From Acrocarpospora catenulata (lineage in GTDB: Bacteria > Actinomycetota > Actinomycetes > Streptosporangiales > Streptosporangiaceae), in NCBI RefSeq assembly GCF_018476525.1, contig NZ_JAHCST010000034.1, positions 1 to 64,000 on the forward strand: a DNA stretch of 64,000 bases, written 5' to 3'. Below the pieces are notes generated by a model. The model was not told the DNA's origin. It did not search any database and worked only from the letters and a program-made list of their open reading frames with translations. Numbering within the stretch: position 1 is the first letter of the stretch; each line of letters starts with the position of its first letter. Position numbers and translations under genes: made by a program. Shown piece after piece: positions 1 to 64,000 of the stretch.

Positions 1-367
1 GCGAGTCCTTCCGCATGAAACAGGCACGAACCAGGACAGGTGGACGCCTCACTAAGAAATAGTCAACTTCACCAGGATGGAGACCTTGATCCGGCCACCA
101 GCGGCGACACGCACTTGGCCGTTGACAGCAGGCATAGCCCACCACCTGGTCCCCGCGTCGAGCCACGAGCAGTCGATACGGGCCAGTGGAGGAAAACTGT
201 CGGAACCAGGCACGCCGCTCATCCACGCTGATCCGTCGAGTGTCGAAAGTCGCGATCGAGTTCGCCGCCACGTCGTTGAGGAGGTCGACAATTCCGGGAA
301 GATCACCCTCATCTGCGACAGCAACCGCAACAGGTCCAGCACCATCAAACGTGCGCACATCGGTCAT
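1..367 (-). pseudogene. GNAT N-acetyltransferase, 5' part, runs off window edge
   Basis: The frame starting with ATG at 365-367 stays open to the window edge. Its first ~80 residues read as the N-terminal half of a phosphinothricin/amino-acid N-acetyltransferase of the GNAT fold: an ADEGDLPGIVDLLND helix, an ATFDTRRISVDERRAWF segment, and then strands ending LLVARRGDQVVGYA. After GYA the family should continue with a short loop and the acetyl-CoA-binding R/Q-x-x-G-x-G/A segment. The ~40 visible residues that follow are basic and Trp/Pro-rich and fit no GNAT. The other two frames do not restore similarity either. I infer a truncated or rearranged gene with a junction near position 125, but the rest lies outside the window. 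Confidence 0.6.
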
Positions 368-470
368 AGGTCACATTCTGATCAACCTGGGTCTGCCTCA
401 CCACCACCGATCGACCCAGCTGCACACCGTCAACGAGAAGGCGACGGGAAACGCCCTTCTTTCATTATCT

Positions 471-503
471 GGGAAACGATCATGTTGATCCTGGGAAGCA
501 ATC
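471..503 (+). repeat. Dispersed paired motif, copy 1
   Basis: GGGAAACGATC at 471-481 is followed exactly 22 bp later by GGGAAGCAATC at 493-503. The same pair with the same 22-bp step recurs at 31335/31357 and 47559/47581. The intervening bases begin with AT in all three copies, and a TC follows the second half. The function is unknown. Confidence 0.6.
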
Positions 504-543
504 TCCAGAAGTCCCACTCCATCACAGGCCAAACACACTCGTG

Positions 544-564
544 AACGGCCCACTGCGGGCCGTT
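544..564. terminator. Hairpin, terminator-like
   Basis: AACGGCCC (544-551) and GGGCCGTT (557-564) form a perfect 8-bp stem around ACTGC. There is only a weak T run, so this is a possible actinobacterial terminator or a repeat-associated hairpin. It is absent from the second copy of the neighbouring repeat. Confidence 0.45.
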
Positions 565-581
565 CTTGAGACGGCTCGGCT

Positions 582-718
582 GAAGTTGACGGGATCCCGT
601 CTGGTCTTGGTGATCAGGCGGGATCTTGTCGTTTCGGGGGTTTTCGAGTCGGGTTCGCCCTGGTTTGGGGGCCGCGGAGCAGGTGTCCGGGAAGGCCCAG
701 GTGGTGCCAGGCCGCTGG
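582..718 (+). repeat. Direct repeat, copy A
   Basis: This ~137-bp segment starts GAAGTTGACGGGATCC and aligns almost without gaps to 2054-2190 in the same orientation. By eye roughly four fifths of positions match, with identical blocks such as CGGGATCTTGTCGTTTC. Short matches upstream (ACTCGTGAAC; GGGAAACGATC) suggest the unit once extended further left. Together the two copies bracket the gene at 1155-1976. Confidence 0.7.
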
Positions 719-1154
719 TGGAGGTCCGAGTTCGCGTTGCTGGCATGGCGATGCCGCCGCCGGGCTGGGTGCTGCGACAAGGTGATCTGAATTGCGGTTA
801 TGGGACGGGTGGTGGGCTGCTGCGGCCCGCGAGTGGCATGCGGTACGTCTGTGGAGTACGCCCCCGCCACGAGGGGCTTCGGTCGGGCGTCGGGGGCAAG
901 GCGAGGGGTTGGCCGCAGGGTGGGCGGCTCGTGGTCGGGTGTCGGTCAGGTCGATGGCGGTGGGCCGGCACGTAGGTATAACACTTTGCCGGAGAATATC
1001 TTGATGAAGTAGCGTGAACGGCGTGACTGCCGGGTCGGCCTTGGGCCACGCATCAGAGAGCAGCCCGGCTGACGCTTGATCGCCGGGTGGGCACGCGGCC
1101 CGCCGTCTTCTTCTCCATTCAGTACGGCACAGCAGGAACTACCAATGGAGAAGA

Positions 1155-1976
1155 ATGGATTTCAACAAGCAGGTCATCGACGAGTTCCGCGCCAACAACG
1201 GCCAAGTCGGTGGTTATTTCGAGGGAGCGAGGCTGCTCCTGCTCACCACCACGGGCGCCCGCTCGGGCAAGCCACACACGACCCCGCTCGCCTACCTGCC
1301 CGACGGCGCCGGGCGCATGCTGGTCATCTCCTCCGCCGGGGGAGCGCCGAACAACCCGGACTGGTACCACAATCTGAAGGCCAACCCGCGCGCCACCGTC
1401 GAGACCGGCAGCTTCATCTTCGACGTCGAGGCGGAGGTCCTGGAGGGCGCCGAGCGTGACATGGCGTTCGCCCGCGCGGTGGAAGGCGACCCTGGCTGGG
1501 CCGGCTACCAGGCGAAGACGACGCGCACCATCCCGGTCGTCGCACTTCGCGTGGCTGGTCCGCCCCGGGGTAGCGCACCGTCGGGTGGTGCGTTCCTCAA
1601 GCTGGTGCACGATGGCTTCCGCCGCGAACTCGCGCTGATCCGCAGGGAGCTGTCCGATTCAGGACGGCCAGGCCTGGGTGTACAGCTGAGGATCAACTGC
1701 CTGACCGTCTGCCAGGGGCTGCACCATCACCACACGGGCGAGGACACCATGATTTTCCCCGGCTTGGCCGAGCAGCATCCCTCGCTCACTCCGATCTTGG
1801 AGCGGCTGGCCAAGGAGCACGACCGGATCGCCGTACTCCTGGAAGAGCTGGAGCAGGCCCTTTCCGGTGAGGATCCGGTGAAGGTACGGGCCGAGATCGA
1901 ACGGCTCGTCGATGAGCTTGAAGCGCACCTGACGTATGAGGAAGAACAACTGATCCCGATTCTCGATCTCTCCTGA
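1155..1976 (+). CDS. Deazaflavin-type nitroreductase fused to hemerythrin domain
   Basis: The first ~135 residues are a split-barrel domain of the F420H2-dependent nitroreductase/DUF385 family: TTTGARSGKPHTTPLAYL, then a P-NN-PDWYHNLKANPRATVE block typical of Ddn-like enzymes. From about residue 150 the protein becomes a four-helix hemerythrin (HHE) domain, with candidate metal ligands in the HDGFRRE, HHHHTGED and KEHDRI segments and a final EEEQLIPIL helix. Fusions of these domains are known in actinomycetes. The likely role is F420-linked reduction of a small quinone or nitro compound, with a diiron site sensing or binding oxygen. GGAG at 1147-1150 supports the ATG at 1155. It stands alone between two copies of a direct repeat. 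Confidence 0.88.
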   Translation: MDFNKQVIDEFRANNGQVGGYFEGARLLLLTTTGARSGKPHTTPLAYLPDGAGRMLVISSAGGAPNNPDWYHNLKANPRATVETGSFIFDVEAEVLEGAERDMAFARAVEGDPGWAGYQAKTTRTIPVVALRVAGPPRGSAPSGGAFLKLVHDGFRRELALIRRELSDSGRPGLGVQLRINCLTVCQGLHHHHTGEDTMIFPGLAEQHPSLTPILERLAKEHDRIAVLLEELEQALSGEDPVKVRAEIERLVDELEAHLTYEEEQLIPILDLS

Positions 1977-2053
1977 AGTCCGAGGAATTGGGAAACGATC
2001 TTCCTTTCCCCTCTGAATACACAGCGCAGCCGTACTCGTGAACACCCCAGATG

Positions 2054-2190
2054 GAAGTTGACGGGATCCTGTCTGATCTTGCTGATCGGGCGGGATCTTG
2101 TCGTTTCAGGGGAGCCCGAGCCCGGTTCTGCCTGGTTTGGGGGCTGCCGGGCATGGGTCGCGGAAGGCACGGGGGTGTCAGGCCGCTTGC
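2054..2190 (+). repeat. Direct repeat, copy B
   Basis: Second copy of the segment at 582-718, in the same orientation and 1472 bp further on. It lies just downstream of the reductase/hemerythrin fusion and before the 3' end of the convergent membrane-protein gene. It encodes nothing recognisable. Confidence 0.7.
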
Positions 2191-2245
2191 GGAGCAGGGA
2201 GATCTTCTTGTTGCCGCCTCCGCACTGTGCGGCCACGTGTGCCGC

Positions 2246-2908
2246 TCACTGCCTCCGCAGATAGCGCCAGCCCAGTACGCCGTACCAGATCATGATTGGC
2301 AGGTAGAGGGCGTAGCCGAGCTGTTCCGATGCCTCCGACGGGTCGTCGGCCGCGGTCGTCCACGGCAGCGCGACCGCGGCCAGGCCGCAGAGCCCCGCGA
2401 TGATGCCGGCCCCGCGAAGCCCGCTGGGCATGGGGACTCCTACTGCGGTGGCCGTCGCGGCGGCGACCCAGAGCAACCCCGCCAGGTTGACCGTCCACTT
2501 GGCGGTGAGCAGCACTGCGGTGGCCACAGTGGCGGCGGCCGGTGTGACCGGATCGGTGCTCAGACGGGTCAGTGCCAGGTTTCCGGCATCGTGAAGCAGT
2601 CCCGCCAGCCCGGCGGCGGCCAGCAGCCCACCGGCGAGCACTGTCAGGTGCGGCCTGGGCGCGACATGCGGGCTCGCGGCCATGACCAGCCCGGCCGCGG
2701 TCAACGCCAGCCAGCCCAGTATGTCGAAGGCCAGTTCGGTCAGGTGCAGCCCAACCTGCTCGCCCACTGCGGCGAGCGCGGCGTCGGGGTCGGCCGGATT
2801 CAGGGTCAGCCCCGATGGCACCACGATGGCCGCACCGGCAATCATGGCCACCAGCGAGATCAGCAGCAGGACACCGGTAAGCCGGGCCCCGGGGTTCAGA
2901 TCAGTCAT
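2246..2908 (-). CDS. Integral membrane protein, DUF4386-like
   Basis: A 220-residue hydrophobic protein with about six predicted transmembrane helices: LTGVLLLISLVAMIAGAAIVV near the N-terminus, three central Ala/Leu-rich helices, and a last pair before a basic LGWRYLRRQ tail. The length and helix pattern resemble small DUF4386-type membrane proteins, but no catalytic residues stand out, so substrate and role are unknown. It is transcribed divergently from a MerR regulator. A MerR-type promoter (2917-2948) places the transcription start a few bases before the ATG, implying leaderless translation and control by that regulator. Confidence 0.75.
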   Translation of the reverse strand: MTDLNPGARLTGVLLLISLVAMIAGAAIVVPSGLTLNPADPDAALAAVGEQVGLHLTELAFDILGWLALTAAGLVMAASPHVAPRPHLTVLAGGLLAAAGLAGLLHDAGNLALTRLSTDPVTPAAATVATAVLLTAKWTVNLAGLLWVAAATATAVGVPMPSGLRGAGIIAGLCGLAAVALPWTTAADDPSEASEQLGYALYLPIMIWYGVLGWRYLRRQ

Positions 2909-2916
2909 GGACGGTG

Positions 2917-2948
2917 ACGGTAGAACCCTGACGCAGGGAGAAGGTCAA
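2917..2948 (-). promoter_or_regulatory. MerR-type promoter with long spacer and dyad
   Basis: Reading the minus strand, a TTGACC -35 (2943-2948) and a TACCGT -10 (2917-2922) are separated by 20 bp, the stretched spacing typical of MerR-family activation. A perfect dyad CCCTG-ACG-CAGGG (2926-2938) sits inside the spacer. The promoter points at the membrane protein starting at 2908. Confidence 0.75.
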
Positions 2949-2971
2949 CACGCTGAGGACAGGGAGTCGTC

Positions 2972-3700
2972 ATGTGGCGGATCGGTCAACTGGCGCGTAT
3001 GGCCGGGGTATCCCAACGCACCCTCCGTCACTACGACAAGATCGGGCTGCTGGTGCCCGCCGCGGTGGATCGAGTTACGGGTTATCGCTGGTACGGCGTG
3101 GCCGAGTTGTCCCGGCTGGAGCGCATCCGAGGATTACAACGCCTCGGCCTGCCGCTGCGCCGGATCACCGATCTGCTCGACGCGCCCGAGGAACAGGTGC
3201 GACAGGCCTTGGCCGAAAATGTGACGAGTCTCCATCGCGACATCGCCGCATTGGCCGCGACCGCTGCTCAGGCTGAGGACCATCTCATGACGCCCCTGTC
3301 GATACTGCCTCAGCAGACCACGGTGGGGCCGCGCCGCCTGCGCGTACGCCGCCTGCGTATCGAGCACGCGTCGGAGTTGGCCGTCATCTGCGCGGCGGGA
3401 TCGCCGTCGACCTTGCTGACCTGGCTCGGCGGACATCCGACGGGTGGCTTCGCCGCAGCGGTGACCACCGATCGGGGCGGCGAGCAACTCATTCTGCCCG
3501 CCCGCGCCGTTGTGCGCGCCGTCGTCCCCTCCTCGATCGGTGTCGTCCGCGCCGGTGAGGAGTTGTTCGGTTGGTTGCACCGCCAGGGGCTGACCGTCGC
3601 CGGCCCCACTCTGGAAGATCACCTCATCGACGCGGGCGGTGCCCACGCCACCGTTCTGGAGGTGCCGGTGGACCGGAGCCACCATGTCGGCCTGGCTTGA
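2972..3700 (+). CDS. MerR family transcriptional regulator
   Basis: The N-terminal ~75 residues are a MerR winged helix-turn-helix: IGQLARMAGVSQRTLRHYDKIGLL, then GYRWYGVAELSRLERI and GLPLRRITDLL. An Ala-rich dimerisation coiled coil (about 75-105) follows. The C-terminal ~135 residues resemble the effector-binding half of GyrI/BltR-like MerR proteins, which sense small hydrophobic molecules. AGGGAG lies upstream of the ATG. It is divergent from the membrane protein ending at 2246, and the intervening 63 bp contain a MerR-type operator, so that gene is its probable target. The ligand is unknown. Confidence 0.88.
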   Translation: MWRIGQLARMAGVSQRTLRHYDKIGLLVPAAVDRVTGYRWYGVAELSRLERIRGLQRLGLPLRRITDLLDAPEEQVRQALAENVTSLHRDIAALAATAAQAEDHLMTPLSILPQQTTVGPRRLRVRRLRIEHASELAVICAAGSPSTLLTWLGGHPTGGFAAAVTTDRGGEQLILPARAVVRAVVPSSIGVVRAGEELFGWLHRQGLTVAGPTLEDHLIDAGGAHATVLEVPVDRSHHVGLA

Positions 3701-3704
3701 AATG

Positions 3705-3733
3705 ACTTGCGTGGTCTCCACCGGCCCGCAAGT
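3705..3733. terminator. Hairpin downstream of merR gene
   Basis: ACTTGCG (3705-3711) pairs with CGCAAGT (3727-3733), just after the regulator stop. This is a probable intrinsic terminator without a U tract. Confidence 0.5.
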
Positions 3734-3875
3734 CTGGCTCACCTAGCGCCTGGGCCACCTCCCTGGGTACGCATCGTCCGGCCGGAACTGGGGTTCAAGC
3801 CGTGGCGCGGTACGGCCTGGCGCGACCGCCGGTAGACGCGGTTCGGCCCAAGAAAGTTTCGGAGCATCCCAGTCC

Positions 3876-5081
3876 ATGACCGATCAGTTCACGACGAAGG
3901 CCACCTATGGCCAGGTTTTCGCGGTCACACAGTTCCGTGCCCTATTCGCGGCTCGGCTGCTTGGCGTTATGTCGGACACGCTGCGGTCCGTCGCGCTGGC
4001 GGTGCTGGTGTTCAACCAGACCAACTCTCCGTTGTTGACGGCGGTGGCGTTCACGATCGGCTTCCTCCCCCAAGCCGCAGGCGGCCTGTTTCTCGCCGCG
4101 ATGGCGGACCGGTTCTCGCCGCGGACCCTCATCACCACGGGTTACGCCCTCCAGTGCGCGGTCGGGCTGCTGCTCGCGTTCGGACACCTCCCGGTCGCGG
4201 TCAGCCTGCTCCTCGTCGCGGGCGTGGCCTGCCTGACACCGGTCACCACCGGAGCCGCGGGCCGAGTCCTGGCGGAGATCCTCACCGGCGATACCTACGT
4301 GCTTGGGCGTTCGCTGAACTACCTCGTCGCGGTTGCGGCGCAGTTGGTGGGCATGGCCGCTGGTGGGGCGCTGACCGCGTGGCTGGGCGTGGAGCGGACG
4401 ATGCTGGTCACCGCAGGGGCGCATCTGCTCGCGTTGGTGATCAGCCGCCTGTTCCTGTCGCGCACGGAGGCGGTCCGCGCGGGCGGGTCGATCGTGCGTA
4501 AGACCTTGCAGGGTAACGCCGCGCTCGTCGCCGCCCCCGGGGTCGCCAAGCTGATCATGGTCCAGTGCCTGCCCGCCGCGTACTTGGCCGCAGCAGGAAG
4601 CCTGCTCATTCCGTACTCCGCGCAGCGTGCGTTCAGCCCAACGGAGACCGGTCTCCTGTTGGCAGCCACGTCAGTCGGCATGCTCGTCGGCGACATCGTG
4701 GTCGGGCGAGCGTTCGCGCCTGCCGCCCGGGAACGACTCGTCCTGCCACTGCTGCTGGTCATGGGCACGCCCCCGATCGCGCTCATCCTGGACCTGCCGC
4801 ATCCGGCGATCGCCGCGGTGTACGTGATCACCGGCGTGGGATCCGCCTACCTGCTCGGCCTGCAGCGACGCTTTCTGGAGGCGGTCCCGTCCGACCTCCA
4901 GGGACAGGGTTTCGCGCTGCTCAACACCACCACTATGACCATCCAGGGGATCGGACCCCTGGTCTTCGGCGTGTTCGCGGAATTCCTCCCGGTCGGCCTC
5001 GCGATCGCCCTGACCGGGGTGAGCAGCGTGATCACCACACTCTTCCTGCGCGACGCGATCCGCCCACGCACGTCCGGCTGA
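3876..5081 (+). CDS. MFS transporter
   Basis: A 401-residue major facilitator with about 12 hydrophobic helices. The first half has LFAARLLGVMSDTLRSVALAVLVF, and the loop AAMADRFSPRTLITTGY matches the cytoplasmic loop 2-3 signature of drug-efflux MFS members. The second half opens with MVQCLPAAYLAAAGSLLIPY. Overall resemblance is to actinobacterial drug or macrolide exporters, but the substrate cannot be named. It follows the MerR gene in the same direction after a hairpin and 175 bp, so it is probably a separate unit. Confidence 0.85.
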   Translation: MTDQFTTKATYGQVFAVTQFRALFAARLLGVMSDTLRSVALAVLVFNQTNSPLLTAVAFTIGFLPQAAGGLFLAAMADRFSPRTLITTGYALQCAVGLLLAFGHLPVAVSLLLVAGVACLTPVTTGAAGRVLAEILTGDTYVLGRSLNYLVAVAAQLVGMAAGGALTAWLGVERTMLVTAGAHLLALVISRLFLSRTEAVRAGGSIVRKTLQGNAALVAAPGVAKLIMVQCLPAAYLAAAGSLLIPYSAQRAFSPTETGLLLAATSVGMLVGDIVVGRAFAPAARERLVLPLLLVMGTPPIALILDLPHPAIAAVYVITGVGSAYLLGLQRRFLEAVPSDLQGQGFALLNTTTMTIQGIGPLVFGVFAEFLPVGLAIALTGVSSVITTLFLRDAIRPRTSG

Positions 5082-5082
5082 G

Positions 5083-5121
5083 GCTGCCCCGAGAGTGCCA
5101 GCCCTGGCGAATGGGGGCAGC
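5083..5121. terminator. Terminator after MFS gene
   Basis: GCTGCCCC (5083-5090) pairs with GGGGCAGC (5114-5121), immediately after the MFS stop codon. Confidence 0.5.
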
Positions 5122-5354
5122 GGACGCCGTGGCGCCGGCCCCCTTCTGCTGTGGCGAGTGATGACTTTCGTCGATCGATGGCAAAAGAGTATGGGCAAGG
5201 CGAAGATCCCGCCGTATATTACGGCGAAGGACAGCGTTAATTTCTCAATGTTACAGCGACTGAGACCCAGCATCCGCCGTTGATCATCATATCGGCGGTG
5301 CGTAACCCCCCACGCCACGCTGAACGCGGCACCCTCACCGAGATGGGACTGGCC

Positions 5355-8300
5355 ATGCGGAAATTACCCCTGTTATCCGTCCTACTGCTCACCGCACTCT
5401 CATGGCTCGTCGTACCGGCTCAAGCGCGCGCGGCGGTGCCGCCGCAGGAGCCGGGCGTCACCCTGCGCACCTACGACGTCCAGGTTGAACTGTCCAAGCT
5501 CTGCACGCTCAAGCCTGGTCAGACACCCAACGTGGACAAGCTGATGCCCGCGATCGACTGGACCTCCGACGCCGACTTCGGCCTGACCGACATGTTCGTC
5601 ACCGAGGTCATCGGCAACATCTCCATCGCCGCCGCAGGCACGTACGAGTTCCGGCTCACCAGCGACGACGGCTCCCGGCTGCGTATCGACGACACCGTCG
5701 TGATCACCAACGAGGGGCGGCACGGGGCGATCGCCGTGGACGGCACGATCACCCTGACCACCGGCTACCACGCGCTGCGCATCGACCACTTCGAGCACCT
5801 GTACGGCCAGCGGCTCAAGCTGGAGTGGAAACCACCCGGATCCTCGGCGTTCACCCTCGTGCCGAACTCGGTGCTGAGCACGGACGCGGACGTGGTGCGG
5901 GTCACCGCCCCCGGGCGCAAGGAGTGCGAGAGCGGCGCCGACTCTCCGGGCGACGGGCTGCCGCTGGATTCGGTACACCCGGACTTCACGCTCACCGACC
6001 TGCGACCGGACGGTTTCCAGCCGCAGGTGACCGCGATGGACTGGCTGCCCGACGACCGGTTGGCGATCGCCACGTGGGGCGGCTCGGAAACCAAGCTCGG
6101 CGAGGTCTACCTGCTCGGCAACGTCACAGGCAATACCTCACCCGCGCAGGTGACCATCAAGAAGATCGCCAGCGGGCTTCAGGAGCCCATGGGCATCAAG
6201 TACGTGGACGGCAAGCTCTACGTGTCGGAGAAGTCCCGGCTGGTGGAGCTGAACGACACCAACGGCGACGAGGTCGCCGACAACCTCAGGACCGTGGCGA
6301 CTTGGCCGTTCGGCGGCAATTTCCACGAGTTCGCGTTCGGGCTGCTCTACCGTGACGGCCACTTCTACATCAACCTCTCCGTCGCCATCAACTACGGCGG
6401 CGCCACCACCGACCCGCAGCCGGCGCGGGACAGGGGCACGACCATCAAGGTCAACAAGGCCACCGGCGCGGTCGAGTACATCGCCGGCGGTCTGCGCACG
6501 CCCAACGGGCTCGGCTGGGGTCCGGAGGGTGACCTGTTCGTCATGGACAACCAGGGCGGCTGGCTGCCCGCCTCGAAACTGGTGCACATCAAGAAGGACC
6601 GGTTCTTCAACCACTACACCAACCCTGACGGCCCGTTCGATGACAACCCGGTGAGCGCGCCCGTGCTCTGGCTGCCGCACAACGAGATCGCCAATTCCCC
6701 CAGCACGCCGCTGGTCATGAAGCGGGGCAGGTTCGCGGGGCAGATGTTGTTCGGCGACGTCACCTACGGCGGGATCCAGCGCGCCTACCTCGAGAAGGTC
6801 AACGGCGAGTACCAGGGCGCGGTCTTCCGCTTCACCCAGGGCCTTGAGGCAGGGGTCAACCGGATCAGCCTGGGGCCCGACGGCGCCATCTACGCCGGAG
6901 GTCTCGGCGCCGGCGGAAACTGGGGCCAGCCGGGCAAGCTCACCTATGGGCTGCAGAAGCTGACCCCCGGCGACGACAAGGCTTTCGACATCCTGAAGAT
7001 GCGCGCGATCGAGGGCGGCTTCGAGCTGGAGTACACCCAGCCGCTGTCGGCCGAGACCGCCACGTCGCTGGCGGCCAGGTATCAGGCCACCCAGTGGCGG
7101 TACGCCGCGGCCTCCACCTACGGTGGCCCCAAGGTGGACGAGGAGCCGCTGACCATCACCTCCGCGAAGGCGACCGCCGGCGGGAAGAAGGTCACGCTCA
7201 AGATCGCGGGTCTCAAGCCGGGGCGCGTGGTGCACCTGCGGTCGCCGCGCCCGTTCAGCTCGGCATCGGGGCAGCCGCTGTGGAGCACCGAGGCCTGGTA
7301 CACGCTCAACTCGATGGTCGACGGCCCGGCGACGGATACCACGTACGAGGCGGAGAGCGCCTCACACAGCGGCGGCGCGAAGCTGAACACCGACCATCTG
7401 AGCTACTCGGGAAGCGGCTTCGTCGACGGCTACTGGAGCGCGGGAGCGGCCACGCAGTTCGCCGTACGCGCGGCCGAGGCCGGCACGTACCACGTGGGCC
7501 TGCGCTACTCCAACGGCCCGCACCCCGCACCCGGCACCAAATCTCTGAGCGTGTACGTCAACGGGACCAAGGTCAGGCAGGTGCCGCTGCCCACCACGGA
7601 AACGTGGGACCTGTGGGCCACCCGGGTCGAACCGCTCGTGTTGCAGGCAGGCGCCAACACCATCGCCTACAAGTACGACAGCGGCGACACGGGCAACGTG
7701 AACCTGGACTCCATCACCGTGGCCGCGCGACCGGTACTCGAGGCGGAGAACGCGTCGCTGCGCGGTGGTGCGAACGTGAGCACGAACCATCAGGGCTACA
7801 CCGGCACGGGCTTCGTCGACGGCTACACGGCCGCGGGCGCGAGCACGACGTTCACCGTGCGGACGGACTCACCCGGCATGCACAACGTCGGGCTCCGCTA
7901 CGCGGCCGGCGCCGGTACGTCGGTGAGCGTGTACGTCAACGGCGACAAGGTCAGGCAGGTGCGGCTGGCCGGCACCGGCGGCTCGGACGCCTGGGCCGTC
8001 CAGACGGAGGCGCTCAGTCTGAAGCGGGGTGCGAACAGGATCGAGTACAGGTACGACTCCGGCGATACGGGACAGGTCAACCTCGACCACATCACCGTGT
8101 CGAAGGCACAGCGGATCACGCTGTTCGACGGGTCCAGTCTGGCGGCGTGGGAGAAACGGGCCGGCGGGTCGGCGACCTGGCCGATCGCGAACGGCTCCAT
8201 GGAGTCCTATGGCGGCGACATCCGTACCCGGCAGACGTTCGGCGACTTCAAGCTCCACGTCGAGTGGTACGTGCCGGACTACCCGCCGGACGTGACCGGG

Positions 8301-8696
8301 CAGCAGCGCGGCAACAGCGGCGTCTTCCTCCAGGAACGCTACGAGATTCAGGTCCTGGAGTCCTACGGTGACACCACGCCGGCCGCCAACGAGGCGGGCG
8401 CGATCTACTCCAAGCGCGCGCCCGACTACAACATGGCCACCGCCCCAGGAACGTGGCAGACCTACGAGATCACCTTCCGCGCGGCCCGTTACACCAGCGC
8501 GGGAGTGAAGGTCGACAACGCGCGGGTCACGGTCGTCTGGAACGGCGTGGTGGTGCACAACGACGTGGCCATCGACGGCGGCACCGGCGACAACATCCCG
8601 GAGAGTGCGGCGTCGGGCGGGATCCGCCTCCAGGACCACGGCGACCCCGGTGAGAATCCCCGCTTCCGCACCGTGTGGATCGAACCCGTCTCCTGA
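5355..8696 (+). CDS. Secreted PA14 / beta-propeller / CBM6x2 / DUF1080 protein
   Basis: A 1113-residue exported protein. ATG 5355 is chosen because a Sec signal peptide begins there (MRKLPLLSVLLLTALSW, cleavage after AQARA); the longer frame from 5280 adds 25 residues that disrupt it. Modules in order: PA14-like domain (about 33-175); sorbosone/PQQ-dehydrogenase-like six-bladed propeller (about 205-560) with RTPNGLGWGPEGDLFVMDNQG; a beta-sandwich linker; two CBM6/CBM35 domains (about 662-790 and 793-915), each opening with an EAE(S/N)AS segment and ending GDTG-VNLD; and a 3-keto-disaccharide hydrolase/DUF1080 jelly roll (about 920-1112) with RGNSGVFLQERYEIQVLES. It probably binds and processes oxidised sugars outside the cell. 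A 12-bp stem terminator follows. Confidence 0.88.
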   Translation: MRKLPLLSVLLLTALSWLVVPAQARAAVPPQEPGVTLRTYDVQVELSKLCTLKPGQTPNVDKLMPAIDWTSDADFGLTDMFVTEVIGNISIAAAGTYEFRLTSDDGSRLRIDDTVVITNEGRHGAIAVDGTITLTTGYHALRIDHFEHLYGQRLKLEWKPPGSSAFTLVPNSVLSTDADVVRVTAPGRKECESGADSPGDGLPLDSVHPDFTLTDLRPDGFQPQVTAMDWLPDDRLAIATWGGSETKLGEVYLLGNVTGNTSPAQVTIKKIASGLQEPMGIKYVDGKLYVSEKSRLVELNDTNGDEVADNLRTVATWPFGGNFHEFAFGLLYRDGHFYINLSVAINYGGATTDPQPARDRGTTIKVNKATGAVEYIAGGLRTPNGLGWGPEGDLFVMDNQGGWLPASKLVHIKKDRFFNHYTNPDGPFDDNPVSAPVLWLPHNEIANSPSTPLVMKRGRFAGQMLFGDVTYGGIQRAYLEKVNGEYQGAVFRFTQGLEAGVNRISLGPDGAIYAGGLGAGGNWGQPGKLTYGLQKLTPGDDKAFDILKMRAIEGGFELEYTQPLSAETATSLAARYQATQWRYAAASTYGGPKVDEEPLTITSAKATAGGKKVTLKIAGLKPGRVVHLRSPRPFSSASGQPLWSTEAWYTLNSMVDGPATDTTYEAESASHSGGAKLNTDHLSYSGSGFVDGYWSAGAATQFAVRAAEAGTYHVGLRYSNGPHPAPGTKSLSVYVNGTKVRQVPLPTTETWDLWATRVEPLVLQAGANTIAYKYDSGDTGNVNLDSITVAARPVLEAENASLRGGANVSTNHQGYTGTGFVDGYTAAGASTTFTVRTDSPGMHNVGLRYAAGAGTSVSVYVNGDKVRQVRLAGTGGSDAWAVQTEALSLKRGANRIEYRYDSGDTGQVNLDHITVSKAQRITLFDGSSLAAWEKRAGGSATWPIANGSMESYGGDIRTRQTFGDFKLHVEWYVPDYPPDVTGQQRGNSGVFLQERYEIQVLESYGDTTPAANEAGAIYSKRAPDYNMATAPGTWQTYEITFRAARYTSAGVKVDNARVTVVWNGVVVHNDVAIDGGTGDNIPESAASGGIRLQDHGDPGENPRFRTVWIEPVS

Positions 8697-8704
8697 CCTC
8701 ATCC

Positions 8705-8750
8705 GCCCGGCAGGCCGTCCCGCCCTCTGCGGGTGGCCGGCCTGCCGGGC
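8705..8750. terminator. Strong hairpin terminator
   Basis: GCCCGGCAGGCC (8705-8716) and GGCCTGCCGGGC (8739-8750) form a perfect 12-bp stem with an internal CCCGC/GCGGG hairpin. It lies 9 bp after the preceding stop codon and before the chitinase promoter. Confidence 0.75.
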
Positions 8751-8811
8751 CATGAGCGCGCCCCTTGGGTCTTTACCTCTCGTCTGCCTGGGTCTACGCT
8801 CCGAACTGTTA

Positions 8812-8832
8812 GGAAACTTTCCTTTTAGAAAG
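8812..8832. promoter_or_regulatory. Overlapping palindromes in chitinase upstream region
   Basis: GGAAA-C-TTTCC (8812-8822) overlaps a second dyad CTTTC-N6-GAAAG (8817-8832). They lie 10-30 bp before the chitinase start, so they look like an operator. They do not match the DasR-type palindrome known for streptomycete chitin genes. Confidence 0.5.
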
Positions 8833-8841
8833 GTTCCCCAC

Positions 8842-11400
8842 GTGCGCAGACTCGTTTCTCTCCTCCTGGGACTGGTTGTCACCGCCGTCCTGGCCAGCAC
8901 ACCCGCGCACGCGGCCTCCCGGCTCATCGCGACCTTTAGCCTGTCGGGCAACACCGGCAAGTTCGTGGTCGCCAATCCGGGAACCACCGCGGTCAGCGGC
9001 TGGTCGATCATCTTCGACCTGCCCGCAGGGGTCACCGTCAGCAACGCGCAGCACGCCACGACCACGCAGACGGGGACGCGGGTCAAACTCACCCCGGCGT
9101 ACTACATCGCCACCCTCCAACCCGGGCGGAACACCGAGCCGTACAGCCCGACGTTCACCCTCAGCTCCCCGGTCAGCCCGACCTCCTGCACGATCGCGGG
9201 CGCGGCCTGCGACGGCAGCGGCGACCCGCCTCCTCCACCGCCCCCGGTCGTGGCCGAGTACACCGTGACCGGCACCTCCGCCACCTTCGTCATCACCAAC
9301 AACGCCGCGACCTCGCTGACCGGCTGGTCGATCGTTTTCGACCTGCCCGCCGGGGTCACCGCGAGCAACGCCCAGCACGGCTCGATCAGCCAGAACGGGC
9401 GTACGGTGACCCTCACCCCCGCCCACTACAACGGAACAATCCAGCCCGGTCGCAGCACCGAGCCGTACAGCCCGTCCTTCACGCTCAGTACGGCGGGCGC
9501 GCAGCCGACCAACTGCCGGATCAACGACGTGAACTGCGACGGGTCCGCCGACACGCCGCCCGGCGCACCCGGCAACCTGACCTCGCCGGTCAAGACCACC
9601 CGGACGGTCACGCTGGCCTGGACGGCGGCGACGCCGGGCAGCCTGCCGATCACCGGCTACGAGGTGTACGGCGGCCCGGCCACGGTGACCACCACCGGGA
9701 CCTCGGCCACCGTTACCGGGCTGAACCCGAACACCGCCTACACCTTCACCGTCAAGGCAAAGGACCGGAAGGGCACGCTGTCGGCCGCCAGTGCCGCGCT
9801 GAACGTCCGTACCAACAATCCGGCCGATGACACGCAACCGCCGAGCGTGCCGGGGAACCCGCGGAGCACGGCCAGGACCTCCGGGAGCGTCACGCTGGCC
9901 TGGACCGCCTCCACCGACAACACCGGCGTCGCCAACTACGACGTCCTGGTGGGCGGCACGGTGGCCACCACGGTCATCGGCACCACGGCCACGGTCACCG
10001 GGCTCTCGCCGTCCACCGAATACACCTTCACGATCAGAGCGCGCGACAGCTACGACAACCTGTCCGCGGCCAGCGTGGCGGTGAAGGCGACCACCGCCGA
10101 CATCGTGGAGACCGGGTACGCCAGGGTCGGATACTTCGTGCAGTGGGGCATCTACGGGCGGCAGTACTTCGTCCGCAACCTCGACACCAGCGGGGCGGCG
10201 GCCAAGCTCACCCACCTCAACTACGCCTTCGGCAACATCGACCCGGTCAACCTGACCTGCCTGCAAGGGGTGACCAGGGGCACCACGGCCAACCCGCAGG
10301 ACCCCAACCAGGGCGACGGTGCGGGCGACGCGGATGCCGACTACGGACGTCCGTTCAGTGCCGCCCAGTCCGTGGACGGGGTCGCCGACACCGGGTGGGA
10401 GCCGCTCCGCGGTAACTTCAACCAGCTCAGGAAGCTCAAGGCCAAGTACCCGAATCTGAAGGTGCTGATCTCCCTGGGTGGCTGGACCTACTCCAAGTAC
10501 TTCTCCGACGTGGCCGCCACCGACGCCGCGCGCAAGAAGTTCGTCAGCTCCTGCATCGACATCTATGTCAAGGGCAACCTGCCGGTCGCGGGCGGAGCCG
10601 GTGGGCCGGGCTCGGCGGCCGGTATCTTCGACGGCATCGACCTGGACTGGGAGTGGCCGGGCGCGGAAGGCCACCCCGGCAACCACGTCAGCCCGGCCGA
10701 CAAGGCCAACAACACCCTGCTGATCGCCGAGTTCCGGCGCCAGCTGGACGTGCTGGGCGCGCAGACCGGCAAGCGCTACCAGCTCACCGCCTTCACCCCG
10801 GCCGACCCGGCGAAGATCGCCGCCGGCTGGGACCTGCCGGAGGTCGCCAAGTCGCTGGACATCTTCAACGTCCAGGGCTACGACTTCCACGGCGCGGGCA
10901 GCGACAACTCCTGGGAGCCGAACAGGACCGGGCACCAGGGCAACCTGTACGCCGACACCGACGATCCCTACAACTTCCACTTCAGCGTGGAGAACGCGAT
11001 CAACGTCTACACCAACGCCGGGGTCAACCCGCGGAAACTCACCATCGGCCTGGCCTTCTACGGGCGGGGCTGGCAGGGCGTCCCCGACGGCGGGAAGTTC
11101 GGCGAATGGCAGAACGCGACCGGGGCGGCCCCCGGCCAGTTCGCCGAGGAGGCGGGCACCCGCGGATACTCCAACCTGGTCGCCGGAGTTCCCGGCTGTA
11201 CCGTCCGGCATGACGAGCAGGCGGTCGCCACCTTCTGCCACACCGGCAACGGCGGGCAGTGGTGGACCTTCGACGACGCCTGGTCCATCGGGAGGAAGAC
11301 CGCCTGGCTGCGGAGCAGGAACCTGCTCGGCGCGATGATCTGGGAGATGTCCGGCGACACCGGCACATTGATGACCGCGGTGGACACGGGTCTACGGTAG
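8842..11400 (+). CDS. Secreted chitinase, GH18, CBM2x2-Fn3x2
   Basis: An 852-residue exported glycoside hydrolase. GTG 8842 is chosen because AGAAAGG lies 8 bp upstream and a signal peptide starts there (MRRLVSLLLGLVV, cleavage after PAHA). Order: two tandem CBM2 modules (about 26-125 and 135-235) joined by a polyproline linker, each with the SGWSI(I/V)FDLPAGVT core; two fibronectin type III repeats (about 238-325 and 332-420); and a GH18 barrel (about 425-850). The GH18 signature DGIDLDWEW near residue 600 supplies the catalytic DxxDxDxE acid, and SLGGW marks an earlier barrel strand. It hydrolyses chitin outside the cell by substrate-assisted catalysis. The final MIWEMSGD strand shows the domain is complete. 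Confidence 0.95.
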   Translation: MRRLVSLLLGLVVTAVLASTPAHAASRLIATFSLSGNTGKFVVANPGTTAVSGWSIIFDLPAGVTVSNAQHATTTQTGTRVKLTPAYYIATLQPGRNTEPYSPTFTLSSPVSPTSCTIAGAACDGSGDPPPPPPPVVAEYTVTGTSATFVITNNAATSLTGWSIVFDLPAGVTASNAQHGSISQNGRTVTLTPAHYNGTIQPGRSTEPYSPSFTLSTAGAQPTNCRINDVNCDGSADTPPGAPGNLTSPVKTTRTVTLAWTAATPGSLPITGYEVYGGPATVTTTGTSATVTGLNPNTAYTFTVKAKDRKGTLSAASAALNVRTNNPADDTQPPSVPGNPRSTARTSGSVTLAWTASTDNTGVANYDVLVGGTVATTVIGTTATVTGLSPSTEYTFTIRARDSYDNLSAASVAVKATTADIVETGYARVGYFVQWGIYGRQYFVRNLDTSGAAAKLTHLNYAFGNIDPVNLTCLQGVTRGTTANPQDPNQGDGAGDADADYGRPFSAAQSVDGVADTGWEPLRGNFNQLRKLKAKYPNLKVLISLGGWTYSKYFSDVAATDAARKKFVSSCIDIYVKGNLPVAGGAGGPGSAAGIFDGIDLDWEWPGAEGHPGNHVSPADKANNTLLIAEFRRQLDVLGAQTGKRYQLTAFTPADPAKIAAGWDLPEVAKSLDIFNVQGYDFHGAGSDNSWEPNRTGHQGNLYADTDDPYNFHFSVENAINVYTNAGVNPRKLTIGLAFYGRGWQGVPDGGKFGEWQNATGAAPGQFAEEAGTRGYSNLVAGVPGCTVRHDEQAVATFCHTGNGGQWWTFDDAWSIGRKTAWLRSRNLLGAMIWEMSGDTGTLMTAVDTGLR

Positions 11401-11487
11401 TGCGACGTGGCCTCTTCCAGGCTTAGCTGGTACGTCGACGGGCGTACCGTTCGCCACCGAGCGTCGAGCTAACGGCCAAGTCGAAAA

Positions 11488-11521
11488 AAGGCCCCGGGTC
11501 CCAGGGCGGATTCGGGGCCTT
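11488..11521. terminator. Bidirectional intrinsic terminator
   Basis: AAGGCCCCG (11488-11496) pairs with CGGGGCCTT (11513-11521). A run of six A on the left side gives a U tract on the minus-strand transcript. It separates the chitinase from the convergent SDR relic and should stop both. Confidence 0.75.
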
Positions 11522-11636
11522 CCGCGTCCCGTCTGCCATCGGCTGGTGAACGGTGCGGGAGACGGTGGGCGCATCATCGTCCATCCGGCCGGGCGGGAGC
11601 GGCGCTCGGTCCTGGGCCGAGCTGCGGTGATGGACC

Positions 11637-12124
11637 TCAGACGAGGACGGATCCGCCCGCGACGTCCAGGACGACGCCGCTGATCCAGGAGGCCGAGTCC
11701 GTGGCGAGGAATAGCGCGGCCTGGGCGACGTCCTCGACGGTGCCGAGGCGGCGGACGGGGTGGGACTCCACCAGGGCCCGCTGGATCTCGGCGGGGATCT
11801 GGCGCTCGTTGCGCTCCGTCATGATCGTCTCGGGTGCGACGCAGTTGACCCGGATGCCGTACGGGCCGGCCTGGGCCGCGAGGCCCTTGGTGAGGAGTTC
11901 TACACCCGCCTTGGCCGCGGCGTAGGCGAAGGGGGACTGGGGGGTGGGTCGGCGGGCCGCCGCGGAGGAGAGGGTGACGATGCTGCCGTAGCCGCGCTCC
12001 TTCATACCGGGCAGGAAGCTCTTGACCGTCAGGAAGGTACTGGTCAGGTTGGCGTCGATGCTGGCCTGCCAGCCCTCCTCGAGCTGCCGGTGACTAGAGC
12101 GACGCGGTTCTGAAGAGTGCTCAT
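11637..12124 (-). pseudogene. SDR family oxidoreductase, internally deleted
   Basis: The ATG at 12124 gives MSTLQNRVALVTGSSR, the start of a Rossmann fold with the first half of TGxxxGxG. That frame then stops at about 12044. The rest of an SDR continues in another frame, from EEGWQASIDANLTSTFLTVKSFLPG through SSAAARR, the catalytic YAAAK and the C-terminal DVAGGSVLV. About 80 residues (glycine loop to NNAG) are missing and the frame is shifted, so no functional enzyme can be made. The bases GGCAGCTCGAGG at the junction read sensibly in both frames, suggesting deletion through a short repeat. It overlaps the upstream membrane gene by ATGA. Confidence 0.8.
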
Positions 12125-12837
12125 GGGGCGGGCTCGCTCTTGCTCGTGGGGTTGGTCCGGGGGCGGGTGCGGGGCAGCAGGGCGGCGACGAAGATCAGCC
12201 ACAGGGTGCCGCCGAAGCGGACGACGGGGAGCAGGTAGGAGAAGCCGGAGGACAGGAGGGTCAGCTCGGCGACCATCCCGACGACGGCCAGGGCCAGTCC
12301 GGTCCAGGTGACGGCTCGCGGCAGCAGGCCTGCCATCAGTCCGGTCACGGAGATGCCGGCGGCGAACAGGGCGTACATGACCGCGTAGCCGGGGCCGCCC
12401 GAGATGAAGGACAGGTCGGCGAGCGCGCGGGCGAGTGCTGGGGAGGCGTCGGCGGGCAGGCGGCCGCCGGTCCAGGTGAACATCGCGGACAGGGTGGTGG
12501 CGCCGGCGGCCAGGACGCCTCCGACGAGGGTGATCGCCGACCCGGGCGCGGTGATGCCGAGCGCCCGGAGTCGCCGGTAGAGGATCGCGGCACATAGTGC
12601 GAGGGGTACTGCGGAGCCGAACAGCAGCAGGGCTCCGACCTTGATGGTGGTCGCATGGGTCTGGGCGTAGTGCAGGACCGCGGTGCCCGAGGCGTCGGGG
12701 TGCGGGGTGGAGCGGTTCACGACGACGTAGGCCACGGTCAGCGCGGCGAAGGCGAGGACGGGGGCGAGCAGGGGCGGCCCGGACTGTGGACGGCGGGTGC
12801 GGGCCGCCGAGCGCTGGAGGGCGGGGGCGACGGTCAT
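12121..12837 (-). CDS. Integral membrane protein, MarR-linked
   Basis: A 238-residue protein with about six hydrophobic helices (PLLAPVLAFAALTVAYVVV, VGALLLFGSAVPLALCAAILY, and four later ones) and a basic tail. ATG 12837 is preferred over 12897 because AGGAGG lies just upstream and the longer frame runs into the promoter. No motif gives a function; it may be a small stress or exclusion membrane protein. It was originally co-translated with the SDR behind it (ATGA overlap). A promoter with a MarR-type palindrome over its -35 lies directly upstream, so the divergent MarR gene probably represses it. Confidence 0.75.
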   Translation of the reverse strand: MTVAPALQRSAARTRRPQSGPPLLAPVLAFAALTVAYVVVNRSTPHPDASGTAVLHYAQTHATTIKVGALLLFGSAVPLALCAAILYRRLRALGITAPGSAITLVGGVLAAGATTLSAMFTWTGGRLPADASPALARALADLSFISGGPGYAVMYALFAAGISVTGLMAGLLPRAVTWTGLALAVVGMVAELTLLSSGFSYLLPVVRFGGTLWLIFVAALLPRTRPRTNPTSKSEPAP

Positions 12838-12867
12838 GGTTCCTCCTGGGTAACTCATAGGCAAACC

Positions 12868-12901
12868 ATAATGATTACAAAATGGAACGATTGTCAATCG
12901 T
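12868..12901 (-). promoter_or_regulatory. Promoter with MarR-type operator
   Basis: On the minus strand TTGACA (12892-12897) and CATTAT (12868-12873) are separated by 18 bp, pointing to the membrane protein. The perfect palindrome ACGATTG-T-CAATCGT (12887-12901) covers the -35, as expected for repression by the divergent MarR protein. Confidence 0.75.
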
Positions 12902-12914
12902 CTACCATGCGGCT

Positions 12915-13403
12915 ATGAGCATGAGTCGTGCGCACGAGGGCACGGAGTCCCGCGGCGGCGCCGCCTTCCTGCTGGCGCAACTGGGGGCGCACGGGGCCCA
13001 GCTGTTCGCCCAGCGGATCGCCGAACTCGACCTGACGCCCGCGCAGGCGGGACTGCTGCGCCTGCTGGGCCGTTCCCCGGGGCGAAGTCAGCGCGAGCTC
13101 GCGGACCAGCTCGGTATGCCGGCCAGTCGCTTCGTACCGTTCGCCGACAAGCTGGAGGAGCGGGGGCTGATCGAGCGCCGCCGGAACACCAGCGACCGCC
13201 GCCTGTACGCCCTCCATCTGACCGACAAGGGGCTGGAGCTGCTCGCCGAGCTCCGCAAGGCGGGCGCGGCCCACGAGCAGGAGATGTGCCAGGGGCTCAC
13301 CCCGGAGGAGCACCGGCAGCTGATCGATCTGCTCGGCCGCATGGCCCGGCAGCAGCAGCTGGCCCCTGGCGTGCACCCGGGGTACCGGTCAATTCGCCGC
13401 TGA
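12915..13403 (+). CDS. MarR family transcriptional regulator
   Basis: A 162-residue winged-helix regulator: ELDLTPAQAGLLRLLGRSPGRSQRELADQLGMPASRFVPFADKLEERGLIERRRNTSDRR carries the recognition helix and the DxR wing, and YALHLTDKGLELLAEL is the usual dimerisation helix. ATG 12915 is chosen because the alternative at 12882 lies inside the operator palindrome. It is divergent from the membrane protein at 12121-12837 and presumably represses it in response to a small phenolic or similar ligand. Confidence 0.88.
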   Translation: MSMSRAHEGTESRGGAAFLLAQLGAHGAQLFAQRIAELDLTPAQAGLLRLLGRSPGRSQRELADQLGMPASRFVPFADKLEERGLIERRRNTSDRRLYALHLTDKGLELLAELRKAGAAHEQEMCQGLTPEEHRQLIDLLGRMARQQQLAPGVHPGYRSIRR

Positions 13404-13501
13404 CCTGCGCGTCTTCCCACCATTGAACCGCGTACGACCGGGAATGGAACCACCACCGGACCTGCGCCGCGCCGCAGGCGAGGCCGGAATGGGGGGAAGC
13501 G

Positions 13502-15007
13502 ATGAAGGGGTACGACGTCGAGGGACCGGCACTGGAACTCGGGGCACTGGTGGGCGAAGACGGCACCGCCGATCCCGCGGAGCAGATCAGGATCGCCCTG
13601 GGCATGCTGAACCGGCACGGACTGGTGGCCGGGGCCACCGGAACGGGGAAGACCAAGACCCTCCAGCTCATGGCGGAACAGCTCGCGGCCCAGGGCGTTC
13701 CGGTCTTCCTCGCCGACATCAAGGGCGACCTTTCGGGGCTCGCCTCTGCGGGCACGCCCTCCGAGCGCGCCACCGGGCGTGCCGCCGAGGTGGGGCAGGC
13801 GTGGCATCCCGTGGCCTGTCCTGCGGAGTTCCTCTCCCTGGGCGGTCTGGGGCCTGGTGTGCCTATACGTGCGACCATGACCGCCTTCGGGCCGACCCTG
13901 CTCGCCAAGGTCCTCGGCCTCAACGAGACGCAGGAGTCGTCCCTTGGGCTGATCTTCTACTTCGCCGACAAAAACGGACTGCCCCTGCTGGACTTCAAGG
14001 ACCTCATCGCGGTCATCCGCTATCTGACCACCACTCCGGATGCGCTGAAGGGGATCGGCGGGCTGTCGGCGGCGACGGCGGGAGTCATCCTCCGCGCCCT
14101 GACCAACTTCGAGGCGCAGGGGGCGGAGGCGTTCTTCGGCGAGCCGGAGTTCGACGTGCACGACCTGCTCCGGGTGACGCAGGACGGCCGGGGGATGGTC
14201 TCCATCCTTGAGTTGCCCGCCGTGCAGGACCGGCCGCAGCTCTTCTCCACCTTCCTGATGTGGCTGCTCGCCGATCTCTTCGAGGTGCTGCCCGAGGTGG
14301 GCGATGTCGACAAGCCGAAGCTGGTGTTCTTCTTCGACGAGGCGCATCTGCTGTTCGACGGCGCGTCCAAGGCGTTCCTGAAGTCGATCACCCAAACGGT
14401 ACGGCTGATCCGGTCGAAGGGCGTGGGCGTGTTCTTCGTCACCCAGACGCCGAAGGACGTGCCGGCCGACGTGTTGGCCCAGCTCGGTGCGCGTGTGCAG
14501 CACGCCCTGCGCGCCTTCACCCCCCAGGACGCCAAGGCGCTCAAGGCCACCGTGTCGACCTTCCCCGAGTCCTCCTACGACCTGGAGCGGCTGCTCACCG
14601 AACTCGGCATCGGCGAGGCCGTGGTCACGGTCCTGTCGGAGACGGGCGCGCCGACCCCCGTGGCCTGGACGCGCCTGCGCGCCCCGCAGACGCTCATGGC
14701 GCCGTCGAGCCCGGACGTGATCCAGGGCGTCATCGCCGCCTCCCCGCTGCAGCAGAAGTACGGCACGGCGGTCGACCGCCAGTCGGCCTACGAGATCCTG
14801 TCGGCGAGGCTGGCCGCGCAACAGCAGACCGAGGCTCACGAAGCCCCGCGCGAGGCGGAGCGGCCCAGGGAGCAGCCGAAGCAGTCAGTACTGGAGGGCG
14901 TGCTGGAGTCCAAGGAGTTCCGCTCCATGGTGCGCTCGGCGGCGTCCACCCTCGGCCGGGAGATCACCAGATCCATCTTCGGCACCGCCCGCCGCGGCCG
15001 CCGCTGA
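13502..15007 (+). CDS. HerA-like P-loop ATPase, DUF853 family
   Basis: A 501-residue member of the DUF853/YjgR family of HerA-FtsK-like ATPases. The Walker A is GATGTGKTKT (about 42-51), followed by FLADIKGDLSGL, and the Walker B is LVFFFDEAHLLF (about 275-286). An arginine-finger/sensor segment FFVTQTPKDVPADVL follows, then QHALRAFTPQDAKAL. The C-terminal ~60 residues are charged and end in a basic tail. The cellular role of the family is not firmly known; it probably acts as a hexameric nucleic-acid or protein translocase. It stands alone, 98 bp after marR. Confidence 0.88.
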   Translation: MKGYDVEGPALELGALVGEDGTADPAEQIRIALGMLNRHGLVAGATGTGKTKTLQLMAEQLAAQGVPVFLADIKGDLSGLASAGTPSERATGRAAEVGQAWHPVACPAEFLSLGGLGPGVPIRATMTAFGPTLLAKVLGLNETQESSLGLIFYFADKNGLPLLDFKDLIAVIRYLTTTPDALKGIGGLSAATAGVILRALTNFEAQGAEAFFGEPEFDVHDLLRVTQDGRGMVSILELPAVQDRPQLFSTFLMWLLADLFEVLPEVGDVDKPKLVFFFDEAHLLFDGASKAFLKSITQTVRLIRSKGVGVFFVTQTPKDVPADVLAQLGARVQHALRAFTPQDAKALKATVSTFPESSYDLERLLTELGIGEAVVTVLSETGAPTPVAWTRLRAPQTLMAPSSPDVIQGVIAASPLQQKYGTAVDRQSAYEILSARLAAQQQTEAHEAPREAERPREQPKQSVLEGVLESKEFRSMVRSAASTLGREITRSIFGTARRGRR

Positions 15008-15060
15008 GCAGAGCACGCGGAGCCGGCCCGGAGGCCCATCAAGCCCAGGGCGCGTTTCCG

Positions 15061-16305
15061 TCAGCGGAGGGGGTCGAAGTCGGCCAGGGCGGCGGGTTGC
15101 TTGCCGGTAGTGATCTGCTCGGCCAGTAGCCGGCCGGTGATCGGCCCGTGCGCCAGGCCCCACATGCCGTGACCGCCCGCCACGTAGACGGTGGGAGCCG
15201 CCGTCGCGCCGATGAGCGGCCGTCCGTCCGGGGTGACGGGGCGGGGTCCCACCCAGACGTCGGTACGGTCCTCCCAGTGCACACCCCGCAGGAGGGGACG
15301 GGCGGAAGCGACGATGGTCTCCACCCGGGCCGGCACCTGCGGGGCATCCGGGTCGCGGAACTCCATGGTGCCCGCCACCCGCAGTCCGCCGTGGTAGGGC
15401 GTGCACGCGACCCGCACGTCGGGCAGGTAGATGGGGCCAGGGACGGGATGGTCGACAGGCACGGTGAAGGAGTAGCCGCGACCCGCCCGCACCGGGACGC
15501 GCACGCCCCACTGCCGGGCCAGGCGGGGCAGCCACGCGCCGGTGGCCAGAACCACCGCGTCGGCGGACAGGACGGTGCCCTTGGCGGAGCGGACGATCAC
15601 CTTACGGTCATCGGTGCGCACCTCGTCGACCTCGACGGCGTAAACGGTCGCGCCGCGTTGCATGACGGCTTTGCCCAGGGCGTGTACGAAGGCGCCCGGG
15701 TCGACGTAGCGCTGGCCGTCGATGCGTACCCCTGCCGTCAGTGCCTCGCCGGCGAGCGGGGCGTGCTCGGCGAGCCGGTCGCCCTCCAGCACGGTGTACT
15801 CCACCCGCTGCCCGATCGCCTGAAGTCTTCGCAGTTCGCGCAGCAGGCTCCCGGCCTGGCGGGGAGTGCGGAACCCGGCGGTGATCGGCGCCGCGACGAC
15901 GGGAGCGGACACGCCGTTGGCGGCGAGCACTTCGTAGGCCTCGACGCATTCGTCGTTGAGCGGCAGGTTGGCGCGTGCGGCGCGGGTCCAGGACGGCCAG
16001 CGACTGTTGGCGGCGAAGCGGGCCAGGAAGCTCCACAGACCCGGGTCGAGACTCGCGGGCACGTGCAGCGGCGCGGCAGGGTTCAGCAGCGAACGCAGGC
16101 CATAGCGCAGGACGGCGGGTTCGTTCAGCGGGATGGCCAGTCCCGGCGCGACCCATCCCGCATTGCCCCAGGACGCGCCGGCCGCCACGCCGCCGCGGTC
16201 GATCACGTCGACCTGGACGCCGCGCTCCTGCAGGAACCACGCGGTCGACAGGCCCACGATGCCCGCGCCCACCACGATCACCGATCGCGGCCAGTTGCCG
16301 ACCAT
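15061..16305 (-). CDS. FAD-dependent D-amino-acid dehydrogenase, DadA/DAO family
   Basis: A 414-residue flavoenzyme. The FAD-binding dinucleotide fold is at the N-terminus (SVIVVGAGIVGLSTAWFL followed by DVIDR). GASWGNAGWVAPGLAIPL is characteristic of DadA-like dehydrogenases, and the C-terminal PVTPDGRPLIGATAAPTVYVAGGHGMWGL closes the FAD site. It should oxidise D-amino acids (or a related imino acid such as a hydroxyproline isomer) to the keto acid, passing electrons to a quinone. ATG 16305 has GGAGG and AGGGG upstream; the longer frame to 16437 runs through an operator-like palindrome. It lies behind a PucR regulator on the same strand. Confidence 0.85.
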   Translation of the reverse strand: MVGNWPRSVIVVGAGIVGLSTAWFLQERGVQVDVIDRGGVAAGASWGNAGWVAPGLAIPLNEPAVLRYGLRSLLNPAAPLHVPASLDPGLWSFLARFAANSRWPSWTRAARANLPLNDECVEAYEVLAANGVSAPVVAAPITAGFRTPRQAGSLLRELRRLQAIGQRVEYTVLEGDRLAEHAPLAGEALTAGVRIDGQRYVDPGAFVHALGKAVMQRGATVYAVEVDEVRTDDRKVIVRSAKGTVLSADAVVLATGAWLPRLARQWGVRVPVRAGRGYSFTVPVDHPVPGPIYLPDVRVACTPYHGGLRVAGTMEFRDPDAPQVPARVETIVASARPLLRGVHWEDRTDVWVGPRPVTPDGRPLIGATAAPTVYVAGGHGMWGLAHGPITGRLLAEQITTGKQPAALADFDPLR

Positions 16306-16404
16306 TCCCCTACCTCCAACAGATACGAATGCCGGTGTCGCTAGCCAGCATGACCCGGGCGGCGCCTGGAGGCGTTGTGGGCGGACGACAATCGCGACGC
16401 CGCC

Positions 16405-16423
16405 GTTGTGCGTCCAGCACAAC
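16405..16423. promoter_or_regulatory. Inverted repeat upstream of dadA-like gene
   Basis: GTTGTGC-N5-GCACAAC has perfect 7-bp arms. It lies in the 140 bp between the PucR gene stop and the dehydrogenase start, so it is the likely binding site of that regulator. Confidence 0.65.
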
Positions 16424-16445
16424 GCCATCGGCGACACTCACCAGG

Positions 16446-18032
16446 TCATCGGCGGGGTTCGTCCTGGCAGGCGAACAGCATGATGGTCATGGCCAGGCGC
16501 TGGCGTGGGTCGTCCAGATCCAGGGCGGCGAGCTCGTCCATTTTGCGCAGCCGGTTGCGGACGGTGTTGGGATGCACCCCGAGTCGCTCGGCTGCCAGGA
16601 CGGGGTCGCCCTGGGTCTCCAGCCAGGCCAGTAGCGTGGCGACGAAGCGCGTGCCGTGGCGGGTGTCGTGCCGCCGCAGCGTGGCGAGCGGCCCGCGGAC
16701 CGGAGACCGGCCGGTACGCGCGGCCGCACGCAGCCGCCACAGCAGGATGTCGTCCCAGGACTCGTCGTAGGCGGGCGGGACGGCGCCGAGTCTGGAGCTC
16801 TCGTGCAGCGCCAGGCATTCGTCGGCCTCCTGGCGGCTGGCGGGCAGTTCCGCGACCTCCGCGGGCGCGCCGATCCCGGCCGTGACGCGCACCTGGGCGG
16901 GCAGTTCGCCGTACAGGGCTGTGATCCACTGCCGGGCCGCCTCGGCGTGCTCGGCCGGCAGGATGGTGTAGAGCGTGTCGCCGAGCAGCGTGCTGCGCCC
17001 GGGTCTGGACCAACCGAAGCCGGTGGTGGCCTGCTCGAAGGCCAGCAGCAGCGTTGCGTGGCGATCATCGGTGCTGTGCGCGCGGACCGCGATGACCCGC
17101 ATCGCCTGTGGTGCCAGGCCCAGCCGGCTGATCACCGTCGCGGCGTCGGCGCTGCCCTCCAGCAGCCGGATGACCAGGTCGGATTCCACCCGCCGCTCCA
17201 GGTCGGCGCTGGCCCGGGAACGCAGTAGGTGGAGGGCGACGGTGCGTGCGCCGTCGGCCAGGGCACGGTGACGGGCGCCGGTCAGCGGGGTGTCGCAGCT
17301 GACCCACACCGAACCGAGCAACTCGCGACCGGCCCGTACCGCCACCGCCATCCGCCCGGTCAGTCCGTTCTCGGCATCGGCGGGGACGAACACCGGCTCG
17401 TGCGTCGCCGCCAGGCGGGCGAACACTCCCTGTCGCTGGAGCAACTCGCGCAGCCGGTCGGGGACCCGCCGTCCGAGGATGGTCTCCAGCCGGGCCGGAT
17501 CGCCCGCCTCCTGGGAACGGGAGTAGGCCAGGACCCGCGAGTGCCGGTCCTCGATGGTCACCGCCCCGCCGATGACGTCGGCGAGGCTGTCGGCCAGCGC
17601 GAACAGGTCGGTTGGGCCGCGTCCGGAGGCGGTCTCGCGACTCTCCAGCACCAGCCCGTACACCACACCGGCGAGTTGGCTCCACGAGGCGACGGGGTCT
17701 GCCAGCAGCACCGCCACCCCGTGCCGGTCGCCGATCGCCGCGGCGTCCCGTTCGACGTCCGCGCCCTTCCCGCTTTCGGCGCCGGCGCTGTCGCCGACTC
17801 CGGTGTCGTCAGGGCGGACCAGGACCGCTGTGGCTTTGGCGGCGGCCGCCCACCGCACCGCCTCGGCGAGCGAGGAGGTGCCGACGGCCAGGAGCACGTC
17901 GCCCGCGACGTGGCGGTCGGCGGACTCCGGTATCGCCACGCTGTGCAGCCACGCCGAGCGGGGCACGGCCTGGCCGCACAGCCGCACGCCGTACCCGCCG
18001 AGTACGTTCACCAGGCGGTCCAATGTGATCAT
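16446..18032 (-). CDS. PucR family transcriptional regulator
   Basis: A 528-residue regulator of the PucR/CdaR type. Residues ~1-120 form the PucR ligand-sensing N-terminal domain (LDRLVNVLGGYGVRLCGQAVPRS ... GDVLLAVGTSSL). Residues ~150-290 are a GAF-like region, ~300-430 a CdaR-type degenerate GGDEF-like segment, and the last ~60 the PucR C-terminal helix-turn-helix (RHGTRFVATLLAWLETQGD, then AERLGVHPNTVRNRLRKMDEL). GGGAGCT precedes the ATG. It sits 28 bp behind the MreB-like gene and 140 bp before the D-amino-acid dehydrogenase, which it probably controls through the palindrome at 16405-16423. Confidence 0.9.
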   Translation of the reverse strand: MITLDRLVNVLGGYGVRLCGQAVPRSAWLHSVAIPESADRHVAGDVLLAVGTSSLAEAVRWAAAAKATAVLVRPDDTGVGDSAGAESGKGADVERDAAAIGDRHGVAVLLADPVASWSQLAGVVYGLVLESRETASGRGPTDLFALADSLADVIGGAVTIEDRHSRVLAYSRSQEAGDPARLETILGRRVPDRLRELLQRQGVFARLAATHEPVFVPADAENGLTGRMAVAVRAGRELLGSVWVSCDTPLTGARHRALADGARTVALHLLRSRASADLERRVESDLVIRLLEGSADAATVISRLGLAPQAMRVIAVRAHSTDDRHATLLLAFEQATTGFGWSRPGRSTLLGDTLYTILPAEHAEAARQWITALYGELPAQVRVTAGIGAPAEVAELPASRQEADECLALHESSRLGAVPPAYDESWDDILLWRLRAAARTGRSPVRGPLATLRRHDTRHGTRFVATLLAWLETQGDPVLAAERLGVHPNTVRNRLRKMDELAALDLDDPRQRLAMTIMLFACQDEPRR

Positions 18033-18060
18033 GATCAGCTCCCGACGAGTACGGCCCTCT

Positions 18061-18837
18061 TCAGCCGTCGGGCAGGGCGAGACTGGCTGCCAGAGACGGC
18101 TGCAGACACAGTCGCATCAGTCCGCGGACGGTGGCGTGCTGCGGCTGCGGTGCCGCGCTGATCGGCAGCCGCAACGTGGCGCGCAGGCGGCTCAGCAGCA
18201 GCTCCTGGTGCGCGCCGCCGCCGGTGACCACCAGGCCACGGGCGCGCGTGGCCCGGCGTGAGTCGGCCGGCAGGCGGCGGATCAGGCCTGCCGTCATGTT
18301 GACGACGCTCTCCAAAGCATATTCGGCCAGCCCCATACCGGTGGTGGCGCTGAGCTGGAGGGCGACCGCGTCGATGACGGCCCCCTCCCCGAGGGCTACG
18401 GCCTCGACGATGCCTGCCCCGACGTCCAGCACCAGGCACGGCCGGGGGCCGATGACGTCCAGGCCGACGCCGACGGCGGCGGCCAGCGGCTCCTCCACCA
18501 GCGTCACCTCGCATCCGGCGATCTCGGTGACCGCGGCGCGGACCGCCCGGCGATCGCTCGCAGAGGCCGCCATCGGCACCCCGGCCAGCACCCGCGCCAG
18601 CGGCCGCTTGTCGTAGAGCCGGGTGTCGTGCAACACCATGCGCACCAGCCGCCGACAGGCGTCCGGGTCGGCCACCATGCCGTGCCGGATGGGCCGCACG
18701 AGATCCGTCGCGCCGGAGACGGACGACCGTTTCATGATCGCCGACGGCCAGTCGGCCAGGGCGTTCCGGTCCAAAGCCAGCGACCGGGTACGCGCGGTGC
18801 CCAGGTCGAGCGCCGCAAGGCGTGGAACCGGGCTCAT
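18061..18837 (-). CDS. MreB/Hsp70-like actin-fold ATPase, short
   Basis: A 258-residue actin-superfamily protein. It has the phosphate-1 loop LAALDLGTARTRSLAL, an IRHGMVADPDACRRLVR segment as in MreB, AGVPMAASASDRRAVRAAV and the EEPLAAAVGVGLDV block, the phosphate-2 loop LDVGAGIVEAVAL, and the adenosine motif GLVVTGGGAHQELLL. MreB is normally about 340 residues, so parts of subdomains IIA/IIB are shortened. ATG 18837 follows GGGAG. It heads a minus-strand set with a PucR regulator and D-amino-acid dehydrogenase and is not with mreC/mreD, so a cell-shape role is doubtful. An ATP-dependent sensor or co-regulator is possible but is inference. Confidence 0.75.
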   Translation of the reverse strand: MSPVPRLAALDLGTARTRSLALDRNALADWPSAIMKRSSVSGATDLVRPIRHGMVADPDACRRLVRMVLHDTRLYDKRPLARVLAGVPMAASASDRRAVRAAVTEIAGCEVTLVEEPLAAAVGVGLDVIGPRPCLVLDVGAGIVEAVALGEGAVIDAVALQLSATTGMGLAEYALESVVNMTAGLIRRLPADSRRATRARGLVVTGGGAHQELLLSRLRATLRLPISAAPQPQHATVRGLMRLCLQPSLAASLALPDG

Positions 18838-19151
18838 CCCGCACTCCCGGGAGCCGCCGGGCTGAGCCGCACGAGAGGGGCGGCCGACCGGCAGGGCACG
18901 AGCCCGCACAGGTGTTCCGGCCGTGGATGAACGTGGATTGATCTGACAACGGCCATGACGATGATCGGCTCCTAGCTGGACGTCGAGAGCAAGACAGGCG
19001 GCCCAGATGGAGGGCCTAGACAGTTCGTCCTCCCGCTCGCTCTCTCCCGGTGCGACGGCACAAGCGCCAGCGGAGAGCCTGACGCGGGTGTGGACGTACG
19101 GTCAGACCCCGCGGCGCTCCTGGCCGCAGAGCCGGATAGGGAAGACGTCGA

Positions 19152-19544
19152 CTAGATGACCGGCGGGCTGCGCGAGCCCGCGGTGCGGTGCGCCAGTTGC
19201 TGAGGATCGCGGAGCGTGTCCGCGTCCGAGCCCGGCGACGGCAGTAGCGCCAGATGGGCGAGCCCACCATGGCGTTCGCCGCGCAGCGGTGGCCACAGCG
19301 ACAGTACGTGGTGCTCGCGGGTGCCGCCCGCCGGCGGCGGCAGGCTGGCCGGGTCGGTATCCCATCCGCCCGCAGTCCACGACGGGCCGGAGCCCGGCCC
19401 TTGCCCAACGGCCGGGCCGCCGCTGCTCACGCTGCCCGACGCGCCGGTCACCACCAGCGACAGCGACAGCAGGGACAGCAGGACCAGGCCCATCACGTCC
19501 GCGAGCGCGATGGACCCTTGTGGAGTTCTCCACGGTCCCGTCAT
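19152..19544 (-). CDS. Hypothetical protein with one membrane segment
   Basis: A possible 130-residue protein with one clear hydrophobic helix (ALADVMGLVLLSLLSLSLVVTGASG) followed by a Pro/Gly/Ser-rich tail without recognisable domains. The helix suggests a small membrane-anchored or secreted protein, but the tail could equally be GC-rich noise. The stretch 18838-19590 otherwise contains nothing I can identify. Confidence 0.3.
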   Translation of the reverse strand: MTGPWRTPQGSIALADVMGLVLLSLLSLSLVVTGASGSVSSGGPAVGQGPGSGPSWTAGGWDTDPASLPPPAGGTREHHVLSLWPPLRGERHGGLAHLALLPSPGSDADTLRDPQQLAHRTAGSRSPPVI

Positions 19545-19589
19545 AGCGCCGACCATAGCCCAGACCATCGGAAAAGACATGCCAGGCCA

Positions 19590-19740
19590 TCACCGGTGGC
19601 GGATCAGCCTGACGTCGTCCTCCCAGCCGACGCGTCCCTGCCTGACCAGCAGATCAGGCCGCTGCGCCGCGATGATCGTACACAGCGCTTCGAAGCGGTC
19701 CTCGCCGCTGATCAGACGTATCAGGGCGGGGGCCGTTCCG
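19590..19740 (-). pseudogene. EEP-family nuclease fragment
   Basis: In one minus frame the sequence reads SGEDRFEALCTIIAAQRPDL, then LVRQGRVGWEDDVRL. This closely parallels the N-terminal part of the intact endonuclease/exonuclease/phosphatase gene at 46571-47359 (GGENRFGDLLTIIAAARPDV, then LVLQECVGWEDGARL). Here the catalytic LQE has become RQG, there is no start, and the frame stops after about 50 residues. It abuts the stop codon of the HxlR gene, as left by a rearrangement. Confidence 0.75.
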
Positions 19741-20244
19741 TCACCGTTGATCGACGTGTTCTTGCTCGGCGGCCGCGGCGTAGGCGGCGTCGAGGCGTTC
19801 GAACGGGCCTGAACCGTCGTGCGGCTTCGGCGGGGCGTCGAGGTGGCGGACGCGAAGCTCGTCCATGAGCTCCTCGATGAACGCCGGACCCTCATCGCGC
19901 ATGAGCTGCTGCCGGATCCGGAGCTCGTCGCTGCCCGGGCGCCAGTCGAGGCCCCAGTTGCCGAGGGCATAGATGATCGGAAGAGTCTGGATACCGGATT
20001 CAGTGAGGCTGTAGCGAGCGCGCTGCCCCCGCGCGGCGGTGCCGCGGGTGAGGATCCCCGCGTCGACGAGCCGCACAAGGCGGTCGGCGAGGATGTTCGA
20101 AGCGATGCCCTCGATCGACCCGGTGAGCAGCGCCCGAAAGTAGCGGCGGTCGCCGAAGATGACGTCGCGCAGCACGAGCAACGACCAGCGATCTCCGAGC
20201 ACCTCGACGGCGGCATTGATCGGACACCCGGACCGTGGTTCCAC
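19741..20244 (-). CDS. HxlR family transcriptional regulator
   Basis: A 167-residue HxlR-type winged helix. CPINAAVEVLGDRWSLLVLRDVIFG carries the conserved Cys and GDRW motif. GSIEGIASNILADRLVRLVDAGIL is the recognition region, and YSLTESGIQTLPIIYALGNWG ends the wing and dimer helix. A C-terminal extension of ~50 charged residues follows. The start is GTG at 20242-20244 after GGAGGA. It is divergent from a reductase-like gene and shares an operator (20280-20300) with it, so it probably represses that operon in response to a reactive electrophile or quinone. Confidence 0.9.
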   Translation of the reverse strand: MEPRSGCPINAAVEVLGDRWSLLVLRDVIFGDRRYFRALLTGSIEGIASNILADRLVRLVDAGILTRGTAARGQRARYSLTESGIQTLPIIYALGNWGLDWRPGSDELRIRQQLMRDEGPAFIEELMDELRVRHLDAPPKPHDGSGPFERLDAAYAAAAEQEHVDQR

Positions 20245-20253
20245 GATTCCTCC

Positions 20254-20300
20254 TTGACAGGTATTTCGCCCTGACGATAGTAGTTGCAGAATACAACCAC
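20254..20300 (+). promoter_or_regulatory. Promoter and HxlR-type operator
   Basis: TTGACA (20254-20259), a 16-bp spacer and GATAGT (20276-20281) point toward the reductase gene. GTAGTTG-N7-CAACCAC (20280-20300, one mismatch between arms) overlaps the -10 and is a good candidate HxlR site. Confidence 0.65.
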
Positions 20301-20318
20301 TCTTGGAAGGAGGAGCTG

Positions 20319-20915
20319 ATGGGCCGCTTCGTCTATTCGATGCAGGTGTCCCTCGACCTGCGGATCGAGCAAGTTCCTGGGGACAACGGTGCTGGCGAGT
20401 GGCTACGCATCCACGAGGAACTGCACCGCGAGTGCAACGCGCTGACGCAGGCGCTCGCGCTCATGGTCCATGGCCGGGTCTACTACGAGGTCATGGAGGA
20501 GTACTGGCCACAGGCGGGCGAGGACGCGTCACTGCCGGACTTCATGCGTGAATACGGCGAGATCTGGACAGCCAAGCCCAAGGTGCTTGTCTCCCGCACC
20601 CGCCGCAGCGCCGATCACAACACCCGGATCATCGGCGGAGACGACGCGATCGAGCAACTCGCCGCCCTGCGGGCCGGGACCGACGGCAGCATCAGTGTGG
20701 GCGGCGCGGCGCTCGCGACGCAGCTGCTCCGGGCGGGGCTTCTCGACGAGCTCCTGCTCTTCACCCATCCCGCGATCCTCGGCTTCGGCAGGCCGCTGTT
20801 CGACGACTACGACGTGCCGATCGAGCTCGACCTGCTCGAGCAGCGATCGTTCAAGCAGGGCGTCACGATGCATCACTACGCCATCCAGGATGTAAAGGAG
20901 GCGAGCTCGTGCTGA
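20319..20915 (+). CDS. Dihydrofolate reductase / RibD C-terminal-like protein
   Basis: A 198-residue protein of the RibD C-terminal/DHFR-like fold. MGRFVYSMQVSLDLRIE is the first strand. MVHGRVYYEVMEEYWPQ is the nucleotide-binding helix region, KVLVSRTRR the central strand, SISVGGAALATQLLRAGLLDELLLFTHPAILGFGRPLF the typical GG-dinucleotide and C-terminal block. It probably reduces a small carbonyl or pterin-like substrate with NADPH, and many such genes have no assigned substrate. ATG 20319 follows AAGGAGG. Its end overlaps the metallo-hydrolase start by 7 bp, so the two form an operon under the divergent HxlR regulator. Confidence 0.85.
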   Translation: MGRFVYSMQVSLDLRIEQVPGDNGAGEWLRIHEELHRECNALTQALALMVHGRVYYEVMEEYWPQAGEDASLPDFMREYGEIWTAKPKVLVSRTRRSADHNTRIIGGDDAIEQLAALRAGTDGSISVGGAALATQLLRAGLLDELLLFTHPAILGFGRPLFDDYDVPIELDLLEQRSFKQGVTMHHYAIQDVKEASSC

Positions 20916-21718
20916 GGCAGGTCGCGGAGGGCGTGCTGGTCCACGAGAGCGAGTTCGTGCAGACCAACGCCGTTGTGGTGCAGGGCCGGGCCGGTGTGTT
21001 GCTCATCGACCCCGGGGTGACCGGCGCCGAGATCGACTGCCTGGCGAGCGACCTTCGCGAGTTGGGTCAGCCCGTTGTGGCAGGGTTTTCCACGCATCCC
21101 GATTGGGATCACCTGCTCTGGCACGCCCGGCTCGGTGAGGCGCCCCGTTACGGCACGGCGCGCTGCGCGGCCGCTGTCCGAGATCAGCTGTCGGACGCGG
21201 GTGCGAAGGCCCGCATCGCCGACCACCTGCTCGAGACGGAAATCGCCGGGCAGGTACCGCTGGACCTACTCGGCCTCATTACCGGCCTGCCCGCCGAAAC
21301 CGCGCGGATTCCTTGGGATGGCCCTCAAGTCCGGATCATCGAGCATCAAGCGCATGCCCCGGGCCACGCGGCGCTGTTGATCGAGGAACGCCGGGTTCTC
21401 GTCGCCGGCGACATGCTTTCCGATGTTCTGGTTCCGATGCTCGACTTGGACGACACCGCGGACCCGATCGAGGACTACCTCACCGCGCTGCGGCTGCTCG
21501 AGGGCGTGGCGAGCGACGTCGATGTCGTCGTCCCCGGCCACGGTTCCGTCGGCGGATCCGACCAGGTACAGGCACGGATCGACCAGGATCGGGCTTACGT
21601 ACTCGCCTTGCGGAACGGCCAAGTCCCCGTAGACCCACGGGTCGGCCCATCGGCCAAGCCTGGCTGGGAGTGGGTGAGCGACGTACACGAAGGGCAACTC
21701 CAGCGCCTCGCCCAATGA
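20909..21718 (+). CDS. MBL-fold metallo-hydrolase
   Basis: A 269-residue metallo-beta-lactamase-fold protein starting at GTG with AAAGGAGG just upstream inside the previous gene. The metal motif appears as STHPDWDHLLWH, where the usual HxHxDH has Asp at the second position. Further ligands are offered by HAPGHAALLIEERRVLVAGDM and VVPGHGSVGG. Such proteins hydrolyse thioesters, lactones or similar bonds. Co-transcribed with a reductase-like gene and HxlR-controlled, it may take part in detoxifying an electrophile; this is inferred from context only. Confidence 0.85.
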   Translation: MLRQVAEGVLVHESEFVQTNAVVVQGRAGVLLIDPGVTGAEIDCLASDLRELGQPVVAGFSTHPDWDHLLWHARLGEAPRYGTARCAAAVRDQLSDAGAKARIADHLLETEIAGQVPLDLLGLITGLPAETARIPWDGPQVRIIEHQAHAPGHAALLIEERRVLVAGDMLSDVLVPMLDLDDTADPIEDYLTALRLLEGVASDVDVVVPGHGSVGGSDQVQARIDQDRAYVLALRNGQVPVDPRVGPSAKPGWEWVSDVHEGQLQRLAQ

Positions 21719-21991
21719 AGCGAGCCCGACGGGGCGCCCCGCTAGCGATCGGTGTGCGACACAGCCAGTACGCGCGGGTCGCCGGTCGGGATCACGACGT
21801 TCTCCAGGGGTGGTCGGGCTGGTCAGCGGGGGTTGCCCTCTGCGGCGGCGAGCTGGGCGTCTGCGAGGGGCTTGTGGCCGACGCCGACGGAGACCTTTCA
21901 CTCCGGCGGGTCCACCTCGGGCCAAGGGTGAGTCGGGTCCTACCGGAGTCCGACCTACGTGGCCAGTCCATCGCGACCAGCCGGGAGCCGA
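21719..21991. other. Intergenic stretch
   Basis: No gene seen. One minus frame contains GHKPLADAQLAAAEGNPR before a stop. This might be a decayed coding end but is too short to assign. Confidence 0.4.
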
Positions 21992-22360
21992 TCAGGAGTC
22001 GGAGGGCAAGGCGAACGGATCTTCAGGTAGGAAACAGCCGTAGTCCTGCAACGGCATTGGATCGTTGAGCACGATCTGTTGGAGTACGCCCGCCGGGGAT
22101 AGGCCGTCCGGGCGGTCCGGGACACGTTGGCCCGGAAGTAACCCACCGCGGCCGATCGGCATCTCTTGCGCATCGGCCGTCAGCCGTCCGAACCGGTCCA
22201 GCAGGGTACCGACCGCGTCGTACACATCTGCGACGCTCTCGGCCGCGGCCTCCTGGCTGATGTCAGGGTGGAGGTCACGATATGCCGCACGCGCGGCCGC
22301 CATGAAGCGCGCCGGATCCACGATCACAATGTCCTGGCGCGTCCGGACGCTGATCGTCAT
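21992..22360 (-). CDS. Hypothetical protein
   Basis: A 122-residue acidic protein with no recognised domain. The N-terminal half is compact (SVRTRQDIVIVDPARFMAAARAAY, then an acidic helix SQEAAAESVADVYDAVGTLLDRFG) and the C-terminal half is Pro-rich. The internal ATG at 22360 is preferred because residues before it (frame open to 22516) look non-coding. It could be immunity-like or an uncharacterised actinobacterial small protein. Confidence 0.5.
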   Translation of the reverse strand: MTISVRTRQDIVIVDPARFMAAARAAYRDLHPDISQEAAAESVADVYDAVGTLLDRFGRLTADAQEMPIGRGGLLPGQRVPDRPDGLSPAGVLQQIVLNDPMPLQDYGCFLPEDPFALPSDS

Positions 22361-22461
22361 GCCCGGTCTTGGAAGCGTCTGCTCGTCCACTGTCTGAAAG
22401 TAGCCGTTCAAGGGCTGGATTATTCGGAAAACGACCACTGGCGGACCCAATGGTCCGCTCG

Positions 22462-22839
22462 TTAGTCGCGGACGAGGCAGAACGGGTGACCTGCCGGATC
22501 TGCGTAGATCCTCCAACCACGCCTGTCGTCGCCGGCATCCAGCAGCGTGGCACCGAGCTTGAGGACCTGCTCCTCAGCCTGGTCGAGATCCGGGACCCCC
22601 AAGTCGAGGTGGAACTGCTGCGGGCGAGCGGGGTCCGGCCACTGAGGCGGCCGATGGTCTTCCACGCGCTGAAAGGCGAAGACCAACCCGTCGCTGGTGT
22701 GGAGGGTGGCCCAGGTGTCGTCCACAGACCATCGCGGATCGGGCTGGTTCACCACACCGCCAAGAAGCTCGGCATAGAACCGGGACAGTTCATCCACATC
22801 GGCACAGTCCAGTACCACACACTGCAGCTTGGCGATCAC
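22462..22839 (-). CDS. VOC family (glyoxalase-like) protein
   Basis: A 125-residue vicinal-oxygen-chelate protein: KLQCVVLDCADVDELSRFYAELLGG, the FAFQRVEDHRPPQWPDP strand pair, QFHLDLGVPDLDQAEEQVLKLGATLLD, and the closing WRIYADPAGHPFCLV. This is the glyoxalase/bleomycin-resistance-like fold in its common PPxWPDPxxPQQ(F/M)HLD form. Substrate unknown. GTG 22839 is the natural start of the first strand; no strong Shine-Dalgarno is visible. The gene begins inside the 3' part of a truncated DUF3885 frame. Confidence 0.85.
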   Translation of the reverse strand: MIAKLQCVVLDCADVDELSRFYAELLGGVVNQPDPRWSVDDTWATLHTSDGLVFAFQRVEDHRPPQWPDPARPQQFHLDLGVPDLDQAEEQVLKLGATLLDAGDDRRGWRIYADPAGHPFCLVRD

Positions 22840-23044
22840 GAGAAGCAGAATAGGCGAACGCTCCTCGCTCCGCCTCGGCTGGTGTATCCGCATAGCGCTT
22901 GGATTCCGGAAGGCTGTGGAAGCGGACCCAGCGTGAGGCGTAGAACCGCTTCAGCTCGTGGGCGACCGGTGGACAATCCGGCCAGTTCGCCTGCCATCGA
23001 GCACTCAGCTCGGGCCAGTTGTCGAGCACGCAATTCCACGTCAT
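22790..23044 (-). pseudogene. DUF3885-like gene, truncated at 3' side
   Basis: From ATG 23044 the frame reads WPELSARWQANWPDCPPVAHELK and then RWVRFHSLPESKRYADT. This matches, from memory, the N-terminal signature of DUF3885 proteins (normally around 200 residues). Similarity ends about 55 residues in, at ADTPAEAE, and the frame then runs into the VOC gene and stops. The missing ~150 residues are not found nearby. I read this as a gene cut by the rearrangement that brought the VOC gene next to it. Confidence 0.6.
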
Positions 23045-23222
23045 CCGGCCAGCGTAGGGAGGCGATGAGTTCGGGCGCGAAGGCATTTCAGCACGGCTTG
23101 GGTCCGTTCTAGGACACGGCCACATGCGGACGCGCCCTTGTGCTCGTCAACCGGAATCCTCCTGATCACGGTTGCGGACCGACCGTAGGGGTAGCTGTAC
23201 AGTCCGGAGCGCGTTCTTCGAG

Positions 23223-24176
23223 CTAGGCCCGGTTGAACCGGGCTCCCCAGTTGTGGATCTGGTCGAGCAGTTCGGGCGGGTTGAGGACGCGGAAATCAGC
23301 GCCGAGCACGCCCAGTGCCATGGTCGGCCAGTCCAGGGAGTCGGCGGTCATGCGTACCCGGCAGTGCTCGGCGTCGATCTTCTCGACCGTGCTCCACTTG
23401 CCGATCCGTTCGCGTACGGTCGCGGCCGGGGCGTCGACCAGGACCTCCACCTGGTACGGGCGGGGCAGGTTGTCCAGGCCTGTACGGACGAACTCAGCGG
23501 CGTCGGCGGCGGGCAGGTCGCGAGGCCGGAACCGGGAACCGGTGCCCTGCGGCGCGGTGAGCCGATCGACCCGGAAGCTGCGCCAGTCGTGCCGGGTGAG
23601 GTCGTAGGCGACCAGGTACCAGCGGCGGCTGAGGCAGACCAGTCGATGCGGTTCGGTGTGCCGGTCGGTGCACTGGCCGTTGGCGGCGGTGTAGGAGAAG
23701 CGGAGCCGTTCGCTGTCCCGGCAGGCCAGCGCGACCGCGGTGAGCACGCCTGGGTCGACGCCCGCCCCGGCCGGGCCGTCCCAGCCGACGGTCGTGGTCA
23801 TCGCGCGCAGGGCGTCGATCCGGCGCCGCAGCCGGGCCGGCATCACTTGCACCACCTTGGCCAGCACCCGCACCGAGGCCTCGGCGACGCCTTCCACCGC
23901 GCCTTGCGCGGCGGCCTGCAGTCCCACGGCCAAGGCGACCGCCTCCTCGTCGTCGATCACCAACGGCGGCAGTGCCGCGCCGGCGGCGAGTTGGTAGCCG
24001 CCGTCCACGCCACGCTGCGCTTCGACCGGATAGCCCAGTTCGCGCAACCGGTCGATGTCCCGGCGCAGGGTGCGGGCCGAGACTCCCAGCCGCTCGGCCA
24101 GTTCGGTGCCCTGCCAGTGCCGGTGAGTCTGGAAGAGGGACAGCAACCGCAGAGTCCGGGAGCTGGTGTTCGCCAC
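23223..24176 (-). CDS. YafY/WYL domain transcriptional regulator
   Basis: A 317-residue regulator. An HTH_11 winged helix comes first (LRLLSLFQTHRHWQGTELAERLGVSARTLRRDIDRLRELGYPV), then a helical linker, then the WYL domain (SERLRFSYTAANGQ, HRLVCLSRRWYLVAYDLTRHDWRSFRVDRL) and a WCX C-terminal extension ending RVLNPPELLDQI. WYL domains sense ligands, often nucleic acids or metabolites. Translation starts at GTG 24176. It is divergent from a DinB-like gene, and this small regulator/DinB pairing is common in actinomycetes. The intervening 96 bp contain direct and inverted repeats. Confidence 0.9.
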   Translation of the reverse strand: MANTSSRTLRLLSLFQTHRHWQGTELAERLGVSARTLRRDIDRLRELGYPVEAQRGVDGGYQLAAGAALPPLVIDDEEAVALAVGLQAAAQGAVEGVAEASVRVLAKVVQVMPARLRRRIDALRAMTTTVGWDGPAGAGVDPGVLTAVALACRDSERLRFSYTAANGQCTDRHTEPHRLVCLSRRWYLVAYDLTRHDWRSFRVDRLTAPQGTGSRFRPRDLPAADAAEFVRTGLDNLPRPYQVEVLVDAPAATVRERIGKWSTVEKIDAEHCRVRMTADSLDWPTMALGVLGADFRVLNPPELLDQIHNWGARFNRA

Positions 24177-24189
24177 ACTCTGGATTCTG

Positions 24190-24246
24190 CCGTTATTCAG
24201 GTCAGAAAGTGACCGTTATTCCCGCCAGAGTGGTCAGTGACTGACC
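24190..24246. promoter_or_regulatory. WYL regulator operator region
   Basis: CCGTTATTC occurs twice as a direct repeat (24190-24198 and 24213-24221, 23 bp apart). GGTCA-N5-TGACC (24200-24214) and GGTCAG-TGA-CTGACC (24232-24246) are inverted repeats sharing the GGTCA half-site. All lie between the divergent regulator and DinB genes. Confidence 0.65.
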
Positions 24247-24272
24247 GAACAGAACAACGGAAGGCAGCGACC

Positions 24273-24827
24273 ATGACCGTCAACGAGCTGACCCGCGACA
24301 GCGTCGACGCGCCGATTGCCACCGGCGAGCGTGCCGACCTGCTGGCGATGCTGGCCAAGCACCGGCACTTCCTGCGCTTTACCACCCGCGACCTCACCGA
24401 CGAGCAGGCCAGGCTGCGGACCACCGCCAGTGAGCTGTGCCTGGGCGGCCTGATCAAGCACGTCACCGCGGTCGAGCGGGCCTGGGTGAACTTCATCCTG
24501 GACGGCCCGTCGGCGATGGGCGACTTCACCGCCATGACCGAGGCCGACTGGGCCCGGCGGGCCGACGAGTTCCGGTTGCTGCCCGATGAGACGCTGTCCG
24601 GTGTGTTGGCCGACTACGCCGAGGTGGCCCGCCGGACCGACGAACTGGTCGCCACCCTGACCGACCTGGACGCCTCCCAGCCGCTGCCCAAGGCCCCGTG
24701 GTTCGAGGCCGACACGCGGTGGTCGGCCCGCCGGGTGCTGATGCACATCATCGCCGAGACCGCCCAGCACGCCGGCCATGCCGACATCATCCGCGAGTCC
24801 CTGGACGGCGCCAAAAGCATGGGCTGA
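24273..24827 (+). CDS. DinB/DUF664 family protein
   Basis: A 184-residue four-helix DinB-superfamily protein: RADLLAMLAKHRHFLRFTTRDLTDEQARLRTTASELCLGGLIKHVTAVERAWV supplies the first metal His, and RRVLMHIIAETAQHAGHADIIRESLDG the other two. Members bind a divalent metal and often act as thiol (mycothiol/bacillithiol)-dependent transferases. ATG 24273 follows GGAAGG. It is probably controlled by the divergent WYL regulator. A second DinB paralogue lies at 49361-49864. Confidence 0.88.
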   Translation: MTVNELTRDSVDAPIATGERADLLAMLAKHRHFLRFTTRDLTDEQARLRTTASELCLGGLIKHVTAVERAWVNFILDGPSAMGDFTAMTEADWARRADEFRLLPDETLSGVLADYAEVARRTDELVATLTDLDASQPLPKAPWFEADTRWSARRVLMHIIAETAQHAGHADIIRESLDGAKSMG

Positions 24828-25059
24828 ACAGCGACGTGTCGCGCACACTGCTCGCGCCGGCAACGGCGTGACTGGGGTCAACCACGTCGTCCATGCAAGT
24901 GTTGCCGCGACGAGCAAGCGCGCCACCGCAGAAGTGATCTCATGAGTCAGGACCTTGGCCTCCAGCGGGAAGGCGTGTGCTGGCGCAAACTGGAGAGGTA
25001 AATCTGGTTCGCCCACACGGCAGGCTGGTCGGGTGCGGCCACGAGGAGGGATCGGGACG

Positions 25060-25419
25060 ATGAATGTGATCGACATGATCGACAAAGCGCGGGAGGCGGC
25101 GGCGGTCGACCGGGTCTTCGGACGCCCGATTACCCAGGGGGATGTCACGGTTATCCCTGTTGCCCGGATTGCCGGAGGAGGCGGCGGCGGGGGTGGCGGC
25201 GGACATAAGGGTGAGGAGGGCGGTGAGGGCTCCGGTGGCGGGTTCGGCCTGAGCGCCACACCGGTCGGAATGATCGTCATCAAGGGCGGCGATGTGCGCT
25301 GGCACGCGCTGGTCGATATCAACCGGTTCATCATTGGCTGCCAGGTAGTCGCGATCGCCGGGCTACTGACGATCAGGACGCTCGCGCGGTTACGCGCCAA
25401 GGGCGACAAGCGGCGATGA
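25060..25419 (+). CDS. GerW/YtfJ family sporulation-type protein
   Basis: A 119-residue protein of the GerW (YtfJ) family: VDRVFGRPITQGDVTVIPVARI, then a ten-glycine run, GSGGGFGLSATPVGMIVIKGGDVRW and a hydrophobic C-terminal segment (FIIGCQVVAIAGLLTI) before a basic tail. The poly-Gly loop is typical of the family and is not a sequencing artefact. In Bacillus the founding member is a spore protein; the role in actinomycetes is unknown. ATG 25060 follows GAGGAGGG. Confidence 0.85.
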   Translation: MNVIDMIDKAREAAAVDRVFGRPITQGDVTVIPVARIAGGGGGGGGGGHKGEEGGEGSGGGFGLSATPVGMIVIKGGDVRWHALVDINRFIIGCQVVAIAGLLTIRTLARLRAKGDKRR

Positions 25420-25725
25420 GTACCCGCAGACCCTGACAGCGGCGCGCGTTGTACGCGCTCACCACCGTGGCGGCCGAGCTGGCCGGCTCGGAACCATCCC
25501 GCCGAAGCCGATGCCGTGCTCGGCCTGACGCCCGCATCCAGCGCTTCGGCGGCTACGCCACCGACGAGGTTGCCCTCGCGCCCGAACCGTTCGACACCCG
25601 CCACCACTGGTCAGGATCTTCGCGTTCGATCTGGTCCACGAGCTTGTCCGCGCTGGGCGCGCTTGAGGAGGCGGAGCGCAGTCGCCGCGAAACTGTTGTG
25701 TTGTCGGATCGCTGACGACCGGCGT

Positions 25726-25753
25726 CCCGGAAATTTCTTCGAAGAAGTCCGGG
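25726..25753. terminator. Hairpin with TTCTTCGAAGAA core
   Basis: CCCGGA (25726-25731) pairs with TCCGGG (25748-25753), and the perfect palindrome TTCTTCGAAGAA lies inside (25735-25746). It could be a terminator for upstream transcription or an operator; no U tract follows. Confidence 0.45.
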
Positions 25754-25759
25754 AGGGGG

Positions 25760-25786
25760 TGTCGGATCGGGGTGGTGGTGTTCGTA
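25760..25786 (+). promoter_or_regulatory. Candidate ECF-type promoter
   Basis: TGTCGGATCG (25760-25769) followed by CGTA (25783-25786) lies about 55 bp before the operon start. The same TGTCGGATCG occurs at 25702-25711, with CGTC at 25723-25726. ECF42 promoters are reported to begin with a TGTCG-type -35, so autoregulation is plausible. Confidence 0.35.
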
Positions 25787-25839
25787 GCAGGGGTGAGGCC
25801 GTCCACAGGGGGCGGCGCCAAGGCGAAGGAACCGCGATC

Positions 25840-26463
25840 ATGAAGCTGACGACCATGACTCAGGTCACCATCGATGGAGTGACGCAGGGAAACGGCGGCG
25901 CGTCGGACGAGGACCGCGGGAACGGATTCGAGCGCGGCGGATGGGCCCTGGGGAGGGGCGACGACGAGACCCACGCGTTCATCAACCGGACCTACCAGCG
26001 CGCCGAGGCCTTCCTGTTCGGCCGGCGGACCTACGAGCTGTTCGCCGGCTCATGGGGCACCATGACGGTCCAGGATGCTCCGGGCTGGGAGTCGGTCGTG
26101 GAAGCGTTGAACACGCGGCCCAAGTACGTGGCATCGACCACGCTCACCGATCCGGCGTGGTCGGACACGACCGTCCTGTCCGGAGAGGTCGCGGCCGCCG
26201 TCCGGGAACTGAAGGCCCGGCCGGGGGGCGAGCTGCAGGTTCACGGCAGTGGCATCCTGACCCGGTGGCTGCTGGAGAACGACCTGGTCGACGAGATGAC
26301 GCTGATCACCGTCCCGGTTATCCTCGGCCAGGGCGCGCGCCTGTTCCCGGAGACCGGCCCGGATCTCGCCCTTGAGCTGGTCGAGTCGCGTGTCGACTCC
26401 AAGGGCGTGACGATCCAGGTCTACCGGCCCGCCGGGCGCCCGCAGTACGCGCCAACGGCTTGA
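25840..26463 (+). CDS. Dihydrofolate reductase family protein
   Basis: A 207-residue RibD C-terminal/DHFR-like protein: TTMTQVTIDGVTQGNGG, RRTYELFAGSWGTM, PKYVASTTLTDPAWSDTTVLSGEV, ELQVHGSGILTRWLLENDLVDEMTLITVPVILGQGARLF. It is probably an NADPH-dependent reductase of unknown substrate. ATG 25840 is preferred because AAGGCGAAGGA precedes it and the fold's first strand begins there. It is the first gene of a three-gene operon with a DGPF/YCII protein and an ECF sigma factor, an arrangement seen repeatedly with the ECF42 group. Confidence 0.88.
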   Translation: MKLTTMTQVTIDGVTQGNGGASDEDRGNGFERGGWALGRGDDETHAFINRTYQRAEAFLFGRRTYELFAGSWGTMTVQDAPGWESVVEALNTRPKYVASTTLTDPAWSDTTVLSGEVAAAVRELKARPGGELQVHGSGILTRWLLENDLVDEMTLITVPVILGQGARLFPETGPDLALELVESRVDSKGVTIQVYRPAGRPQYAPTA

Positions 26464-26517
26464 CGTCCCTGACCACCGAACCACGCCGTCTTGTACACCA
26501 CAGGAGATGATCTTCAG

Positions 26518-26841
26518 ATGCGGTACCTGGTTTCAGTGATCGATGACAAGAGCGATCCCGGCAGCACGGACAGGCAGCCCGCCATCAGCGCGTTCAACGA
26601 ACGACTGATCGCCGAGGGCTACTGGGTCTTCGCGGGCGGACTCGCGGACACCGACGCGGCCACGGTCGTCGACAACCGGGGCGAGCAGGCGGTGTTCAGC
26701 GACGGGCCTTTCGCGGAGTCGAAGGAGTACCTCGCCGGCGTCTGGGTGTGGGAGGCGCCCGACCTGGACGTGGCGCTCACGCTCGCCGCCGAGGCGTCGA
26801 AGGTCTGCGACCGGAAGATCGAGGTGCGGCCGTTCCAGTGA
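26518..26841 (+). CDS. YCII/DGPF domain protein
   Basis: A 107-residue YCII-related protein: MRYLVSVIDDK, FNERLIAEGYWVFAGGLAD, the diagnostic DGPF motif in AVFSDGPFAESKEYLAGVWVWEAP, and ALTLAAEASKVCDRKIEVRP. DGPF proteins accompany ECF42 sigma factors as conserved partners and probably have a ferredoxin-like fold; enzymatic activity is unproven. GGAG at ~26502 precedes ATG 26518. It overlaps the sigma gene by the 4-bp GTGA, so translation is coupled. Confidence 0.9.
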   Translation: MRYLVSVIDDKSDPGSTDRQPAISAFNERLIAEGYWVFAGGLADTDAATVVDNRGEQAVFSDGPFAESKEYLAGVWVWEAPDLDVALTLAAEASKVCDRKIEVRPFQ

Positions 26842-28079
26842 ACGACGCCGACGTCCGCGAGGCCGTCACCCGCGCCCACCACGAGGAGTGGGCCCGGGTG
26901 GTCGCCGCCCTGACCAGGCGCTTCGGTGATCTCGACATCGCCGAGGAGGCGGCGGCCGAGGCCTTCGCGACCGCCGTGGAGCGGTGGCCGGCCGACGGCG
27001 TGCCCCCCAACCCGGGCGCCTGGCTGACCACCACCGCCAACCGCAAGGCCATCGACCGGATCCGGCGCGAGAACAAGCGCGACGACAAGCACAGAGAGGC
27101 GCAGATGGTGTACGACGACGACCCGCCCGAGCCCGTCGGCGCCATCGACGACGACCGGCTCCGGCTGATCTTCACCTGCTGCCACCCGGCGCTGGCGATG
27201 CAGACCCGCGTGGCGCTGACGCTGCGCATGGTCGGCGGTCTGACCGTGCCCGAGATCGCCCGTGCCTTCCTGGTGCAGGGGACCACCATGGAGCAGCGCA
27301 TCACCCGCGCGAAGGCCAAGATCAAGGCGGCTCGCATCCCCTATCGGATGCCGTCCGCCGACGATCTGCCGGCTCGTGTCTCCGGCGTCCTGGCCGTCCT
27401 GTTCCTCATCTTCAACGAGGGTTACCTGGCCAGCGGCCCCGACACCTATCCCGTACGACACGATCTGACCACCGAGGCGATCCGGCTCACCCGCCTGATC
27501 CGCGCGCTCCTGCCACAGGACGGAGAAGTGGCCGGGCTGCTGGCGCTGATGCTGCTCATCGAGGCCCGCCACCCCGCCCGGCTCTCGGCCAGCGGCGAAC
27601 TGGTCCCCCTGGCCGAGCAGGACCGCGGTGCCTGGGACGCGGAACTGATCGCCGAAGGTCATCGGCTGGTGCGCGAGCGCCTGGCCGCTGCCGCTGCCGG
27701 GGTGGCTCCGGGTCGCTATCAGATCCTCGCCGCGATCAACGCGGTGCACACCTCCGCCCGCGACATCCGCGACACCGACTGGTCGCAGGTCCTCGCCCTC
27801 TACGACCAGCTCGTCCGCCTCGACCCCTCGCCGATCATCGCCCTCAATCGGGCCATCGCCGTGGCCGAGCTCGACGGGCCGGAGGTGGCACTGGCCATCG
27901 TTGACCGCCTCGCCGAGGCGTTGGCCGGCTATCACGCCTACCACGCCACCCGCGCCGACCTGCTGCGCCGGCTGGGCCAAAGTCAGCAGTCACGCGCGGC
28001 CTACGACCGGGCCATCGAGCTGGCCGGCAACACCGGCGAGACCGCCTACCTCACCCGCCGCCGCGACCAACTGCAGTAG
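26838..28079 (+). CDS. ECF42-type RNA polymerase sigma factor with C-terminal extension
   Basis: A 413-residue protein starting at GTG 26838. Sigma region 2 is at about 10-75 (FGDLDIAEEAAAEAFATAVERWP, PGAWLTTTANRKAIDRIRRENKR). Region 4 is at about 110-165 (MQTRVALTLRMVGGLTVPEIARAFLVQGTTMEQRITRAKAKI). A long helical DUF6596/TPR-like C-terminal half follows (LFLIFNEGYLASG ... NRAIAVAELDGPEVALAIVDRL). That extension and the upstream DGPF gene define the ECF42 group, which has no anti-sigma factor; the C-terminal domain is thought to control activity. The likely regulon is its own operon. Confidence 0.93.
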   Translation: MNDADVREAVTRAHHEEWARVVAALTRRFGDLDIAEEAAAEAFATAVERWPADGVPPNPGAWLTTTANRKAIDRIRRENKRDDKHREAQMVYDDDPPEPVGAIDDDRLRLIFTCCHPALAMQTRVALTLRMVGGLTVPEIARAFLVQGTTMEQRITRAKAKIKAARIPYRMPSADDLPARVSGVLAVLFLIFNEGYLASGPDTYPVRHDLTTEAIRLTRLIRALLPQDGEVAGLLALMLLIEARHPARLSASGELVPLAEQDRGAWDAELIAEGHRLVRERLAAAAAGVAPGRYQILAAINAVHTSARDIRDTDWSQVLALYDQLVRLDPSPIIALNRAIAVAELDGPEVALAIVDRLAEALAGYHAYHATRADLLRRLGQSQQSRAAYDRAIELAGNTGETAYLTRRRDQLQ

Positions 28080-28175
28080 CGCCCGCGCTTGAAGAGCGCG
28101 CTTTGCGAGGGCGCTGGCGTCGGCCAGTGGGGGCGAGCAGTCACGATCATGTTTCCTTCGGGGCAGCCGGGTTCG

Positions 28176-28460
28176 TCAGCTTTCGTCTTCGTCGTCGGGT
28201 GCGTCGGGGTCGCGGATGGCGCCGGGGGCGGGCAGCAGGAAGTTGTAGGCGCCGTGCACGCCCAGATGCTTGCGCACGAACGGGCTGAGCCGGGCCATGT
28301 CCTCGTGGCGGACCGGGTAGCCCTGCGCCTTGAGCTGGCGGATGGCGGCGTCAAGGTGGACAGTCGTCCACAAAACCACGCAATTCAGAACAAGCCCCAG
28401 CACGCCCAGCTGGTTCTCCAGGCCGCGTTCGTAGCGGTGGTACAGCTCGCCCTTCTGTCA
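28176..28460 (-). pseudogene. Tn3-family transposase TnpA, C-terminal fragment
   Basis: About 95 residues of the TnpA C-terminus remain: KGELYHRYERGLENQLGVLG, LVLNCVVLWTTVHLDAAIRQL, GYPVRHEDMARLSPFVRKHL, then a tail ending DPDAPDDEDES. The frame is interrupted upstream by TGA near 28460, and the remaining ~900 residues of a normal TnpA are absent. No terminal inverted repeat could be identified with confidence. This is debris of a transposon, not an active element. Confidence 0.85.
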
Positions 28461-28576
28461 GGAAATCCGCCGGCATGGGCCGCAAGGTAGGGCGGACCCA
28501 CCGGTAACCAACCCAGAGCAGGCGAACCGTTACAAGGGCAGACGCCTCGTCGCACCGACCCACATCGGAGCCGTGG

Positions 28577-28615
28577 ACGGCGGTAACTCCGCCCGCCTCG
28601 GCTCGTTACCGCCGT
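28577..28615. repeat. Perfect 11-bp inverted repeat
   Basis: ACGGCGGTAAC (28577-28587) and GTTACCGCCGT (28605-28615) are perfect inverted copies separated by 17 bp. They lie in an area without genes, and no neighbouring regulator explains them. Confidence 0.6.
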
Positions 28616-28745
28616 TGGCCGGTCGGGTGTCGGTCACGGGCCAAGTGGCCGAGGACACCAGGGCCCGGATGATCTGGGGTGACGGCGTGTACTTGATCTG
28701 GGGCATCCGCAAGGACCACCTGGGGCGGGGGGTACCGAGCTCGTT

Positions 28746-29606
28746 CTAGGCACGATCAGGTAGCCGTTTCGCGAGCATCTCCTCGGAGCGCTTCCAGAGT
28801 CCGCGGGCGAGATCGGCGTCGAGCGCTTGCGGGTTTCGCGGTTTGCTGGCTCTGCGCTTGTAGTAGTAGGCACCGGGCTGCCAGTCGATTCCGGGAACGC
28901 TCTCGGCGAGCCACACGATCTGGTCCGCGCCCTGGTCGGGTGTGGAGAGCATGGCGCGCCGAATCAGCGGGTTGGATGCGAGGAAGCGGACAAAGCGCAT
29001 GATCGGGCTGGTGGTGTCCGAGGCGAAGTTCGTTGCGACATTGCCGGGGTAGAACGACGCCGCCGAGATACCCCTCGCGTGATAGCGGCGATGGAGTTCG
29101 GTCGTGAACAGGATGTTTTCCAGCTTCGAGGCGCCGTAGGCGTGCACCGGATCGTAGTTCCGATCGTGATCGAGGTCGTCCAGATCGAGTTTCTTGGCGA
29201 ACCGCACCGTGCTGGAGGTCTGCAATACCGACGCGCGGGACGCCAGGAGCGTGTCGAGGAGGAGGCGGGTGAGGAGGAACGGCGCGAGGTGGTTGACCTG
29301 GAAGGTCTTCTCGAAGCCGTCCACTGTCTTCGTCCGCGTGCCGAACACCCCGCCGGCGTTGTTCGCGAGCACATCGATCCGCGGATACGCGCTGTTGAGT
29401 TCGCCCGCAAGGCGCTCGACGTCGTCGAGGCGGGTGTAGTCCGCGACGTAGCTGTCGACTCCGAGCTCCGCGGCGATGGTGCGGGTCTTCTCGGGTGAGC
29501 GGCCCACGACGACGACGGTATGCCCGTTCGCGTGCAGCCGACGTGCGGCGGCGGCGCCGATGCCGTCGCTCGCACCCGTGATGACGACGACCTTCTTTTC
29601 GCTCAT
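28746..29606 (-). CDS. SDR family oxidoreductase, retinol-dehydrogenase-like
   Basis: A 286-residue short-chain dehydrogenase. Cofactor motif VVVITGASDGIGAAAARRL (TGxxxGIG), NNAGG at about 86-90, catalytic Ser in LQTSSTVR and YGASK at about 158-162. The C-terminal DQGADQIVWLAESVPGIDWQPGAYYYKRR is typical of the retinol dehydrogenase/WWOX-like subgroup. It reduces or oxidises a hydroxyl/keto group with NAD(P)H; the substrate is unknown. It is divergent from a TetR regulator, and an inverted repeat in the 75-bp gap (29647-29675) makes it that regulator's likely target. Confidence 0.9.
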   Translation of the reverse strand: MSEKKVVVITGASDGIGAAAARRLHANGHTVVVVGRSPEKTRTIAAELGVDSYVADYTRLDDVERLAGELNSAYPRIDVLANNAGGVFGTRTKTVDGFEKTFQVNHLAPFLLTRLLLDTLLASRASVLQTSSTVRFAKKLDLDDLDHDRNYDPVHAYGASKLENILFTTELHRRYHARGISAASFYPGNVATNFASDTTSPIMRFVRFLASNPLIRRAMLSTPDQGADQIVWLAESVPGIDWQPGAYYYKRRASKPRNPQALDADLARGLWKRSEEMLAKRLPDRA

Positions 29607-29646
29607 CGGTCTCTTCCTGATAGAAACTCAGTCTCTTATGTGGGAC

Positions 29647-29675
29647 ACGGTACCACTAATGGCGTGTAGTACCGT
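29647..29675. promoter_or_regulatory. TetR-type operator
   Basis: ACGGTAC (29647-29653) and GTACCGT (29669-29675) are perfect inverted 7-mers separated by 15 bp. They lie between the divergent SDR and TetR genes. Confidence 0.7.
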
Positions 29676-29681
29676 GATGCG

Positions 29682-30278
29682 GTGAGTTCGAACAGCATCA
29701 CGCGCGGCGCGCGGGCGCGCGCCCGTCAGGCGATGCGTGCCGAGGTGGCTGCGATCGTCATGGACCTGGTCCTCGAGCGCGGCTACGAGGAGACGACGGT
29801 GGATGACATCTGCGCGGTCGCCGAGATCTCCCGGAGCACGTTCTTCCGGTACTTCCCGTCGAAGGAGGACGCGCTGTTCGGCGAAGTGGCCGACGCCGGC
29901 GAACAACTGCGTGACGCGCTCACCGCTCGGCCATCCCACGAAACGCCCTGGACCGCTATGCGGCGTGCACTGGATCCACTCATCGAGCGGTACGAAGCCG
30001 ACGACGAGCGCACCAGACGTCTCGCCCGGCTGGTCGTGAACACGCCCGCGTTGGCTGCCCGGCATCGGGAGAAGAACGCGCGGTGGCACGAACTGCTCCG
30101 CCCCGAGATCGCGCGCAGGCTCGACGCCGACCCGACGGACGACTCCGACCCGCGAGCCAACGCGGTGATCGCCGCTGCCCTGGGCTGCGTCGAGGCAGCG
30201 CTGACCGCTTGGACCTCAAACGATCATCCGCAGTCGCTCTCCGCGATCCTGGACCGCGCGATGGAAACGATCCGCTGA
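29682..30278 (+). CDS. TetR family transcriptional regulator
   Basis: A 198-residue TetR protein. The N-terminal helix-turn-helix is IVMDLVLERGYEETTVDDICAVAEISRSTFFRYFPSKEDALFGEV (about 25-70); the helical ligand domain follows. It is of the FRYFxSKEDxLF subtype common for repressors of adjacent oxidoreductases. The start is GTG 29682, seven bases after the operator, so the regulator probably represses itself as well as the divergent SDR. Confidence 0.92.
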   Translation: MSSNSITRGARARARQAMRAEVAAIVMDLVLERGYEETTVDDICAVAEISRSTFFRYFPSKEDALFGEVADAGEQLRDALTARPSHETPWTAMRRALDPLIERYEADDERTRRLARLVVNTPALAARHREKNARWHELLRPEIARRLDADPTDDSDPRANAVIAAALGCVEAALTAWTSNDHPQSLSAILDRAMETIR

Positions 30279-30357
30279 CCCCCGCGCCGCGCCAGGGGCG
30301 TCCCTAATCCGGAGCCAGACAGTGGCCGTGGGGGAAAGGGACCAAATGAGCCACCGT

Positions 30358-31041
30358 CTAAGCGTGCTGTCGGCGCACCATCTCGGTGATCCAGATGGGC
30401 GCGAACGGCGACGTGCAGCCCGGGGAAGTCGGGTAGTCCTTGAGCACCTCCAGGCGCTCACCGATGTCAAGTGCACGGGCGCGGTGCTCGGCGTGGTCGA
30501 TCCCGATCTGAGCCAGGCAGTGGTTCATCGCCCACTGCAGGCGATCCGGGGCGTCTTTCATCTCCGCCTCGATGACGTCGAGCAGCCCTGCGAGGTTGAG
30601 GCTCTCGGGCTTCTTCGTCACGCGTTCGGTGGTCAGCGCCCAGCCGGCACTCGCGACCACGGGATCCGGATCGGCGAACCAGGCCAGGCGCAGCTCGTCG
30701 GAGTGCGGGTTCTTCTTCACCACGTAGTTCACGAGCCAGTCGTGCACCTTGGGCGTGCGCGCCTCGCGCACCATGAGATCCAACTCGTCACGCTCGAACG
30801 CCTTCGGACGGCAGATCAGGATCGCCAGCAGTCTCGCCGCGGTGTCGCCCGTCTCCCAGAGCCGGCACGCGAGTTCCTGCTGCGTCTTGAGCCGCTTCGC
30901 GAGCCCGCGCAGCTTGCTGAGGTTCACACCGTGATCGTCACCGTGTTTCTCGTTCACCTCGCGTGCCCTCGGGTCCTCGAGCGCCGCCAGCTCGGCCATC
31001 ACCTCGGCCACCGTCGTCTCGGTCCGCGTCGTCTCGGCCAC
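30358..31041 (-). CDS. DNA alkylation repair protein, AlkD-like
   Basis: A 227-residue all-helical protein of the AlkD/HEAT-like DNA glycosylase superfamily: VMAELAALEDPRAREVNEKHGDDHGVNLSKLRGLAKRL, LWETGDTAARLLAILICRPKAF, VHDWLVNYVVKKNPHSDELRLAWFADPDPVVASAGWALT. AlkD-type enzymes excise bulky N3/N7-alkyl purines without base flipping. This member is of the short, divergent kind, so glycosylase activity is likely but not certain. GTG start after CAGGAGG. Confidence 0.8.
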   Translation of the reverse strand: MAETTRTETTVAEVMAELAALEDPRAREVNEKHGDDHGVNLSKLRGLAKRLKTQQELACRLWETGDTAARLLAILICRPKAFERDELDLMVREARTPKVHDWLVNYVVKKNPHSDELRLAWFADPDPVVASAGWALTTERVTKKPESLNLAGLLDVIEAEMKDAPDRLQWAMNHCLAQIGIDHAEHRARALDIGERLEVLKDYPTSPGCTSPFAPIWITEMVRRQHA

Positions 31042-31334
31042 CGCAGCCTCCTGTCGATCACGTGCGAGATTCAGCCTACGACGGAAGTCGGTCTCCTCAC
31101 CGAGATCGGTGCAGTAAGCGATCGTCGCCTCATCTGCCGCCGGCGGGTTGTCTTTGCCACCCAGAAGCCGCCCGGCTGGTTCCGGTTGGTGCGCAGGTCT
31201 CGAAGGACTCGGTGATACTCGCAGCTACCCTCGGCCGCGGCCTGGAGCGCTGGCTGGTAGGAACGGCTGATGATCATCTCCCGGGGATCGGGACGACCAC
31301 ATGCGGCCGCCCCGCAGCCACGCTCGTCATCCCC

Positions 31335-31367
31335 GGAAAGCGATCATGGAGGTTCCGGGAAGCGATC
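31335..31367 (+). repeat. Dispersed paired motif, copy 2
   Basis: GGAAAGCGATC (31335-31345) and GGGAAGCGATC (31357-31367) are 22 bp apart, as in the copies at 471-503 and 47559-47591. Confidence 0.6.
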
Positions 31368-31381
31368 TCCCGACCCCCGAG

Positions 31382-31402
31382 GTGGGGGGCACAGCCCCCC
31401 AC
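31382..31402. terminator. Terminator of 2-methylisoborneol operon
   Basis: GTGGGGGGC-ACA-GCCCCCCAC is a perfect 9-bp stem with a 3-base loop. It lies about 70 bp beyond the methyltransferase stop codon. Confidence 0.7.
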
Positions 31403-31470
31403 GCCCCCGGCTGGGTTGCCGGGTTGGGTTGGTGTTCTCTGATCTATCCGAGGGTCTTTGTAAACGTGCC

Positions 31471-32325
31471 TCAGATGCGATCGGCGGCGATGAGTAGGTA
31501 TTGGAAGCTGCCGTTGTTGTAGGCGTCGAGGAAGGTTTGTTCGATGCCGGTGGCGAGGTGGGTTCGGGCGCGGAGTTCCCAGTAGGGGATGGTGGCGGCG
31601 GTGAGGTCGACGACGCTGACCGGGACGAGGCGGTTGGCCGCCATTTCCCTGAAGTAGTTGCTGCGCGGGTGGATGTCGCAGATGTAGTGGGCGTTGATCT
31701 GGCTGATGGCTTTGGAGGGGAGGCCGTAGGCGTCGTTGTAGCAGCCGGTGATGCAGACGTAGCGGCCGCCGCGGGACAGGAGCCGGGCGTGTTCGGCGAA
31801 CAGCAGGCCGAGTTCGACGTACATCGTGCTCTCGTTGTTCCAGCTTGCCTGGAGGGATCCCGTCGGGAATCGGGTGTCGAGCATGTTGCGGAAGTGGAAG
31901 CGCACCTTGTCGTCGACCCCGCGCAGTCTGGCCTGCTCGTTGGCGAAGTCGACCTGGGATTCGGAGATGGAGACGCCGTCCACGTGGCAGCCGTACCGGA
32001 GGTTGGCCACGAGGGAGGAGCCGCCGCGGCCCGAGCCGGCGTCCAGGACGCGGTGGTGGGGCTGTAGCGGGCCGAGATGGCTCATGAGCAGGTCGGCCTG
32101 CGCGGATTCAAGCCGGTGGAGTTCCCTGGTCACTCGCTCCTCGCGGGTCTCTTCCGGGCCCTCCAGGACTGACCAGTCCACCTCGCCGATGCCGTAGTGG
32201 TGGTGGTAAATGCCGTCGACTTCGCCCAGGCGGAGATTGACTGGGTTCTTCTCGGTGTTCCAGTAGTCGGCGACGGAGCGCTGGTAGAGACTGCTGAGGA
32301 CGTGGTCACCTTGGGTAACAGTCAC
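31471..32325 (-). CDS. Geranyl diphosphate 2-C-methyltransferase
   Basis: A 284-residue SAM-dependent methyltransferase. The N-terminal YWNTEKNPVNLRLGEVDGIYHHHYGIGEVDW is characteristic of GPP C-methyltransferases of the 2-methylisoborneol pathway. The SAM site follows in HRVLDAGSGRGGSSLV, with GVSISESQVDFANEQA and FRNMLDTRFPTGSLQASWNNESTMYV (product-ion cage region). It methylates C2 of geranyl diphosphate to 2-methyl-GPP in the cytosol. It lies 51 bp behind the matching terpene cyclase, the usual two-gene order, and the pair ends at a strong hairpin. Confidence 0.95.
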   Translation of the reverse strand: MTVTQGDHVLSSLYQRSVADYWNTEKNPVNLRLGEVDGIYHHHYGIGEVDWSVLEGPEETREERVTRELHRLESAQADLLMSHLGPLQPHHRVLDAGSGRGGSSLVANLRYGCHVDGVSISESQVDFANEQARLRGVDDKVRFHFRNMLDTRFPTGSLQASWNNESTMYVELGLLFAEHARLLSRGGRYVCITGCYNDAYGLPSKAISQINAHYICDIHPRSNYFREMAANRLVPVSVVDLTAATIPYWELRARTHLATGIEQTFLDAYNNGSFQYLLIAADRI

Positions 32326-32376
32326 CGAGGGAATTCCTTTCGCTGAGTGATGATGGGTGCAACCAGCGGAGGGGGG

Positions 32377-33732
32377 TCACGATCTGTAGCGGTTGGTGGT
32401 GCCGTGCCATTCGAGGCAGCCCGCCATCCAGGCCTGTGCGCCACGCAGGAAACGGTGGAGTTCCGCGGAGGGGACGGCGGCGAGTTCTCGTTGGCTGGCT
32501 TCGAAGCCCCGGACGAAGTCGTTGTGGAGGGCGACGGCGCGTTCGGTGGCTTCGCGGGTGGAGCATTTCTCCTCGGCGGCGATGAGCAGGACCACGTTGG
32601 AGTCGGGGAGTTCGTCGGCCGCCTCCCTGGCCACGGAGTGGAGGTCGTTGACGATGACGCTGGCGGTACCCGCCTGCATCAGGGCGCTGTGGAACCGCCG
32701 GTCGTAGAAGAGGTTGGCGGGCAGTTCGTACTCGCCGACGACATCGATGAGGGTCATGGACGTGTAGAAACTGTCGTGTTGCCGGGCCGCCAGGTAGCGC
32801 CAGACGGGGGGCAGCGTTTCCAGGTAGCGCCAGGCGGCGTAGGCGGTCCAGCTCACGAACATCTGGTTCGTGGTGGAGCAGGCCCGCATGACCTGGGAGG
32901 GGGTGGCGTGGCGGGAGAGGTGGCCGGTGGCGGATCTCAGTGCGACCAGGACGGGGTCGGCGTTTATCGCCTCCTCCAGTTGGCCGGTGTAGTCGCCGGC
33001 GGGCGGGGGCGGGTCCATGGCCGACATCACCAGGGCGAGTCGCGGGGGGAGTTCGGTCGGGGTCGCGCCGAGTGCGGTCTCGTCGGCGTAGTAGTCGTCG
33101 GCCGCCCACCATGCGGCGTTCATCTGCGCCGAGATCAGCACCATGTCGGGTTCGTCGGTGTCGGGGTGGGTGAGCATGGCCAGTCGGCCGTATCCGGTGT
33201 CCCGGAAGTCCTCGATCCGGCCGGCGTGGATACCGACCTGCTCCGCCCAGGCCACCAAACGGCGGTTCACCTCGGTGGCCAGGGGTTCGTCGATTCGTAC
33301 GGTCTCCGGGCAGTACAGCGGCGGGTACGACCCGTCGCCCCACTCCCGCTCCTGGTATGGCAGCGGGGCGAGACTGTAACGGCGTACGAGCAGGCCTGGG
33401 TCCGGCGGGGCACTGAGACGGGGTGGTTGGTGCCCGTCCACGTAGGCAGGCTCGGGGAAGGTCGGCGCATCAACGGTCGGCGTTTCAATGGTCGATGCAT
33501 CAACGGTGGCAATACGGAGCCCGGAGGTTCCCGTACCGGTGGGGCCCGTCGGTAGGGGAGTCGGCCCGTCTACTGTCGTTGGCACGGTCGCGTGCGACTC
33601 GGTGACCTCAGGTTCATCATTCACCGGCCACTGTGGGGCAGGGAAGCGAAGAGTAGCGGTCCCCAGACCCGTTGGACCGGCTAGCAGGCGATCCAACGGA
33701 GCGAGGGTGTCATTTTCGCCGAACTCGGGCAT
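32377..33732 (-). CDS. 2-methylisoborneol synthase
   Basis: A 451-residue class I terpene cyclase. A Pro/Thr-rich disordered region of ~110 residues precedes the cyclase domain, as in known 2-MIB synthases. The Asp-rich motif lies in MNAAWWAADDYYADE, and the NSE triad in ASVIVNDLHSVAREAADELPDSNVV. The C-terminal HNDFVRGFEASQREL and WMAGCLEWHGTTNRY complete the fold. It converts 2-methyl-GPP to the earthy odorant 2-methylisoborneol. ATG 33732 is followed by MPEFGENDTLAPLDRLL. The cyclic-nucleotide-binding (EshA-like) gene often found alongside is absent. Confidence 0.95.
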   Translation of the reverse strand: MPEFGENDTLAPLDRLLAGPTGLGTATLRFPAPQWPVNDEPEVTESHATVPTTVDGPTPLPTGPTGTGTSGLRIATVDASTIETPTVDAPTFPEPAYVDGHQPPRLSAPPDPGLLVRRYSLAPLPYQEREWGDGSYPPLYCPETVRIDEPLATEVNRRLVAWAEQVGIHAGRIEDFRDTGYGRLAMLTHPDTDEPDMVLISAQMNAAWWAADDYYADETALGATPTELPPRLALVMSAMDPPPPAGDYTGQLEEAINADPVLVALRSATGHLSRHATPSQVMRACSTTNQMFVSWTAYAAWRYLETLPPVWRYLAARQHDSFYTSMTLIDVVGEYELPANLFYDRRFHSALMQAGTASVIVNDLHSVAREAADELPDSNVVLLIAAEEKCSTREATERAVALHNDFVRGFEASQRELAAVPSAELHRFLRGAQAWMAGCLEWHGTTNRYRS

Positions 33733-34523
33733 TACGCCCCCTCCTAGGCTCGTGGACGGTTGGTTGGTCAGGAGCGAGGCGCAGCGACGTCGATGTCTTC
33801 AAGAATCCCGATCGCTCCGAAACCAGGGGCGCCGCTGAATACCAGACGGAACATTACGTCCGGGTCATTGATTTGCATTTCGTGCAATTCCCGGCATGTT
33901 CACAGACGGAAGGTGACGATTTTGCACCCAGCCCCCACGACTCCCTAGCATTTCTGCTGGAAAAAGAAATATGCACTGCCCCACAAGCGTTGCTGCATTT
34001 CTTGCCTGTCGCGCACAATTTCGGCTGCGCTCCTCAATGATAAAGGCGCCCCCATGCCCGCGCAATGGCCTTTCTTTGCGTATCATATTCGCACCGATAT
34101 GCCGACATTGCCCTTCAATTATCGACAATAACCTTATGTGGAAACATGTCGGTGGGGCGGGCCAGGGCATGTCGACCGCGGCAAGGACGGCTTGGCGGCA
34201 CCAGAGGCGCACGTAGAGGCGCACGTGCGGTCACGATCGTCATCGCAGGCTCCCTGGACCACATCGACGAGCAAAGCCGACGCCTGGGGCCCGGCCAGGT
34301 AGGCCATCGGCGCGGGCGGGAGGATCACCTGAGCCTTCCTGTGGGCGCGCGAAGCGAGCGCGAGGCCGCCGTCCGAGGGTGCGCGGGCAATGGCGACCTC
34401 TCCCAGGGAAGGCCAGGACCTGGCATTTCTTTGCCGGGACATGAGATCCGAGATGCGGTTCCTCCGTATTCTGGGCGGAGGATGCAGAAAGCTCACTGTG
34501 CGGAAGTCTTTGGAGTGAGCCGG
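33733..34523. other. Long AT-richer intergenic region
   Basis: No coding sequence recognised. Part of it (about 33820-34150) is visibly less GC-rich than its surroundings and lies upstream of the divergent MIB and GAF genes, so it probably carries both promoters. A perfect 12-bp tandem duplication AGAGGCGCACGT occurs at 34203-34226. Confidence 0.6.
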
Positions 34524-35417
34524 ATGGCAGATGGCTGGGACGACGGGGGAGGGCCCGACGAGAAGCTCGTGGAGCTGTTCCTGGACGGGAAGGCCACGGA
34601 GAACGACGTACGCGCCGCGATCCTGCATTCGTGGCGGCGGTGCCAGGAGGCGGGACTGACGCCCGGCACGGTGCAGGCGCGCCTGCTCGGTGATCTTGAT
34701 TTCGACTGTGGGGTGGTCCGCGCGGCCCGGCCCGTGTTCGAGCGGCTGCGTACCGTCGTCGCGGGCACCTCGGTGAGCATGTTCCTGGGCGATGCGAGTG
34801 GGGTGATGTTCCTGCGCAACGAGGGCGAACCGGCCCTTGGCCGGGCTCTGGACGCGGTCGGCGCCGCGCCCGGGTTCCGCTTCTCCGAGGCGGACATGGG
34901 CACCAACGCCTTCGGCTCGGCGCTGGTGGAACGGCGAATCTGCCAGGTCACCGGCAGTGAGCACTTCGCGGAGGAACTGCGCGGGTTCACCGGCATGGCC
35001 GCACCGATACGCCATCCGCTCAGCGGGCGGGTGGACGGGGTCATCAGCGTCGTCGGCCCGAACGACACGGCCAACGCGGAGATGATGATCCTGGCCCAGC
35101 GATCGGCCGCCGCCGTGGAGCGGCGCCTGTTCGAAATGGCGGCCGAACACGAGCGGGCCCTGATGGAGGAGTTCCTCCGGACGCCAGACGGAGGCGTCGC
35201 GACAGCACCTATGGACCTGTGTCGCCGTGATCGGCTCGCCTTGGAGGACGCCGCCGTGCGGCTGGTCGCCCAGGGCCGGGCGGCGGTGGTCAAGATGGCC
35301 CTCTCGGATGGCCGCACCGCCACGCTCGTGGCCCAGCCGATCATCGGTTCCACCGCCATCGCGGTCAGGGCGTCGCTCAGCGACGGCCAGGAGACCCGGC
35401 CGAACGGGCGAGGATGA
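34524..35417 (+). CDS. GAF domain protein, AcoR N-terminal-like
   Basis: A 297-residue protein resembling the signal-sensing N-terminus of AcoR/NifA-type activators: AILHSWRRCQEAGLTP, then a GAF domain (FERLRTVVAGTSVSMFLGDASGVMFLRNEG ... SEADMGTNAFGSALVERRICQVTGSEHFAEELRGFTGMAAPIRHPLSGRVDGVISVVGP) and a coiled coil. The AAA+ and Fis domains of true sigma-54 activators are missing. The C-terminal ~90 residues resemble a small beta-rich domain (RLALEDAAVRLVAQGRAAVVKM ... ATLVAQPI). ATG 34524 follows GGAG. The gene overlaps the histidine kinase by ATGA, so they are made together and probably work together. Confidence 0.78.
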   Translation: MADGWDDGGGPDEKLVELFLDGKATENDVRAAILHSWRRCQEAGLTPGTVQARLLGDLDFDCGVVRAARPVFERLRTVVAGTSVSMFLGDASGVMFLRNEGEPALGRALDAVGAAPGFRFSEADMGTNAFGSALVERRICQVTGSEHFAEELRGFTGMAAPIRHPLSGRVDGVISVVGPNDTANAEMMILAQRSAAAVERRLFEMAAEHERALMEEFLRTPDGGVATAPMDLCRRDRLALEDAAVRLVAQGRAAVVKMALSDGRTATLVAQPIIGSTAIAVRASLSDGQETRPNGRG

Positions 35418-36748
35418 CCGGAACCGAGGAGTGGCTGCTCGCCGTCAGCGAGCCGGGCATCGGCCGGCTCGCCTTGCGGGCGCGCGAGCGGCTCAGCCTG
35501 CTCTGCGACGCGGGCTCCCGCGTCGGCGCCACCCTGGAGGTCACCCGGACCGCCGAGGAACTGACCCAGGTGGCCGTCCCCCGGTTCGCCGACTACGTCG
35601 CCGTCGACCTGACCGACCGTGTCCTGCGGGGCGATGAGCCCGGCAGCATGGACGCGGGGGTGCGCCGGGTCGCCTTCGCGGGCATCAGGGAGGAGGCCGC
35701 GCTGTACCCGCTCGGCGCGCTCATCCACCCGCTCCCGTCCACGCCGCAGGGGCGCAGCCTCGCCACCGAGGAGCCGGTGCTCGGCTCGGTGTTGTCCACC
35801 AGCTTCGGGTGGCTGGCACAGGATCCCGAGCGCGGCCGGAGAATCTGTGAGCAGGGCATCCACTCGCTCATCACGGTGCCGATGCGGGCCCGGGGCGTCA
35901 CGCTCGGGGTGGTGAGCTTCTACCGCGCCATGGGCAAGGACGCGTTCGAGGAGGACGACCTCGCCCTGGCCGAGGAACTGGTCGGCCGCGCCGCGGTGTG
36001 CGTCGACAACGCCCGCCGCTACACCCGTGAGCACGCGATATCCGCGGAGCTGGAGCGCGTCACCGCGTCGTTGCAGCGGGCGCTCGACCGCCAGCGGCGC
36101 TTCACCACCGACGCCTCGCACGAACTGCGCACCCCGCTGGCCGGGCTACGGGCCAAGTTGGAGGAGGCGCAACTTCACCCCGGCGAGACCGACCTCGCCG
36201 ACCTGGTGAAACACACCCTGGGCGATGTGGACCGGCTGCAGGCCATCGTCAGCGACCTCCTCTTCCTGGCCCGGATCGGAGCGGCACCGCCCGCCGCTCT
36301 GGAGCCCGTCGACCTGGCCGTACTGGCCAAGGCCGGCACCGCGCGCCGCACCGGCGATCCGCACCCGGTACGGCTCGAGCTCACCGCCGGCGTGACGACC
36401 GACGCCGTCCCGGAACAGATCCGCCGGGTGCTGGACAACCTGCTGAACAACGCGCAACGGCATGCCGTGGGCGACGTGGCGGTCACGGTGCGCCGCGCCG
36501 GAGACATGGCCGAGCTCAGCGTCACCGACGACGGCCCTGGTGTGCCTCCAGCGGAGCGCGAGCACATCTTCCAGCACTTCACCCGGCTGGACACCGCCCG
36601 CAGCCGCGACCGCGGCGGCACCGGGCTGGGCCTGGCCATCGCCCGTGACATCGCCCACGCCCACCACGGCACCCTGCACGCCGAGGACGCGCCCTCGGGC
36701 GGCGGAGCACGCTTCGTCCTGCGTCTCCCGCTCAACACGCAGGCGTGA
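35414..36748 (+). CDS. GAF-containing sensor histidine kinase
   Basis: A 444-residue soluble histidine kinase without transmembrane segments. A GAF/PAS-like sensory region (about 25-195) ends in GIHSLITVPMRARGVTLGVVSFYR. A linker follows, then the HisKA H-box RRFTTDASHELRTPLAGLRAKLE (phospho-His near residue 236) and the HATPase with N-box RRVLDNLLNNAQRHA, G1 VTDDGPGVP and G2 GGTGLGLAIARDIAHAHHG. No response regulator is adjacent, so its partner is elsewhere. Coupled by ATGA overlap to the GAF protein, it probably senses a cytoplasmic signal jointly. Confidence 0.9.
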   Translation: MTGTEEWLLAVSEPGIGRLALRARERLSLLCDAGSRVGATLEVTRTAEELTQVAVPRFADYVAVDLTDRVLRGDEPGSMDAGVRRVAFAGIREEAALYPLGALIHPLPSTPQGRSLATEEPVLGSVLSTSFGWLAQDPERGRRICEQGIHSLITVPMRARGVTLGVVSFYRAMGKDAFEEDDLALAEELVGRAAVCVDNARRYTREHAISAELERVTASLQRALDRQRRFTTDASHELRTPLAGLRAKLEEAQLHPGETDLADLVKHTLGDVDRLQAIVSDLLFLARIGAAPPAALEPVDLAVLAKAGTARRTGDPHPVRLELTAGVTTDAVPEQIRRVLDNLLNNAQRHAVGDVAVTVRRAGDMAELSVTDDGPGVPPAEREHIFQHFTRLDTARSRDRGGTGLGLAIARDIAHAHHGTLHAEDAPSGGGARFVLRLPLNTQA

Positions 36749-36781
36749 GGGCGCGCAAGCCAGGCGCTCGTCTCGACCAGG

Positions 36782-37576
36782 TCAAGGACCCGGCGACGCT
36801 TGCCCCTTGCGTGAGGGGAACTCGGGCGGTCGGCGGGCCGCGAAGGCCGCCAGGCCCTCGCGGGCGTCGGGCGAGGTGAACGCCCGCTGCCCGTAGAGCG
36901 CCTCGGCGTGGAACGCCTGGTCGAGCGGGAGGTCGCCCAGGCGCAGAACGGCCTCCTTGATCGTCGCGACCGCGGTGCCGGACAGCTCGCCGATCCGGCG
37001 GGCCCACGCGAGCGCCGTCGGCATCACCTCCTGCGCCGGTACGACGGCGTTGAGCAGCCCCAGCCGCAGCGCTTCGGCGGCCGGGACGCGCTCGCCGAGC
37101 AACAGCAACCGCATGGCCCAGGCGTACGGGATCTGCCGGGTCAGCCGGGCGAGCGTGCCTCCGGCCGGCACCACTCCGACACCCGGCTCGGGGAGGCCGA
37201 ACTCGGCGTGCTCGCTCGCGACCCGCAGGTCGGTGGAGAGCATGATCTCGAACCCGCCGCCCAGGCACAGGCCGTTGACCGCGGCGATCACCGGCTTGAA
37301 CAGGCTGGTGTGCTTCTGGTGCGCGCCGTCCCAGCGGGAGATGTCGAACCGGCCCTCGGCCAGCGCGGGGATCGACTCGCTCAGGTCCGCGCCGACGCAG
37401 AACGCGCGTTCGCCCTCGCCGGTGAGGACGGCCGCGGCGATCGTGTCGTCGTCCCGCACCCGGACGAAGGCGTCGGCGAGTTCGTCGTACATGGCCAGGG
37501 TCAGCGCGTTGAGCTTGGCGGGACGGGCGAAGGAGATGATGGCCGTGGACCCGTCCCGCGCGAAGCCGATGGTCAA
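36782..37576 (-). CDS. Enoyl-CoA hydratase/isomerase family protein
   Basis: A 264-residue crotonase-fold enzyme: ISFARPAKLNALTLAMYDELADAF, an oxyanion hole from FCVGADLSE and AAVNGLCLGGGFEIMLSTDLRVAS, and the second acid in AEFGLPEPGVGVVPAGGTLARL. Both glutamates expected in hydratases (GGGFE and LPEPG) are present. It starts with TTG directly after the CoA-transferase stop codon (TGA TTG), so it is translationally coupled and last in the five-gene operon. In context it may hydrate or dehydrate a branched acyl-CoA such as 3-methylglutaconyl-CoA/HMG-CoA. Confidence 0.85.
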   Translation of the reverse strand: MTIGFARDGSTAIISFARPAKLNALTLAMYDELADAFVRVRDDDTIAAAVLTGEGERAFCVGADLSESIPALAEGRFDISRWDGAHQKHTSLFKPVIAAVNGLCLGGGFEIMLSTDLRVASEHAEFGLPEPGVGVVPAGGTLARLTRQIPYAWAMRLLLLGERVPAAEALRLGLLNAVVPAQEVMPTALAWARRIGELSGTAVATIKEAVLRLGDLPLDQAFHAEALYGQRAFTSPDAREGLAAFAARRPPEFPSRKGQASPGP

Positions 37577-38827
37577 TCAGATCACCCCCGCGGCGCGGAG
37601 CTCGGCGATCCGCTGCGGGGAGAGGTCCAGCAGGCCCCGCAGTACGGCGTCGGTGTGCTCGCCGGGGCGCGGGGCGAGCGTACGCGGCCGGGCGGGGGTG
37701 ACGTCGAGCTTGATCGGCTGGCCGAACATCCGCAACGGCCCGAAGTCCGGGTACTCGACGTCGACGATCATGTCGCGGGCGGCGATCTGTGGATCGTCCA
37801 CCACTTCCGCGATGTTCCTGACCGCGCTCAGCGGCACCTGGTCGCCGGCCAGTTCTTCGAGTTCGGCGCGGGTGCGTGACGCGAACCAGTCGAGCAGAAG
37901 CGGACGGATCCGGTTGGAGTAGACATCGGGGTCGAACCGCTTGGCCATGGTGTCGATCTCCGGGTCACCGGCGAGTTCGGGACGGTCGAACATCGTGCAC
38001 GTCAGCCGCCAGAACTTGTCGGTGTAGCCACCGAAGAAGACGTACCCGTCCTTGCACGGATACAGCTCGTACGGCCGGACGAACGGATGCTGGTTGCCCA
38101 GCGGCCTGGGCACCTCGCCGTTCACCGTGTACGACACGACCGCGTTCTCGGTCAGCGACAGCACCGAGTCCTGCTGCGACACGTCGACGAGCTGGCCCTC
38201 ACCGGCACGTTCGGCGTGCCGCAGCGCGGCCAGGGTGCCGATGACGGCGTACAGGGTGGCCGACAGGTCGCCGATGATCGTGCCGACCCGGACCGGGGGC
38301 CGGTCGGCGTAGCCGTTCATCGACCACAGGCCGCCGGTGGCCTGCGCGGAGTTGTCGTAGGCCGGCCTGCTCCGGTACGGCCCGGTCTGGCCGAAGCCGG
38401 AGATGGCGGTGTAGACCAGACGGGGGTTCTCCGCGCGCAGGACGGCGGGCCCCACGCCGAGCTTGTCCATGGTGCCCGGCCGGAAGTTCTCCACCAGCAC
38501 GTCGGCGCGGCGCACGAGCTGCTTGAGCAGGTCTTGCCCGTCGGGCGTCGCCAGGTCGAGGGTGAGCCCGAGCTTGCCGCGGTTGTACTGAGCGAAGAAC
38601 GCGCTGAACGTGCTCCCGTCGGCGGCCGCCAGGTGAGGGGGGAAGTCGCGGGCGTAGTCCGGGTCGCTCGGCCGCTCGACCTTGATCACCGTCGCGCCGA
38701 GGTCGGCGAGGATCATCGAGCAGAACGGGCCCGCGACCACCCGGGTGATGTCCAGCACCACGACTCCGGCGAGGGGCCCGCGCCCCGCCGGGGCGGGGTC
38801 GTCGCCCTCCCAGGTCTCGGCGGTCAT
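37577..38827 (-). CDS. Family III CoA-transferase (CaiB/BaiF)
   Basis: A 416-residue class III CoA-transferase: PLAGVVVLDITRVVAGPFCSMILADLGATVIKVERPSDPDYARDFPP, NRGKLGLTLDLATPDGQDLLKQLVRRADVLVENFRPGTMDKLGVGPAVL with the catalytic Asp in GTMDKLG, AISGFGQTGPYRSRPAYDNSAQATGGL, and the C-terminal RRPGEHTDAVLRGLL-type end. It moves CoA between carboxylic acids. It overlaps the hydantoinase B gene by 4 bp and lies within the HMG-CoA reductase operon, where it could activate an acid with CoA taken from a pathway thioester. Confidence 0.9.
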   Translation of the reverse strand: MTAETWEGDDPAPAGRGPLAGVVVLDITRVVAGPFCSMILADLGATVIKVERPSDPDYARDFPPHLAAADGSTFSAFFAQYNRGKLGLTLDLATPDGQDLLKQLVRRADVLVENFRPGTMDKLGVGPAVLRAENPRLVYTAISGFGQTGPYRSRPAYDNSAQATGGLWSMNGYADRPPVRVGTIIGDLSATLYAVIGTLAALRHAERAGEGQLVDVSQQDSVLSLTENAVVSYTVNGEVPRPLGNQHPFVRPYELYPCKDGYVFFGGYTDKFWRLTCTMFDRPELAGDPEIDTMAKRFDPDVYSNRIRPLLLDWFASRTRAELEELAGDQVPLSAVRNIAEVVDDPQIAARDMIVDVEYPDFGPLRMFGQPIKLDVTPARPRTLAPRPGEHTDAVLRGLLDLSPQRIAELRAAGVI

Positions 38828-40977
38828 CGGGCGCCCACCTCCACGCGGACTCTGGTTTCCAGCAGGGTGCCACAGGATGGACTGACGAACTCCTCCAGCA
38901 GGACGGCGGGCTCTCCGGACCGGGGCCGGATCCGCACGCCGAGTTCGGCGAGGCGTTCAGCGGCGGGACGGGTCCGGATCAGAGCGTCGTCACGCCAGTC
39001 GTCGGCGGTGCTGATCAGGGCGCCGCTGGCCGGGCAGTACCAGTGGCCGTCCCGTCCCCGGTGCGGGACGGAGGCTCCGGCGACGCCGATCATCGTGTCC
39101 GGGACCGTCGCCGCGGGGGGTGTGCCGCCGAGCCGTTCCGCGCGGAGCGCGGCCCTGCGCCCGGCGGTCGCGGCGAGGTCGGCCTGGTCGCCGTCGAGCA
39201 CCACGCCGTAGACGCGCTCGGCCACGGCCGCGGTCACGTAGCCGTCGCCGACGTCCCGCGCGACCCGCGCCGGGTCGCGCAGCAGGGGGTCGCCGTAGCC
39301 GCCGCCCCCGGCGATCCACTGGACGAAGACGTCGCCGCGCCGGACGGTGAGGTCGTACTGGTTGATGTCCAGCAACTGCCTGGTGGCCGCGGTGAGGTTC
39401 TCCTCGGTGGGGACGGCGCCGCCGGACATGAGCTGCCACACGTCGGTGTCGCGGCACAGCAGGTGGCCGCTGCCGCCGCCGGGCAGGCCGCCCCCGTAGC
39501 CGTCGGCGGGCACCTGGGCGCTGGGGGCGAACACGGTCTGTGTCACCTCGCTCGCGCCGTGCAGGGTCCAGGCGAACTCGTGGCCGAGGCCGCCCCGGTT
39601 CGCGCCGTGGCCCGCGCTGGCGGGGGAGAGCCGCTTCCACAGGTAGAGCACCGGGTAGAGCATCTCGTTCATCTCCACGTCCGGCAGCATGTTGTTCATC
39701 TGCGTCATCATTCCGGCGCAGTCCAGGCCGTCGGCCTCGGGCTGGGCGCCGGCCCCCATGCCGCCGCCGTCCATGTTGAACAGCACGAAGTACTCGCCGT
39801 CGTCACGGGTTCCGGCCGAGATCCCGCCCGTCCAGGAGTCGGCCCAGACGCCCTGCGTACGCTCCCGGAGCACGGGGTCGTCACTGGCCCGGCACGGCTC
39901 GTTGAACAGCTTGGTGATCAGTCTGCTCACCCGGGCCCCGGTGGTGAGGTGGCCGTTGCTGATCGGCGCCGGCGGGCGCGGGTTGACGATGCTCCCCGGC
40001 TCGGCGATCACCTCGAAGGCCGTCATGACGCCCTCGTTGAACGGCACGTCCCACGCCAGGATCGGCACGACGGCGGTGGCGACGCTGCCCACCAGAGCCC
40101 CGTAGCTGCAGTTGACGAACCCGTCGGTCTGCGGGCTGGACCCCGTGAAGTCCAGCGTGACCTGGTCGCCGCGCTTGGTCAGCGTGCATCGGACCCGGTA
40201 GAGATCGTCAGTGTGCCCGTTGTGCTCGGTCCACTCCTCCGCCTCCCAAACGCCGTCGGGCAGCCGGGCCAGCCGGTCGCGTACGACCTGCTCGGCGATC
40301 TCGAAGTTGCGCCGCGTGTACGCCCGGAAACGGTCGAGCCCGAACTCCGCGATCGTGGCGAGCAGCCGGCGGATGCCGGTGTTGTTGCTCGCCACCAGGC
40401 TGCGCACGTCGTTCCAGTACGGCACGGGGACCCGGACGTTGTTGAGCAGGATCCGCCGGACCCACTCGACCGGCTCGCCCCGCTCGAAGACCTTGACCCC
40501 GGGCGGCAGTCGCAGCGCCTCGCTGTAGCAGTCGTACGCGCCGGGCGCGAAGCCGCCGGGGGTCATGCCCCCGACGTCGAGCAGATGCGCCTGCGACTGC
40601 GCCCAGCCGATCAGCTGCTCGCCGTGGAAGATCGGGGAGATCACGTTGGTGTCCGGCGGGTGGCTCGCCCCCGCGGTGTGCGGGTCGTTGCAGATGAACG
40701 CGTCCCCCGGATACAGCGGCTCGCCCCGGATGACCTCGACGAGGTTGCGGACGGCGACGCTGCCCGACCCGATGTGGAACTGCACGTAGTCCGAGTACGC
40801 GTAGATACGTCCCTCGGGATCGAAGAGCGCGGTGTTGAAGTCACCGGCCTCGGTGATGACGGGCGATCCGGAGGACCGGATCATCGCGATGCCCATCTCC
40901 TCAACGATCGAGTCGAGGCGCATCCTGATCACTTCCAGCGTGACCGGGTCGAAGTCGTCGGATGTCGGTGAGCTCAC
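38824..40977 (-). CDS. Hydantoinase B/oxoprolinase family subunit
   Basis: A 717-residue HyuB-type protein: FDPVTLEVIRMRLDSIVEEMGIAMIRSSGSPVITEAGDFNTALFDPEGRIYAYSDYVQFHIGSG opens the family, then ICNDPHTAGASHPPDTNVISPIF with the metal-site His residues, and the C-terminal GGGYGDPLLRDPARVARDV. It normally pairs with HyuA in ATP-dependent opening of cyclic amides (5-oxoproline, hydantoins) or carboxylation of ketones (acetone carboxylase). GTG start with AAGGAG in a 15-bp gap after hyuA. The C-terminal ~130 residues look like an extra domain beyond the core. Confidence 0.9.
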   Translation of the reverse strand: MSSPTSDDFDPVTLEVIRMRLDSIVEEMGIAMIRSSGSPVITEAGDFNTALFDPEGRIYAYSDYVQFHIGSGSVAVRNLVEVIRGEPLYPGDAFICNDPHTAGASHPPDTNVISPIFHGEQLIGWAQSQAHLLDVGGMTPGGFAPGAYDCYSEALRLPPGVKVFERGEPVEWVRRILLNNVRVPVPYWNDVRSLVASNNTGIRRLLATIAEFGLDRFRAYTRRNFEIAEQVVRDRLARLPDGVWEAEEWTEHNGHTDDLYRVRCTLTKRGDQVTLDFTGSSPQTDGFVNCSYGALVGSVATAVVPILAWDVPFNEGVMTAFEVIAEPGSIVNPRPPAPISNGHLTTGARVSRLITKLFNEPCRASDDPVLRERTQGVWADSWTGGISAGTRDDGEYFVLFNMDGGGMGAGAQPEADGLDCAGMMTQMNNMLPDVEMNEMLYPVLYLWKRLSPASAGHGANRGGLGHEFAWTLHGASEVTQTVFAPSAQVPADGYGGGLPGGGSGHLLCRDTDVWQLMSGGAVPTEENLTAATRQLLDINQYDLTVRRGDVFVQWIAGGGGYGDPLLRDPARVARDVGDGYVTAAVAERVYGVVLDGDQADLAATAGRRAALRAERLGGTPPAATVPDTMIGVAGASVPHRGRDGHWYCPASGALISTADDWRDDALIRTRPAAERLAELGVRIRPRSGEPAVLLEEFVSPSCGTLLETRVRVEVGAR

Positions 40978-40992
40978 GGGGGTCTCCTTCGA

Positions 40993-43056
40993 TCAGGCGG
41001 CGTCGCCGGCGTGGTTCAGGCGGATGAGGAAGTGCCCGCCGTCGATGACCTCGACCGCCGCGGCCGGCGGCACGTAGACGGTGGTGTCGGGCTCCTCGAT
41101 CAGGCACGGGCCCTCGGCCTTGCCGAGCGCGCCGAACCCCCGGTGCACCTCGACGCGGCGGCGGTGGCCGGACAGCGGCTCGACGACCTCCCGCGTGGTG
41201 GCGGTGTGCCGCTCCTGGCCGGGGGTCTCGGTCACGGTCTGGGTCTCGGTGCGGCCGACCGCCCGTACCCGCGAGTTGACCAGCAGCACCTCGGCCTCGG
41301 TCCACGCGGTGCCGGTGCCGAACTCGGCCTCGTAGTCCGCCACGAACCGGCGGCGCAGCGTCTCCTTGTCGCCTTCCCGGAACGGCTCCTCGGGCAGGCG
41401 TGTGGTCACCTCGAAGATCTGGCCGACGAACTTCATGTCGGCCTCGCGGAAGATCGCGCGGCGGTCCTGGGGGATGCCCTCGGCGTCGAACCAGTCGCGC
41501 GCCCGCTGTTCCAGGGCGGCGAACTCCCGCTCCAGCGTCTCGGCCGGCTGGTCCATCGTCCACGGGCTGGTCTGGACCGCGGAGAAGACCGAGTCGGCGT
41601 GCATGAGCCCGTACGCCGAGAACACGGCGGCGTTGCGCGGGATGATCACCTCGCCTACTCCCGTCTCGGCGGCGATCGCGGCGGCGAACAGCCCGCAGGC
41701 GCCGCCGAAGCCGACCAGGGTGAACTCACGGGGATCGTGCCCGCGGTTGACGGTGATCTTGCGTAGCGCGTTGGCCATCTGCGAGGTCGCCAGCCGGTAC
41801 ATGCCGTGCGCGGCGGCGTCCTCGGACAGCCCGAGCGGGTCGGCGAGGTGCCGCCGGATCGCCTCGCGCGCCTTGCCCGGCGACAGGGTGACCGTCCCGC
41901 CCAGGTAGTACTCGGGGTTGATCAGCCCCATGACCAGCGCGGCGTCGGTCACGGCCGGACGCTCGCCGCCCTTGCCGTAGCAGGCGGGCCCTGGCACGGA
42001 ACCGGCGCTGTGCGGGCCGACGCGCAGCACCCCGCGGCCGTCGATCCAGCCCAGGCTGCCGCCCCCGGCGCCGATGGTCTCGATGTCCACCGCGGTGAGG
42101 CTGGTGGGCAGCCCGCCGATCTCGGCGCGCGGCAGCACCCGCAGCTCGTCGTCGATGATCGCGGCGGCGTCCAGGCTGGTACCGCCCATGTCGGCGGTGA
42201 GCACCCGGCGCCGGCGCAGCCGCATGCCGAGCAGGCGCGCGCCGGTCACCCCGCCGACCGGGCCGGAGTTGAACATCGAGATCGGCGCCCGCGCGGTCTC
42301 CTCGACCGAGAGGAACCCGCCGTGGACCTGCATGATCTGCACTCTGGTGCGCAGCCCCCTGGCGGCCAGGGCGTCGGCGAGCTGCTGGAAGTGGGTCGCG
42401 ACGATCGGCTTGACCGCCGCGTCCAGCGCCGTCGTCACCATGCGCTCGTACTCCCGGTACACCGGCGTCAGCGCGCTGGACAGCGAGTAGGGCACGTCCG
42501 GGTGGTGTTCACGCAGATGATCGGCGATCGCCCGCTCGTGCGCGTCGTTGCGGAAGGACCACAGCAGGCACACCGCGATCGACTCGGCGCCGGCCGCCAG
42601 CACCTGCTCCACGCTCCTGCGCACGGCCTCCGGTGACAGCGGCACCAGCACGGTGCCGTGCGCGTCGACGCGTTCGGGCACCTCGACGATCAGACGCCGG
42701 TCCACGATGTCCGGCGGCGGCGCCAGCAGGTGCGAGTCGCGCTCGTCGGTACGCGCGGAGCGGGCGATCCGCAGTGTGTCCCGGAAGCCCTGGGTGGTCA
42801 GCAGCCCCACCCGGGCGTACTTCTGCTCGTCCACCGCGTTGGTGACGATGGTGTTGCCGAGCACGAACCGGTCGATCGCCGGATAGAACTCCGCCTCGCT
42901 CAGCCCGACCTGCTCGCGCAGGATGCTCAGCGCGGCGAGGATGCCGGTGGTCACATCCGGCGTCGAGAACGCCTTGCCGCGCACGGCGCGGCCGTCGGCG
43001 ATGGCGACGGCGTCGGTGAAGGTGCCCCCGACGTCGATGCCCACGTCCAAAACCAT
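40993..43056 (-). CDS. Hydantoinase A/oxoprolinase family subunit
   Basis: A 687-residue HyuA-type ATPase of the acetate/sugar-kinase/Hsp70 fold: LDVGIDVGGTFTDAVAI (phosphate loop), VLGNTIVTNAVDEQKYARVGLLTTQGFRD, NSGPVGGVTGARLLG, LTADMGGTSLDAAAI (second phosphate motif), TIGAGGGSLGWID, and GACGLFAAAIAAETGVGEVIIPRNAAVFSAYGLMHAD. It uses ATP to phosphorylate the substrate carbonyl for its HyuB partner. ATG 43056 has GGAGG inside the end of the HMG-CoA reductase gene, 6 bp away. The substrate of this pair is not known; context suggests a mevalonate-derived acid, lactone or ketone. Confidence 0.9.
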   Translation of the reverse strand: MVLDVGIDVGGTFTDAVAIADGRAVRGKAFSTPDVTTGILAALSILREQVGLSEAEFYPAIDRFVLGNTIVTNAVDEQKYARVGLLTTQGFRDTLRIARSARTDERDSHLLAPPPDIVDRRLIVEVPERVDAHGTVLVPLSPEAVRRSVEQVLAAGAESIAVCLLWSFRNDAHERAIADHLREHHPDVPYSLSSALTPVYREYERMVTTALDAAVKPIVATHFQQLADALAARGLRTRVQIMQVHGGFLSVEETARAPISMFNSGPVGGVTGARLLGMRLRRRRVLTADMGGTSLDAAAIIDDELRVLPRAEIGGLPTSLTAVDIETIGAGGGSLGWIDGRGVLRVGPHSAGSVPGPACYGKGGERPAVTDAALVMGLINPEYYLGGTVTLSPGKAREAIRRHLADPLGLSEDAAAHGMYRLATSQMANALRKITVNRGHDPREFTLVGFGGACGLFAAAIAAETGVGEVIIPRNAAVFSAYGLMHADSVFSAVQTSPWTMDQPAETLEREFAALEQRARDWFDAEGIPQDRRAIFREADMKFVGQIFEVTTRLPEEPFREGDKETLRRRFVADYEAEFGTGTAWTEAEVLLVNSRVRAVGRTETQTVTETPGQERHTATTREVVEPLSGHRRRVEVHRGFGALGKAEGPCLIEEPDTTVYVPPAAAVEVIDGGHFLIRLNHAGDAA

Positions 43057-43062
43057 GGCTGC

Positions 43063-44355
43063 TCAGCCTCCTTCTACTGCACCGGCTCCGGCACGGAGCT
43101 CGGCCAGGATCTGCTCGGCACGGTCGGCGCGTACCGCCTTGGCGGCGAGCATGCGCGCGACCACCGTGGGAATCTCCTCGGGGCTCGCGCCCGCGGTCAC
43201 CGCCACGTTGCGCGCGTGCAGTGACATGTGTCCGCGCTGGATGCCCTCGGTGGCCAGGGCCCGCAGCGCGGCGAGGTTCTGCGCGAGCCCGACTGCGGCG
43301 ACGATGCCGGCCAGCTCGCTCGCGGTCCGCACCCCCAGCAGCCGCACCGCCGCGCGCGCCACCGGGTGCACCTTCGTGGCCCCACCGACCAGGCCGACCG
43401 CCATGGGCAGTTCCAGCGAGCCGGACAGGTTGCCCTCGGCGTCGCGCTCGAAGTGGGACAGGGAGGTGTAGCGGCCGTCCGGGGCGACCGCGTGGGAGTG
43501 CGCGCCCGCCTCGACCGCGCGGGTGTCGTTGCCCGTCGCCAGCACCACGGCGGTGACGCCGTTCATGATGCCCTTGTTGTGCGTCGCCGCCCGGTACGGA
43601 TCGGCCTCGGCCAGCGCCGCCGCGTGCACGATGTCCCGCACCACCTGCGCGCCCCCGAGGGCCTCGGCGTCGAAGACGGCGCGGGCCCTGGCCAGGCGCA
43701 GGTCCGCCTTGTTGGTCAGGATCCGCAGCAGGGTACGGCCTCCGGCGATCTCACCCACCCGGGCCGCCACGGCCTCCGCCATCGTGTTCACCGCGTTGGC
43801 GCCCATCGCGTCCCGCACGTCGACCACGAGGTGGAGCACGACGTAGACGTCCTCGCCCGACGGCACGAGCCGTACGGTGATGTCCCGTACGCCGCCGCCG
43901 AACTCCACCAGGCGCGGGTCCTGCGCGTTCGCCAGCTCGGCGAGCTCGCCGCGCGCCTCCAGCAACCGCAGCCGCGCCGCGTGGGGGTCGGCCGCGCCCA
44001 GCACCTGCACCTGCGCCTGCATGATCGGCGCCGAGCACGTCGTGGCGAAGCCGCCGTGGATGCGGGCGATGCGCGCGGCGTTGCTCGCCGCGGCGACCAC
44101 CGACGGCTCCTCCGTCGCCATCGGCACCAGGACGTCGGATCCGTTGACCCTGAAGTTCGTGGCCACGCCTACTGGCACGCCGAGGACCCCGACCACGTTC
44201 TCGATCATGTGGTCGGCCTGGTCCAGGGTGAGCCCGGCGGCCGGATCGAGTACGTCGAGCGCGCCGGGATCGAGCCCCGCGCTCTTCGCGGCGAGGGCCC
44301 GCCGCTCTCCGGGCGACAGGTCACGCAACCCCGTCAGCCGGCTGTGAACACCCAC
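43063..44355 (-). CDS. mvaA: Class II (degradative) HMG-CoA reductase
   Basis: A 430-residue class II HMG-CoA reductase of the Pseudomonas mevalonii type. Key features are the acid in VPMATEEPSVVAAASNAARI, the dinucleotide site VVDVRDAMGANAVNTMAEAV, the lysine in YRAATHNKGIMNGVTAVVLATGNDTRAVEAGAHSHA, LELPMAVGLVGGATKVHPVA, and the catalytic His in GIQRGHMSLHARNVA. The class II enzyme interconverts mevalonate and HMG-CoA, in catabolic species in the oxidative direction with NAD+. GTG 44355 follows GGGAGG and gives the family N-terminus (HSRLTGLRDLSPGERR). It is the first gene of a five-gene operon behind a PucR-type regulator. ispE in this window shows that mevalonate is not needed for isoprenoid synthesis. 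Confidence 0.95.
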   Translation of the reverse strand: MGVHSRLTGLRDLSPGERRALAAKSAGLDPGALDVLDPAAGLTLDQADHMIENVVGVLGVPVGVATNFRVNGSDVLVPMATEEPSVVAAASNAARIARIHGGFATTCSAPIMQAQVQVLGAADPHAARLRLLEARGELAELANAQDPRLVEFGGGVRDITVRLVPSGEDVYVVLHLVVDVRDAMGANAVNTMAEAVAARVGEIAGGRTLLRILTNKADLRLARARAVFDAEALGGAQVVRDIVHAAALAEADPYRAATHNKGIMNGVTAVVLATGNDTRAVEAGAHSHAVAPDGRYTSLSHFERDAEGNLSGSLELPMAVGLVGGATKVHPVARAAVRLLGVRTASELAGIVAAVGLAQNLAALRALATEGIQRGHMSLHARNVAVTAGASPEEIPTVVARMLAAKAVRADRAEQILAELRAGAGAVEGG

Positions 44356-44447
44356 GATGCCTCCCGCATACCGCCGAAACAGGCTGATAACCGAGCCGAA
44401 ACGCAAACGGCTTGTCCGGAAGGTTAGGTCTGAGCGGAACGCCGCGC

Positions 44448-44493
44448 CCATGGGTGAATCACACGCCGTTGATGCCACTGCCATGTGTGAATC
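44448..44493. promoter_or_regulatory. Twin direct repeat upstream of mvaA operon
   Basis: CCATGGGTGAATC (44448-44460) and CCATGTGTGAATC (44481-44493) match at 12 of 13 bases and are 33 bp apart, about three helical turns. They lie in the 146 bp between the regulator stop and the mvaA start, so they are a strong candidate operator. Confidence 0.75.
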
Positions 44494-44501
44494 GACGTAG
44501 A

Positions 44502-46481
44502 TCACAGACCGGTCGCGAGGGCGTGCATACGTACGGCCACGGTGACGCGGAAGAACGGCTCCGGCTCGCGCCACGCGGGGCCGAGTAGCAGGGTGATCCT
44601 GTCCAGGCGCTGGTTGACCGTGTTGATGTGCACGTTCAGCGCTCGCGCCGCCCGCGCCGGGCCGCAGTGCGAGTCGACGTAGGTGCGCAACGTCTTCACC
44701 AGGTCGGTCGAATGATCGCGGTCCCAGCGCAGCACCGGCCCGAGCACCGCCTGGGTGAACGCGACGATCCCGTCGCGTCCTGCGCCGAACAGGGCCAGGT
44801 ACGGTTGGTAGGCCGCCGCGTTGACGGCCGTGTCCTGGATGCCCATGCCGTGCAGCAGTTCGGCGCACTGGCGTAGCGGCTCGAATCGGGCGCCCAGCTC
44901 GCCCCAGGCGGCGACGGGCGCGTCGGCCACCACGAGCACCGGCGCCCCCGTCAGCGGGCGCACGCACTCGCGGACCTCGGTCGCCGCGCTGTCGGGGTCG
45001 GCCGCGTCCGTCAGCACGACCACACAGCCCGCGTGCTCACCGGCCAGCAGGCCGGGGCGCCAGGTGCCGAGCGCCTGCACCGCCGCCCTGCGCCGGTCAC
45101 GTGGCACCAGCACCGCGACGACCATGCGCAGCGACTCCAGACGGACCCCGCGGGCGCGGGCCCGCAACATCAGCTCCTCGCGGTGCGCGCCGTCGCCCAG
45201 CAGGATGTCGGAGATCAGCTCTCCGCGCACCCGCTCCTCGGCCTCGGCGACGGCCTCCCGCTTCAGCGCCAGCAGGGCCACGATCTGCGCCGCGCGCTCG
45301 ATCGTGCGCCGCTCGACCGAGCCCAGCGCGAGCTCGCCGTGGCCGACGAGGATCGCGCCGAGCAGCGTCTCGGCGGCCACCACGGCGACCACGACAGACG
45401 CTCCGTCATCCGACGGGCCCAGGAACACGCACCGCCCCGTGGTACGGCTGCGCTCGACCGCGGCGCGTACGTGCGCGGTCACGGGCGAGGGCTCCCGCGA
45501 GGCGTCGGTCCGCGCCGAGGGCTCCCGCGAGGTATCGGTCCGCGCCGAGGATTCTCGCGAGGCGTCGGTTCGCGCAGAGGCGAGTGGGGCCAGGTCGCGG
45601 TCGAAGATCTCCACCGACCGTCCCAGTGAGGCGGCCAGTGTCCGGGCCACCTCGTGCGCGGTGCCCCCGCGCAGCACCGCATTGGTGAGGTCCTGATGCA
45701 CCGCGCTGGCGCGTTCCCTCGCCGCCATGGTGCGTGCGAGATCCTCGTTGGCCGCCCGTGCCGCCTCGGCCGACGCGCGGGCCTGTGCCAGCAGGTGCAC
45801 CGTCTGCAAGACCACGGCCGCGTGGTCGGCGAACGCCGACAGCAGGGCGATCTCCTCGGGCGTGAACGCGTGCTCGTCGCGATTGGCCGCGAACAGCACC
45901 CCCAGCACCCGGTCGCCCGCCACCAGCGGCACACCGAGCAGCGACACCAGCCCCTCGGCCCGTACGGCCTCGTCGATCTCCGCGTCATGCGGGACGTCGA
46001 GATAGTGGTCGTAGTTCGTCGTCCACTGCGGGCTGCGCGTAGACACGACCTTGCCGGCCAGGCCCTTTCCCGGAGGCACCCGAAGCCGGCGGAACGCGGG
46101 CGCGAACGTGCCCAGCGTCGAGCGCACCCGCAACTCATCGGTCTCCTGGTCGAACTCCGACAGATACGTCACGTCGGTGCCCACCAGGCCATGCGCCCGG
46201 GCCACCAGGCGGTCAAGCAGCGCGTCCAGATCGCGTAGTTCGGCCAGCTCACGCGCGCTGGACAGCAACGCGGACAGCTCCTGATCGCGCCGGCGCCACC
46301 GTGCCAGCGCCGCCCGCACCTGCCGCGTCCGCCGCAGCACGCTGTTCAGTTCGGCGCCGTCGAGCGACTCGGCGAGCGGCGCGACGGCGCGCTGCTCGTC
46401 GGCCGTCTCATCGAGCAGCAGGTCCAGCAGCCCGAGCACCGACTCCAGAGGGACCAGCGCCCGCTGCGCGGGCAATGCCAT
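44502..46481 (-). CDS. GAF-containing PucR/CdaR-type transcriptional regulator
   Basis: A 659-residue regulator. A helical N-terminus (ESVLGLLDLLLDETADEQRAVAPL ... LARWRRRDQELSALLSSARELAEL) leads to a GAF domain (about 90-240: VGTDVTYLSEFDQETDELRVRSTLGTF ... VSLLGVPLVAGDRVLGVLFAANR). A coiled coil and second sensory/GGDEF-like region follow, then the PucR C-terminal helix-turn-helix (VKTLRTYVDSHCGPARAARALNVHINTVNQRLDRI). An unusual linker contains three tandem 10-residue repeats (45487-45576). ATG 46481 is preferred; a GTG 27 bp upstream is possible. It lies directly upstream of the mvaA operon and probably controls it. Confidence 0.88.
   Translation of the reverse strand: MALPAQRALVPLESVLGLLDLLLDETADEQRAVAPLAESLDGAELNSVLRRTRQVRAALARWRRRDQELSALLSSARELAELRDLDALLDRLVARAHGLVGTDVTYLSEFDQETDELRVRSTLGTFAPAFRRLRVPPGKGLAGKVVSTRSPQWTTNYDHYLDVPHDAEIDEAVRAEGLVSLLGVPLVAGDRVLGVLFAANRDEHAFTPEEIALLSAFADHAAVVLQTVHLLAQARASAEAARAANEDLARTMAARERASAVHQDLTNAVLRGGTAHEVARTLAASLGRSVEIFDRDLAPLASARTDASRESSARTDTSREPSARTDASREPSPVTAHVRAAVERSRTTGRCVFLGPSDDGASVVVAVVAAETLLGAILVGHGELALGSVERRTIERAAQIVALLALKREAVAEAEERVRGELISDILLGDGAHREELMLRARARGVRLESLRMVVAVLVPRDRRRAAVQALGTWRPGLLAGEHAGCVVVLTDAADPDSAATEVRECVRPLTGAPVLVVADAPVAAWGELGARFEPLRQCAELLHGMGIQDTAVNAAAYQPYLALFGAGRDGIVAFTQAVLGPVLRWDRDHSTDLVKTLRTYVDSHCGPARAARALNVHINTVNQRLDRITLLLGPAWREPEPFFRVTVAVRMHALATGL
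45487..45576 (-). repeat. Three tandem 30-bp repeats inside regulator gene
   Basis: Units 45487-45516, 45517-45546 and 45547-45576 are exactly 30 bp each and nearly identical; the third has diverged most. They encode a repeated 10-residue Ser/Arg/Asp-rich linker of the form ARTDASREPS between two sensory regions. Copy number could vary without shifting the frame. Confidence 0.85.
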
Positions 46482-46570
46482 GTCCCGAGCATATGGGTCC
46501 CGTCTCACGTGCCGGAGCCAACTGGGCCGACGCGCTGATCAGGAGGATCGTCCGCATCAGGCTCCGCGGT

Positions 46571-47359
46571 CTAGGAAAGCTCGGCCGCCAGCGCGTGGTG
46601 GTCGGAGGCCGAACCGACGTCGATCACCTCGGCTCCCGCGAGCCGGGGTGCCAGCGGCGGCGAGAGGAGGATGTAGTCGGTGCGTGTGTCCACAGTCGCG
46701 CTCCCCCTGTTGCGCCGGGCGGTGACCCAGCGGTGCGATCGTGGCAGAGTGCGTAGCGCGTCGACCCAGCCGGCCGCATGCAGGCGGTCCATGACCTCGA
46801 AGCGGGGCGGGTGGCCGTACTTGTGCATGCCCGCTGCGGTGAGCCGGTGGTCGAGATCGGCCGGGTAGGGATCGTCACGGTCGAGCGCGTTGAGATCGCC
46901 GGCGAGTACGCACGGACGGGCGGCCAGCCGCTCCGGCGGGGCCAGTTTCAGCAACTCCTCGACCTCGGCCAGCCGTGAATCCTCATCGCTGTACACAAGA
47001 TGCGTCCCGAGCAGCAGCAGCGGCTCCTCGGCGTCCGGCCACGCCAGTTCGGCCTCGACGATGCAGTGGGCCAGCGTCGGCGGCGTGTGCACACGCCGCC
47101 GGAGGATCGGTGCGCGCGACACCACACACACGTTGTAGCGTCGCCCGCTCGACCGCGCGTTCGCCACCCCGACGATCGTGTGCTTCCCGTCGGCCTGCAC
47201 ACCCATGGTCTCGGCGACCGCGCGCAACCTCGCGCCGTCCTCCCAGCCGACACACTCCTGCAGCACCAGCACGTCCGGCCGCGCCGCCGCGATGATCGTA
47301 AGCAGGTCCCCGAAGCGGTTCTCACCGCCGACCAGCACGTTGAGGGTCATCACCTTCAT
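46571..47359 (-). CDS. Endonuclease/exonuclease/phosphatase family protein
   Basis: A 262-residue EEP-superfamily hydrolase: MKVMTLNVLVGGENRFGDLL with the metal Asn, PDVLVLQECVGWEDG with the catalytic Glu, LLLLGTHLVY, the central VLAGDLNALDRDDPYP (GDxN), TDYILLSP, and the terminal SASDHHALAAEL (SDH) with the catalytic Asp-His. It cleaves phosphodiester or phosphomonoester bonds in a nucleic acid or lipid; which is unknown. ATG 47359 overlaps the stop of a 48-residue ORF by ATGA. A fragment of a paralogue is found at 19590-19740. Confidence 0.9.
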   Translation of the reverse strand: MKVMTLNVLVGGENRFGDLLTIIAAARPDVLVLQECVGWEDGARLRAVAETMGVQADGKHTIVGVANARSSGRRYNVCVVSRAPILRRRVHTPPTLAHCIVEAELAWPDAEEPLLLLGTHLVYSDEDSRLAEVEELLKLAPPERLAARPCVLAGDLNALDRDDPYPADLDHRLTAAGMHKYGHPPRFEVMDRLHAAGWVDALRTLPRSHRWVTARRNRGSATVDTRTDYILLSPPLAPRLAGAEVIDVGSASDHHALAAELS

Positions 47360-47502
47360 GCGCGGGCACTCAGGCGAGGCGAGGTGTCCGTGAGGCGCCG
47401 ACGCGACGAGACCGCCAGGTCGCTCAAATCTCGGAGAAGGACCGGGGACGGAGGCGCCTGGAGTTCTTCGGCCACCTTCGTCCGCATCGCGTCGTCGTCC
47501 AT
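47356..47502 (-). CDS. Small hypothetical protein coupled to EEP gene
   Basis: A possible 48-residue protein starting MDDDAMRTKVAEEL and continuing with a Ser/Arg-rich tail. Its stop overlaps the EEP start (ATGA), and AGGGGCC lies upstream. The exact overlap favours a real leader gene; there are no domains. Confidence 0.4.
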   Translation of the reverse strand: MDDDAMRTKVAEELQAPPSPVLLRDLSDLAVSSRRRLTDTSPRLSARA

Positions 47503-47558
47503 GCGGGCCCCTGTTCCTTGACGAGTACTGCCACGGACTCGGAAACTTACGCCCCTCC

Positions 47559-47591
47559 GGGAAGTGATCATTCCAGGTCTGGCAGGCGATC
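47559..47591 (+). repeat. Dispersed paired motif, copy 3
   Basis: GGGAAGTGATC (47559-47569) and GGCAGGCGATC (47581-47591) are 22 bp apart, as in the copies at 471 and 31335. They lie in the spacer upstream of the EEP unit. Confidence 0.55.
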
Positions 47592-47746
47592 TCTACGATC
47601 ACCCATCACCTTGCCCTCAGCTCGACCGGTACCCGCGCTTGGCCGCACGCTTTCCCGACGGCGCGGTCTGACCCGCGCGCTCACTACGGACTGTCACCGA
47701 CGACTGTGACCTACGCGGCGTTGCCGGCGCTGGTAGCCTCGCGCCC

Positions 47747-48454
47747 GTGGATCATGGAGCTGAACTTGTCGACCGGGTCATCGAGTCGGTTGCGGCCAAC
47801 CCAGGTCGCCTGTTCGCCGAACACGACCGGTGGCTGGGGCCGTGGATCGAGGGTGAACCCGAGCCGATGGCGGCCGAGTCGCTGGAGAAGCTGACGCTGC
47901 CGAGTGGTCGGCCGCTCCCGCCTGGCCTGCGTAAGTGGCTGGCCTTCGACACCAGCCTCTTGCGCCGGTCCGGCTGGTTCGCCGCCGAGGACACCGGTCA
48001 GCTCGCCCGGGTCACGCTGACGGACTTCGTCCGTACGATCGAGATACGCGGGTACGAGGGCACCGACCTCGACGAGCCCGACGAGGAGGGCGTGTCCTGG
48101 AACGACATCTGGGGACGCGACGCGCTTCAACCTTTGTCCCGCTTCGAGGAATGCCTGCCGCTACCCAGCCCGGGACGAAGCGTCGGCCTTCATCTGGTCC
48201 TCGTGGCCGACGAACCGGACAAGTTCGGCGAGTACCCCGTGTTCTACTACGCCGACCTCGCTCGCGACGTGCCGGAATTCGGCGTGCAGTACCCCGGCTT
48301 CGACGTGTACCTCGCGCACATGGCCGGCGTGCTGGACATCGATTTCTCACGCGGGATCACCGCCCTGGAGACCCACCCGGACTACGGCTCCCGAATGCGT
48401 CACCACGCTCAGCACTGCTTCAACGGCGCATTCAGCGGATTCCCATTCGCGTAA
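47747..48454 (+). CDS. Hypothetical protein, possibly SUKH-like
   Basis: A 235-residue acidic cytoplasmic protein. The pattern PLPPGLRKWLAFDTSLL, then DEPDKFGEYPVFYYADLARDVPEFGVQYPGFDVYLAHMAGV, recalls SMI1/KNR4 (SUKH) fold proteins, which often serve as immunity or regulatory adaptors. The match is by general pattern only. GTG 47747 start. Neighbours are unrelated single genes, and no toxin is adjacent. Confidence 0.6.
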   Translation: MDHGAELVDRVIESVAANPGRLFAEHDRWLGPWIEGEPEPMAAESLEKLTLPSGRPLPPGLRKWLAFDTSLLRRSGWFAAEDTGQLARVTLTDFVRTIEIRGYEGTDLDEPDEEGVSWNDIWGRDALQPLSRFEECLPLPSPGRSVGLHLVLVADEPDKFGEYPVFYYADLARDVPEFGVQYPGFDVYLAHMAGVLDIDFSRGITALETHPDYGSRMRHHAQHCFNGAFSGFPFA

Positions 48455-48521
48455 CGTGACGCCCTTGCCGCCGTCACGGAGGAGAAGCGGTTGGCGGCCA
48501 GAGGCGAGCTGATCGACGCGA

Positions 48522-49307
48522 TCACGACATCAGGGCGCCAAACCAGAGTTGTTCATACTGCTCGATGTACTCCGCGTCGCTCCGCCACGCGTCACCGTGA
48601 CCCTCATGCCACAGCCTCGCCCATGGCTGGACACCGTCGATGGCTTGCTGCCGAAGGAAATCATGCATTGCACGAGTGCGCTGGCTGAGCAGTGGCGCTA
48701 AGCACTGACGCTGGGCCTCATCCAGTCCGTACGCGTCAGCGAAGATCCGTAGCCGCATCGCGGCGTCGTCACGCTGCCAGGTCGGGTGCGCCGACAGCGG
48801 GACGAATCCGTGCAGAGCGTAGGCGACATCCCACAAGCGGGTCCCGGGCCCTGCTCCGTCCCAATCGATGAACACCCACTCCTGATCACCGTTCACCACC
48901 AGATTCCACGGAGCCAGATCGTGATGAGCGATGATGTCGGCACCGTCCGCCGGGATGAACACCCGCCAGCAGGCGTCTGCCGGCGGTACGAAGCCCTGCA
49001 CCGCGTCATGGAAATCTCGGATCAGACGCGCGACGCGCGCAAGCCGATGGACGGGATCCAGCAGGGCGAAATGATCCGGCCATACGACCGCGCCGGGCAC
49101 GAAGGTCAGCACCTCACGCCCTCGGTCGTCGATACCGAGAGGGCGAGGAGCACCTGGAAATCCCACCTCATGCAGATGAGTGAGCAAGGCGTGTACGGCG
49201 GGCGTCCAGGGACCGGCAGGACGACGCACCGTGTCTCCCACCCGAACAACTCCGATACTGACATTTCCGCCAGAGAGCGGCTCTTCATCAGGCTGCACAT
49301 CGTCCAT
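48522..49307 (-). CDS. Aminoglycoside phosphotransferase-like kinase
   Basis: A 261-residue member of the APH/choline-kinase fold: LSGGNVSIGVVRVGDTVRRPAGPWTPAVHALLTHLHEVGF, then LTFVPGAVVWP, the catalytic loop IIAHHDLAPWNLVV (HxDxxxxN), and the metal site EWVFIDWDGAGPGTRLWDVAYAL (DxD). It phosphorylates a small hydroxylated molecule. Homologues of this short type are rarely true resistance enzymes, so the substrate is open. ATG 49307 is chosen because the kinase-like N-lobe begins there. Confidence 0.85.
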   Translation of the reverse strand: MDDVQPDEEPLSGGNVSIGVVRVGDTVRRPAGPWTPAVHALLTHLHEVGFPGAPRPLGIDDRGREVLTFVPGAVVWPDHFALLDPVHRLARVARLIRDFHDAVQGFVPPADACWRVFIPADGADIIAHHDLAPWNLVVNGDQEWVFIDWDGAGPGTRLWDVAYALHGFVPLSAHPTWQRDDAAMRLRIFADAYGLDEAQRQCLAPLLSQRTRAMHDFLRQQAIDGVQPWARLWHEGHGDAWRSDAEYIEQYEQLWFGALMS

Positions 49308-49360
49308 GTCCGGCAGTAAACCCGGACCGCTCTCAACCGGCGACAGGGTTTGGGAGCGGA

Positions 49361-49864
49361 TCAGGCGCCGGTGACGCCGTCGGCCATCTCCCGGAGTAGG
49401 TCGAGATGCCCGTTGTGTCGGGCTGTCTCCTCGATCAGATGCATGATGATCCACCTCAGGGTCACGTGCCAGCCGTCACGGATCGGTCGCTTTGCCCGGT
49501 CGTCGAGATCGTGGGAGGCGACGAGCTCGCGGTACCGGGCGCACTGGGCCTCGTATTCGGCCAGGAGTTGGGCCAGGGGCACCTCTACGGCGATGCGCAT
49601 CTCCCGGTCAGGGTCGTCGTCCGTCCACGGTCCGCGGTCTTCCTCCCCGAGGAAGACGATCTGGAACCAGGAGTACTCGACCCAGCGCAGATGGCTCACG
49701 AGGCCGGACATCGTCATCAGCGGCGAGGTGGACAGGGGAGCGCTGCGCGCGTGCTCCTCCGATACTCCGTCGCATTTTGCATGAACGGTGGCCCTGACGT
49801 AGTCGAGGAAGGTGGTGAGCGTGGGACGCTCGTCCCAGTCCTGGGGCGTGTCAGTTCGGATCAT
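49361..49864 (-). CDS. DinB/DUF664 family protein
   Basis: A 167-residue DinB-superfamily four-helix protein: ERPTLTTFLDYVRATVHAKCDGVSEEHARS, LVSHLRWVEYSWFQIVFLGEED with the first metal His, and HVTLRWIIMHLIEETARHNGHLDLLREMADG with the other ligands. This form (DUF664) is very common in actinomycetes and may use mycothiol. ATG 49864. It is convergent to nothing and lies alone between the kinase-like gene and the peptidase terminator. Confidence 0.88.
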   Translation of the reverse strand: MIRTDTPQDWDERPTLTTFLDYVRATVHAKCDGVSEEHARSAPLSTSPLMTMSGLVSHLRWVEYSWFQIVFLGEEDRGPWTDDDPDREMRIAVEVPLAQLLAEYEAQCARYRELVASHDLDDRAKRPIRDGWHVTLRWIIMHLIEETARHNGHLDLLREMADGVTGA

Positions 49865-49996
49865 GAGCCGAATCCTGGTCGACGGCCACGCGGGTGTCGA
49901 TTGATTTCCCGCCTCGGGGCAGGGGCGGCCGGATGTGCCCAGCCAGGCTGATTCCACCGGAGGCCTCGACCCCAGGGTGGGGACCGGCGACGACGA

Positions 49997-50024
49997 GGGC
50001 GGGCCGCCGATTGGCGGCCCGCCC
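49997..50024. terminator. Strong hairpin terminator of peptidase gene
   Basis: GGGCGGGCCGCC-GATT-GGCGGCCCGCCC is a perfect 12-bp stem with a 4-base loop. It lies 19 bp past the minus-strand peptidase stop. Confidence 0.8.
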
Positions 50025-50042
50025 GGCTGGTTGGGGCTGGGG

Positions 50043-51962
50043 TCAGCCGTTGGCCGTGGTGAAAGCGGCCGTTCCGCCGACGAGGGGCAGGGTGACCGTG
50101 CTCTTTGTCGTGTCGAGGTGCAGGGTCGCGCCGGGGGTGGGGCGGATGGTGTACTCGTAGTCGCTCGACAGCAGCACGATGCCGATGCGGTGTCCCGTCT
50201 GGAACACGTAGTCATGCGGCTGCATGTCGAAGTCGAGGCGGTACGGGCTGCCCGGCTTGACCGGCTCGGTCTTCGAGATCGACTTGCGGTTCTGCGGGTC
50301 CGCCCAGCCCCGGGTGATGATCTTCGCCTTGCCGTTCTGGTCGTAGTCCACGAGCAGGGCCGTGACGTTCGCGGCCGGCTGGTCGTAGCTCATCCGCAGC
50401 GACACCAGCGGCGTGCCGCTGAGCCGGACCGCGCCGGTCAGCGTCCCCGACTTGTACGCGAGGCGGTTGGGGGACGTGACGGCGTCGGAGAGGGCCAGCG
50501 CCCGCTTCGAGGCGTCGTCCACGATGGTCTCGGTCACCGGCTGGCCCACGCGGGTCTTGTCGTCGGTGAGGACGCCGAAGGTCCCGTCCGTGCTGGGGGC
50601 CAGGTTGAGCTCGGTGGCCGCCGCGGCCGGTTCGGGCCACTCGGGGTATTCGACCAGCGTCCTGTCCTCGCGCTGGACCAGCGCCCGAGGGTCGTTCTCC
50701 ACGCCGTTCTCGTAGCCCCACAGGTAGCGGGTGAACCAGCGGTTGAGCACGTTGAGGCTGGGGGAGCCGCCGTGCCCGCCCTGGTGCAGGTAGATCTTGT
50801 GCGGGACGCCGCGCGCCTTGAGCGCCTCGTACCACTGCGCGGCGTGCTTGGTCTTGACGTTCCAGTCGTTGAGCCCGTGCGCGACCAGCACCGCCGCGTG
50901 GACCTTGTCGACGTCGTTCATGTAGTTGCGCTCGTCCCAGAAGGCGCTGTAGTCGCCGGTGACCCGGTCCTGCGCGTTCGCGAGCTGTTCGATGACGCTC
51001 TGGCAGATCTGCTTGTCCGCGCGGGTGTAGACGTACTCGGCGAGCACGTCGGCGTCCTCGCCCTGGTAGCCGCCGGGTGCGACCACGGCGCCGTTCGCGC
51101 GGTAGTAGTCGTACCAGCTGGAGATCGCCGAGATCGGCACGATGGCCTCAAGGCCTTCGACGCCGGTGCTCGCGACCGCGTTGGGCAGGGTGCCGTTGTA
51201 CGAGGTGCCGATCATGCCGACCTTGCCGGTCGTCCAGGTCGCCGTGACTTCCCTGCCGCTGGCGTCATACGCCTTCGCGCGGCCGTTCAGCCAGTCCACG
51301 ACGGACTTGGCGCCGATGGTCTCGTTGCGCCCACCGGTGGTCGGGCAGCCGTCGGACTTGCCGCTGCCCAGCGACTCGGCGTGGACCACCGCGAAGCCGC
51401 GGGGCAGCCAGTTGGACTCGTGGCTGGTGCTGATGGCGGGCTGCGGGCCGGTGCCGGTCGCGGCCTCCTCGGCGTCGGCCGTGGCGGTCGTGGCGGCCAG
51501 CCGCTCGTCGGTCGCCGGCTCCTTCACCGAACCGCCGCGGTTCTGCCAGCCCTTGCCCGGGCGGAGCGCCTCGTGGAGTTCGTGATTGACGTTGTGGTTC
51601 GTGATCGGGTTGCCGCCCGCGTAGTACGGGCTGACCTCGTACACGACGGGCGATTTCAAGCCGGCCGTCTCGGTCTCCCGGAGCCGGGTGACCTCGGCGT
51701 GCACCCGGTCGTTCCGGCCGTCGCCGTCACTGTCGATCGGGGTCTCGATCCACATCTCCTCGCGGATCCAGTCGTTGCGGTTCGTGGAGAACACCGGCTG
51801 GGCCATGCCGTCCACGAAGACCGGTCCGACGGCCGCGTTGGCGGTGGCCGAGATCGCGGGAACCCCGGCAAGGGTCATGGCGGCGGCGAGACCCAGAGCA
51901 GCGGTGCCGCGGCGTAAAGAGGTTGGTGCCAGTTGGCCCATTCTCCGGCGTGACAAAGACAT
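50043..51962 (-). CDS. Secreted Xaa-Pro dipeptidyl-peptidase (S15)
   Basis: A 639-residue S15 serine peptidase. The N-terminus MSLSRRRMGQLAPTSLRRGTA plus a hydrophobic stretch ending ATANA is an export signal, possibly Tat-type (twin arginines). The alpha/beta hydrolase core has the nucleophile in KVGMIGTSYNGTLPNAVA (GxSYxG), the acid in VLVAHGLNDWNVK and the His in HQGGHGGSPSLN, followed by the family's jelly-roll C-terminal domain (LVSLRMSYDQPAANVTALLVDY ... GHRIGIVLLSSDYEY). It should release X-Pro dipeptides outside the cell. ATG 51962 follows GGAAGG. Confidence 0.92.
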   Translation of the reverse strand: MSLSRRRMGQLAPTSLRRGTAALGLAAAMTLAGVPAISATANAAVGPVFVDGMAQPVFSTNRNDWIREEMWIETPIDSDGDGRNDRVHAEVTRLRETETAGLKSPVVYEVSPYYAGGNPITNHNVNHELHEALRPGKGWQNRGGSVKEPATDERLAATTATADAEEAATGTGPQPAISTSHESNWLPRGFAVVHAESLGSGKSDGCPTTGGRNETIGAKSVVDWLNGRAKAYDASGREVTATWTTGKVGMIGTSYNGTLPNAVASTGVEGLEAIVPISAISSWYDYYRANGAVVAPGGYQGEDADVLAEYVYTRADKQICQSVIEQLANAQDRVTGDYSAFWDERNYMNDVDKVHAAVLVAHGLNDWNVKTKHAAQWYEALKARGVPHKIYLHQGGHGGSPSLNVLNRWFTRYLWGYENGVENDPRALVQREDRTLVEYPEWPEPAAAATELNLAPSTDGTFGVLTDDKTRVGQPVTETIVDDASKRALALSDAVTSPNRLAYKSGTLTGAVRLSGTPLVSLRMSYDQPAANVTALLVDYDQNGKAKIITRGWADPQNRKSISKTEPVKPGSPYRLDFDMQPHDYVFQTGHRIGIVLLSSDYEYTIRPTPGATLHLDTTKSTVTLPLVGGTAAFTTANG

Positions 51963-52140
51963 GGCAAACCTTCCCGAACGATCAGCTAGGGACCGGAAAA
52001 TCGGCGCCATGCAGGTCGGTGGACCGAAAGAAGGCGCCCCAAGAATGATCTAGGCTCGCCGAATGTCATTCGATGGCTGTTTTGTCTCAGTTCAATCTCG
52101 ATCAGGCCATTTAGGGCATTTGTTGCTGTGGAGACGCCCG

Positions 52141-53070
52141 TCACCCCTGGCGCCGGTACCTGCCGGGTGCGGTGCCGTACCGGCGTTTGAAGGCGTTGGC
52201 GAAGGCGAACTCGGAGGTGTAGCCGACCTGGCCGGCGATGGTGCTCAGCGGGGCGTCGGTCTGCCGGAGGAGTCGTGCGGCGGTGGTCATGCGCCACCAC
52301 GTGAGGTAGGTCAGCGGTGGCCGGCCGACGAGGGCGGCGAAGCGGCGGGCGAACGGGGCGCGTGACAGCCGGGCCTCGGCGGCCAGCGCGGCGACGGTCC
52401 ACGGCCGTGCGGGGTCGTTGTGCATGGCCTGTAGCGCTGTGGCGGTGGCGGGGTCGTTGAGTGCCGCGGCCCAGCCCGTGGCGCGGGGTGTGTCGCGGAG
52501 CCCGCTGCGCAGGATGTACAGCAGGAGCGTGTCGAGCAACGCCGGGATGAGCGCGTCGGTGCCGAGGCGGGGCCGTGCCAGTTCGGTGGCGAGCAGGTCG
52601 ACGGTGGCCCGGAGCTCGGGGCGCTGGTCGAGATGAGCGGGTATGAGGACCAGTTCCGGCAGGTCATGCAGGAGCGGGTGGATGAGGGCCGGGTCGAGTT
52701 CGTAGGCACCGCAGAGGATCACGGTGGCCGGGCCGCCGGTGCCGGAAGGGGTGCCGTCGGTGTCGACGGCGTATCGCCGCAGAACGGCGAGGTCGTCTGG
52801 ACGGCACGCCGGTGCGGTGGACCGGGTGGACGGGCTGTCGGCCAGGGCGTGGCCCTGACCGTGGGGACGGAACACGACGTCCCCGGCGGCCAAGGGCAGT
52901 GGGTCGTCGCCCGGCCGGATGAGCCAGCACGCCCCCTGCAGGATCACCTGGAAGCCCACGGCACCGGGCACGGGAGCGAACCGCTGCGCCCAAGGGGCGT
53001 GCCAGGTGACCTGCACCGAACGAGGCTGGCCGGTACGCATGACCGCGAGCACGTCGCTCAGCACATCCAT
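52141..53070 (-). CDS. AraC family regulator with cupin sensor
   Basis: A 309-residue AraC protein. An N-terminal AraC_binding/cupin_6 sensor (about 1-170: WHAPWAQRFAPVPGAVGFQVILQGACWLIRPGDDPLPLAAGDVVFRPHGQGHAL) precedes a linker with DALIPALLDTLLLYILRSG and the double helix-turn-helix (VAALAAEARLSRAPFARRFAALVGRPPLTYLTWWRMTTAARLL, then STIAGQVGYTSEFAFANAFKRRYGTAPGRYR). It is divergent from an alcohol dehydrogenase-like gene 87 bp away, the standard arrangement for a regulator of that oxidoreductase. Confidence 0.9.
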   Translation of the reverse strand: MDVLSDVLAVMRTGQPRSVQVTWHAPWAQRFAPVPGAVGFQVILQGACWLIRPGDDPLPLAAGDVVFRPHGQGHALADSPSTRSTAPACRPDDLAVLRRYAVDTDGTPSGTGGPATVILCGAYELDPALIHPLLHDLPELVLIPAHLDQRPELRATVDLLATELARPRLGTDALIPALLDTLLLYILRSGLRDTPRATGWAAALNDPATATALQAMHNDPARPWTVAALAAEARLSRAPFARRFAALVGRPPLTYLTWWRMTTAARLLRQTDAPLSTIAGQVGYTSEFAFANAFKRRYGTAPGRYRRQG

Positions 53071-53157
53071 CGCGCGAGTCTATGACCGAGACGATCACGT
53101 ATAAAACGAGGATCATTAAGCATTCAGCGTCTTCAGTCCCGTTCGTAGGTTGGGCGC

Positions 53158-54087
53158 ATGAAAGCTATGCGAATCCATCAGTACGGCGATGTGTCGGTCA
53201 TCCGGCATGACGATGTTCCCCGCCCGGTGCCTGGCGACGGCCAGGTGCTCCTCCACGTCGCCGCGACATCGTTCAACCCGTCCGAGATCGGGTTGCGCCG
53301 CGGCTTGCTGCGCTCGGTGTTCCCGCTCGACCTGCCGTACACCCTTGGCGGTGATGTCGCCGGGGTCGTCGCCGAGGTCGGTGCGGGAGTGTCCGCGTTC
53401 GCCGTCGGAGACCGGGTCATCGGCCGGCTCGACGGTGGCGCGGCGGCCGAGTACGCGATCGCCCCGGCCGAGGTCCTGGTGGCGGCGCCCGCCTCCGTTC
53501 CGCTGGCCCATGCCGCGGCCATGCCGATCGCCGGGGTCACCGCGTGGCAGGCGGTCGAGCACGCGGACCTCAAGCCGGGCCGGCGGGTGCTGGTCAACGG
53601 CACGGGCGCGGTCGGCAGGTTCGCCGTTCAGCTGGCCAAGCACCTCGGGGCGTACGTGATCGCCACCGCGGGCCCACGCGGCGCCGAGGCGGTCCGGCGG
53701 CTGGGCGCCGATCGGATCGTCGACTACACCACCACATCTGTGGTCGACGCGCTGGACGAGCCGGTGGACGCGCTGCTCAACTTCGCCGTGATCGACTCCT
53801 CGCAGGCCGCGGAGCTGGTGCCGCTGATCCGGCCGGGTGGTGTGCTGGTGTCCGCCACGGTCGAGGTCGGACAGTTCGCCACAGCGCAGCTCAGAGCAGT
53901 GCGCTTCGTGGTGCGCAACGACACCGATCACCTCGCCGCCTTGGTGAAGCTGGTCGACGCCGGCGTGGTGCGTGTCGACGTCGCCGCGTCCCGCCCGCTC
54001 ACCGAGCTTCCGTCGGTACACCGTGAGGCTGAGACCGGCCGGCTCCCAGGTAAGACGGTTCTCGTCCCGGGAAGGAGCCCGGTATGA
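53158..54087 (+). CDS. Zinc-less MDR-type NADP-dependent oxidoreductase
   Basis: A 309-residue medium-chain reductase of the quinone oxidoreductase branch: MRIHQYGDVSVIRHDDVPRPVPGDGQVLLHVAATSFNPSEIGLR, GGDVAGVVAEVGAGVSAFAVGDRVIG, AAAMPIAGVTAWQAVEHADLKPGRRVLVNGTGAVGRFAVQLAKHLGAYVIAT (NADPH site with GxGxxG-like NGTGAVG). The structural zinc cysteines of true alcohol dehydrogenases are missing. It probably reduces quinones or enones and is presumably controlled by the divergent AraC regulator. Confidence 0.9.
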   Translation: MKAMRIHQYGDVSVIRHDDVPRPVPGDGQVLLHVAATSFNPSEIGLRRGLLRSVFPLDLPYTLGGDVAGVVAEVGAGVSAFAVGDRVIGRLDGGAAAEYAIAPAEVLVAAPASVPLAHAAAMPIAGVTAWQAVEHADLKPGRRVLVNGTGAVGRFAVQLAKHLGAYVIATAGPRGAEAVRRLGADRIVDYTTTSVVDALDEPVDALLNFAVIDSSQAAELVPLIRPGGVLVSATVEVGQFATAQLRAVRFVVRNDTDHLAALVKLVDAGVVRVDVAASRPLTELPSVHREAETGRLPGKTVLVPGRSPV

Positions 54088-54197
54088 GCTGGTCATTGGA
54101 AGGCAACGAGTCCGACCTGGCCATATGGAGGGGGACCTGGATCGCGGGCCTGGCCTTCTCGCTCGGCTGACGGGCTGTTATCGTCAGTTCGACGATT

Positions 54198-54860
54198 ATG
54201 GAGGTCGTGGTGGCGCTGACCGATGTGCTGGGCCCGCTGCTGGAGCCTGCGATCACCCTCGGTGGGGTGTCGACGAGTTGGGCGGAGCTGCTCGGGTTCG
54301 CGACGGGGGTGCTCACCGTCTGGCTGGTGGTCCGCCAGCATGTCTGGAACTGGCCGATCGGTGTGGCGAACGTCGTTCTGCTCGGGCTCGTGTTCCTGGC
54401 CGTCGGCCTGTACGCGGATGCCGCGCTGCAGATCGTCTACGTCGTCCTCGGCCTCTACGGCTGGTGGCAGTGGCTGTACGGGGGAGCCGGGCGGACCTCG
54501 CTCACCGTGTCCAGGGCCGGTCGCGTCGAGTTGGCCGCGCTCGTCCTCGCGGGCGCCGCCGTGACCGTGCTGCTCACGGTCGTGCTGTCGGTGTGGACCG
54601 ACTCGTCCGTGCCGGTGTGGGACGCGCTGACGACCGCGCTGTCCCTGATGGCGACGTACGGCCAGTGCCGCAAGCTGCTGGAGTCATGGTGGCTCTGGAT
54701 CGCCGCGGATCTCATCTACATCCCGCTTTATGCGTACAAGAACCTCTATCTCACCAGCGCCCTGTACGTGATCTTCCTGGCGCTGTGCGTCGCCGGGCTG
54801 CTCGCGTGGCGCCGCGACCTGGCCTCCCGGGCGGCTTCCGCGGCGGTGTCCGCGGCATGA
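54198..54860 (+). CDS. pnuC: Nicotinamide riboside transporter PnuC
   Basis: A 220-residue seven-helix transporter of the PnuC family: SWAELLGFATGVLTVWLVVRQHVWNWPIGVANVVLLGLVFLAVGLYADAALQIVYVVLGLYGWWQWLYGG has the WNWPIG and YGWWQW motifs that bind the ribosyl group. SLMATYGQCRKLLESWWLWIAADLIYIPLYAYKNLYLTSALY completes the pore. It takes up nicotinamide riboside (or a related vitamin precursor) by facilitated diffusion. GGAGG at 54200-54204 suggests the actual start may be GTG 54210. It overlaps the NadR-like gene by ATGA, so uptake and phosphorylation are coupled. Confidence 0.93.
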   Translation: MEVVVALTDVLGPLLEPAITLGGVSTSWAELLGFATGVLTVWLVVRQHVWNWPIGVANVVLLGLVFLAVGLYADAALQIVYVVLGLYGWWQWLYGGAGRTSLTVSRAGRVELAALVLAGAAVTVLLTVVLSVWTDSSVPVWDALTTALSLMATYGQCRKLLESWWLWIAADLIYIPLYAYKNLYLTSALYVIFLALCVAGLLAWRRDLASRAASAAVSAA

Positions 54861-56002
54861 CCGGCCGATTCGCGCACGGTCTCGTCATCGGCAAGTTCTA
54901 TCCGCCGCACGCGGGCCACCACCACCTCATCGACACCGCCGCGGAGCACTGTGCGCTCGTCACGGTGGTCGTGGCGGCGTCGAGCGTGGAGAGCATCCCC
55001 GTGGCCTGTCGTGCGGCGTGGCTGCGGGAGGCGCATCCGCAGCCGAACGTGGTGGTGGCGCCGGTGATCGACGACATCGAGATCGACTACGACGACCCGG
55101 AGATCTGGGCCGCGCACGTCGAGGTGTTCCGGCACGCGCTGGTCCTGGCCCACGGCGCGCACGGCCCCGAGGTCGACGCCGTGTTCTCCGCCGAGCCGTA
55201 CGGCCCCGAGCTGGCCCGCAGGTTCGCGGCCGAGCACGTGGCAATCGACCCCGGGCGCGAACGCCACCCGGTGAGCGGGACCATGGTGCGGGAGAACCCC
55301 ATGGCCGCCTGGCCCTGGCTGACCCCGGCCGTGCGGGCGTATCTGGCCTGGCGCGTCGTGGTCGTGGGCGCCGAGTCGACCGGTACGACCACACTCGCCC
55401 GCGCACTGGCCGATCACTATGCGGGCCGGGGAGGCGTCTGGGCCGCCACCCGGTGGGTGCCCGAGTACGGCAGGACGTACTGCGAGGAGAAGCTCGCCCT
55501 GGCCTGCCGAGCCGCCAGGGCGGCGGGGGAACCCGAGCCGTGGCTGGACGACCTCCACTGGGAGCCGGAGGAGTTCACCCTGATCGCGGAGAGACAGCTC
55601 GCGTGGGAGGAGGCCGCCGCACGGGTCGGCTCGCCGCTGCTGTTCTGCGACACGGACGCACTCAGTACGGCCCTGTGGCACGAGCGCTACCTCGGTACGG
55701 TGAGCCAGGACGTCCTGCGCGTCCACGAGCGGGCCCGGCACGACCTGTGGATCCACACAAGCGTCGACGGCATGCCGTTCGAGCAGGACGGCTGGCGCGA
55801 CGGCGAGCACGTCCGCCACGAGATGGACCGGCGGTTCCGCGAGGAACTCGCCGATCGCGGGCTTCCGCACGTCGTCGTCACAGGGCCGCACAAAGCTCGC
55901 CTGGCCACCGCGATCCAGGCGGTGGACGCCCTGGTAGCCGCCGGCCGCCCCTTCGCGCCGCCGCTCCAGCCCCGCCTGAGAGCCCTTGGCCGCGAACCGT
56001 AG
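54857..56002 (+). CDS. nadR: NadR-like NMN adenylyltransferase / NR kinase
   Basis: A 381-residue two-domain NAD salvage enzyme. The N-terminal nucleotidyltransferase has GKFYPPHAGHHHLI (HxGH) and ends with SGTMVRENPMAAW (the ISxTxxR-like motif). The C-terminal RN-kinase has a P-loop at residues 171-179 reading GAESTGTTT, FCDTDALSTALWHERYLG (Walker B-like) and DLWIHTSVDGMPFEQDGWRDGE. In the usual NadR the P-loop is GxxSTGKTT; here the lysine position (177) is Thr. The protein should phosphorylate nicotinamide riboside brought in by PnuC and adenylate NMN to NAD. The helix-turn-helix domain of enterobacterial NadR is absent. Confidence 0.9.
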   Translation: MTGRFAHGLVIGKFYPPHAGHHHLIDTAAEHCALVTVVVAASSVESIPVACRAAWLREAHPQPNVVVAPVIDDIEIDYDDPEIWAAHVEVFRHALVLAHGAHGPEVDAVFSAEPYGPELARRFAAEHVAIDPGRERHPVSGTMVRENPMAAWPWLTPAVRAYLAWRVVVVGAESTGTTTLARALADHYAGRGGVWAATRWVPEYGRTYCEEKLALACRAARAAGEPEPWLDDLHWEPEEFTLIAERQLAWEEAAARVGSPLLFCDTDALSTALWHERYLGTVSQDVLRVHERARHDLWIHTSVDGMPFEQDGWRDGEHVRHEMDRRFREELADRGLPHVVVTGPHKARLATAIQAVDALVAAGRPFAPPLQPRLRALGREP

Positions 56003-56027
56003 CGACCGGGGAAGCGTCTCTTTAGGC

Positions 56028-56927
56028 ATGCGGATCTTTGTCATCGCGGGAGCCATGGCGATGCTGGCGGCCTGTGGGACTGTGCGGGGAACGGACACCG
56101 CGACTATGGGCGACTTCACCGCCCGGGCACAGGAGGTGGCCGAGCGTTGGGAGGGCTCGCCGGAGGAACGAGGATGGCGTGCGGGCTTCGTCCCGCTGGA
56201 GACCCTGGCACTGGGAACGGACTGGCGGAAGGCGCCGAAGTGGGCGCCGGTCAGCGAGCTCAACAGCGTCTGGAAGCTGGAGATGGATCTCTCGGCGGCG
56301 CAACCCGCCCCGGCCGTCCTGAACTGGGAGGACGGGTCCACGCTGACCGTGCCGGTCGTCTCGGCCAGGGCCGCCTATGACCGGATGAGCAAGCCCAGGG
56401 CCTTCGTGGACGAAAAGTGCCCGGCCGCGGGGTGCCGACCGTTACGCGTGATCGGCGCCACGATGGGCGAGGCGACCGTGGCCAGCAGCCGGGGGCCGGT
56501 CCGGGTGCCCACGTGGGATTTCAGAGTGGAAGGCGTCCCAGGGCCGTTCCGGCGGGTCGCCGTGGACCCGTCCGCGATAAGCGCGCCACCGCAGTGGCGA
56601 AAGGGCGAGATGCAGGAGGCGTTCACCTACGAGACGGTCACGCCGGACGAACTGGAACTGCGCTACGGGCACGGCACATGCGACACGACGCACGGTGCGA
56701 GGGTGTATGAGACCTCGGGCGTGGTGGTCGTCGATGTGGATGTACGGCCCGAGGACGTCACGGTCTGCAACGCGATGATGCGCATCGACCAGATCAAGGT
56801 GAAGCTCGGCGGCGCTCTCGGTGACCGGGTGGTGCTGGATTCCAGTAGTGGCCTGCCCCTGTTGCGGGGAGAGGTGGGCATCCATCTGGCTCAGGGTTTC
56901 CCGCACTTCGATCCACGCCAGACCTGA
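56028..56927 (+). CDS. Putative lipoprotein
   Basis: A 299-residue exported protein with a lipobox: MRIFVIAGAMAMLAACG places the lipid-modified Cys at about residue 17. The mature part has repeated beta-rich segments (LGTDWRKAPKWAPVSELNSVWKLEMDLSA, CPAAGCRPLRVIGATMGEATVASSRGPVRVPTWDFRVEGV) and no recognised domain, resembling actinobacterial lipoproteins of unknown function. ATG 56028 is chosen for the signal sequence. It follows nadR in the same direction and ends 5 bp before a convergent AraC gene. Confidence 0.75.
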   Translation: MRIFVIAGAMAMLAACGTVRGTDTATMGDFTARAQEVAERWEGSPEERGWRAGFVPLETLALGTDWRKAPKWAPVSELNSVWKLEMDLSAAQPAPAVLNWEDGSTLTVPVVSARAAYDRMSKPRAFVDEKCPAAGCRPLRVIGATMGEATVASSRGPVRVPTWDFRVEGVPGPFRRVAVDPSAISAPPQWRKGEMQEAFTYETVTPDELELRYGHGTCDTTHGARVYETSGVVVVDVDVRPEDVTVCNAMMRIDQIKVKLGGALGDRVVLDSSSGLPLLRGEVGIHLAQGFPHFDPRQT

Positions 56928-56932
56928 CCGGG

Positions 56933-57796
56933 TCACACGCGGAGGCGGACGGCGTCCTGGCTGGGCGGGGTGCCGAACTGGCGGCGGTATTCGCGGCTGA
57001 ACTGGGAAGGGCTGTCGTAGCCGACGCGGTGGCTGATGCCGGCGATGTCGTTGGGGTTGGTGGCGAGCAGGAGCCGGGCCTGCTGGAGCCGGATCTGTTT
57101 CTGGAACTGGATGGGGCTCATCGCGGTGACGGTCTGGAAGTTGCGGTAGAAGGCGGAGACGCTCATGCCCACCAGTTGTGCCACGTCCTCGACGCGGAAG
57201 GGCTGGGTGTAGTGGTCGCGGATCCACTGCACCGCGCGGCCGATGTGGATGACGCCGCTGTTGGCGAGGCCGAGCTGGCGCACGATGGCGCCCTGGTCGC
57301 TGGTGATGAGCCGCCAGAGGATCTCGCGTTTGATGATCGGCGCGAGCACGGTGATGTCGCGGGGCTGGTCGAGCAGGCGCAGGAGCCGGATCGCCGCGTC
57401 GATCATTTCGTCCGGCGCGTCGCTGACCGCGATGGCCGAGTGGGCGCCGTTGCCGATGTGCGGGAGGTCGCCGGGGGCCGCCTGGAGCAGCAGCTCGGCG
57501 ATCATGGGCGGGTGCAGGGTCAGGCCGATGCCGAGTGCCGGGGTCTCCGTGAAATGGCCGTTGACCGGCAGGTCGACCGAGGTGACGAGAAACTGCCCGG
57601 CGTGGTACTCATACACCCGATCGCCCAGCGCCAGCCGTTTCGTGCCCTGCGCGATGAGCGCCAGCACCGTGCCGGACATCGACGGCGACGGCGGATACGG
57701 CCGATCGGCCTTGGAGATGAGCACGCCGTCGATGGCGGTGCTCTGATCGGGCCGGGCGTGGCGACTGATCAGGGAGCGCAACTCGTCGAGGGCCAT
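56933..57796 (-). CDS. AraC family transcriptional regulator
   Basis: A 287-residue regulator of the AraC_N type: SMSGTVLALIAQGTKRLALGDRVYEYHAGQFLVTSVDLPVNGHFTE and LHPPMIAELLLQAA form the sensor. IGRAVQWIRDHYTQPFRVEDVAQLVGMSVSAFYRNFQTVTAMSPIQFQKQIRLQQARLLL and AGISHRVGYDSPSQFSREYRRQFGTPPSQD form the DNA-binding part. Members usually control a nearby oxidoreductase, but here the divergent gene is a small secreted protein, so the target is unclear. ATG 57796 is chosen because the family N-terminus starts there; the frame is open to 57901. Confidence 0.9.
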   Translation of the reverse strand: MALDELRSLISRHARPDQSTAIDGVLISKADRPYPPSPSMSGTVLALIAQGTKRLALGDRVYEYHAGQFLVTSVDLPVNGHFTETPALGIGLTLHPPMIAELLLQAAPGDLPHIGNGAHSAIAVSDAPDEMIDAAIRLLRLLDQPRDITVLAPIIKREILWRLITSDQGAIVRQLGLANSGVIHIGRAVQWIRDHYTQPFRVEDVAQLVGMSVSAFYRNFQTVTAMSPIQFQKQIRLQQARLLLATNPNDIAGISHRVGYDSPSQFSREYRRQFGTPPSQDAVRLRV

Positions 57797-57978
57797 GGCC
57801 CCTGATTGAAGCACCCGGCCACGGTTCCTGGCAAAGAGAGGATTGTGCAAGGATGCACGATCCTTCTCACTTCGGACGAAGGCTAACCAAGTGGACGCCA
57901 AGTTGAGCGATGGGTGGGGTCCAAGTGGTGTTTGTCAGGCTTCTCGCGACATCAAGCAACAATCCTCATGGGGGAGAA

Positions 57979-58371
57979 GTGCCGAGAAGCATTCGTGCCC
58001 TGGCGTCCATCGCCACGGCCGCCGCCGTTTTCGCCAGCGTGGTGGCGACATCCCAGCCGGCCCAGGCCAGCTTCCACGGACTGTGGAACGCCGACAACTC
58101 CTGGTACCAGGGCGACAGCAGGATTTTCACGACCAGCAAGGACGCGCTGCCGTCGTACTACTCCGACAAGATCAGCTCGATCCGGAACCTCGACTCCGTC
58201 GCCTGGGTCCTGTTCGACGACAAGTACTACCAGGACCGCCGCTTCTGCATCCGGCCCGGAGAGTCCGTCCCGGACCTCGGCGCGCCGATGTGGAAGTTCA
58301 ACGACAAGACCTCGTCCGTAATGCGACTGAACACCGCCAGCTGCTCGGGGTACGTGCCCTTCTACTACTGA
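57979..58371 (+). CDS. Secreted peptidase inhibitor I36 / crystallin-like protein
   Basis: A 130-residue exported protein: a signal peptide (PRSIRALASIATAAAVFASVVATSQPAQA) then a beta/gamma-crystallin-like domain with SDKISSIRNLDSVAWVLFDDKYYQDRRFCIRPGESVPDLGAPMWKFNDKTSSVMRL. This is the pattern of the Streptomyces metalloproteinase inhibitor (I36) family. Two cysteines remain and could form one disulfide. GTG 57979 follows GGGGGAG. It may protect secreted enzymes or inhibit foreign peptidases. A terminator separates it from the convergent ABC-F gene. Confidence 0.82.
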   Translation: MPRSIRALASIATAAAVFASVVATSQPAQASFHGLWNADNSWYQGDSRIFTTSKDALPSYYSDKISSIRNLDSVAWVLFDDKYYQDRRFCIRPGESVPDLGAPMWKFNDKTSSVMRLNTASCSGYVPFYY

Positions 58372-58379
58372 TGTACCAG

Positions 58380-58409
58380 GGGTGCCGCCCGGCGCGCTGG
58401 GTGGCACCC
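58380..58409. terminator. Terminator between convergent genes
   Basis: GGGTGCC (58380-58386) pairs with GGCACCC (58403-58409) with an inner CCC/GGG pairing. It lies between the crystallin-like gene and the ABC-F gene and may serve both strands. Confidence 0.65.
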
Positions 58410-58421
58410 GTCAGGCAGGAA

Positions 58422-60215
<1,794 letters not shown>

Positions 60216-60231
60216 CGCCTGGTAAGCCTAT

Positions 60232-61137
60232 CTAGACCAGGACGGCTCCGGGCACGGGTCCGTACGCGCCGACCACGGTGCGGCAGACGCCCGCCCCGGC
60301 CAGCGAGATCGCCAGTTCCCGCGCGTGGACCTCGGATTCGGCGAGGAAGGCACAGGTCGGCCCGGAGCCGGAGACCAGCGCGCCGAGGGCGCCGTGCTCC
60401 CGCCCGACCTCCAGGGTGCGGGCCAGACTGCGGCGGAGCATGATCGCGGCCGGTTGCAGGTCGTTGACCAGGGCACCGCCCAGCGCCTTGGCGTCGCCGT
60501 CGCGGAGCGCTTGGGCCAGCGCGGGGCTGAGCGCGGGCCAGCCGGGCCGCTGTCCGGCGGCCTCCCGCAGGCGGTCGCACTCGCCGTACACCTGGGGGGT
60601 GGACAGGCCGCCGTCGGCCAGCGCGAACACCCAGTGGAAGCGCCCGGAGACCGGAAGCGGGCTGAGCGTCTCACCCCGGCCGGTGCCCACGGCGGTGCCG
60701 CCGAGCAGCGCGAACGGCACGTCGCTGCCGAGGTCGGCGGCGATCTCCCGCAGGTCGTCCCTGGACAGCCCGAGCCCCCAGAGCCGGTCGCAGGCGACCA
60801 GCGCGGCGGCGGCGTCGGCGCTGCCCCCGGCCATGCCGCCCGCCACCGGGATGTGCTTGCGGATGACCAGGTTCGCCCCGTACGGCCGGCCGGCCCGGGC
60901 GGCGAGTGCGCGGGCGGCCCTGATGGCCAGGTTGTCGCCGTCCACCGGCACCTGCGCGGCCGAGTCGCCGACCACCCGCACGGTGAGGGTGTCCGCCTCG
61001 GACGCCGTGACCTCGTCGAAGAGCGACACGGCGTGGAAGACGTTCACCAGGTCGTGGAAGCCGTCGTCGCGGAGTGGCCCCACCGAGAGTTGCAGATTGA
61101 CCTTGGCGGGGACGCGAACGGTCACAGATGACGTCAC
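60232..61137 (-). CDS. ispE: 4-diphosphocytidyl-2-C-methyl-D-erythritol kinase
   Basis: A 301-residue GHMP kinase: VRVPAKVNLQLSVGPLRDDGFHDLVNVFHAVSLFD, the glycine-rich ATP loop HIPVAGGMAGGSADAAAALVACDRLWGL, LGSDVPFALLGGTAVGTGRGE with the catalytic Asp, and SGSGPTCAFLAE. It phosphorylates CDP-ME to CDP-MEP in the MEP isoprenoid pathway. GTG 61137 (VTSSVTVRVPAKVN) fits the family N-terminus; the longer frame to 61242 would overlap the STK promoter. It is normally next to rsmA; here two plus-strand genes separate them. Confidence 0.95.
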   Translation of the reverse strand: MTSSVTVRVPAKVNLQLSVGPLRDDGFHDLVNVFHAVSLFDEVTASEADTLTVRVVGDSAAQVPVDGDNLAIRAARALAARAGRPYGANLVIRKHIPVAGGMAGGSADAAAALVACDRLWGLGLSRDDLREIAADLGSDVPFALLGGTAVGTGRGETLSPLPVSGRFHWVFALADGGLSTPQVYGECDRLREAAGQRPGWPALSPALAQALRDGDAKALGGALVNDLQPAAIMLRRSLARTLEVGREHGALGALVSGSGPTCAFLAESEVHARELAISLAGAGVCRTVVGAYGPVPGAVLV

Positions 61138-61199
61138 GGCATCCGAGCCTAACGTGACCTGGCACGCAACAGAGAAATGATCTCCACAAATAGGGGCGA

Positions 61200-61223
61200 A
61201 ACCGTACACAGACCGGTACGGTT
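61200..61223. promoter_or_regulatory. Perfect inverted repeat upstream of receptor kinase
   Basis: AACCGTAC (61200-61207) and GTACGGTT (61216-61223) are perfect 8-bp inverted arms separated by 8 bp. They lie between the divergent ispE and protein-kinase genes, 25 bp before the kinase start. Confidence 0.65.
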
Positions 61224-61247
61224 GCCGCAACGCGCGGTTCACGGGGA

Positions 61248-62603
61248 GTGCATATCGACGTCAATGCCGCCATCAGCGCGCCGCTGTCCGCGGGGGACCC
61301 AGCGCGCATCGGGCCGTACCGGCTGCTCGGCCGGCTCGGCAGTGGCGGTATGGGCACGGTCTACCTGGGTGAGGACGACGGCCGCCAGGTCGCGGTGAAG
61401 GTCGTGAAGCGGCAGTACGCGGTGGACGAGGAGTTCGCCGCTCGCTTCCTGGCCGAGGTCGCGCACGCCCAGCGGGTCGCCTCCTTCTGCACGGCGCTGG
61501 TGCTCGACCAGGGGGTGCACGACGGGCGGCCGTACATGGTCACCGAGTACATCGCGGGCACCCCGCTGGACCGTCAGATCGCCGCCTCCGGGCCGCTGGA
61601 TGCGGGCACCCTGCACGGGGTGGCCTTCGGGGTGGCGGCGGCGCTGACGGCCATCCATGCGGCGGGGCTGGTGCACCGGGACCTCAAACCGGCCAACGTC
61701 ATCCTGTCCATGTCCGGGCCCCGGGTGATCGACTTCGGGATCGCCCGAGCGGTGGACGCCACCCACGGCCACACCGAGACGGGCGAGGTGGTCGGCTCGC
61801 CCGGCTGGTGGGCGCCCGAGCAGTTGCAGGGCCGGGTGGTCACCCCCGCCGTGGACGTGTTCACCTGGGGCTGCCTGGTCGCCTACGCGGGCAGCGGACG
61901 CCACCCGTTCGGCGAGGGCGACCCGATGGTGCTGGCGCACCGCGTGCTGGAGGCGGAACCGGACCTGGACGGCCTGCCCGCGCCGCTGGACCACCAGGTC
62001 CGCCGCGCCCTGCACAAGGAGCCGCGCCACCGGCCGACCGCGCAGGAGTTGCTGCTGGCCCTGGTGGGCGGCCGGGAGGATCCGAGCACGGCTGTGCTGC
62101 CCTGGGAGCCGCCGCCGCTGGAGGAGGTGGCCACCGCCGTGCCGCCGCCCCGCCGCCGGCGGTGGTGGCCGCTCGCCGCGCTGGCCGGGCTGCTGGTCCT
62201 GGGCGCGGGCCTCTACCTGGGCCTGCGAGCCGCTACGCCGTCCGGAGGCCAGGGCGGGTACGGACGCCTGGACGACATCGGCCGCCGGATCAGCGTCAGC
62301 GACGTGCACGTGATCGTCCGCGAGCCCTCCTGCCGCCCGGCCAAGGCCGGTGGCACCATCTGCGTGATCTCCTGGCTGCTGCTGAACATGAGCGGCAGCC
62401 CGGCGTCGCTGCCCGCCTTTCCGGCTCTGGTGGACGACGAGGGGACCGCGCACCGGCCCACCACCCGCCCTGAGCCGGACCTCATCCAGCCCGGCGAACG
62501 GGTGGAGCTCACCGCCGAGTACACCCTCCCCGAAGGGCGCGAGCCCGCGCGGCTCAACGGCGCCCCGGTGGGCGGCGGTGACGACGTGGAGGTGCGGTTG
62601 TGA
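61248..62603 (+). CDS. Membrane Ser/Thr protein kinase
   Basis: A 451-residue PknB-type receptor kinase. The kinase domain (about 20-285) has YRLLGRLGSGGMGTVYLG, the VAVKVVK lysine, VHRDLKPANVIL and VIDFGIARAVD; the activation segment continues GEVVGSPGWWAPEQL. A Pro-rich juxtamembrane region leads to one transmembrane helix (WWPLAALAGLLVLGAGLYLGL, about 303-324), and an extracytoplasmic ~125-residue beta-rich domain follows. It phosphorylates Ser/Thr targets in response to an outside cue. GTG 61248 has GGGGA immediately before it; an alternative start cannot be excluded. It overlaps the FG-GAP gene by GTGA. Confidence 0.92.
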   Translation: MHIDVNAAISAPLSAGDPARIGPYRLLGRLGSGGMGTVYLGEDDGRQVAVKVVKRQYAVDEEFAARFLAEVAHAQRVASFCTALVLDQGVHDGRPYMVTEYIAGTPLDRQIAASGPLDAGTLHGVAFGVAAALTAIHAAGLVHRDLKPANVILSMSGPRVIDFGIARAVDATHGHTETGEVVGSPGWWAPEQLQGRVVTPAVDVFTWGCLVAYAGSGRHPFGEGDPMVLAHRVLEAEPDLDGLPAPLDHQVRRALHKEPRHRPTAQELLLALVGGREDPSTAVLPWEPPPLEEVATAVPPPRRRRWWPLAALAGLLVLGAGLYLGLRAATPSGGQGGYGRLDDIGRRISVSDVHVIVREPSCRPAKAGGTICVISWLLLNMSGSPASLPAFPALVDDEGTAHRPTTRPEPDLIQPGERVELTAEYTLPEGREPARLNGAPVGGGDDVEVRL

Positions 62604-63955
62604 TCCGGCGCCTGATCGGGGTGGCGCTGCTGGTGCTGGCCTGCCTCGGGGCCGGGTCGCCACGCGCCGCGGTGTGCGCAGGAAGCGCCGACTTCGACGG
62701 CGACGGCCTCGACGACGCCGTGGTCACCGACCCCGCCCCGGCGGCCGGCGACCCGGACGGGTGGGGCCACAGCTACGTGCTCTCCGGACCGATGCGCAAT
62801 CCCCGGATCATCCCCTTCGCCCAGCCCGGCAGGCAGCCGGGCTGGACTGTCAAGGCCGGGCACCTGGACGACGACGGCTGCCTGGACGTGGTGATCTCCA
62901 ACCCGTACGCCCCGGCCGAGGTCGGCGGCACCATCGTCCCCGGCGCGGGTGCCGTCTACGTCTACTGGGGCGGCCCCGGCGCCGGGCGTGCCGGGCAGGA
63001 ACTCCGCGCCCCCACCCCGCGCGCCAACGCCCACTTCGGCTGGTCGCTGGCGATCGGCTCGGGCCTGGTCGGGGTCGGCGCCCCGCACGAGGACGCGGAC
63101 GAGATCACCGACTCCGGCGCCGCGTACGTGTTCCGCTTCGACGGGCGGCGCCCGTCCGAAGCCATCCGGATCACCCAGGAATCCCCAGGAGTGCCGGGGA
63201 AGGCCCAGGTCGGCGACATGTTCGGCTGGTCGATGGCGTTCGCCCGGATGGGCGGCATCGCGGCGGAGGTGGATCTGGCCGTCGGCGCGCCCTTCGAGGA
63301 CCGCGAGGAGGACGGCCAGGTGGACTCCGGCTCCGTCACCCTGGTCTACGACGTGGCCACCCGGCCCTGGACCTACCGGGGCGTGCGCTGGGACCTGACC
63401 CTCTCCCCGCAGCTCTCCCACACCGGCGACCGGTTCGGTTACGCCGTGGCCTTCGGCACGTACCAGGGGAAGGGCTACCTCGCGGCGGGAGCCCCGGGCG
63501 CCGACATCGACGGCAGGCGGGACGCCGGTCTGGTGCTGCTCTTCGAGTCCTCCCCGAGCGGACCCCGCCTGGCGCGGACCCTGTACGAGGGCGCGATGCG
63601 GGTGGCGGACCGGCCGGAAGCGGGGGACAGGTTCGGCCACGCGCTCGCCTTCCTCGGCACGGACCTGCTGATCGGGGTGCCAGGCCAGAGCGAGCTGCGC
63701 CGGACCGAGAGCGGAGTCGTGCAGGCGGTTCCGCTGGACGCGAGCGTGGGCAGCCGGATTCTCCGCCTGCCGGACGGGCAGCCCTACGACCATTTCGGCT
63801 GGAGCGTCAGCAAGACGGCGGACGGGCGCGTCCTGGTCGGGGTGCCGGATCGGGGCCGGACCGGCGCGGTCGCCACCGTGCTGCCCCGCGACGGCATCCC
63901 CCGCCTGTTCACGCCGGTCAGCGGGCTGGAGTTCGGGGCGGCTGTCAGCGGCTAG
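62600..63955 (+). CDS. Secreted FG-GAP repeat protein
   Basis: A 451-residue exported protein with a Sec signal (MIRRLIGVALLVLACLGAGSP, cleavage near PRAAVCA). Integrin-alpha-like FG-GAP repeats then form a seven-bladed propeller: DFDGDGLDDAVVTD, HLDDDGCLDVVISNPYAP, NAHFGWSLAIGSGLVGVGAPHED, GDMFGWSMAFARM, GDRFGYAVAFGTYQGKGYLAAGAPGADIDG, GDRFGHALAFLGTDLLIGVPGQ, YDHFGWSVSKTADGRVLVGVPD. The D-x-D-x-DG-xxD loops bind Ca2+. Translationally coupled to the receptor kinase, it is a likely extracellular ligand-binding partner. The stop overlaps the convergent rsmA by 11 bp. Confidence 0.9.
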   Translation: MIRRLIGVALLVLACLGAGSPRAAVCAGSADFDGDGLDDAVVTDPAPAAGDPDGWGHSYVLSGPMRNPRIIPFAQPGRQPGWTVKAGHLDDDGCLDVVISNPYAPAEVGGTIVPGAGAVYVYWGGPGAGRAGQELRAPTPRANAHFGWSLAIGSGLVGVGAPHEDADEITDSGAAYVFRFDGRRPSEAIRITQESPGVPGKAQVGDMFGWSMAFARMGGIAAEVDLAVGAPFEDREEDGQVDSGSVTLVYDVATRPWTYRGVRWDLTLSPQLSHTGDRFGYAVAFGTYQGKGYLAAGAPGADIDGRRDAGLVLLFESSPSGPRLARTLYEGAMRVADRPEAGDRFGHALAFLGTDLLIGVPGQSELRRTESGVVQAVPLDASVGSRILRLPDGQPYDHFGWSVSKTADGRVLVGVPDRGRTGAVATVLPRDGIPRLFTPVSGLEFGAAVSG

Positions 63956-64000
63956 CGGCGATCCTGGCGAAATCGTGCACGTTGAGCTGCTCGCCGCGTT
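63945..64000 (-). CDS. rsmA: 16S rRNA dimethyladenosine transferase RsmA, C-terminus (partial)
   Basis: The last 17 residues, RGEQLNVHDFARIAASR, and the TGA stop (63945-63947) are visible; the rest lies beyond the window. This ending (RxEQLxVxxFARIA) is the C-terminal helix of RsmA/KsgA, which dimethylates two adjacent adenines in 16S rRNA helix 45. Its position in the same direction as ispE matches the usual actinobacterial rsmA-ispE order. The 3' end overlaps the convergent FG-GAP gene by 11 bp. Confidence 0.8.
   Translation of the reverse strand, partial: RGEQLNVHDFARIAASR

What the first reader, a model, noticed from the sequence alone, without database searches (positions are those of the whole stretch)
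36782..46481. Candidate mevalonate/HMG-CoA catabolic operon with hydantoinase-like subunits and no HMG-CoA lyase
A class II HMG-CoA reductase heads a tightly coupled operon with hyuA, hyuB, a family III CoA-transferase and a crotonase, behind a PucR-type regulator. The same window carries ispE, so isoprenoids come from the MEP pathway and mevalonate should be a growth substrate. The known catabolic route (Pseudomonas mevalonii) uses HMG-CoA lyase, which is absent here. Inferred alternatives: HyuAB opens a mevalonate-derived ring (such as mevalonolactone) or carboxylates a ketone, and the crotonase and CoA-transferase handle 3-methylglutaconyl-CoA or HMG-CoA. I know of no described pathway with this gene set.
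Basis: partly seen in the sequence, partly recalled or inferred. Interest (0 to 1): 0.75.

Follow-up and report, generated by a model that had tools for sequence, protein, structure and literature searches.

The report
Mevalonate-degrading operon with extra front end
A soil actinobacterium carries an operon that breaks down mevalonate by the known route, joined to a conserved set of extra enzymes that probably make the mevalonate from another compound, perhaps the acid tails of fungal iron carriers; the missing lyase sits elsewhere in its genome.

Summary
The headline 'no HMG-CoA lyase' fails: the genome has two lyases over the curated cut-off, and in the nearest relative a lyase is the next gene of the same operon. 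So the core is ordinary mevalonate breakdown; only the linked lyase copy is missing here. The new part is upstream. The CoA-transferase orthologue occurs in 13 of 297 family genomes, all with HMGR. Of 26 CoA-transferase stretches, 25 have exactly one hydratase, crotonase (18) or an unrelated FAS1/MaoC-type protein (7); the last is cut. None of 111 HMGR loci has both this CoA-transferase and a TctA transporter, though the HMGR tree needs 4-6 switches. I infer that CoA-transferase plus hydratase turns a 3-methyl-enoate, most likely anhydromevalonate, into mevalonate, and that HyuAB releases that acid from an amide or hydroxamate. HyuAB's reaction is open: its B subunit has a carboxylase-type gamma domain. 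Interest 0.5.

The parts
44502..46481 (-). regulator: GAF domain plus PucR-type HTH_30 (alternative GTG start at 46508)
   Evidence: Pfam GAF_2 71.1 bits, HTH_30 59.7 bits; a related regulator (>=150 bits) lies in the stretch of 36 of 111 HMGR loci
43063..44355 (-). class II (degradative) HMG-CoA reductase; GTG start behind GGGAGG
   Evidence: TIGR00532 411.8 bits, cut-off 259.95; residues 3-422 of P0001 aligned to 6dio (451 bits), also 6p7k and 1qax; only HMGR found in the genome
40993..43056 (-). HyuA: ASKHA-type ATP-binding subunit of the hydantoinase/ketone carboxylase superfamily
   Evidence: Pfam Hydantoinase_A 291.1 bits, Hydant_A_N 147.1; motifs DVGGTFTD, DMGGTSLD, GSVPGP seen in the translation, as named in PMC8453981
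38824..40977 (-). HyuB: metal-site subunit, fused to a gamma-like C-terminal domain
   Evidence: Pfam Hydantoinase_B 444.5 bits; Asp-His-Asp-His ligands align with those of caprolactamase CapB and are invariant in 13 of 13 aligned sequences, the window's included
38851..39051 (-). gamma-like domain of HyuB (residues 643-709)
   Evidence: Acetone_carb_G 22.1 bits, cut-off 21; only 4 of 12 orthologues match at E<=0.01; profile hits acetone and acetophenone carboxylase gamma chains weakly, E 0.034-0.11; Foldseek 5svb_F E 4.1e-3
37577..38827 (-). family III (CaiB-type) CoA-transferase
   Evidence: Pfam CoA_transf_3 418.9 bits; closest NCBIfam models succinyl-CoA:mesaconate (323.6 of 700) and succinate-glutarate (299 of 750) CoA-transferases, both below cut-off
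36782..37576 (-). crotonase-family enoyl-CoA hydratase (TTG start)
   Evidence: Pfam ECH_1 197.3 bits; both hydratase glutamates (GGGFE, PE; motif recalled) are in the translation

Best explanation
The operon is a mevalonate-breakdown operon with a front end that makes the mevalonate. SHOWN by sequence: a class II HMGR of the catabolic type under a PucR-type regulator, with HMG-CoA lyase genes elsewhere in this genome (the linked copy is missing here but present in its nearest relatives), tightly coupled to HyuAB, a family III CoA-transferase and a hydratase. INFERRED, in order of confidence: (1) mevalonate + CoA + 2 NAD+ gives HMG-CoA, and the lyase gives acetyl-CoA + acetoacetate. (2) CoA-transferase and hydratase form one module that activates a 3-methyl-2-enoate and adds water at the tertiary carbon. 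The best candidate is anhydromevalonate (5-hydroxy-3-methylpent-2-enoate): the CoA-transferase moves CoA from mevalonyl-CoA onto it, the hydratase makes mevalonyl-CoA, and free mevalonate is released to HMGR, a CoA-sparing cycle like CaiB/CaiD in carnitine metabolism (recalled) and the reverse of fungal SidI/SidH. (3) HyuAB, with ATP and perhaps bicarbonate (as in caprolactamase), splits an amide or hydroxamate to release that acid; fungal hydroxamate siderophores (fusarinines, coprogen) carry it.
For: CoA-transferase orthologue (61% identity or more) in 13 of 297 family genomes, the window's own included, all 13 with HMGR, which occurs in 25 of 297 (hypergeometric P 3e-16 without correction for kinship); the two lie 67-6,454 bases apart in the 12 genomes where both are on one contig. 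Among 26 CoA-transferase stretches: crotonase in 18, an unrelated FAS1/MaoC-type protein in 7, both in none, the last cut by a contig end: non-homologous replacement, as expected for one required hydration. At the score limits set, no locus of 111 has either hydratase without the CoA-transferase. TctA transporter in 0 of 25 CoA-transferase loci and 29 of 86 others (Fisher 2e-4); among 36 loci with the PucR-type regulator 20 have CoA-transferase, 15 TctA, none both (2.9e-9; neither corrected for kinship), and the one with neither (L187) is cut by a contig end in a genome that has the CoA-transferase on another contig: where mevalonate is not imported by TctA it may be made inside. The HMGR tree needs 6 switches, 4 on well-supported branches. 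The hydratase-swapped loci bring amide/ester tools: Amidohydro_3 proteins, alpha/beta hydrolases nearest to macrolide esterases, and solute-binding proteins of the peptide/nickel family. [quoted passage not shown]
Against: Nothing here shows the substrate. No siderophore gene was seen in the window operon. The crotonase is not especially near SidH (7oeq 104.7 bits against 179.4 for its best solved relative). HyuB's gamma domain points to carboxylases: PMC5214803 says the gamma subunit is absent from any hydantoinase complex (passages). A second HyuAB copy lies away from HMGR in the nearest relative, so HyuAB need not serve this pathway only. HyuB is not found in 13 of 26 CoA-transferase stretches, two of them broken or cut. 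With kinship corrected, 4 supported independent pairs remain for the transporter contrast (opposite in 2.6 on average, no difference in 1.4, same in 0) and the sign test cannot reach 0.05. The CoA-transferase scores far below the cut-offs of all 7 models it matches. In the Rhizobium plasmid the CoA-transferase is split over two reading frames. Amidohydro_3 and alpha/beta hydrolases have many other uses.
Confidence: 0.38

Rival explanations
1. The CoA-transferase and crotonase act on a dicarboxylate: 3-methylglutaconate (the acyl group of ferrichrome A, recalled) or 3-hydroxy-3-methylglutarate is activated and, where needed, hydrated straight to HMG-CoA, and HMGR is a second, parallel entry for mevalonate. 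The lyase serves both.
For: Nearest models of the CoA-transferase act on branched or C5 dicarboxylates: mesaconate, glutarate; solved relatives include succinate--hydroxymethylglutarate CoA-transferase (9br6/9br7, 209 bits, behind three others at 227-233 bits). Hydration of 3-methylglutaconyl-CoA to HMG-CoA is a known crotonase reaction (general knowledge). HMGL is linked in 15 of 26 stretches.
Against: If it fed HMG-CoA directly, the module should also occur without HMGR, but all 13 family genomes with the CoA-transferase carry HMGR. The lack of the TctA transporter in these loci would be unexplained.
Confidence: 0.24
2. HyuAB is a biotin-free carboxylase: it adds CO2 to a C5 carbonyl compound (for instance prenal) to build the C6 skeleton, which CoA-transferase, crotonase and HMGR then turn into HMG-CoA.
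For: HyuB has a fused gamma-like domain with the four-cysteine site intact in Conexibacter and Rhodococcus; PMC5214803 ties gamma to ketone carboxylases (passages). C5 plus CO2 gives mevalonate's six carbons.
Against: On the HyuA tree acetone and acetophenone carboxylase form a clade (96) that leaves this HyuA out; HyuA is closest to N-methylhydantoinase (37% identity) among four solved relatives. Two of the four gamma cysteines are lost in the window protein. Fused gamma-like tails also occur in uncharacterised actinobacterial paralogues. No C5 substrate is indicated by the neighbours.
Confidence: 0.14
3. One reading: a lyase-free mevalonate route in which HyuAB, CoA-transferase and crotonase replace HMG-CoA lyase downstream of HMGR.
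For: No lyase in the window; 11 of 26 CoA-transferase stretches show no linked lyase, one of them cut. G146, with a full HyuAB operon and no linked lyase, has only one lyase-like match (44% identity), whose function I did not check.
Against: Two lyases in this genome; the nearest relatives carry the lyase in the same operon; 13 of 23 CoA-transferase loci on the HMGR tree keep a linked lyase and the trait changes 6 times, as for a gene that can be supplied in trans.
Confidence: 0.05
4. Two independent pathways share one regulator: HMGR for mevalonate, and HyuAB/CoA-transferase/crotonase for an unrelated acid or cyclic amide.
For: HyuAB also occurs without these partners (L119); gene order and strand differ between loci, several with HMGR and HyuAB on opposite strands.
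Against: The CoA-transferase was found in no family genome without HMGR (13 of 13).
Confidence: 0.12

Closest known systems
Pseudomonas mevalonii mevalonate catabolism (mvaA HMGR + mvaB HMG-CoA lyase; recalled)
   Same: Class II degradative HMGR aligned over 3-420 to 1qax; HMG-CoA lyase in the genome and in the operon of sister genomes.
   Different: Lyase not linked in this genome; operon with HyuAB, CoA-transferase and crotonase; PucR-type regulator; no TctA transporter in the window.
CaiB/CaiD carnitine pathway (CoA-transferase plus crotonase-type hydratase; recalled)
   Same: Family III CoA-transferase followed at once by a crotonase, expected to activate an enoate and hydrate it.
   Different: CoA-transferase only distantly related to solved CaiB (1xk6 104.5 bits); product would be mevalonate, not carnitine.
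Fungal SidI/SidH siderophore branch (mevalonate to anhydromevalonyl-CoA; PMC3709128, passages)
   Same: Proposed reaction is the same chemistry run backwards; SidH also matches the crotonase by sequence (7oeq).
   Different: Bacterial, catabolic, CoA-transferase instead of a ligase; no close sequence kinship to SidH.
ATP-dependent caprolactamase CapAB / N-methylhydantoinase / ketone carboxylases (PMC8453981 and PMC5214803, passages)
   Same: ATP motifs and Asp-His-Asp-His metal site kept; HyuA 30-37% identical to the two hydrolases.
   Different: HyuB fused to a gamma-like domain; HyuA outside the carboxylase clade; below all equivalog cut-offs.

Membership tests
Degradative (class II) HMG-CoA reductase | Score over the curated model TIGR00532 | tested here: met
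   411.8 against 259.95 bits
Degradative (class II) HMG-CoA reductase | NAD+ use and oxidation of mevalonate | not testable with these tools
   The GGGxRD aspartate (NAD-type, recalled) aligns; no assay
mvaA/mvaB mevalonate catabolism | HMG-CoA lyase in the genome | tested here: met
   Two over cut-off: C13 392.2 and C154 387.9 of 246 bits
mvaA/mvaB mevalonate catabolism | Lyase linked to HMGR | tested here: not met
   None in the window; linked in sister genome G106 and, with the CoA-transferase, in G127
Hydantoinase/oxoprolinase (Hyd) branch | ATP motifs in A and Asp-His-Asp-His metal site in B | tested here: met
   Motifs in the translation; aligned residues; metal site invariant in 13 of 13 aligned HyuB
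Hydantoinase/oxoprolinase (Hyd) branch | No gamma subunit (criterion of PMC5214803) | tested here: not met
   Fused gamma-like domain, partly degenerate: two of four cysteines
Ketone carboxylase (Acx/Apc) branch | A subunit groups with Acx/Apc | tested here: inconclusive
   Acx+Apc clade (96) excludes it, but beyond its sister paralogue (92) the window lineage's deep branches have support of 26-82 only
Caprolactamase | Curated NF050156/NF050157 | tested here: not met
   473.7 and 235.4 against 1000 bits each
Family III CoA-transferase | Pfam CoA_transf_3 | tested here: met
   418.9 bits against 23.3
Succinyl-CoA:mesaconate or succinate-glutarate CoA-transferase | Curated equivalog cut-off | tested here: not met
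   323.6 of 700 and 299 of 750 bits
3-Methylglutaconyl-CoA hydratase | Activity on 3-methylglutaconyl-CoA | not testable with these tools
   General crotonase matches only; the 25 shown of 73 are all below their cut-offs

The most novel reading that the evidence does not exclude
This is a pathway by which soil actinobacteria eat fungal hydroxamate siderophores. Esterase, peptide/metallophore-type uptake and amidases (or the ATP-driven HyuAB) release anhydromevalonate; a CoA-transferase/hydratase cycle re-makes mevalonate, and HMGR plus lyase burn it. HyuAB would then be a new kind of ATP-dependent hydroxamate hydrolase with a vestigial carboxylase gamma domain.
Probability: 0.22. Interest if true: 0.78.

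Novelty: new variant of a known kind. Interest (0 to 1): 0.5.

Why it matters
Degradative-type HMGRs occur in many bacteria, and what mevalonate source they serve in nature is not known to me. A conserved front end that was never found together with the TctA transporter suggests that, in these bacteria, mevalonate is an intermediate made from something else. If that is anhydromevalonate, it gives a testable carbon route from fungal siderophores into bacteria, a function for one branch of a large HyuAB family, and a CoA-sparing CoA-transferase/hydratase cycle outside carnitine metabolism.

Tried and rejected
Lyase-free route: rejected. HyuAB as a mevalonolactone opener: no support; two Streptomyces loci have a separate SMP-30-type protein. 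Biosynthetic mevalonate pathway: no mevalonate kinase over cut-off and ispE present. Filing HyuAB as hydantoinase or as ketone carboxylase: each fails or cannot be settled on one tested feature. Phylum-wide survey: 0 of 395 other genomes had the CoA-transferase at E <= 1e-110, so it gave no further contexts. Whole-HyuB model: mean pLDDT 64.3, 12 sequences; its PDB hits do not tell hydrolase from carboxylase. Literature: ten searches; in the listings shown I saw no bacterial pathway with this gene set and no bacterial catabolism of anhydromevalonate; several listings were cut to the first 12-20 papers and subscription papers are mostly not held, so this is weak. Passages of six papers were read, none in full.

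Limits of the counts. Only the best 80 of 587 relatives were kept. The first HyuA tree run used wrong frames for three paralogues and failed on a thread setting; one search replaces it. In one search, L174 (same as L036) and L045 (same as L115) were dropped and L123 (no HMGR, contig end) was not given. L126 (Burkholderia cenocepacia) was left out by oversight; checked afterwards it has HMGR and TctA and no CoA-transferase match, so it fits. L013 was counted as CoA-transferase-bearing although only a 108-bit fragment is there, probably an assembly join. Of the 57 loci with neither gene, many on short contigs, only 8 were put in the tree. In one search, L013 and L186 were left out of the HyuAB and lyase counts.
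Full report
WHAT IS THERE. The six genes are real and lie as described, all on the minus strand: regulator 44502-46481, HMGR 43063-44355, HyuA 40993-43056, HyuB 38824-40977, CoA-transferase 37577-38827, crotonase 36782-37576. Gaps from HMGR to crotonase are 6, 15, -4 and 0 bases. HMGR passes the curated degradative model (411.8 against 259.95 bits), is the only HMGR found in the genome, and aligns nearly end to end with solved class II enzymes (6dio 451 bits, 6p7k 432.5, 1qax 431.3). ispE is at 60319-61125, and no mevalonate kinase passes its cut-off, so mevalonate is probably not an isoprenoid precursor here.

THE LYASE IS NOT MISSING. The genome holds two HMG-CoA lyases over the NF004283 cut-off of 246 bits: C13 (392.2) and C154 (387.9). 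By my reading of the translations, the C154 copy sits in a leucine-type cluster with a biotin-dependent carboxylase and an acyl-CoA dehydrogenase (no family scan was run on those neighbours). In the same-genus genome G106 the operon reads regulator-HMGR-HyuA-HyuB-CoA-transferase-crotonase-lyase, with 92-98% identity to the window in the first six genes and the lyase frame overlapping the crotonase's end. G127 also has that lyase beside the CoA-transferase. Both relatives have in addition a lyase 69% identical to the operon copy, as does the window genome at C154; its C13 copy is 65% identical. So the window strain has lost, or never had, only the linked copy. In its place, 33 bases after the crotonase, ends a convergent histidine kinase gene. 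One result goes the other way: G146, with a full HyuAB operon, shows no linked lyase and only one lyase-like match of 44% identity, which I did not classify.

HOW CONSERVED IS THE SET. A scan with HMGR found 587 relatives and kept the best 80. Of these 80 loci, 6 carry HMGR, regulator, HyuA, HyuB, CoA-transferase and crotonase within the stretch (Streptomyces A108, Sciscionella, Brevibacterium 239c, Conexibacter, S. olivaceus, Amycolatopsis rubida), and 11 have the CoA-transferase, one as a fragment. A plasmid of Rhodococcus pseudokoreensis has the six genes plus lyase. A Rhizobium plasmid has HMGR, CoA-transferase, crotonase and lyase, but its CoA-transferase is split over two reading frames. 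These were the only 2 plasmid records with the CoA-transferase at E <= 1e-100. Among 297 genomes of the window's family, its own included, HMGR is in 25, the CoA-transferase (61% identity or more) in 13 and HyuB (75% or more, with split copies in G127) in 6; all 13 CoA-transferase genomes have HMGR, and all 6 HyuB genomes have both. The chance figure is 3e-16 without correction for kinship. In a 396-genome phylum sample only the window genome has the CoA-transferase at E <= 1e-110, so the set is rare.

THE MODULE. I compared 26 stretches with the CoA-transferase, one holding only a fragment of it. 18 have the crotonase; 7 have instead an unrelated protein of the FAS1-dehydratase/MaoC type (PF13452, 30.6 bits in the one scanned); none has both; the last is cut by a contig end. 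HMG-CoA lyase is linked in 15 of 26 and HyuB in 13 of 26, all of the crotonase kind. TctA is in 0 of 26. Over 111 HMGR loci, 25 have the CoA-transferase, 29 have TctA, none has both, 57 have neither, and no locus has either hydratase, at the score limits set, without the CoA-transferase. Among the 36 loci with the PucR-type regulator, 20 have the CoA-transferase and 15 TctA; the one with neither (L187) ends at a contig edge and belongs to G127, which has the CoA-transferase on another contig. On an HMGR tree of 62 rows (25 CoA-transferase, 29 TctA, 8 of the 57 others) the switch between the two kinds needs 6 changes, 4 forced by well-supported branches. With kinship corrected only 4 supported independent pairs remain: the two traits go opposite ways in 2.6 on average, do not differ in 1.4 and never go the same way, and the sign test has no power (median p 0.25).

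READING. An exchangeable hydratase paired with a CoA-transferase and found next to HMGR, in loci that lack the TctA transporter, points to a module that makes HMGR's substrate inside the cell. The acid that gives mevalonate on CoA activation and hydration is anhydromevalonate. The fungal enzymes SidI and SidH make anhydromevalonyl-CoA from mevalonate for fusarinine-type and coprogen-type siderophores (PMC3709128, passages); the module here would run that chemistry backwards. Loci with the swapped hydratase add Amidohydro_3 proteins (in 3 of 7 at the limit set, a fourth just below it), alpha/beta hydrolases (4 of 7) and solute-binding proteins of family 5 (4 of 7). The three alpha/beta hydrolases scanned have macrolide esterases as best models (131.9-160.2 bits, below the cut-off of 420). 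The one solute-binding protein scanned matches NikA best (135.8 bits) and also the staphylopine-binding CntA (90.3), again below cut-off. That would suit cyclic ester and hydroxamate siderophores but is indirect. The substrate is inference, not result.

HYUAB. The ATP motifs and the Asp-His-Asp-His metal site named in PMC8453981 (passages) are kept, the metal site in 13 of 13 aligned sequences, so it is probably active. HyuA is nearest to N-methylhydantoinase (37% identity; 28.5-32% to the other three solved relatives) and lies outside the acetone plus acetophenone carboxylase clade (96), but beyond its sister paralogue (92) its deep branches have support of 26-82. HyuB carries a gamma-like domain (model of that domain mean pLDDT 89.2). 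The four cysteines of the site are intact in Conexibacter and Rhodococcus and reduced to two or one in the other 11 of 13 sequences. PMC5214803 uses a gamma subunit as a mark of carboxylases (passages), yet other actinobacterial paralogues of unknown function have such a tail too. I lean to hydrolase, because amidases take the matching place in other loci, but hold this loosely; three loci have both HyuAB and an Amidohydro_3 protein (L002, L006, L016).

VERDICT.

Noticed in passing
L119 (G106:C34), 6897-11176: A second HyuAB copy, 91-93% identical to the operon copy, stands away from HMGR in the nearest relative beside GAF/DhaR-like regulators that by eye resemble the window ORF at 34065-35417; a like copy appears split over contigs in G127.
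   Followed up: partly
L113 (Rhodococcus pseudokoreensis plasmid NZ_CP070614.1), 8964-19889: The complete set including lyase sits on a 469-kb linear plasmid from apple rhizosphere (typed non-mobilizable), so the set may move between hosts.
   Followed up: no
L002 11309-12439 and L016 11399-12334: SMP-30/gluconolactonase-type proteins lie near HMGR in two Streptomyces; they might open mevalonolactone or anhydromevalonolactone (Pfam on L002 only).
   Followed up: no
L127 (Salinigranum marinum plasmid), 9001-11618: A haloarchaeal degradative HMGR overlaps a gene annotated as acyclic terpene utilisation AtuA family, an apparently different HMGR context.
   Followed up: no
L010 1334-3316 and L114 16380-18350: Two proteobacterial CoA-transferase loci share a pyridoxamine-oxidase-like, NAD-binding, 2Fe-2S protein; it could be a reductase for the same substrate.
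   Followed up: no
L036 16687-18885 and L173: Two loci with the swapped hydratase carry a distant HyuA-like protein (84-90 bits; in L036 Hydant_A_N 122.5 bits behind a 200-residue extension); no HyuB of the window type is in the stretch.
   Followed up: partly
L013 9744-10972: In a Pseudonocardia MAG a CoA-transferase fragment abuts an HMGR fragment directly, probably an assembly join.
   Followed up: no
L114 (Rhizobium plasmid NZ_CP104990.1), 11221-12413: The CoA-transferase reads in two frames: a frameshift or a sequencing error; not listed as a gene in the record table.
   Followed up: partly
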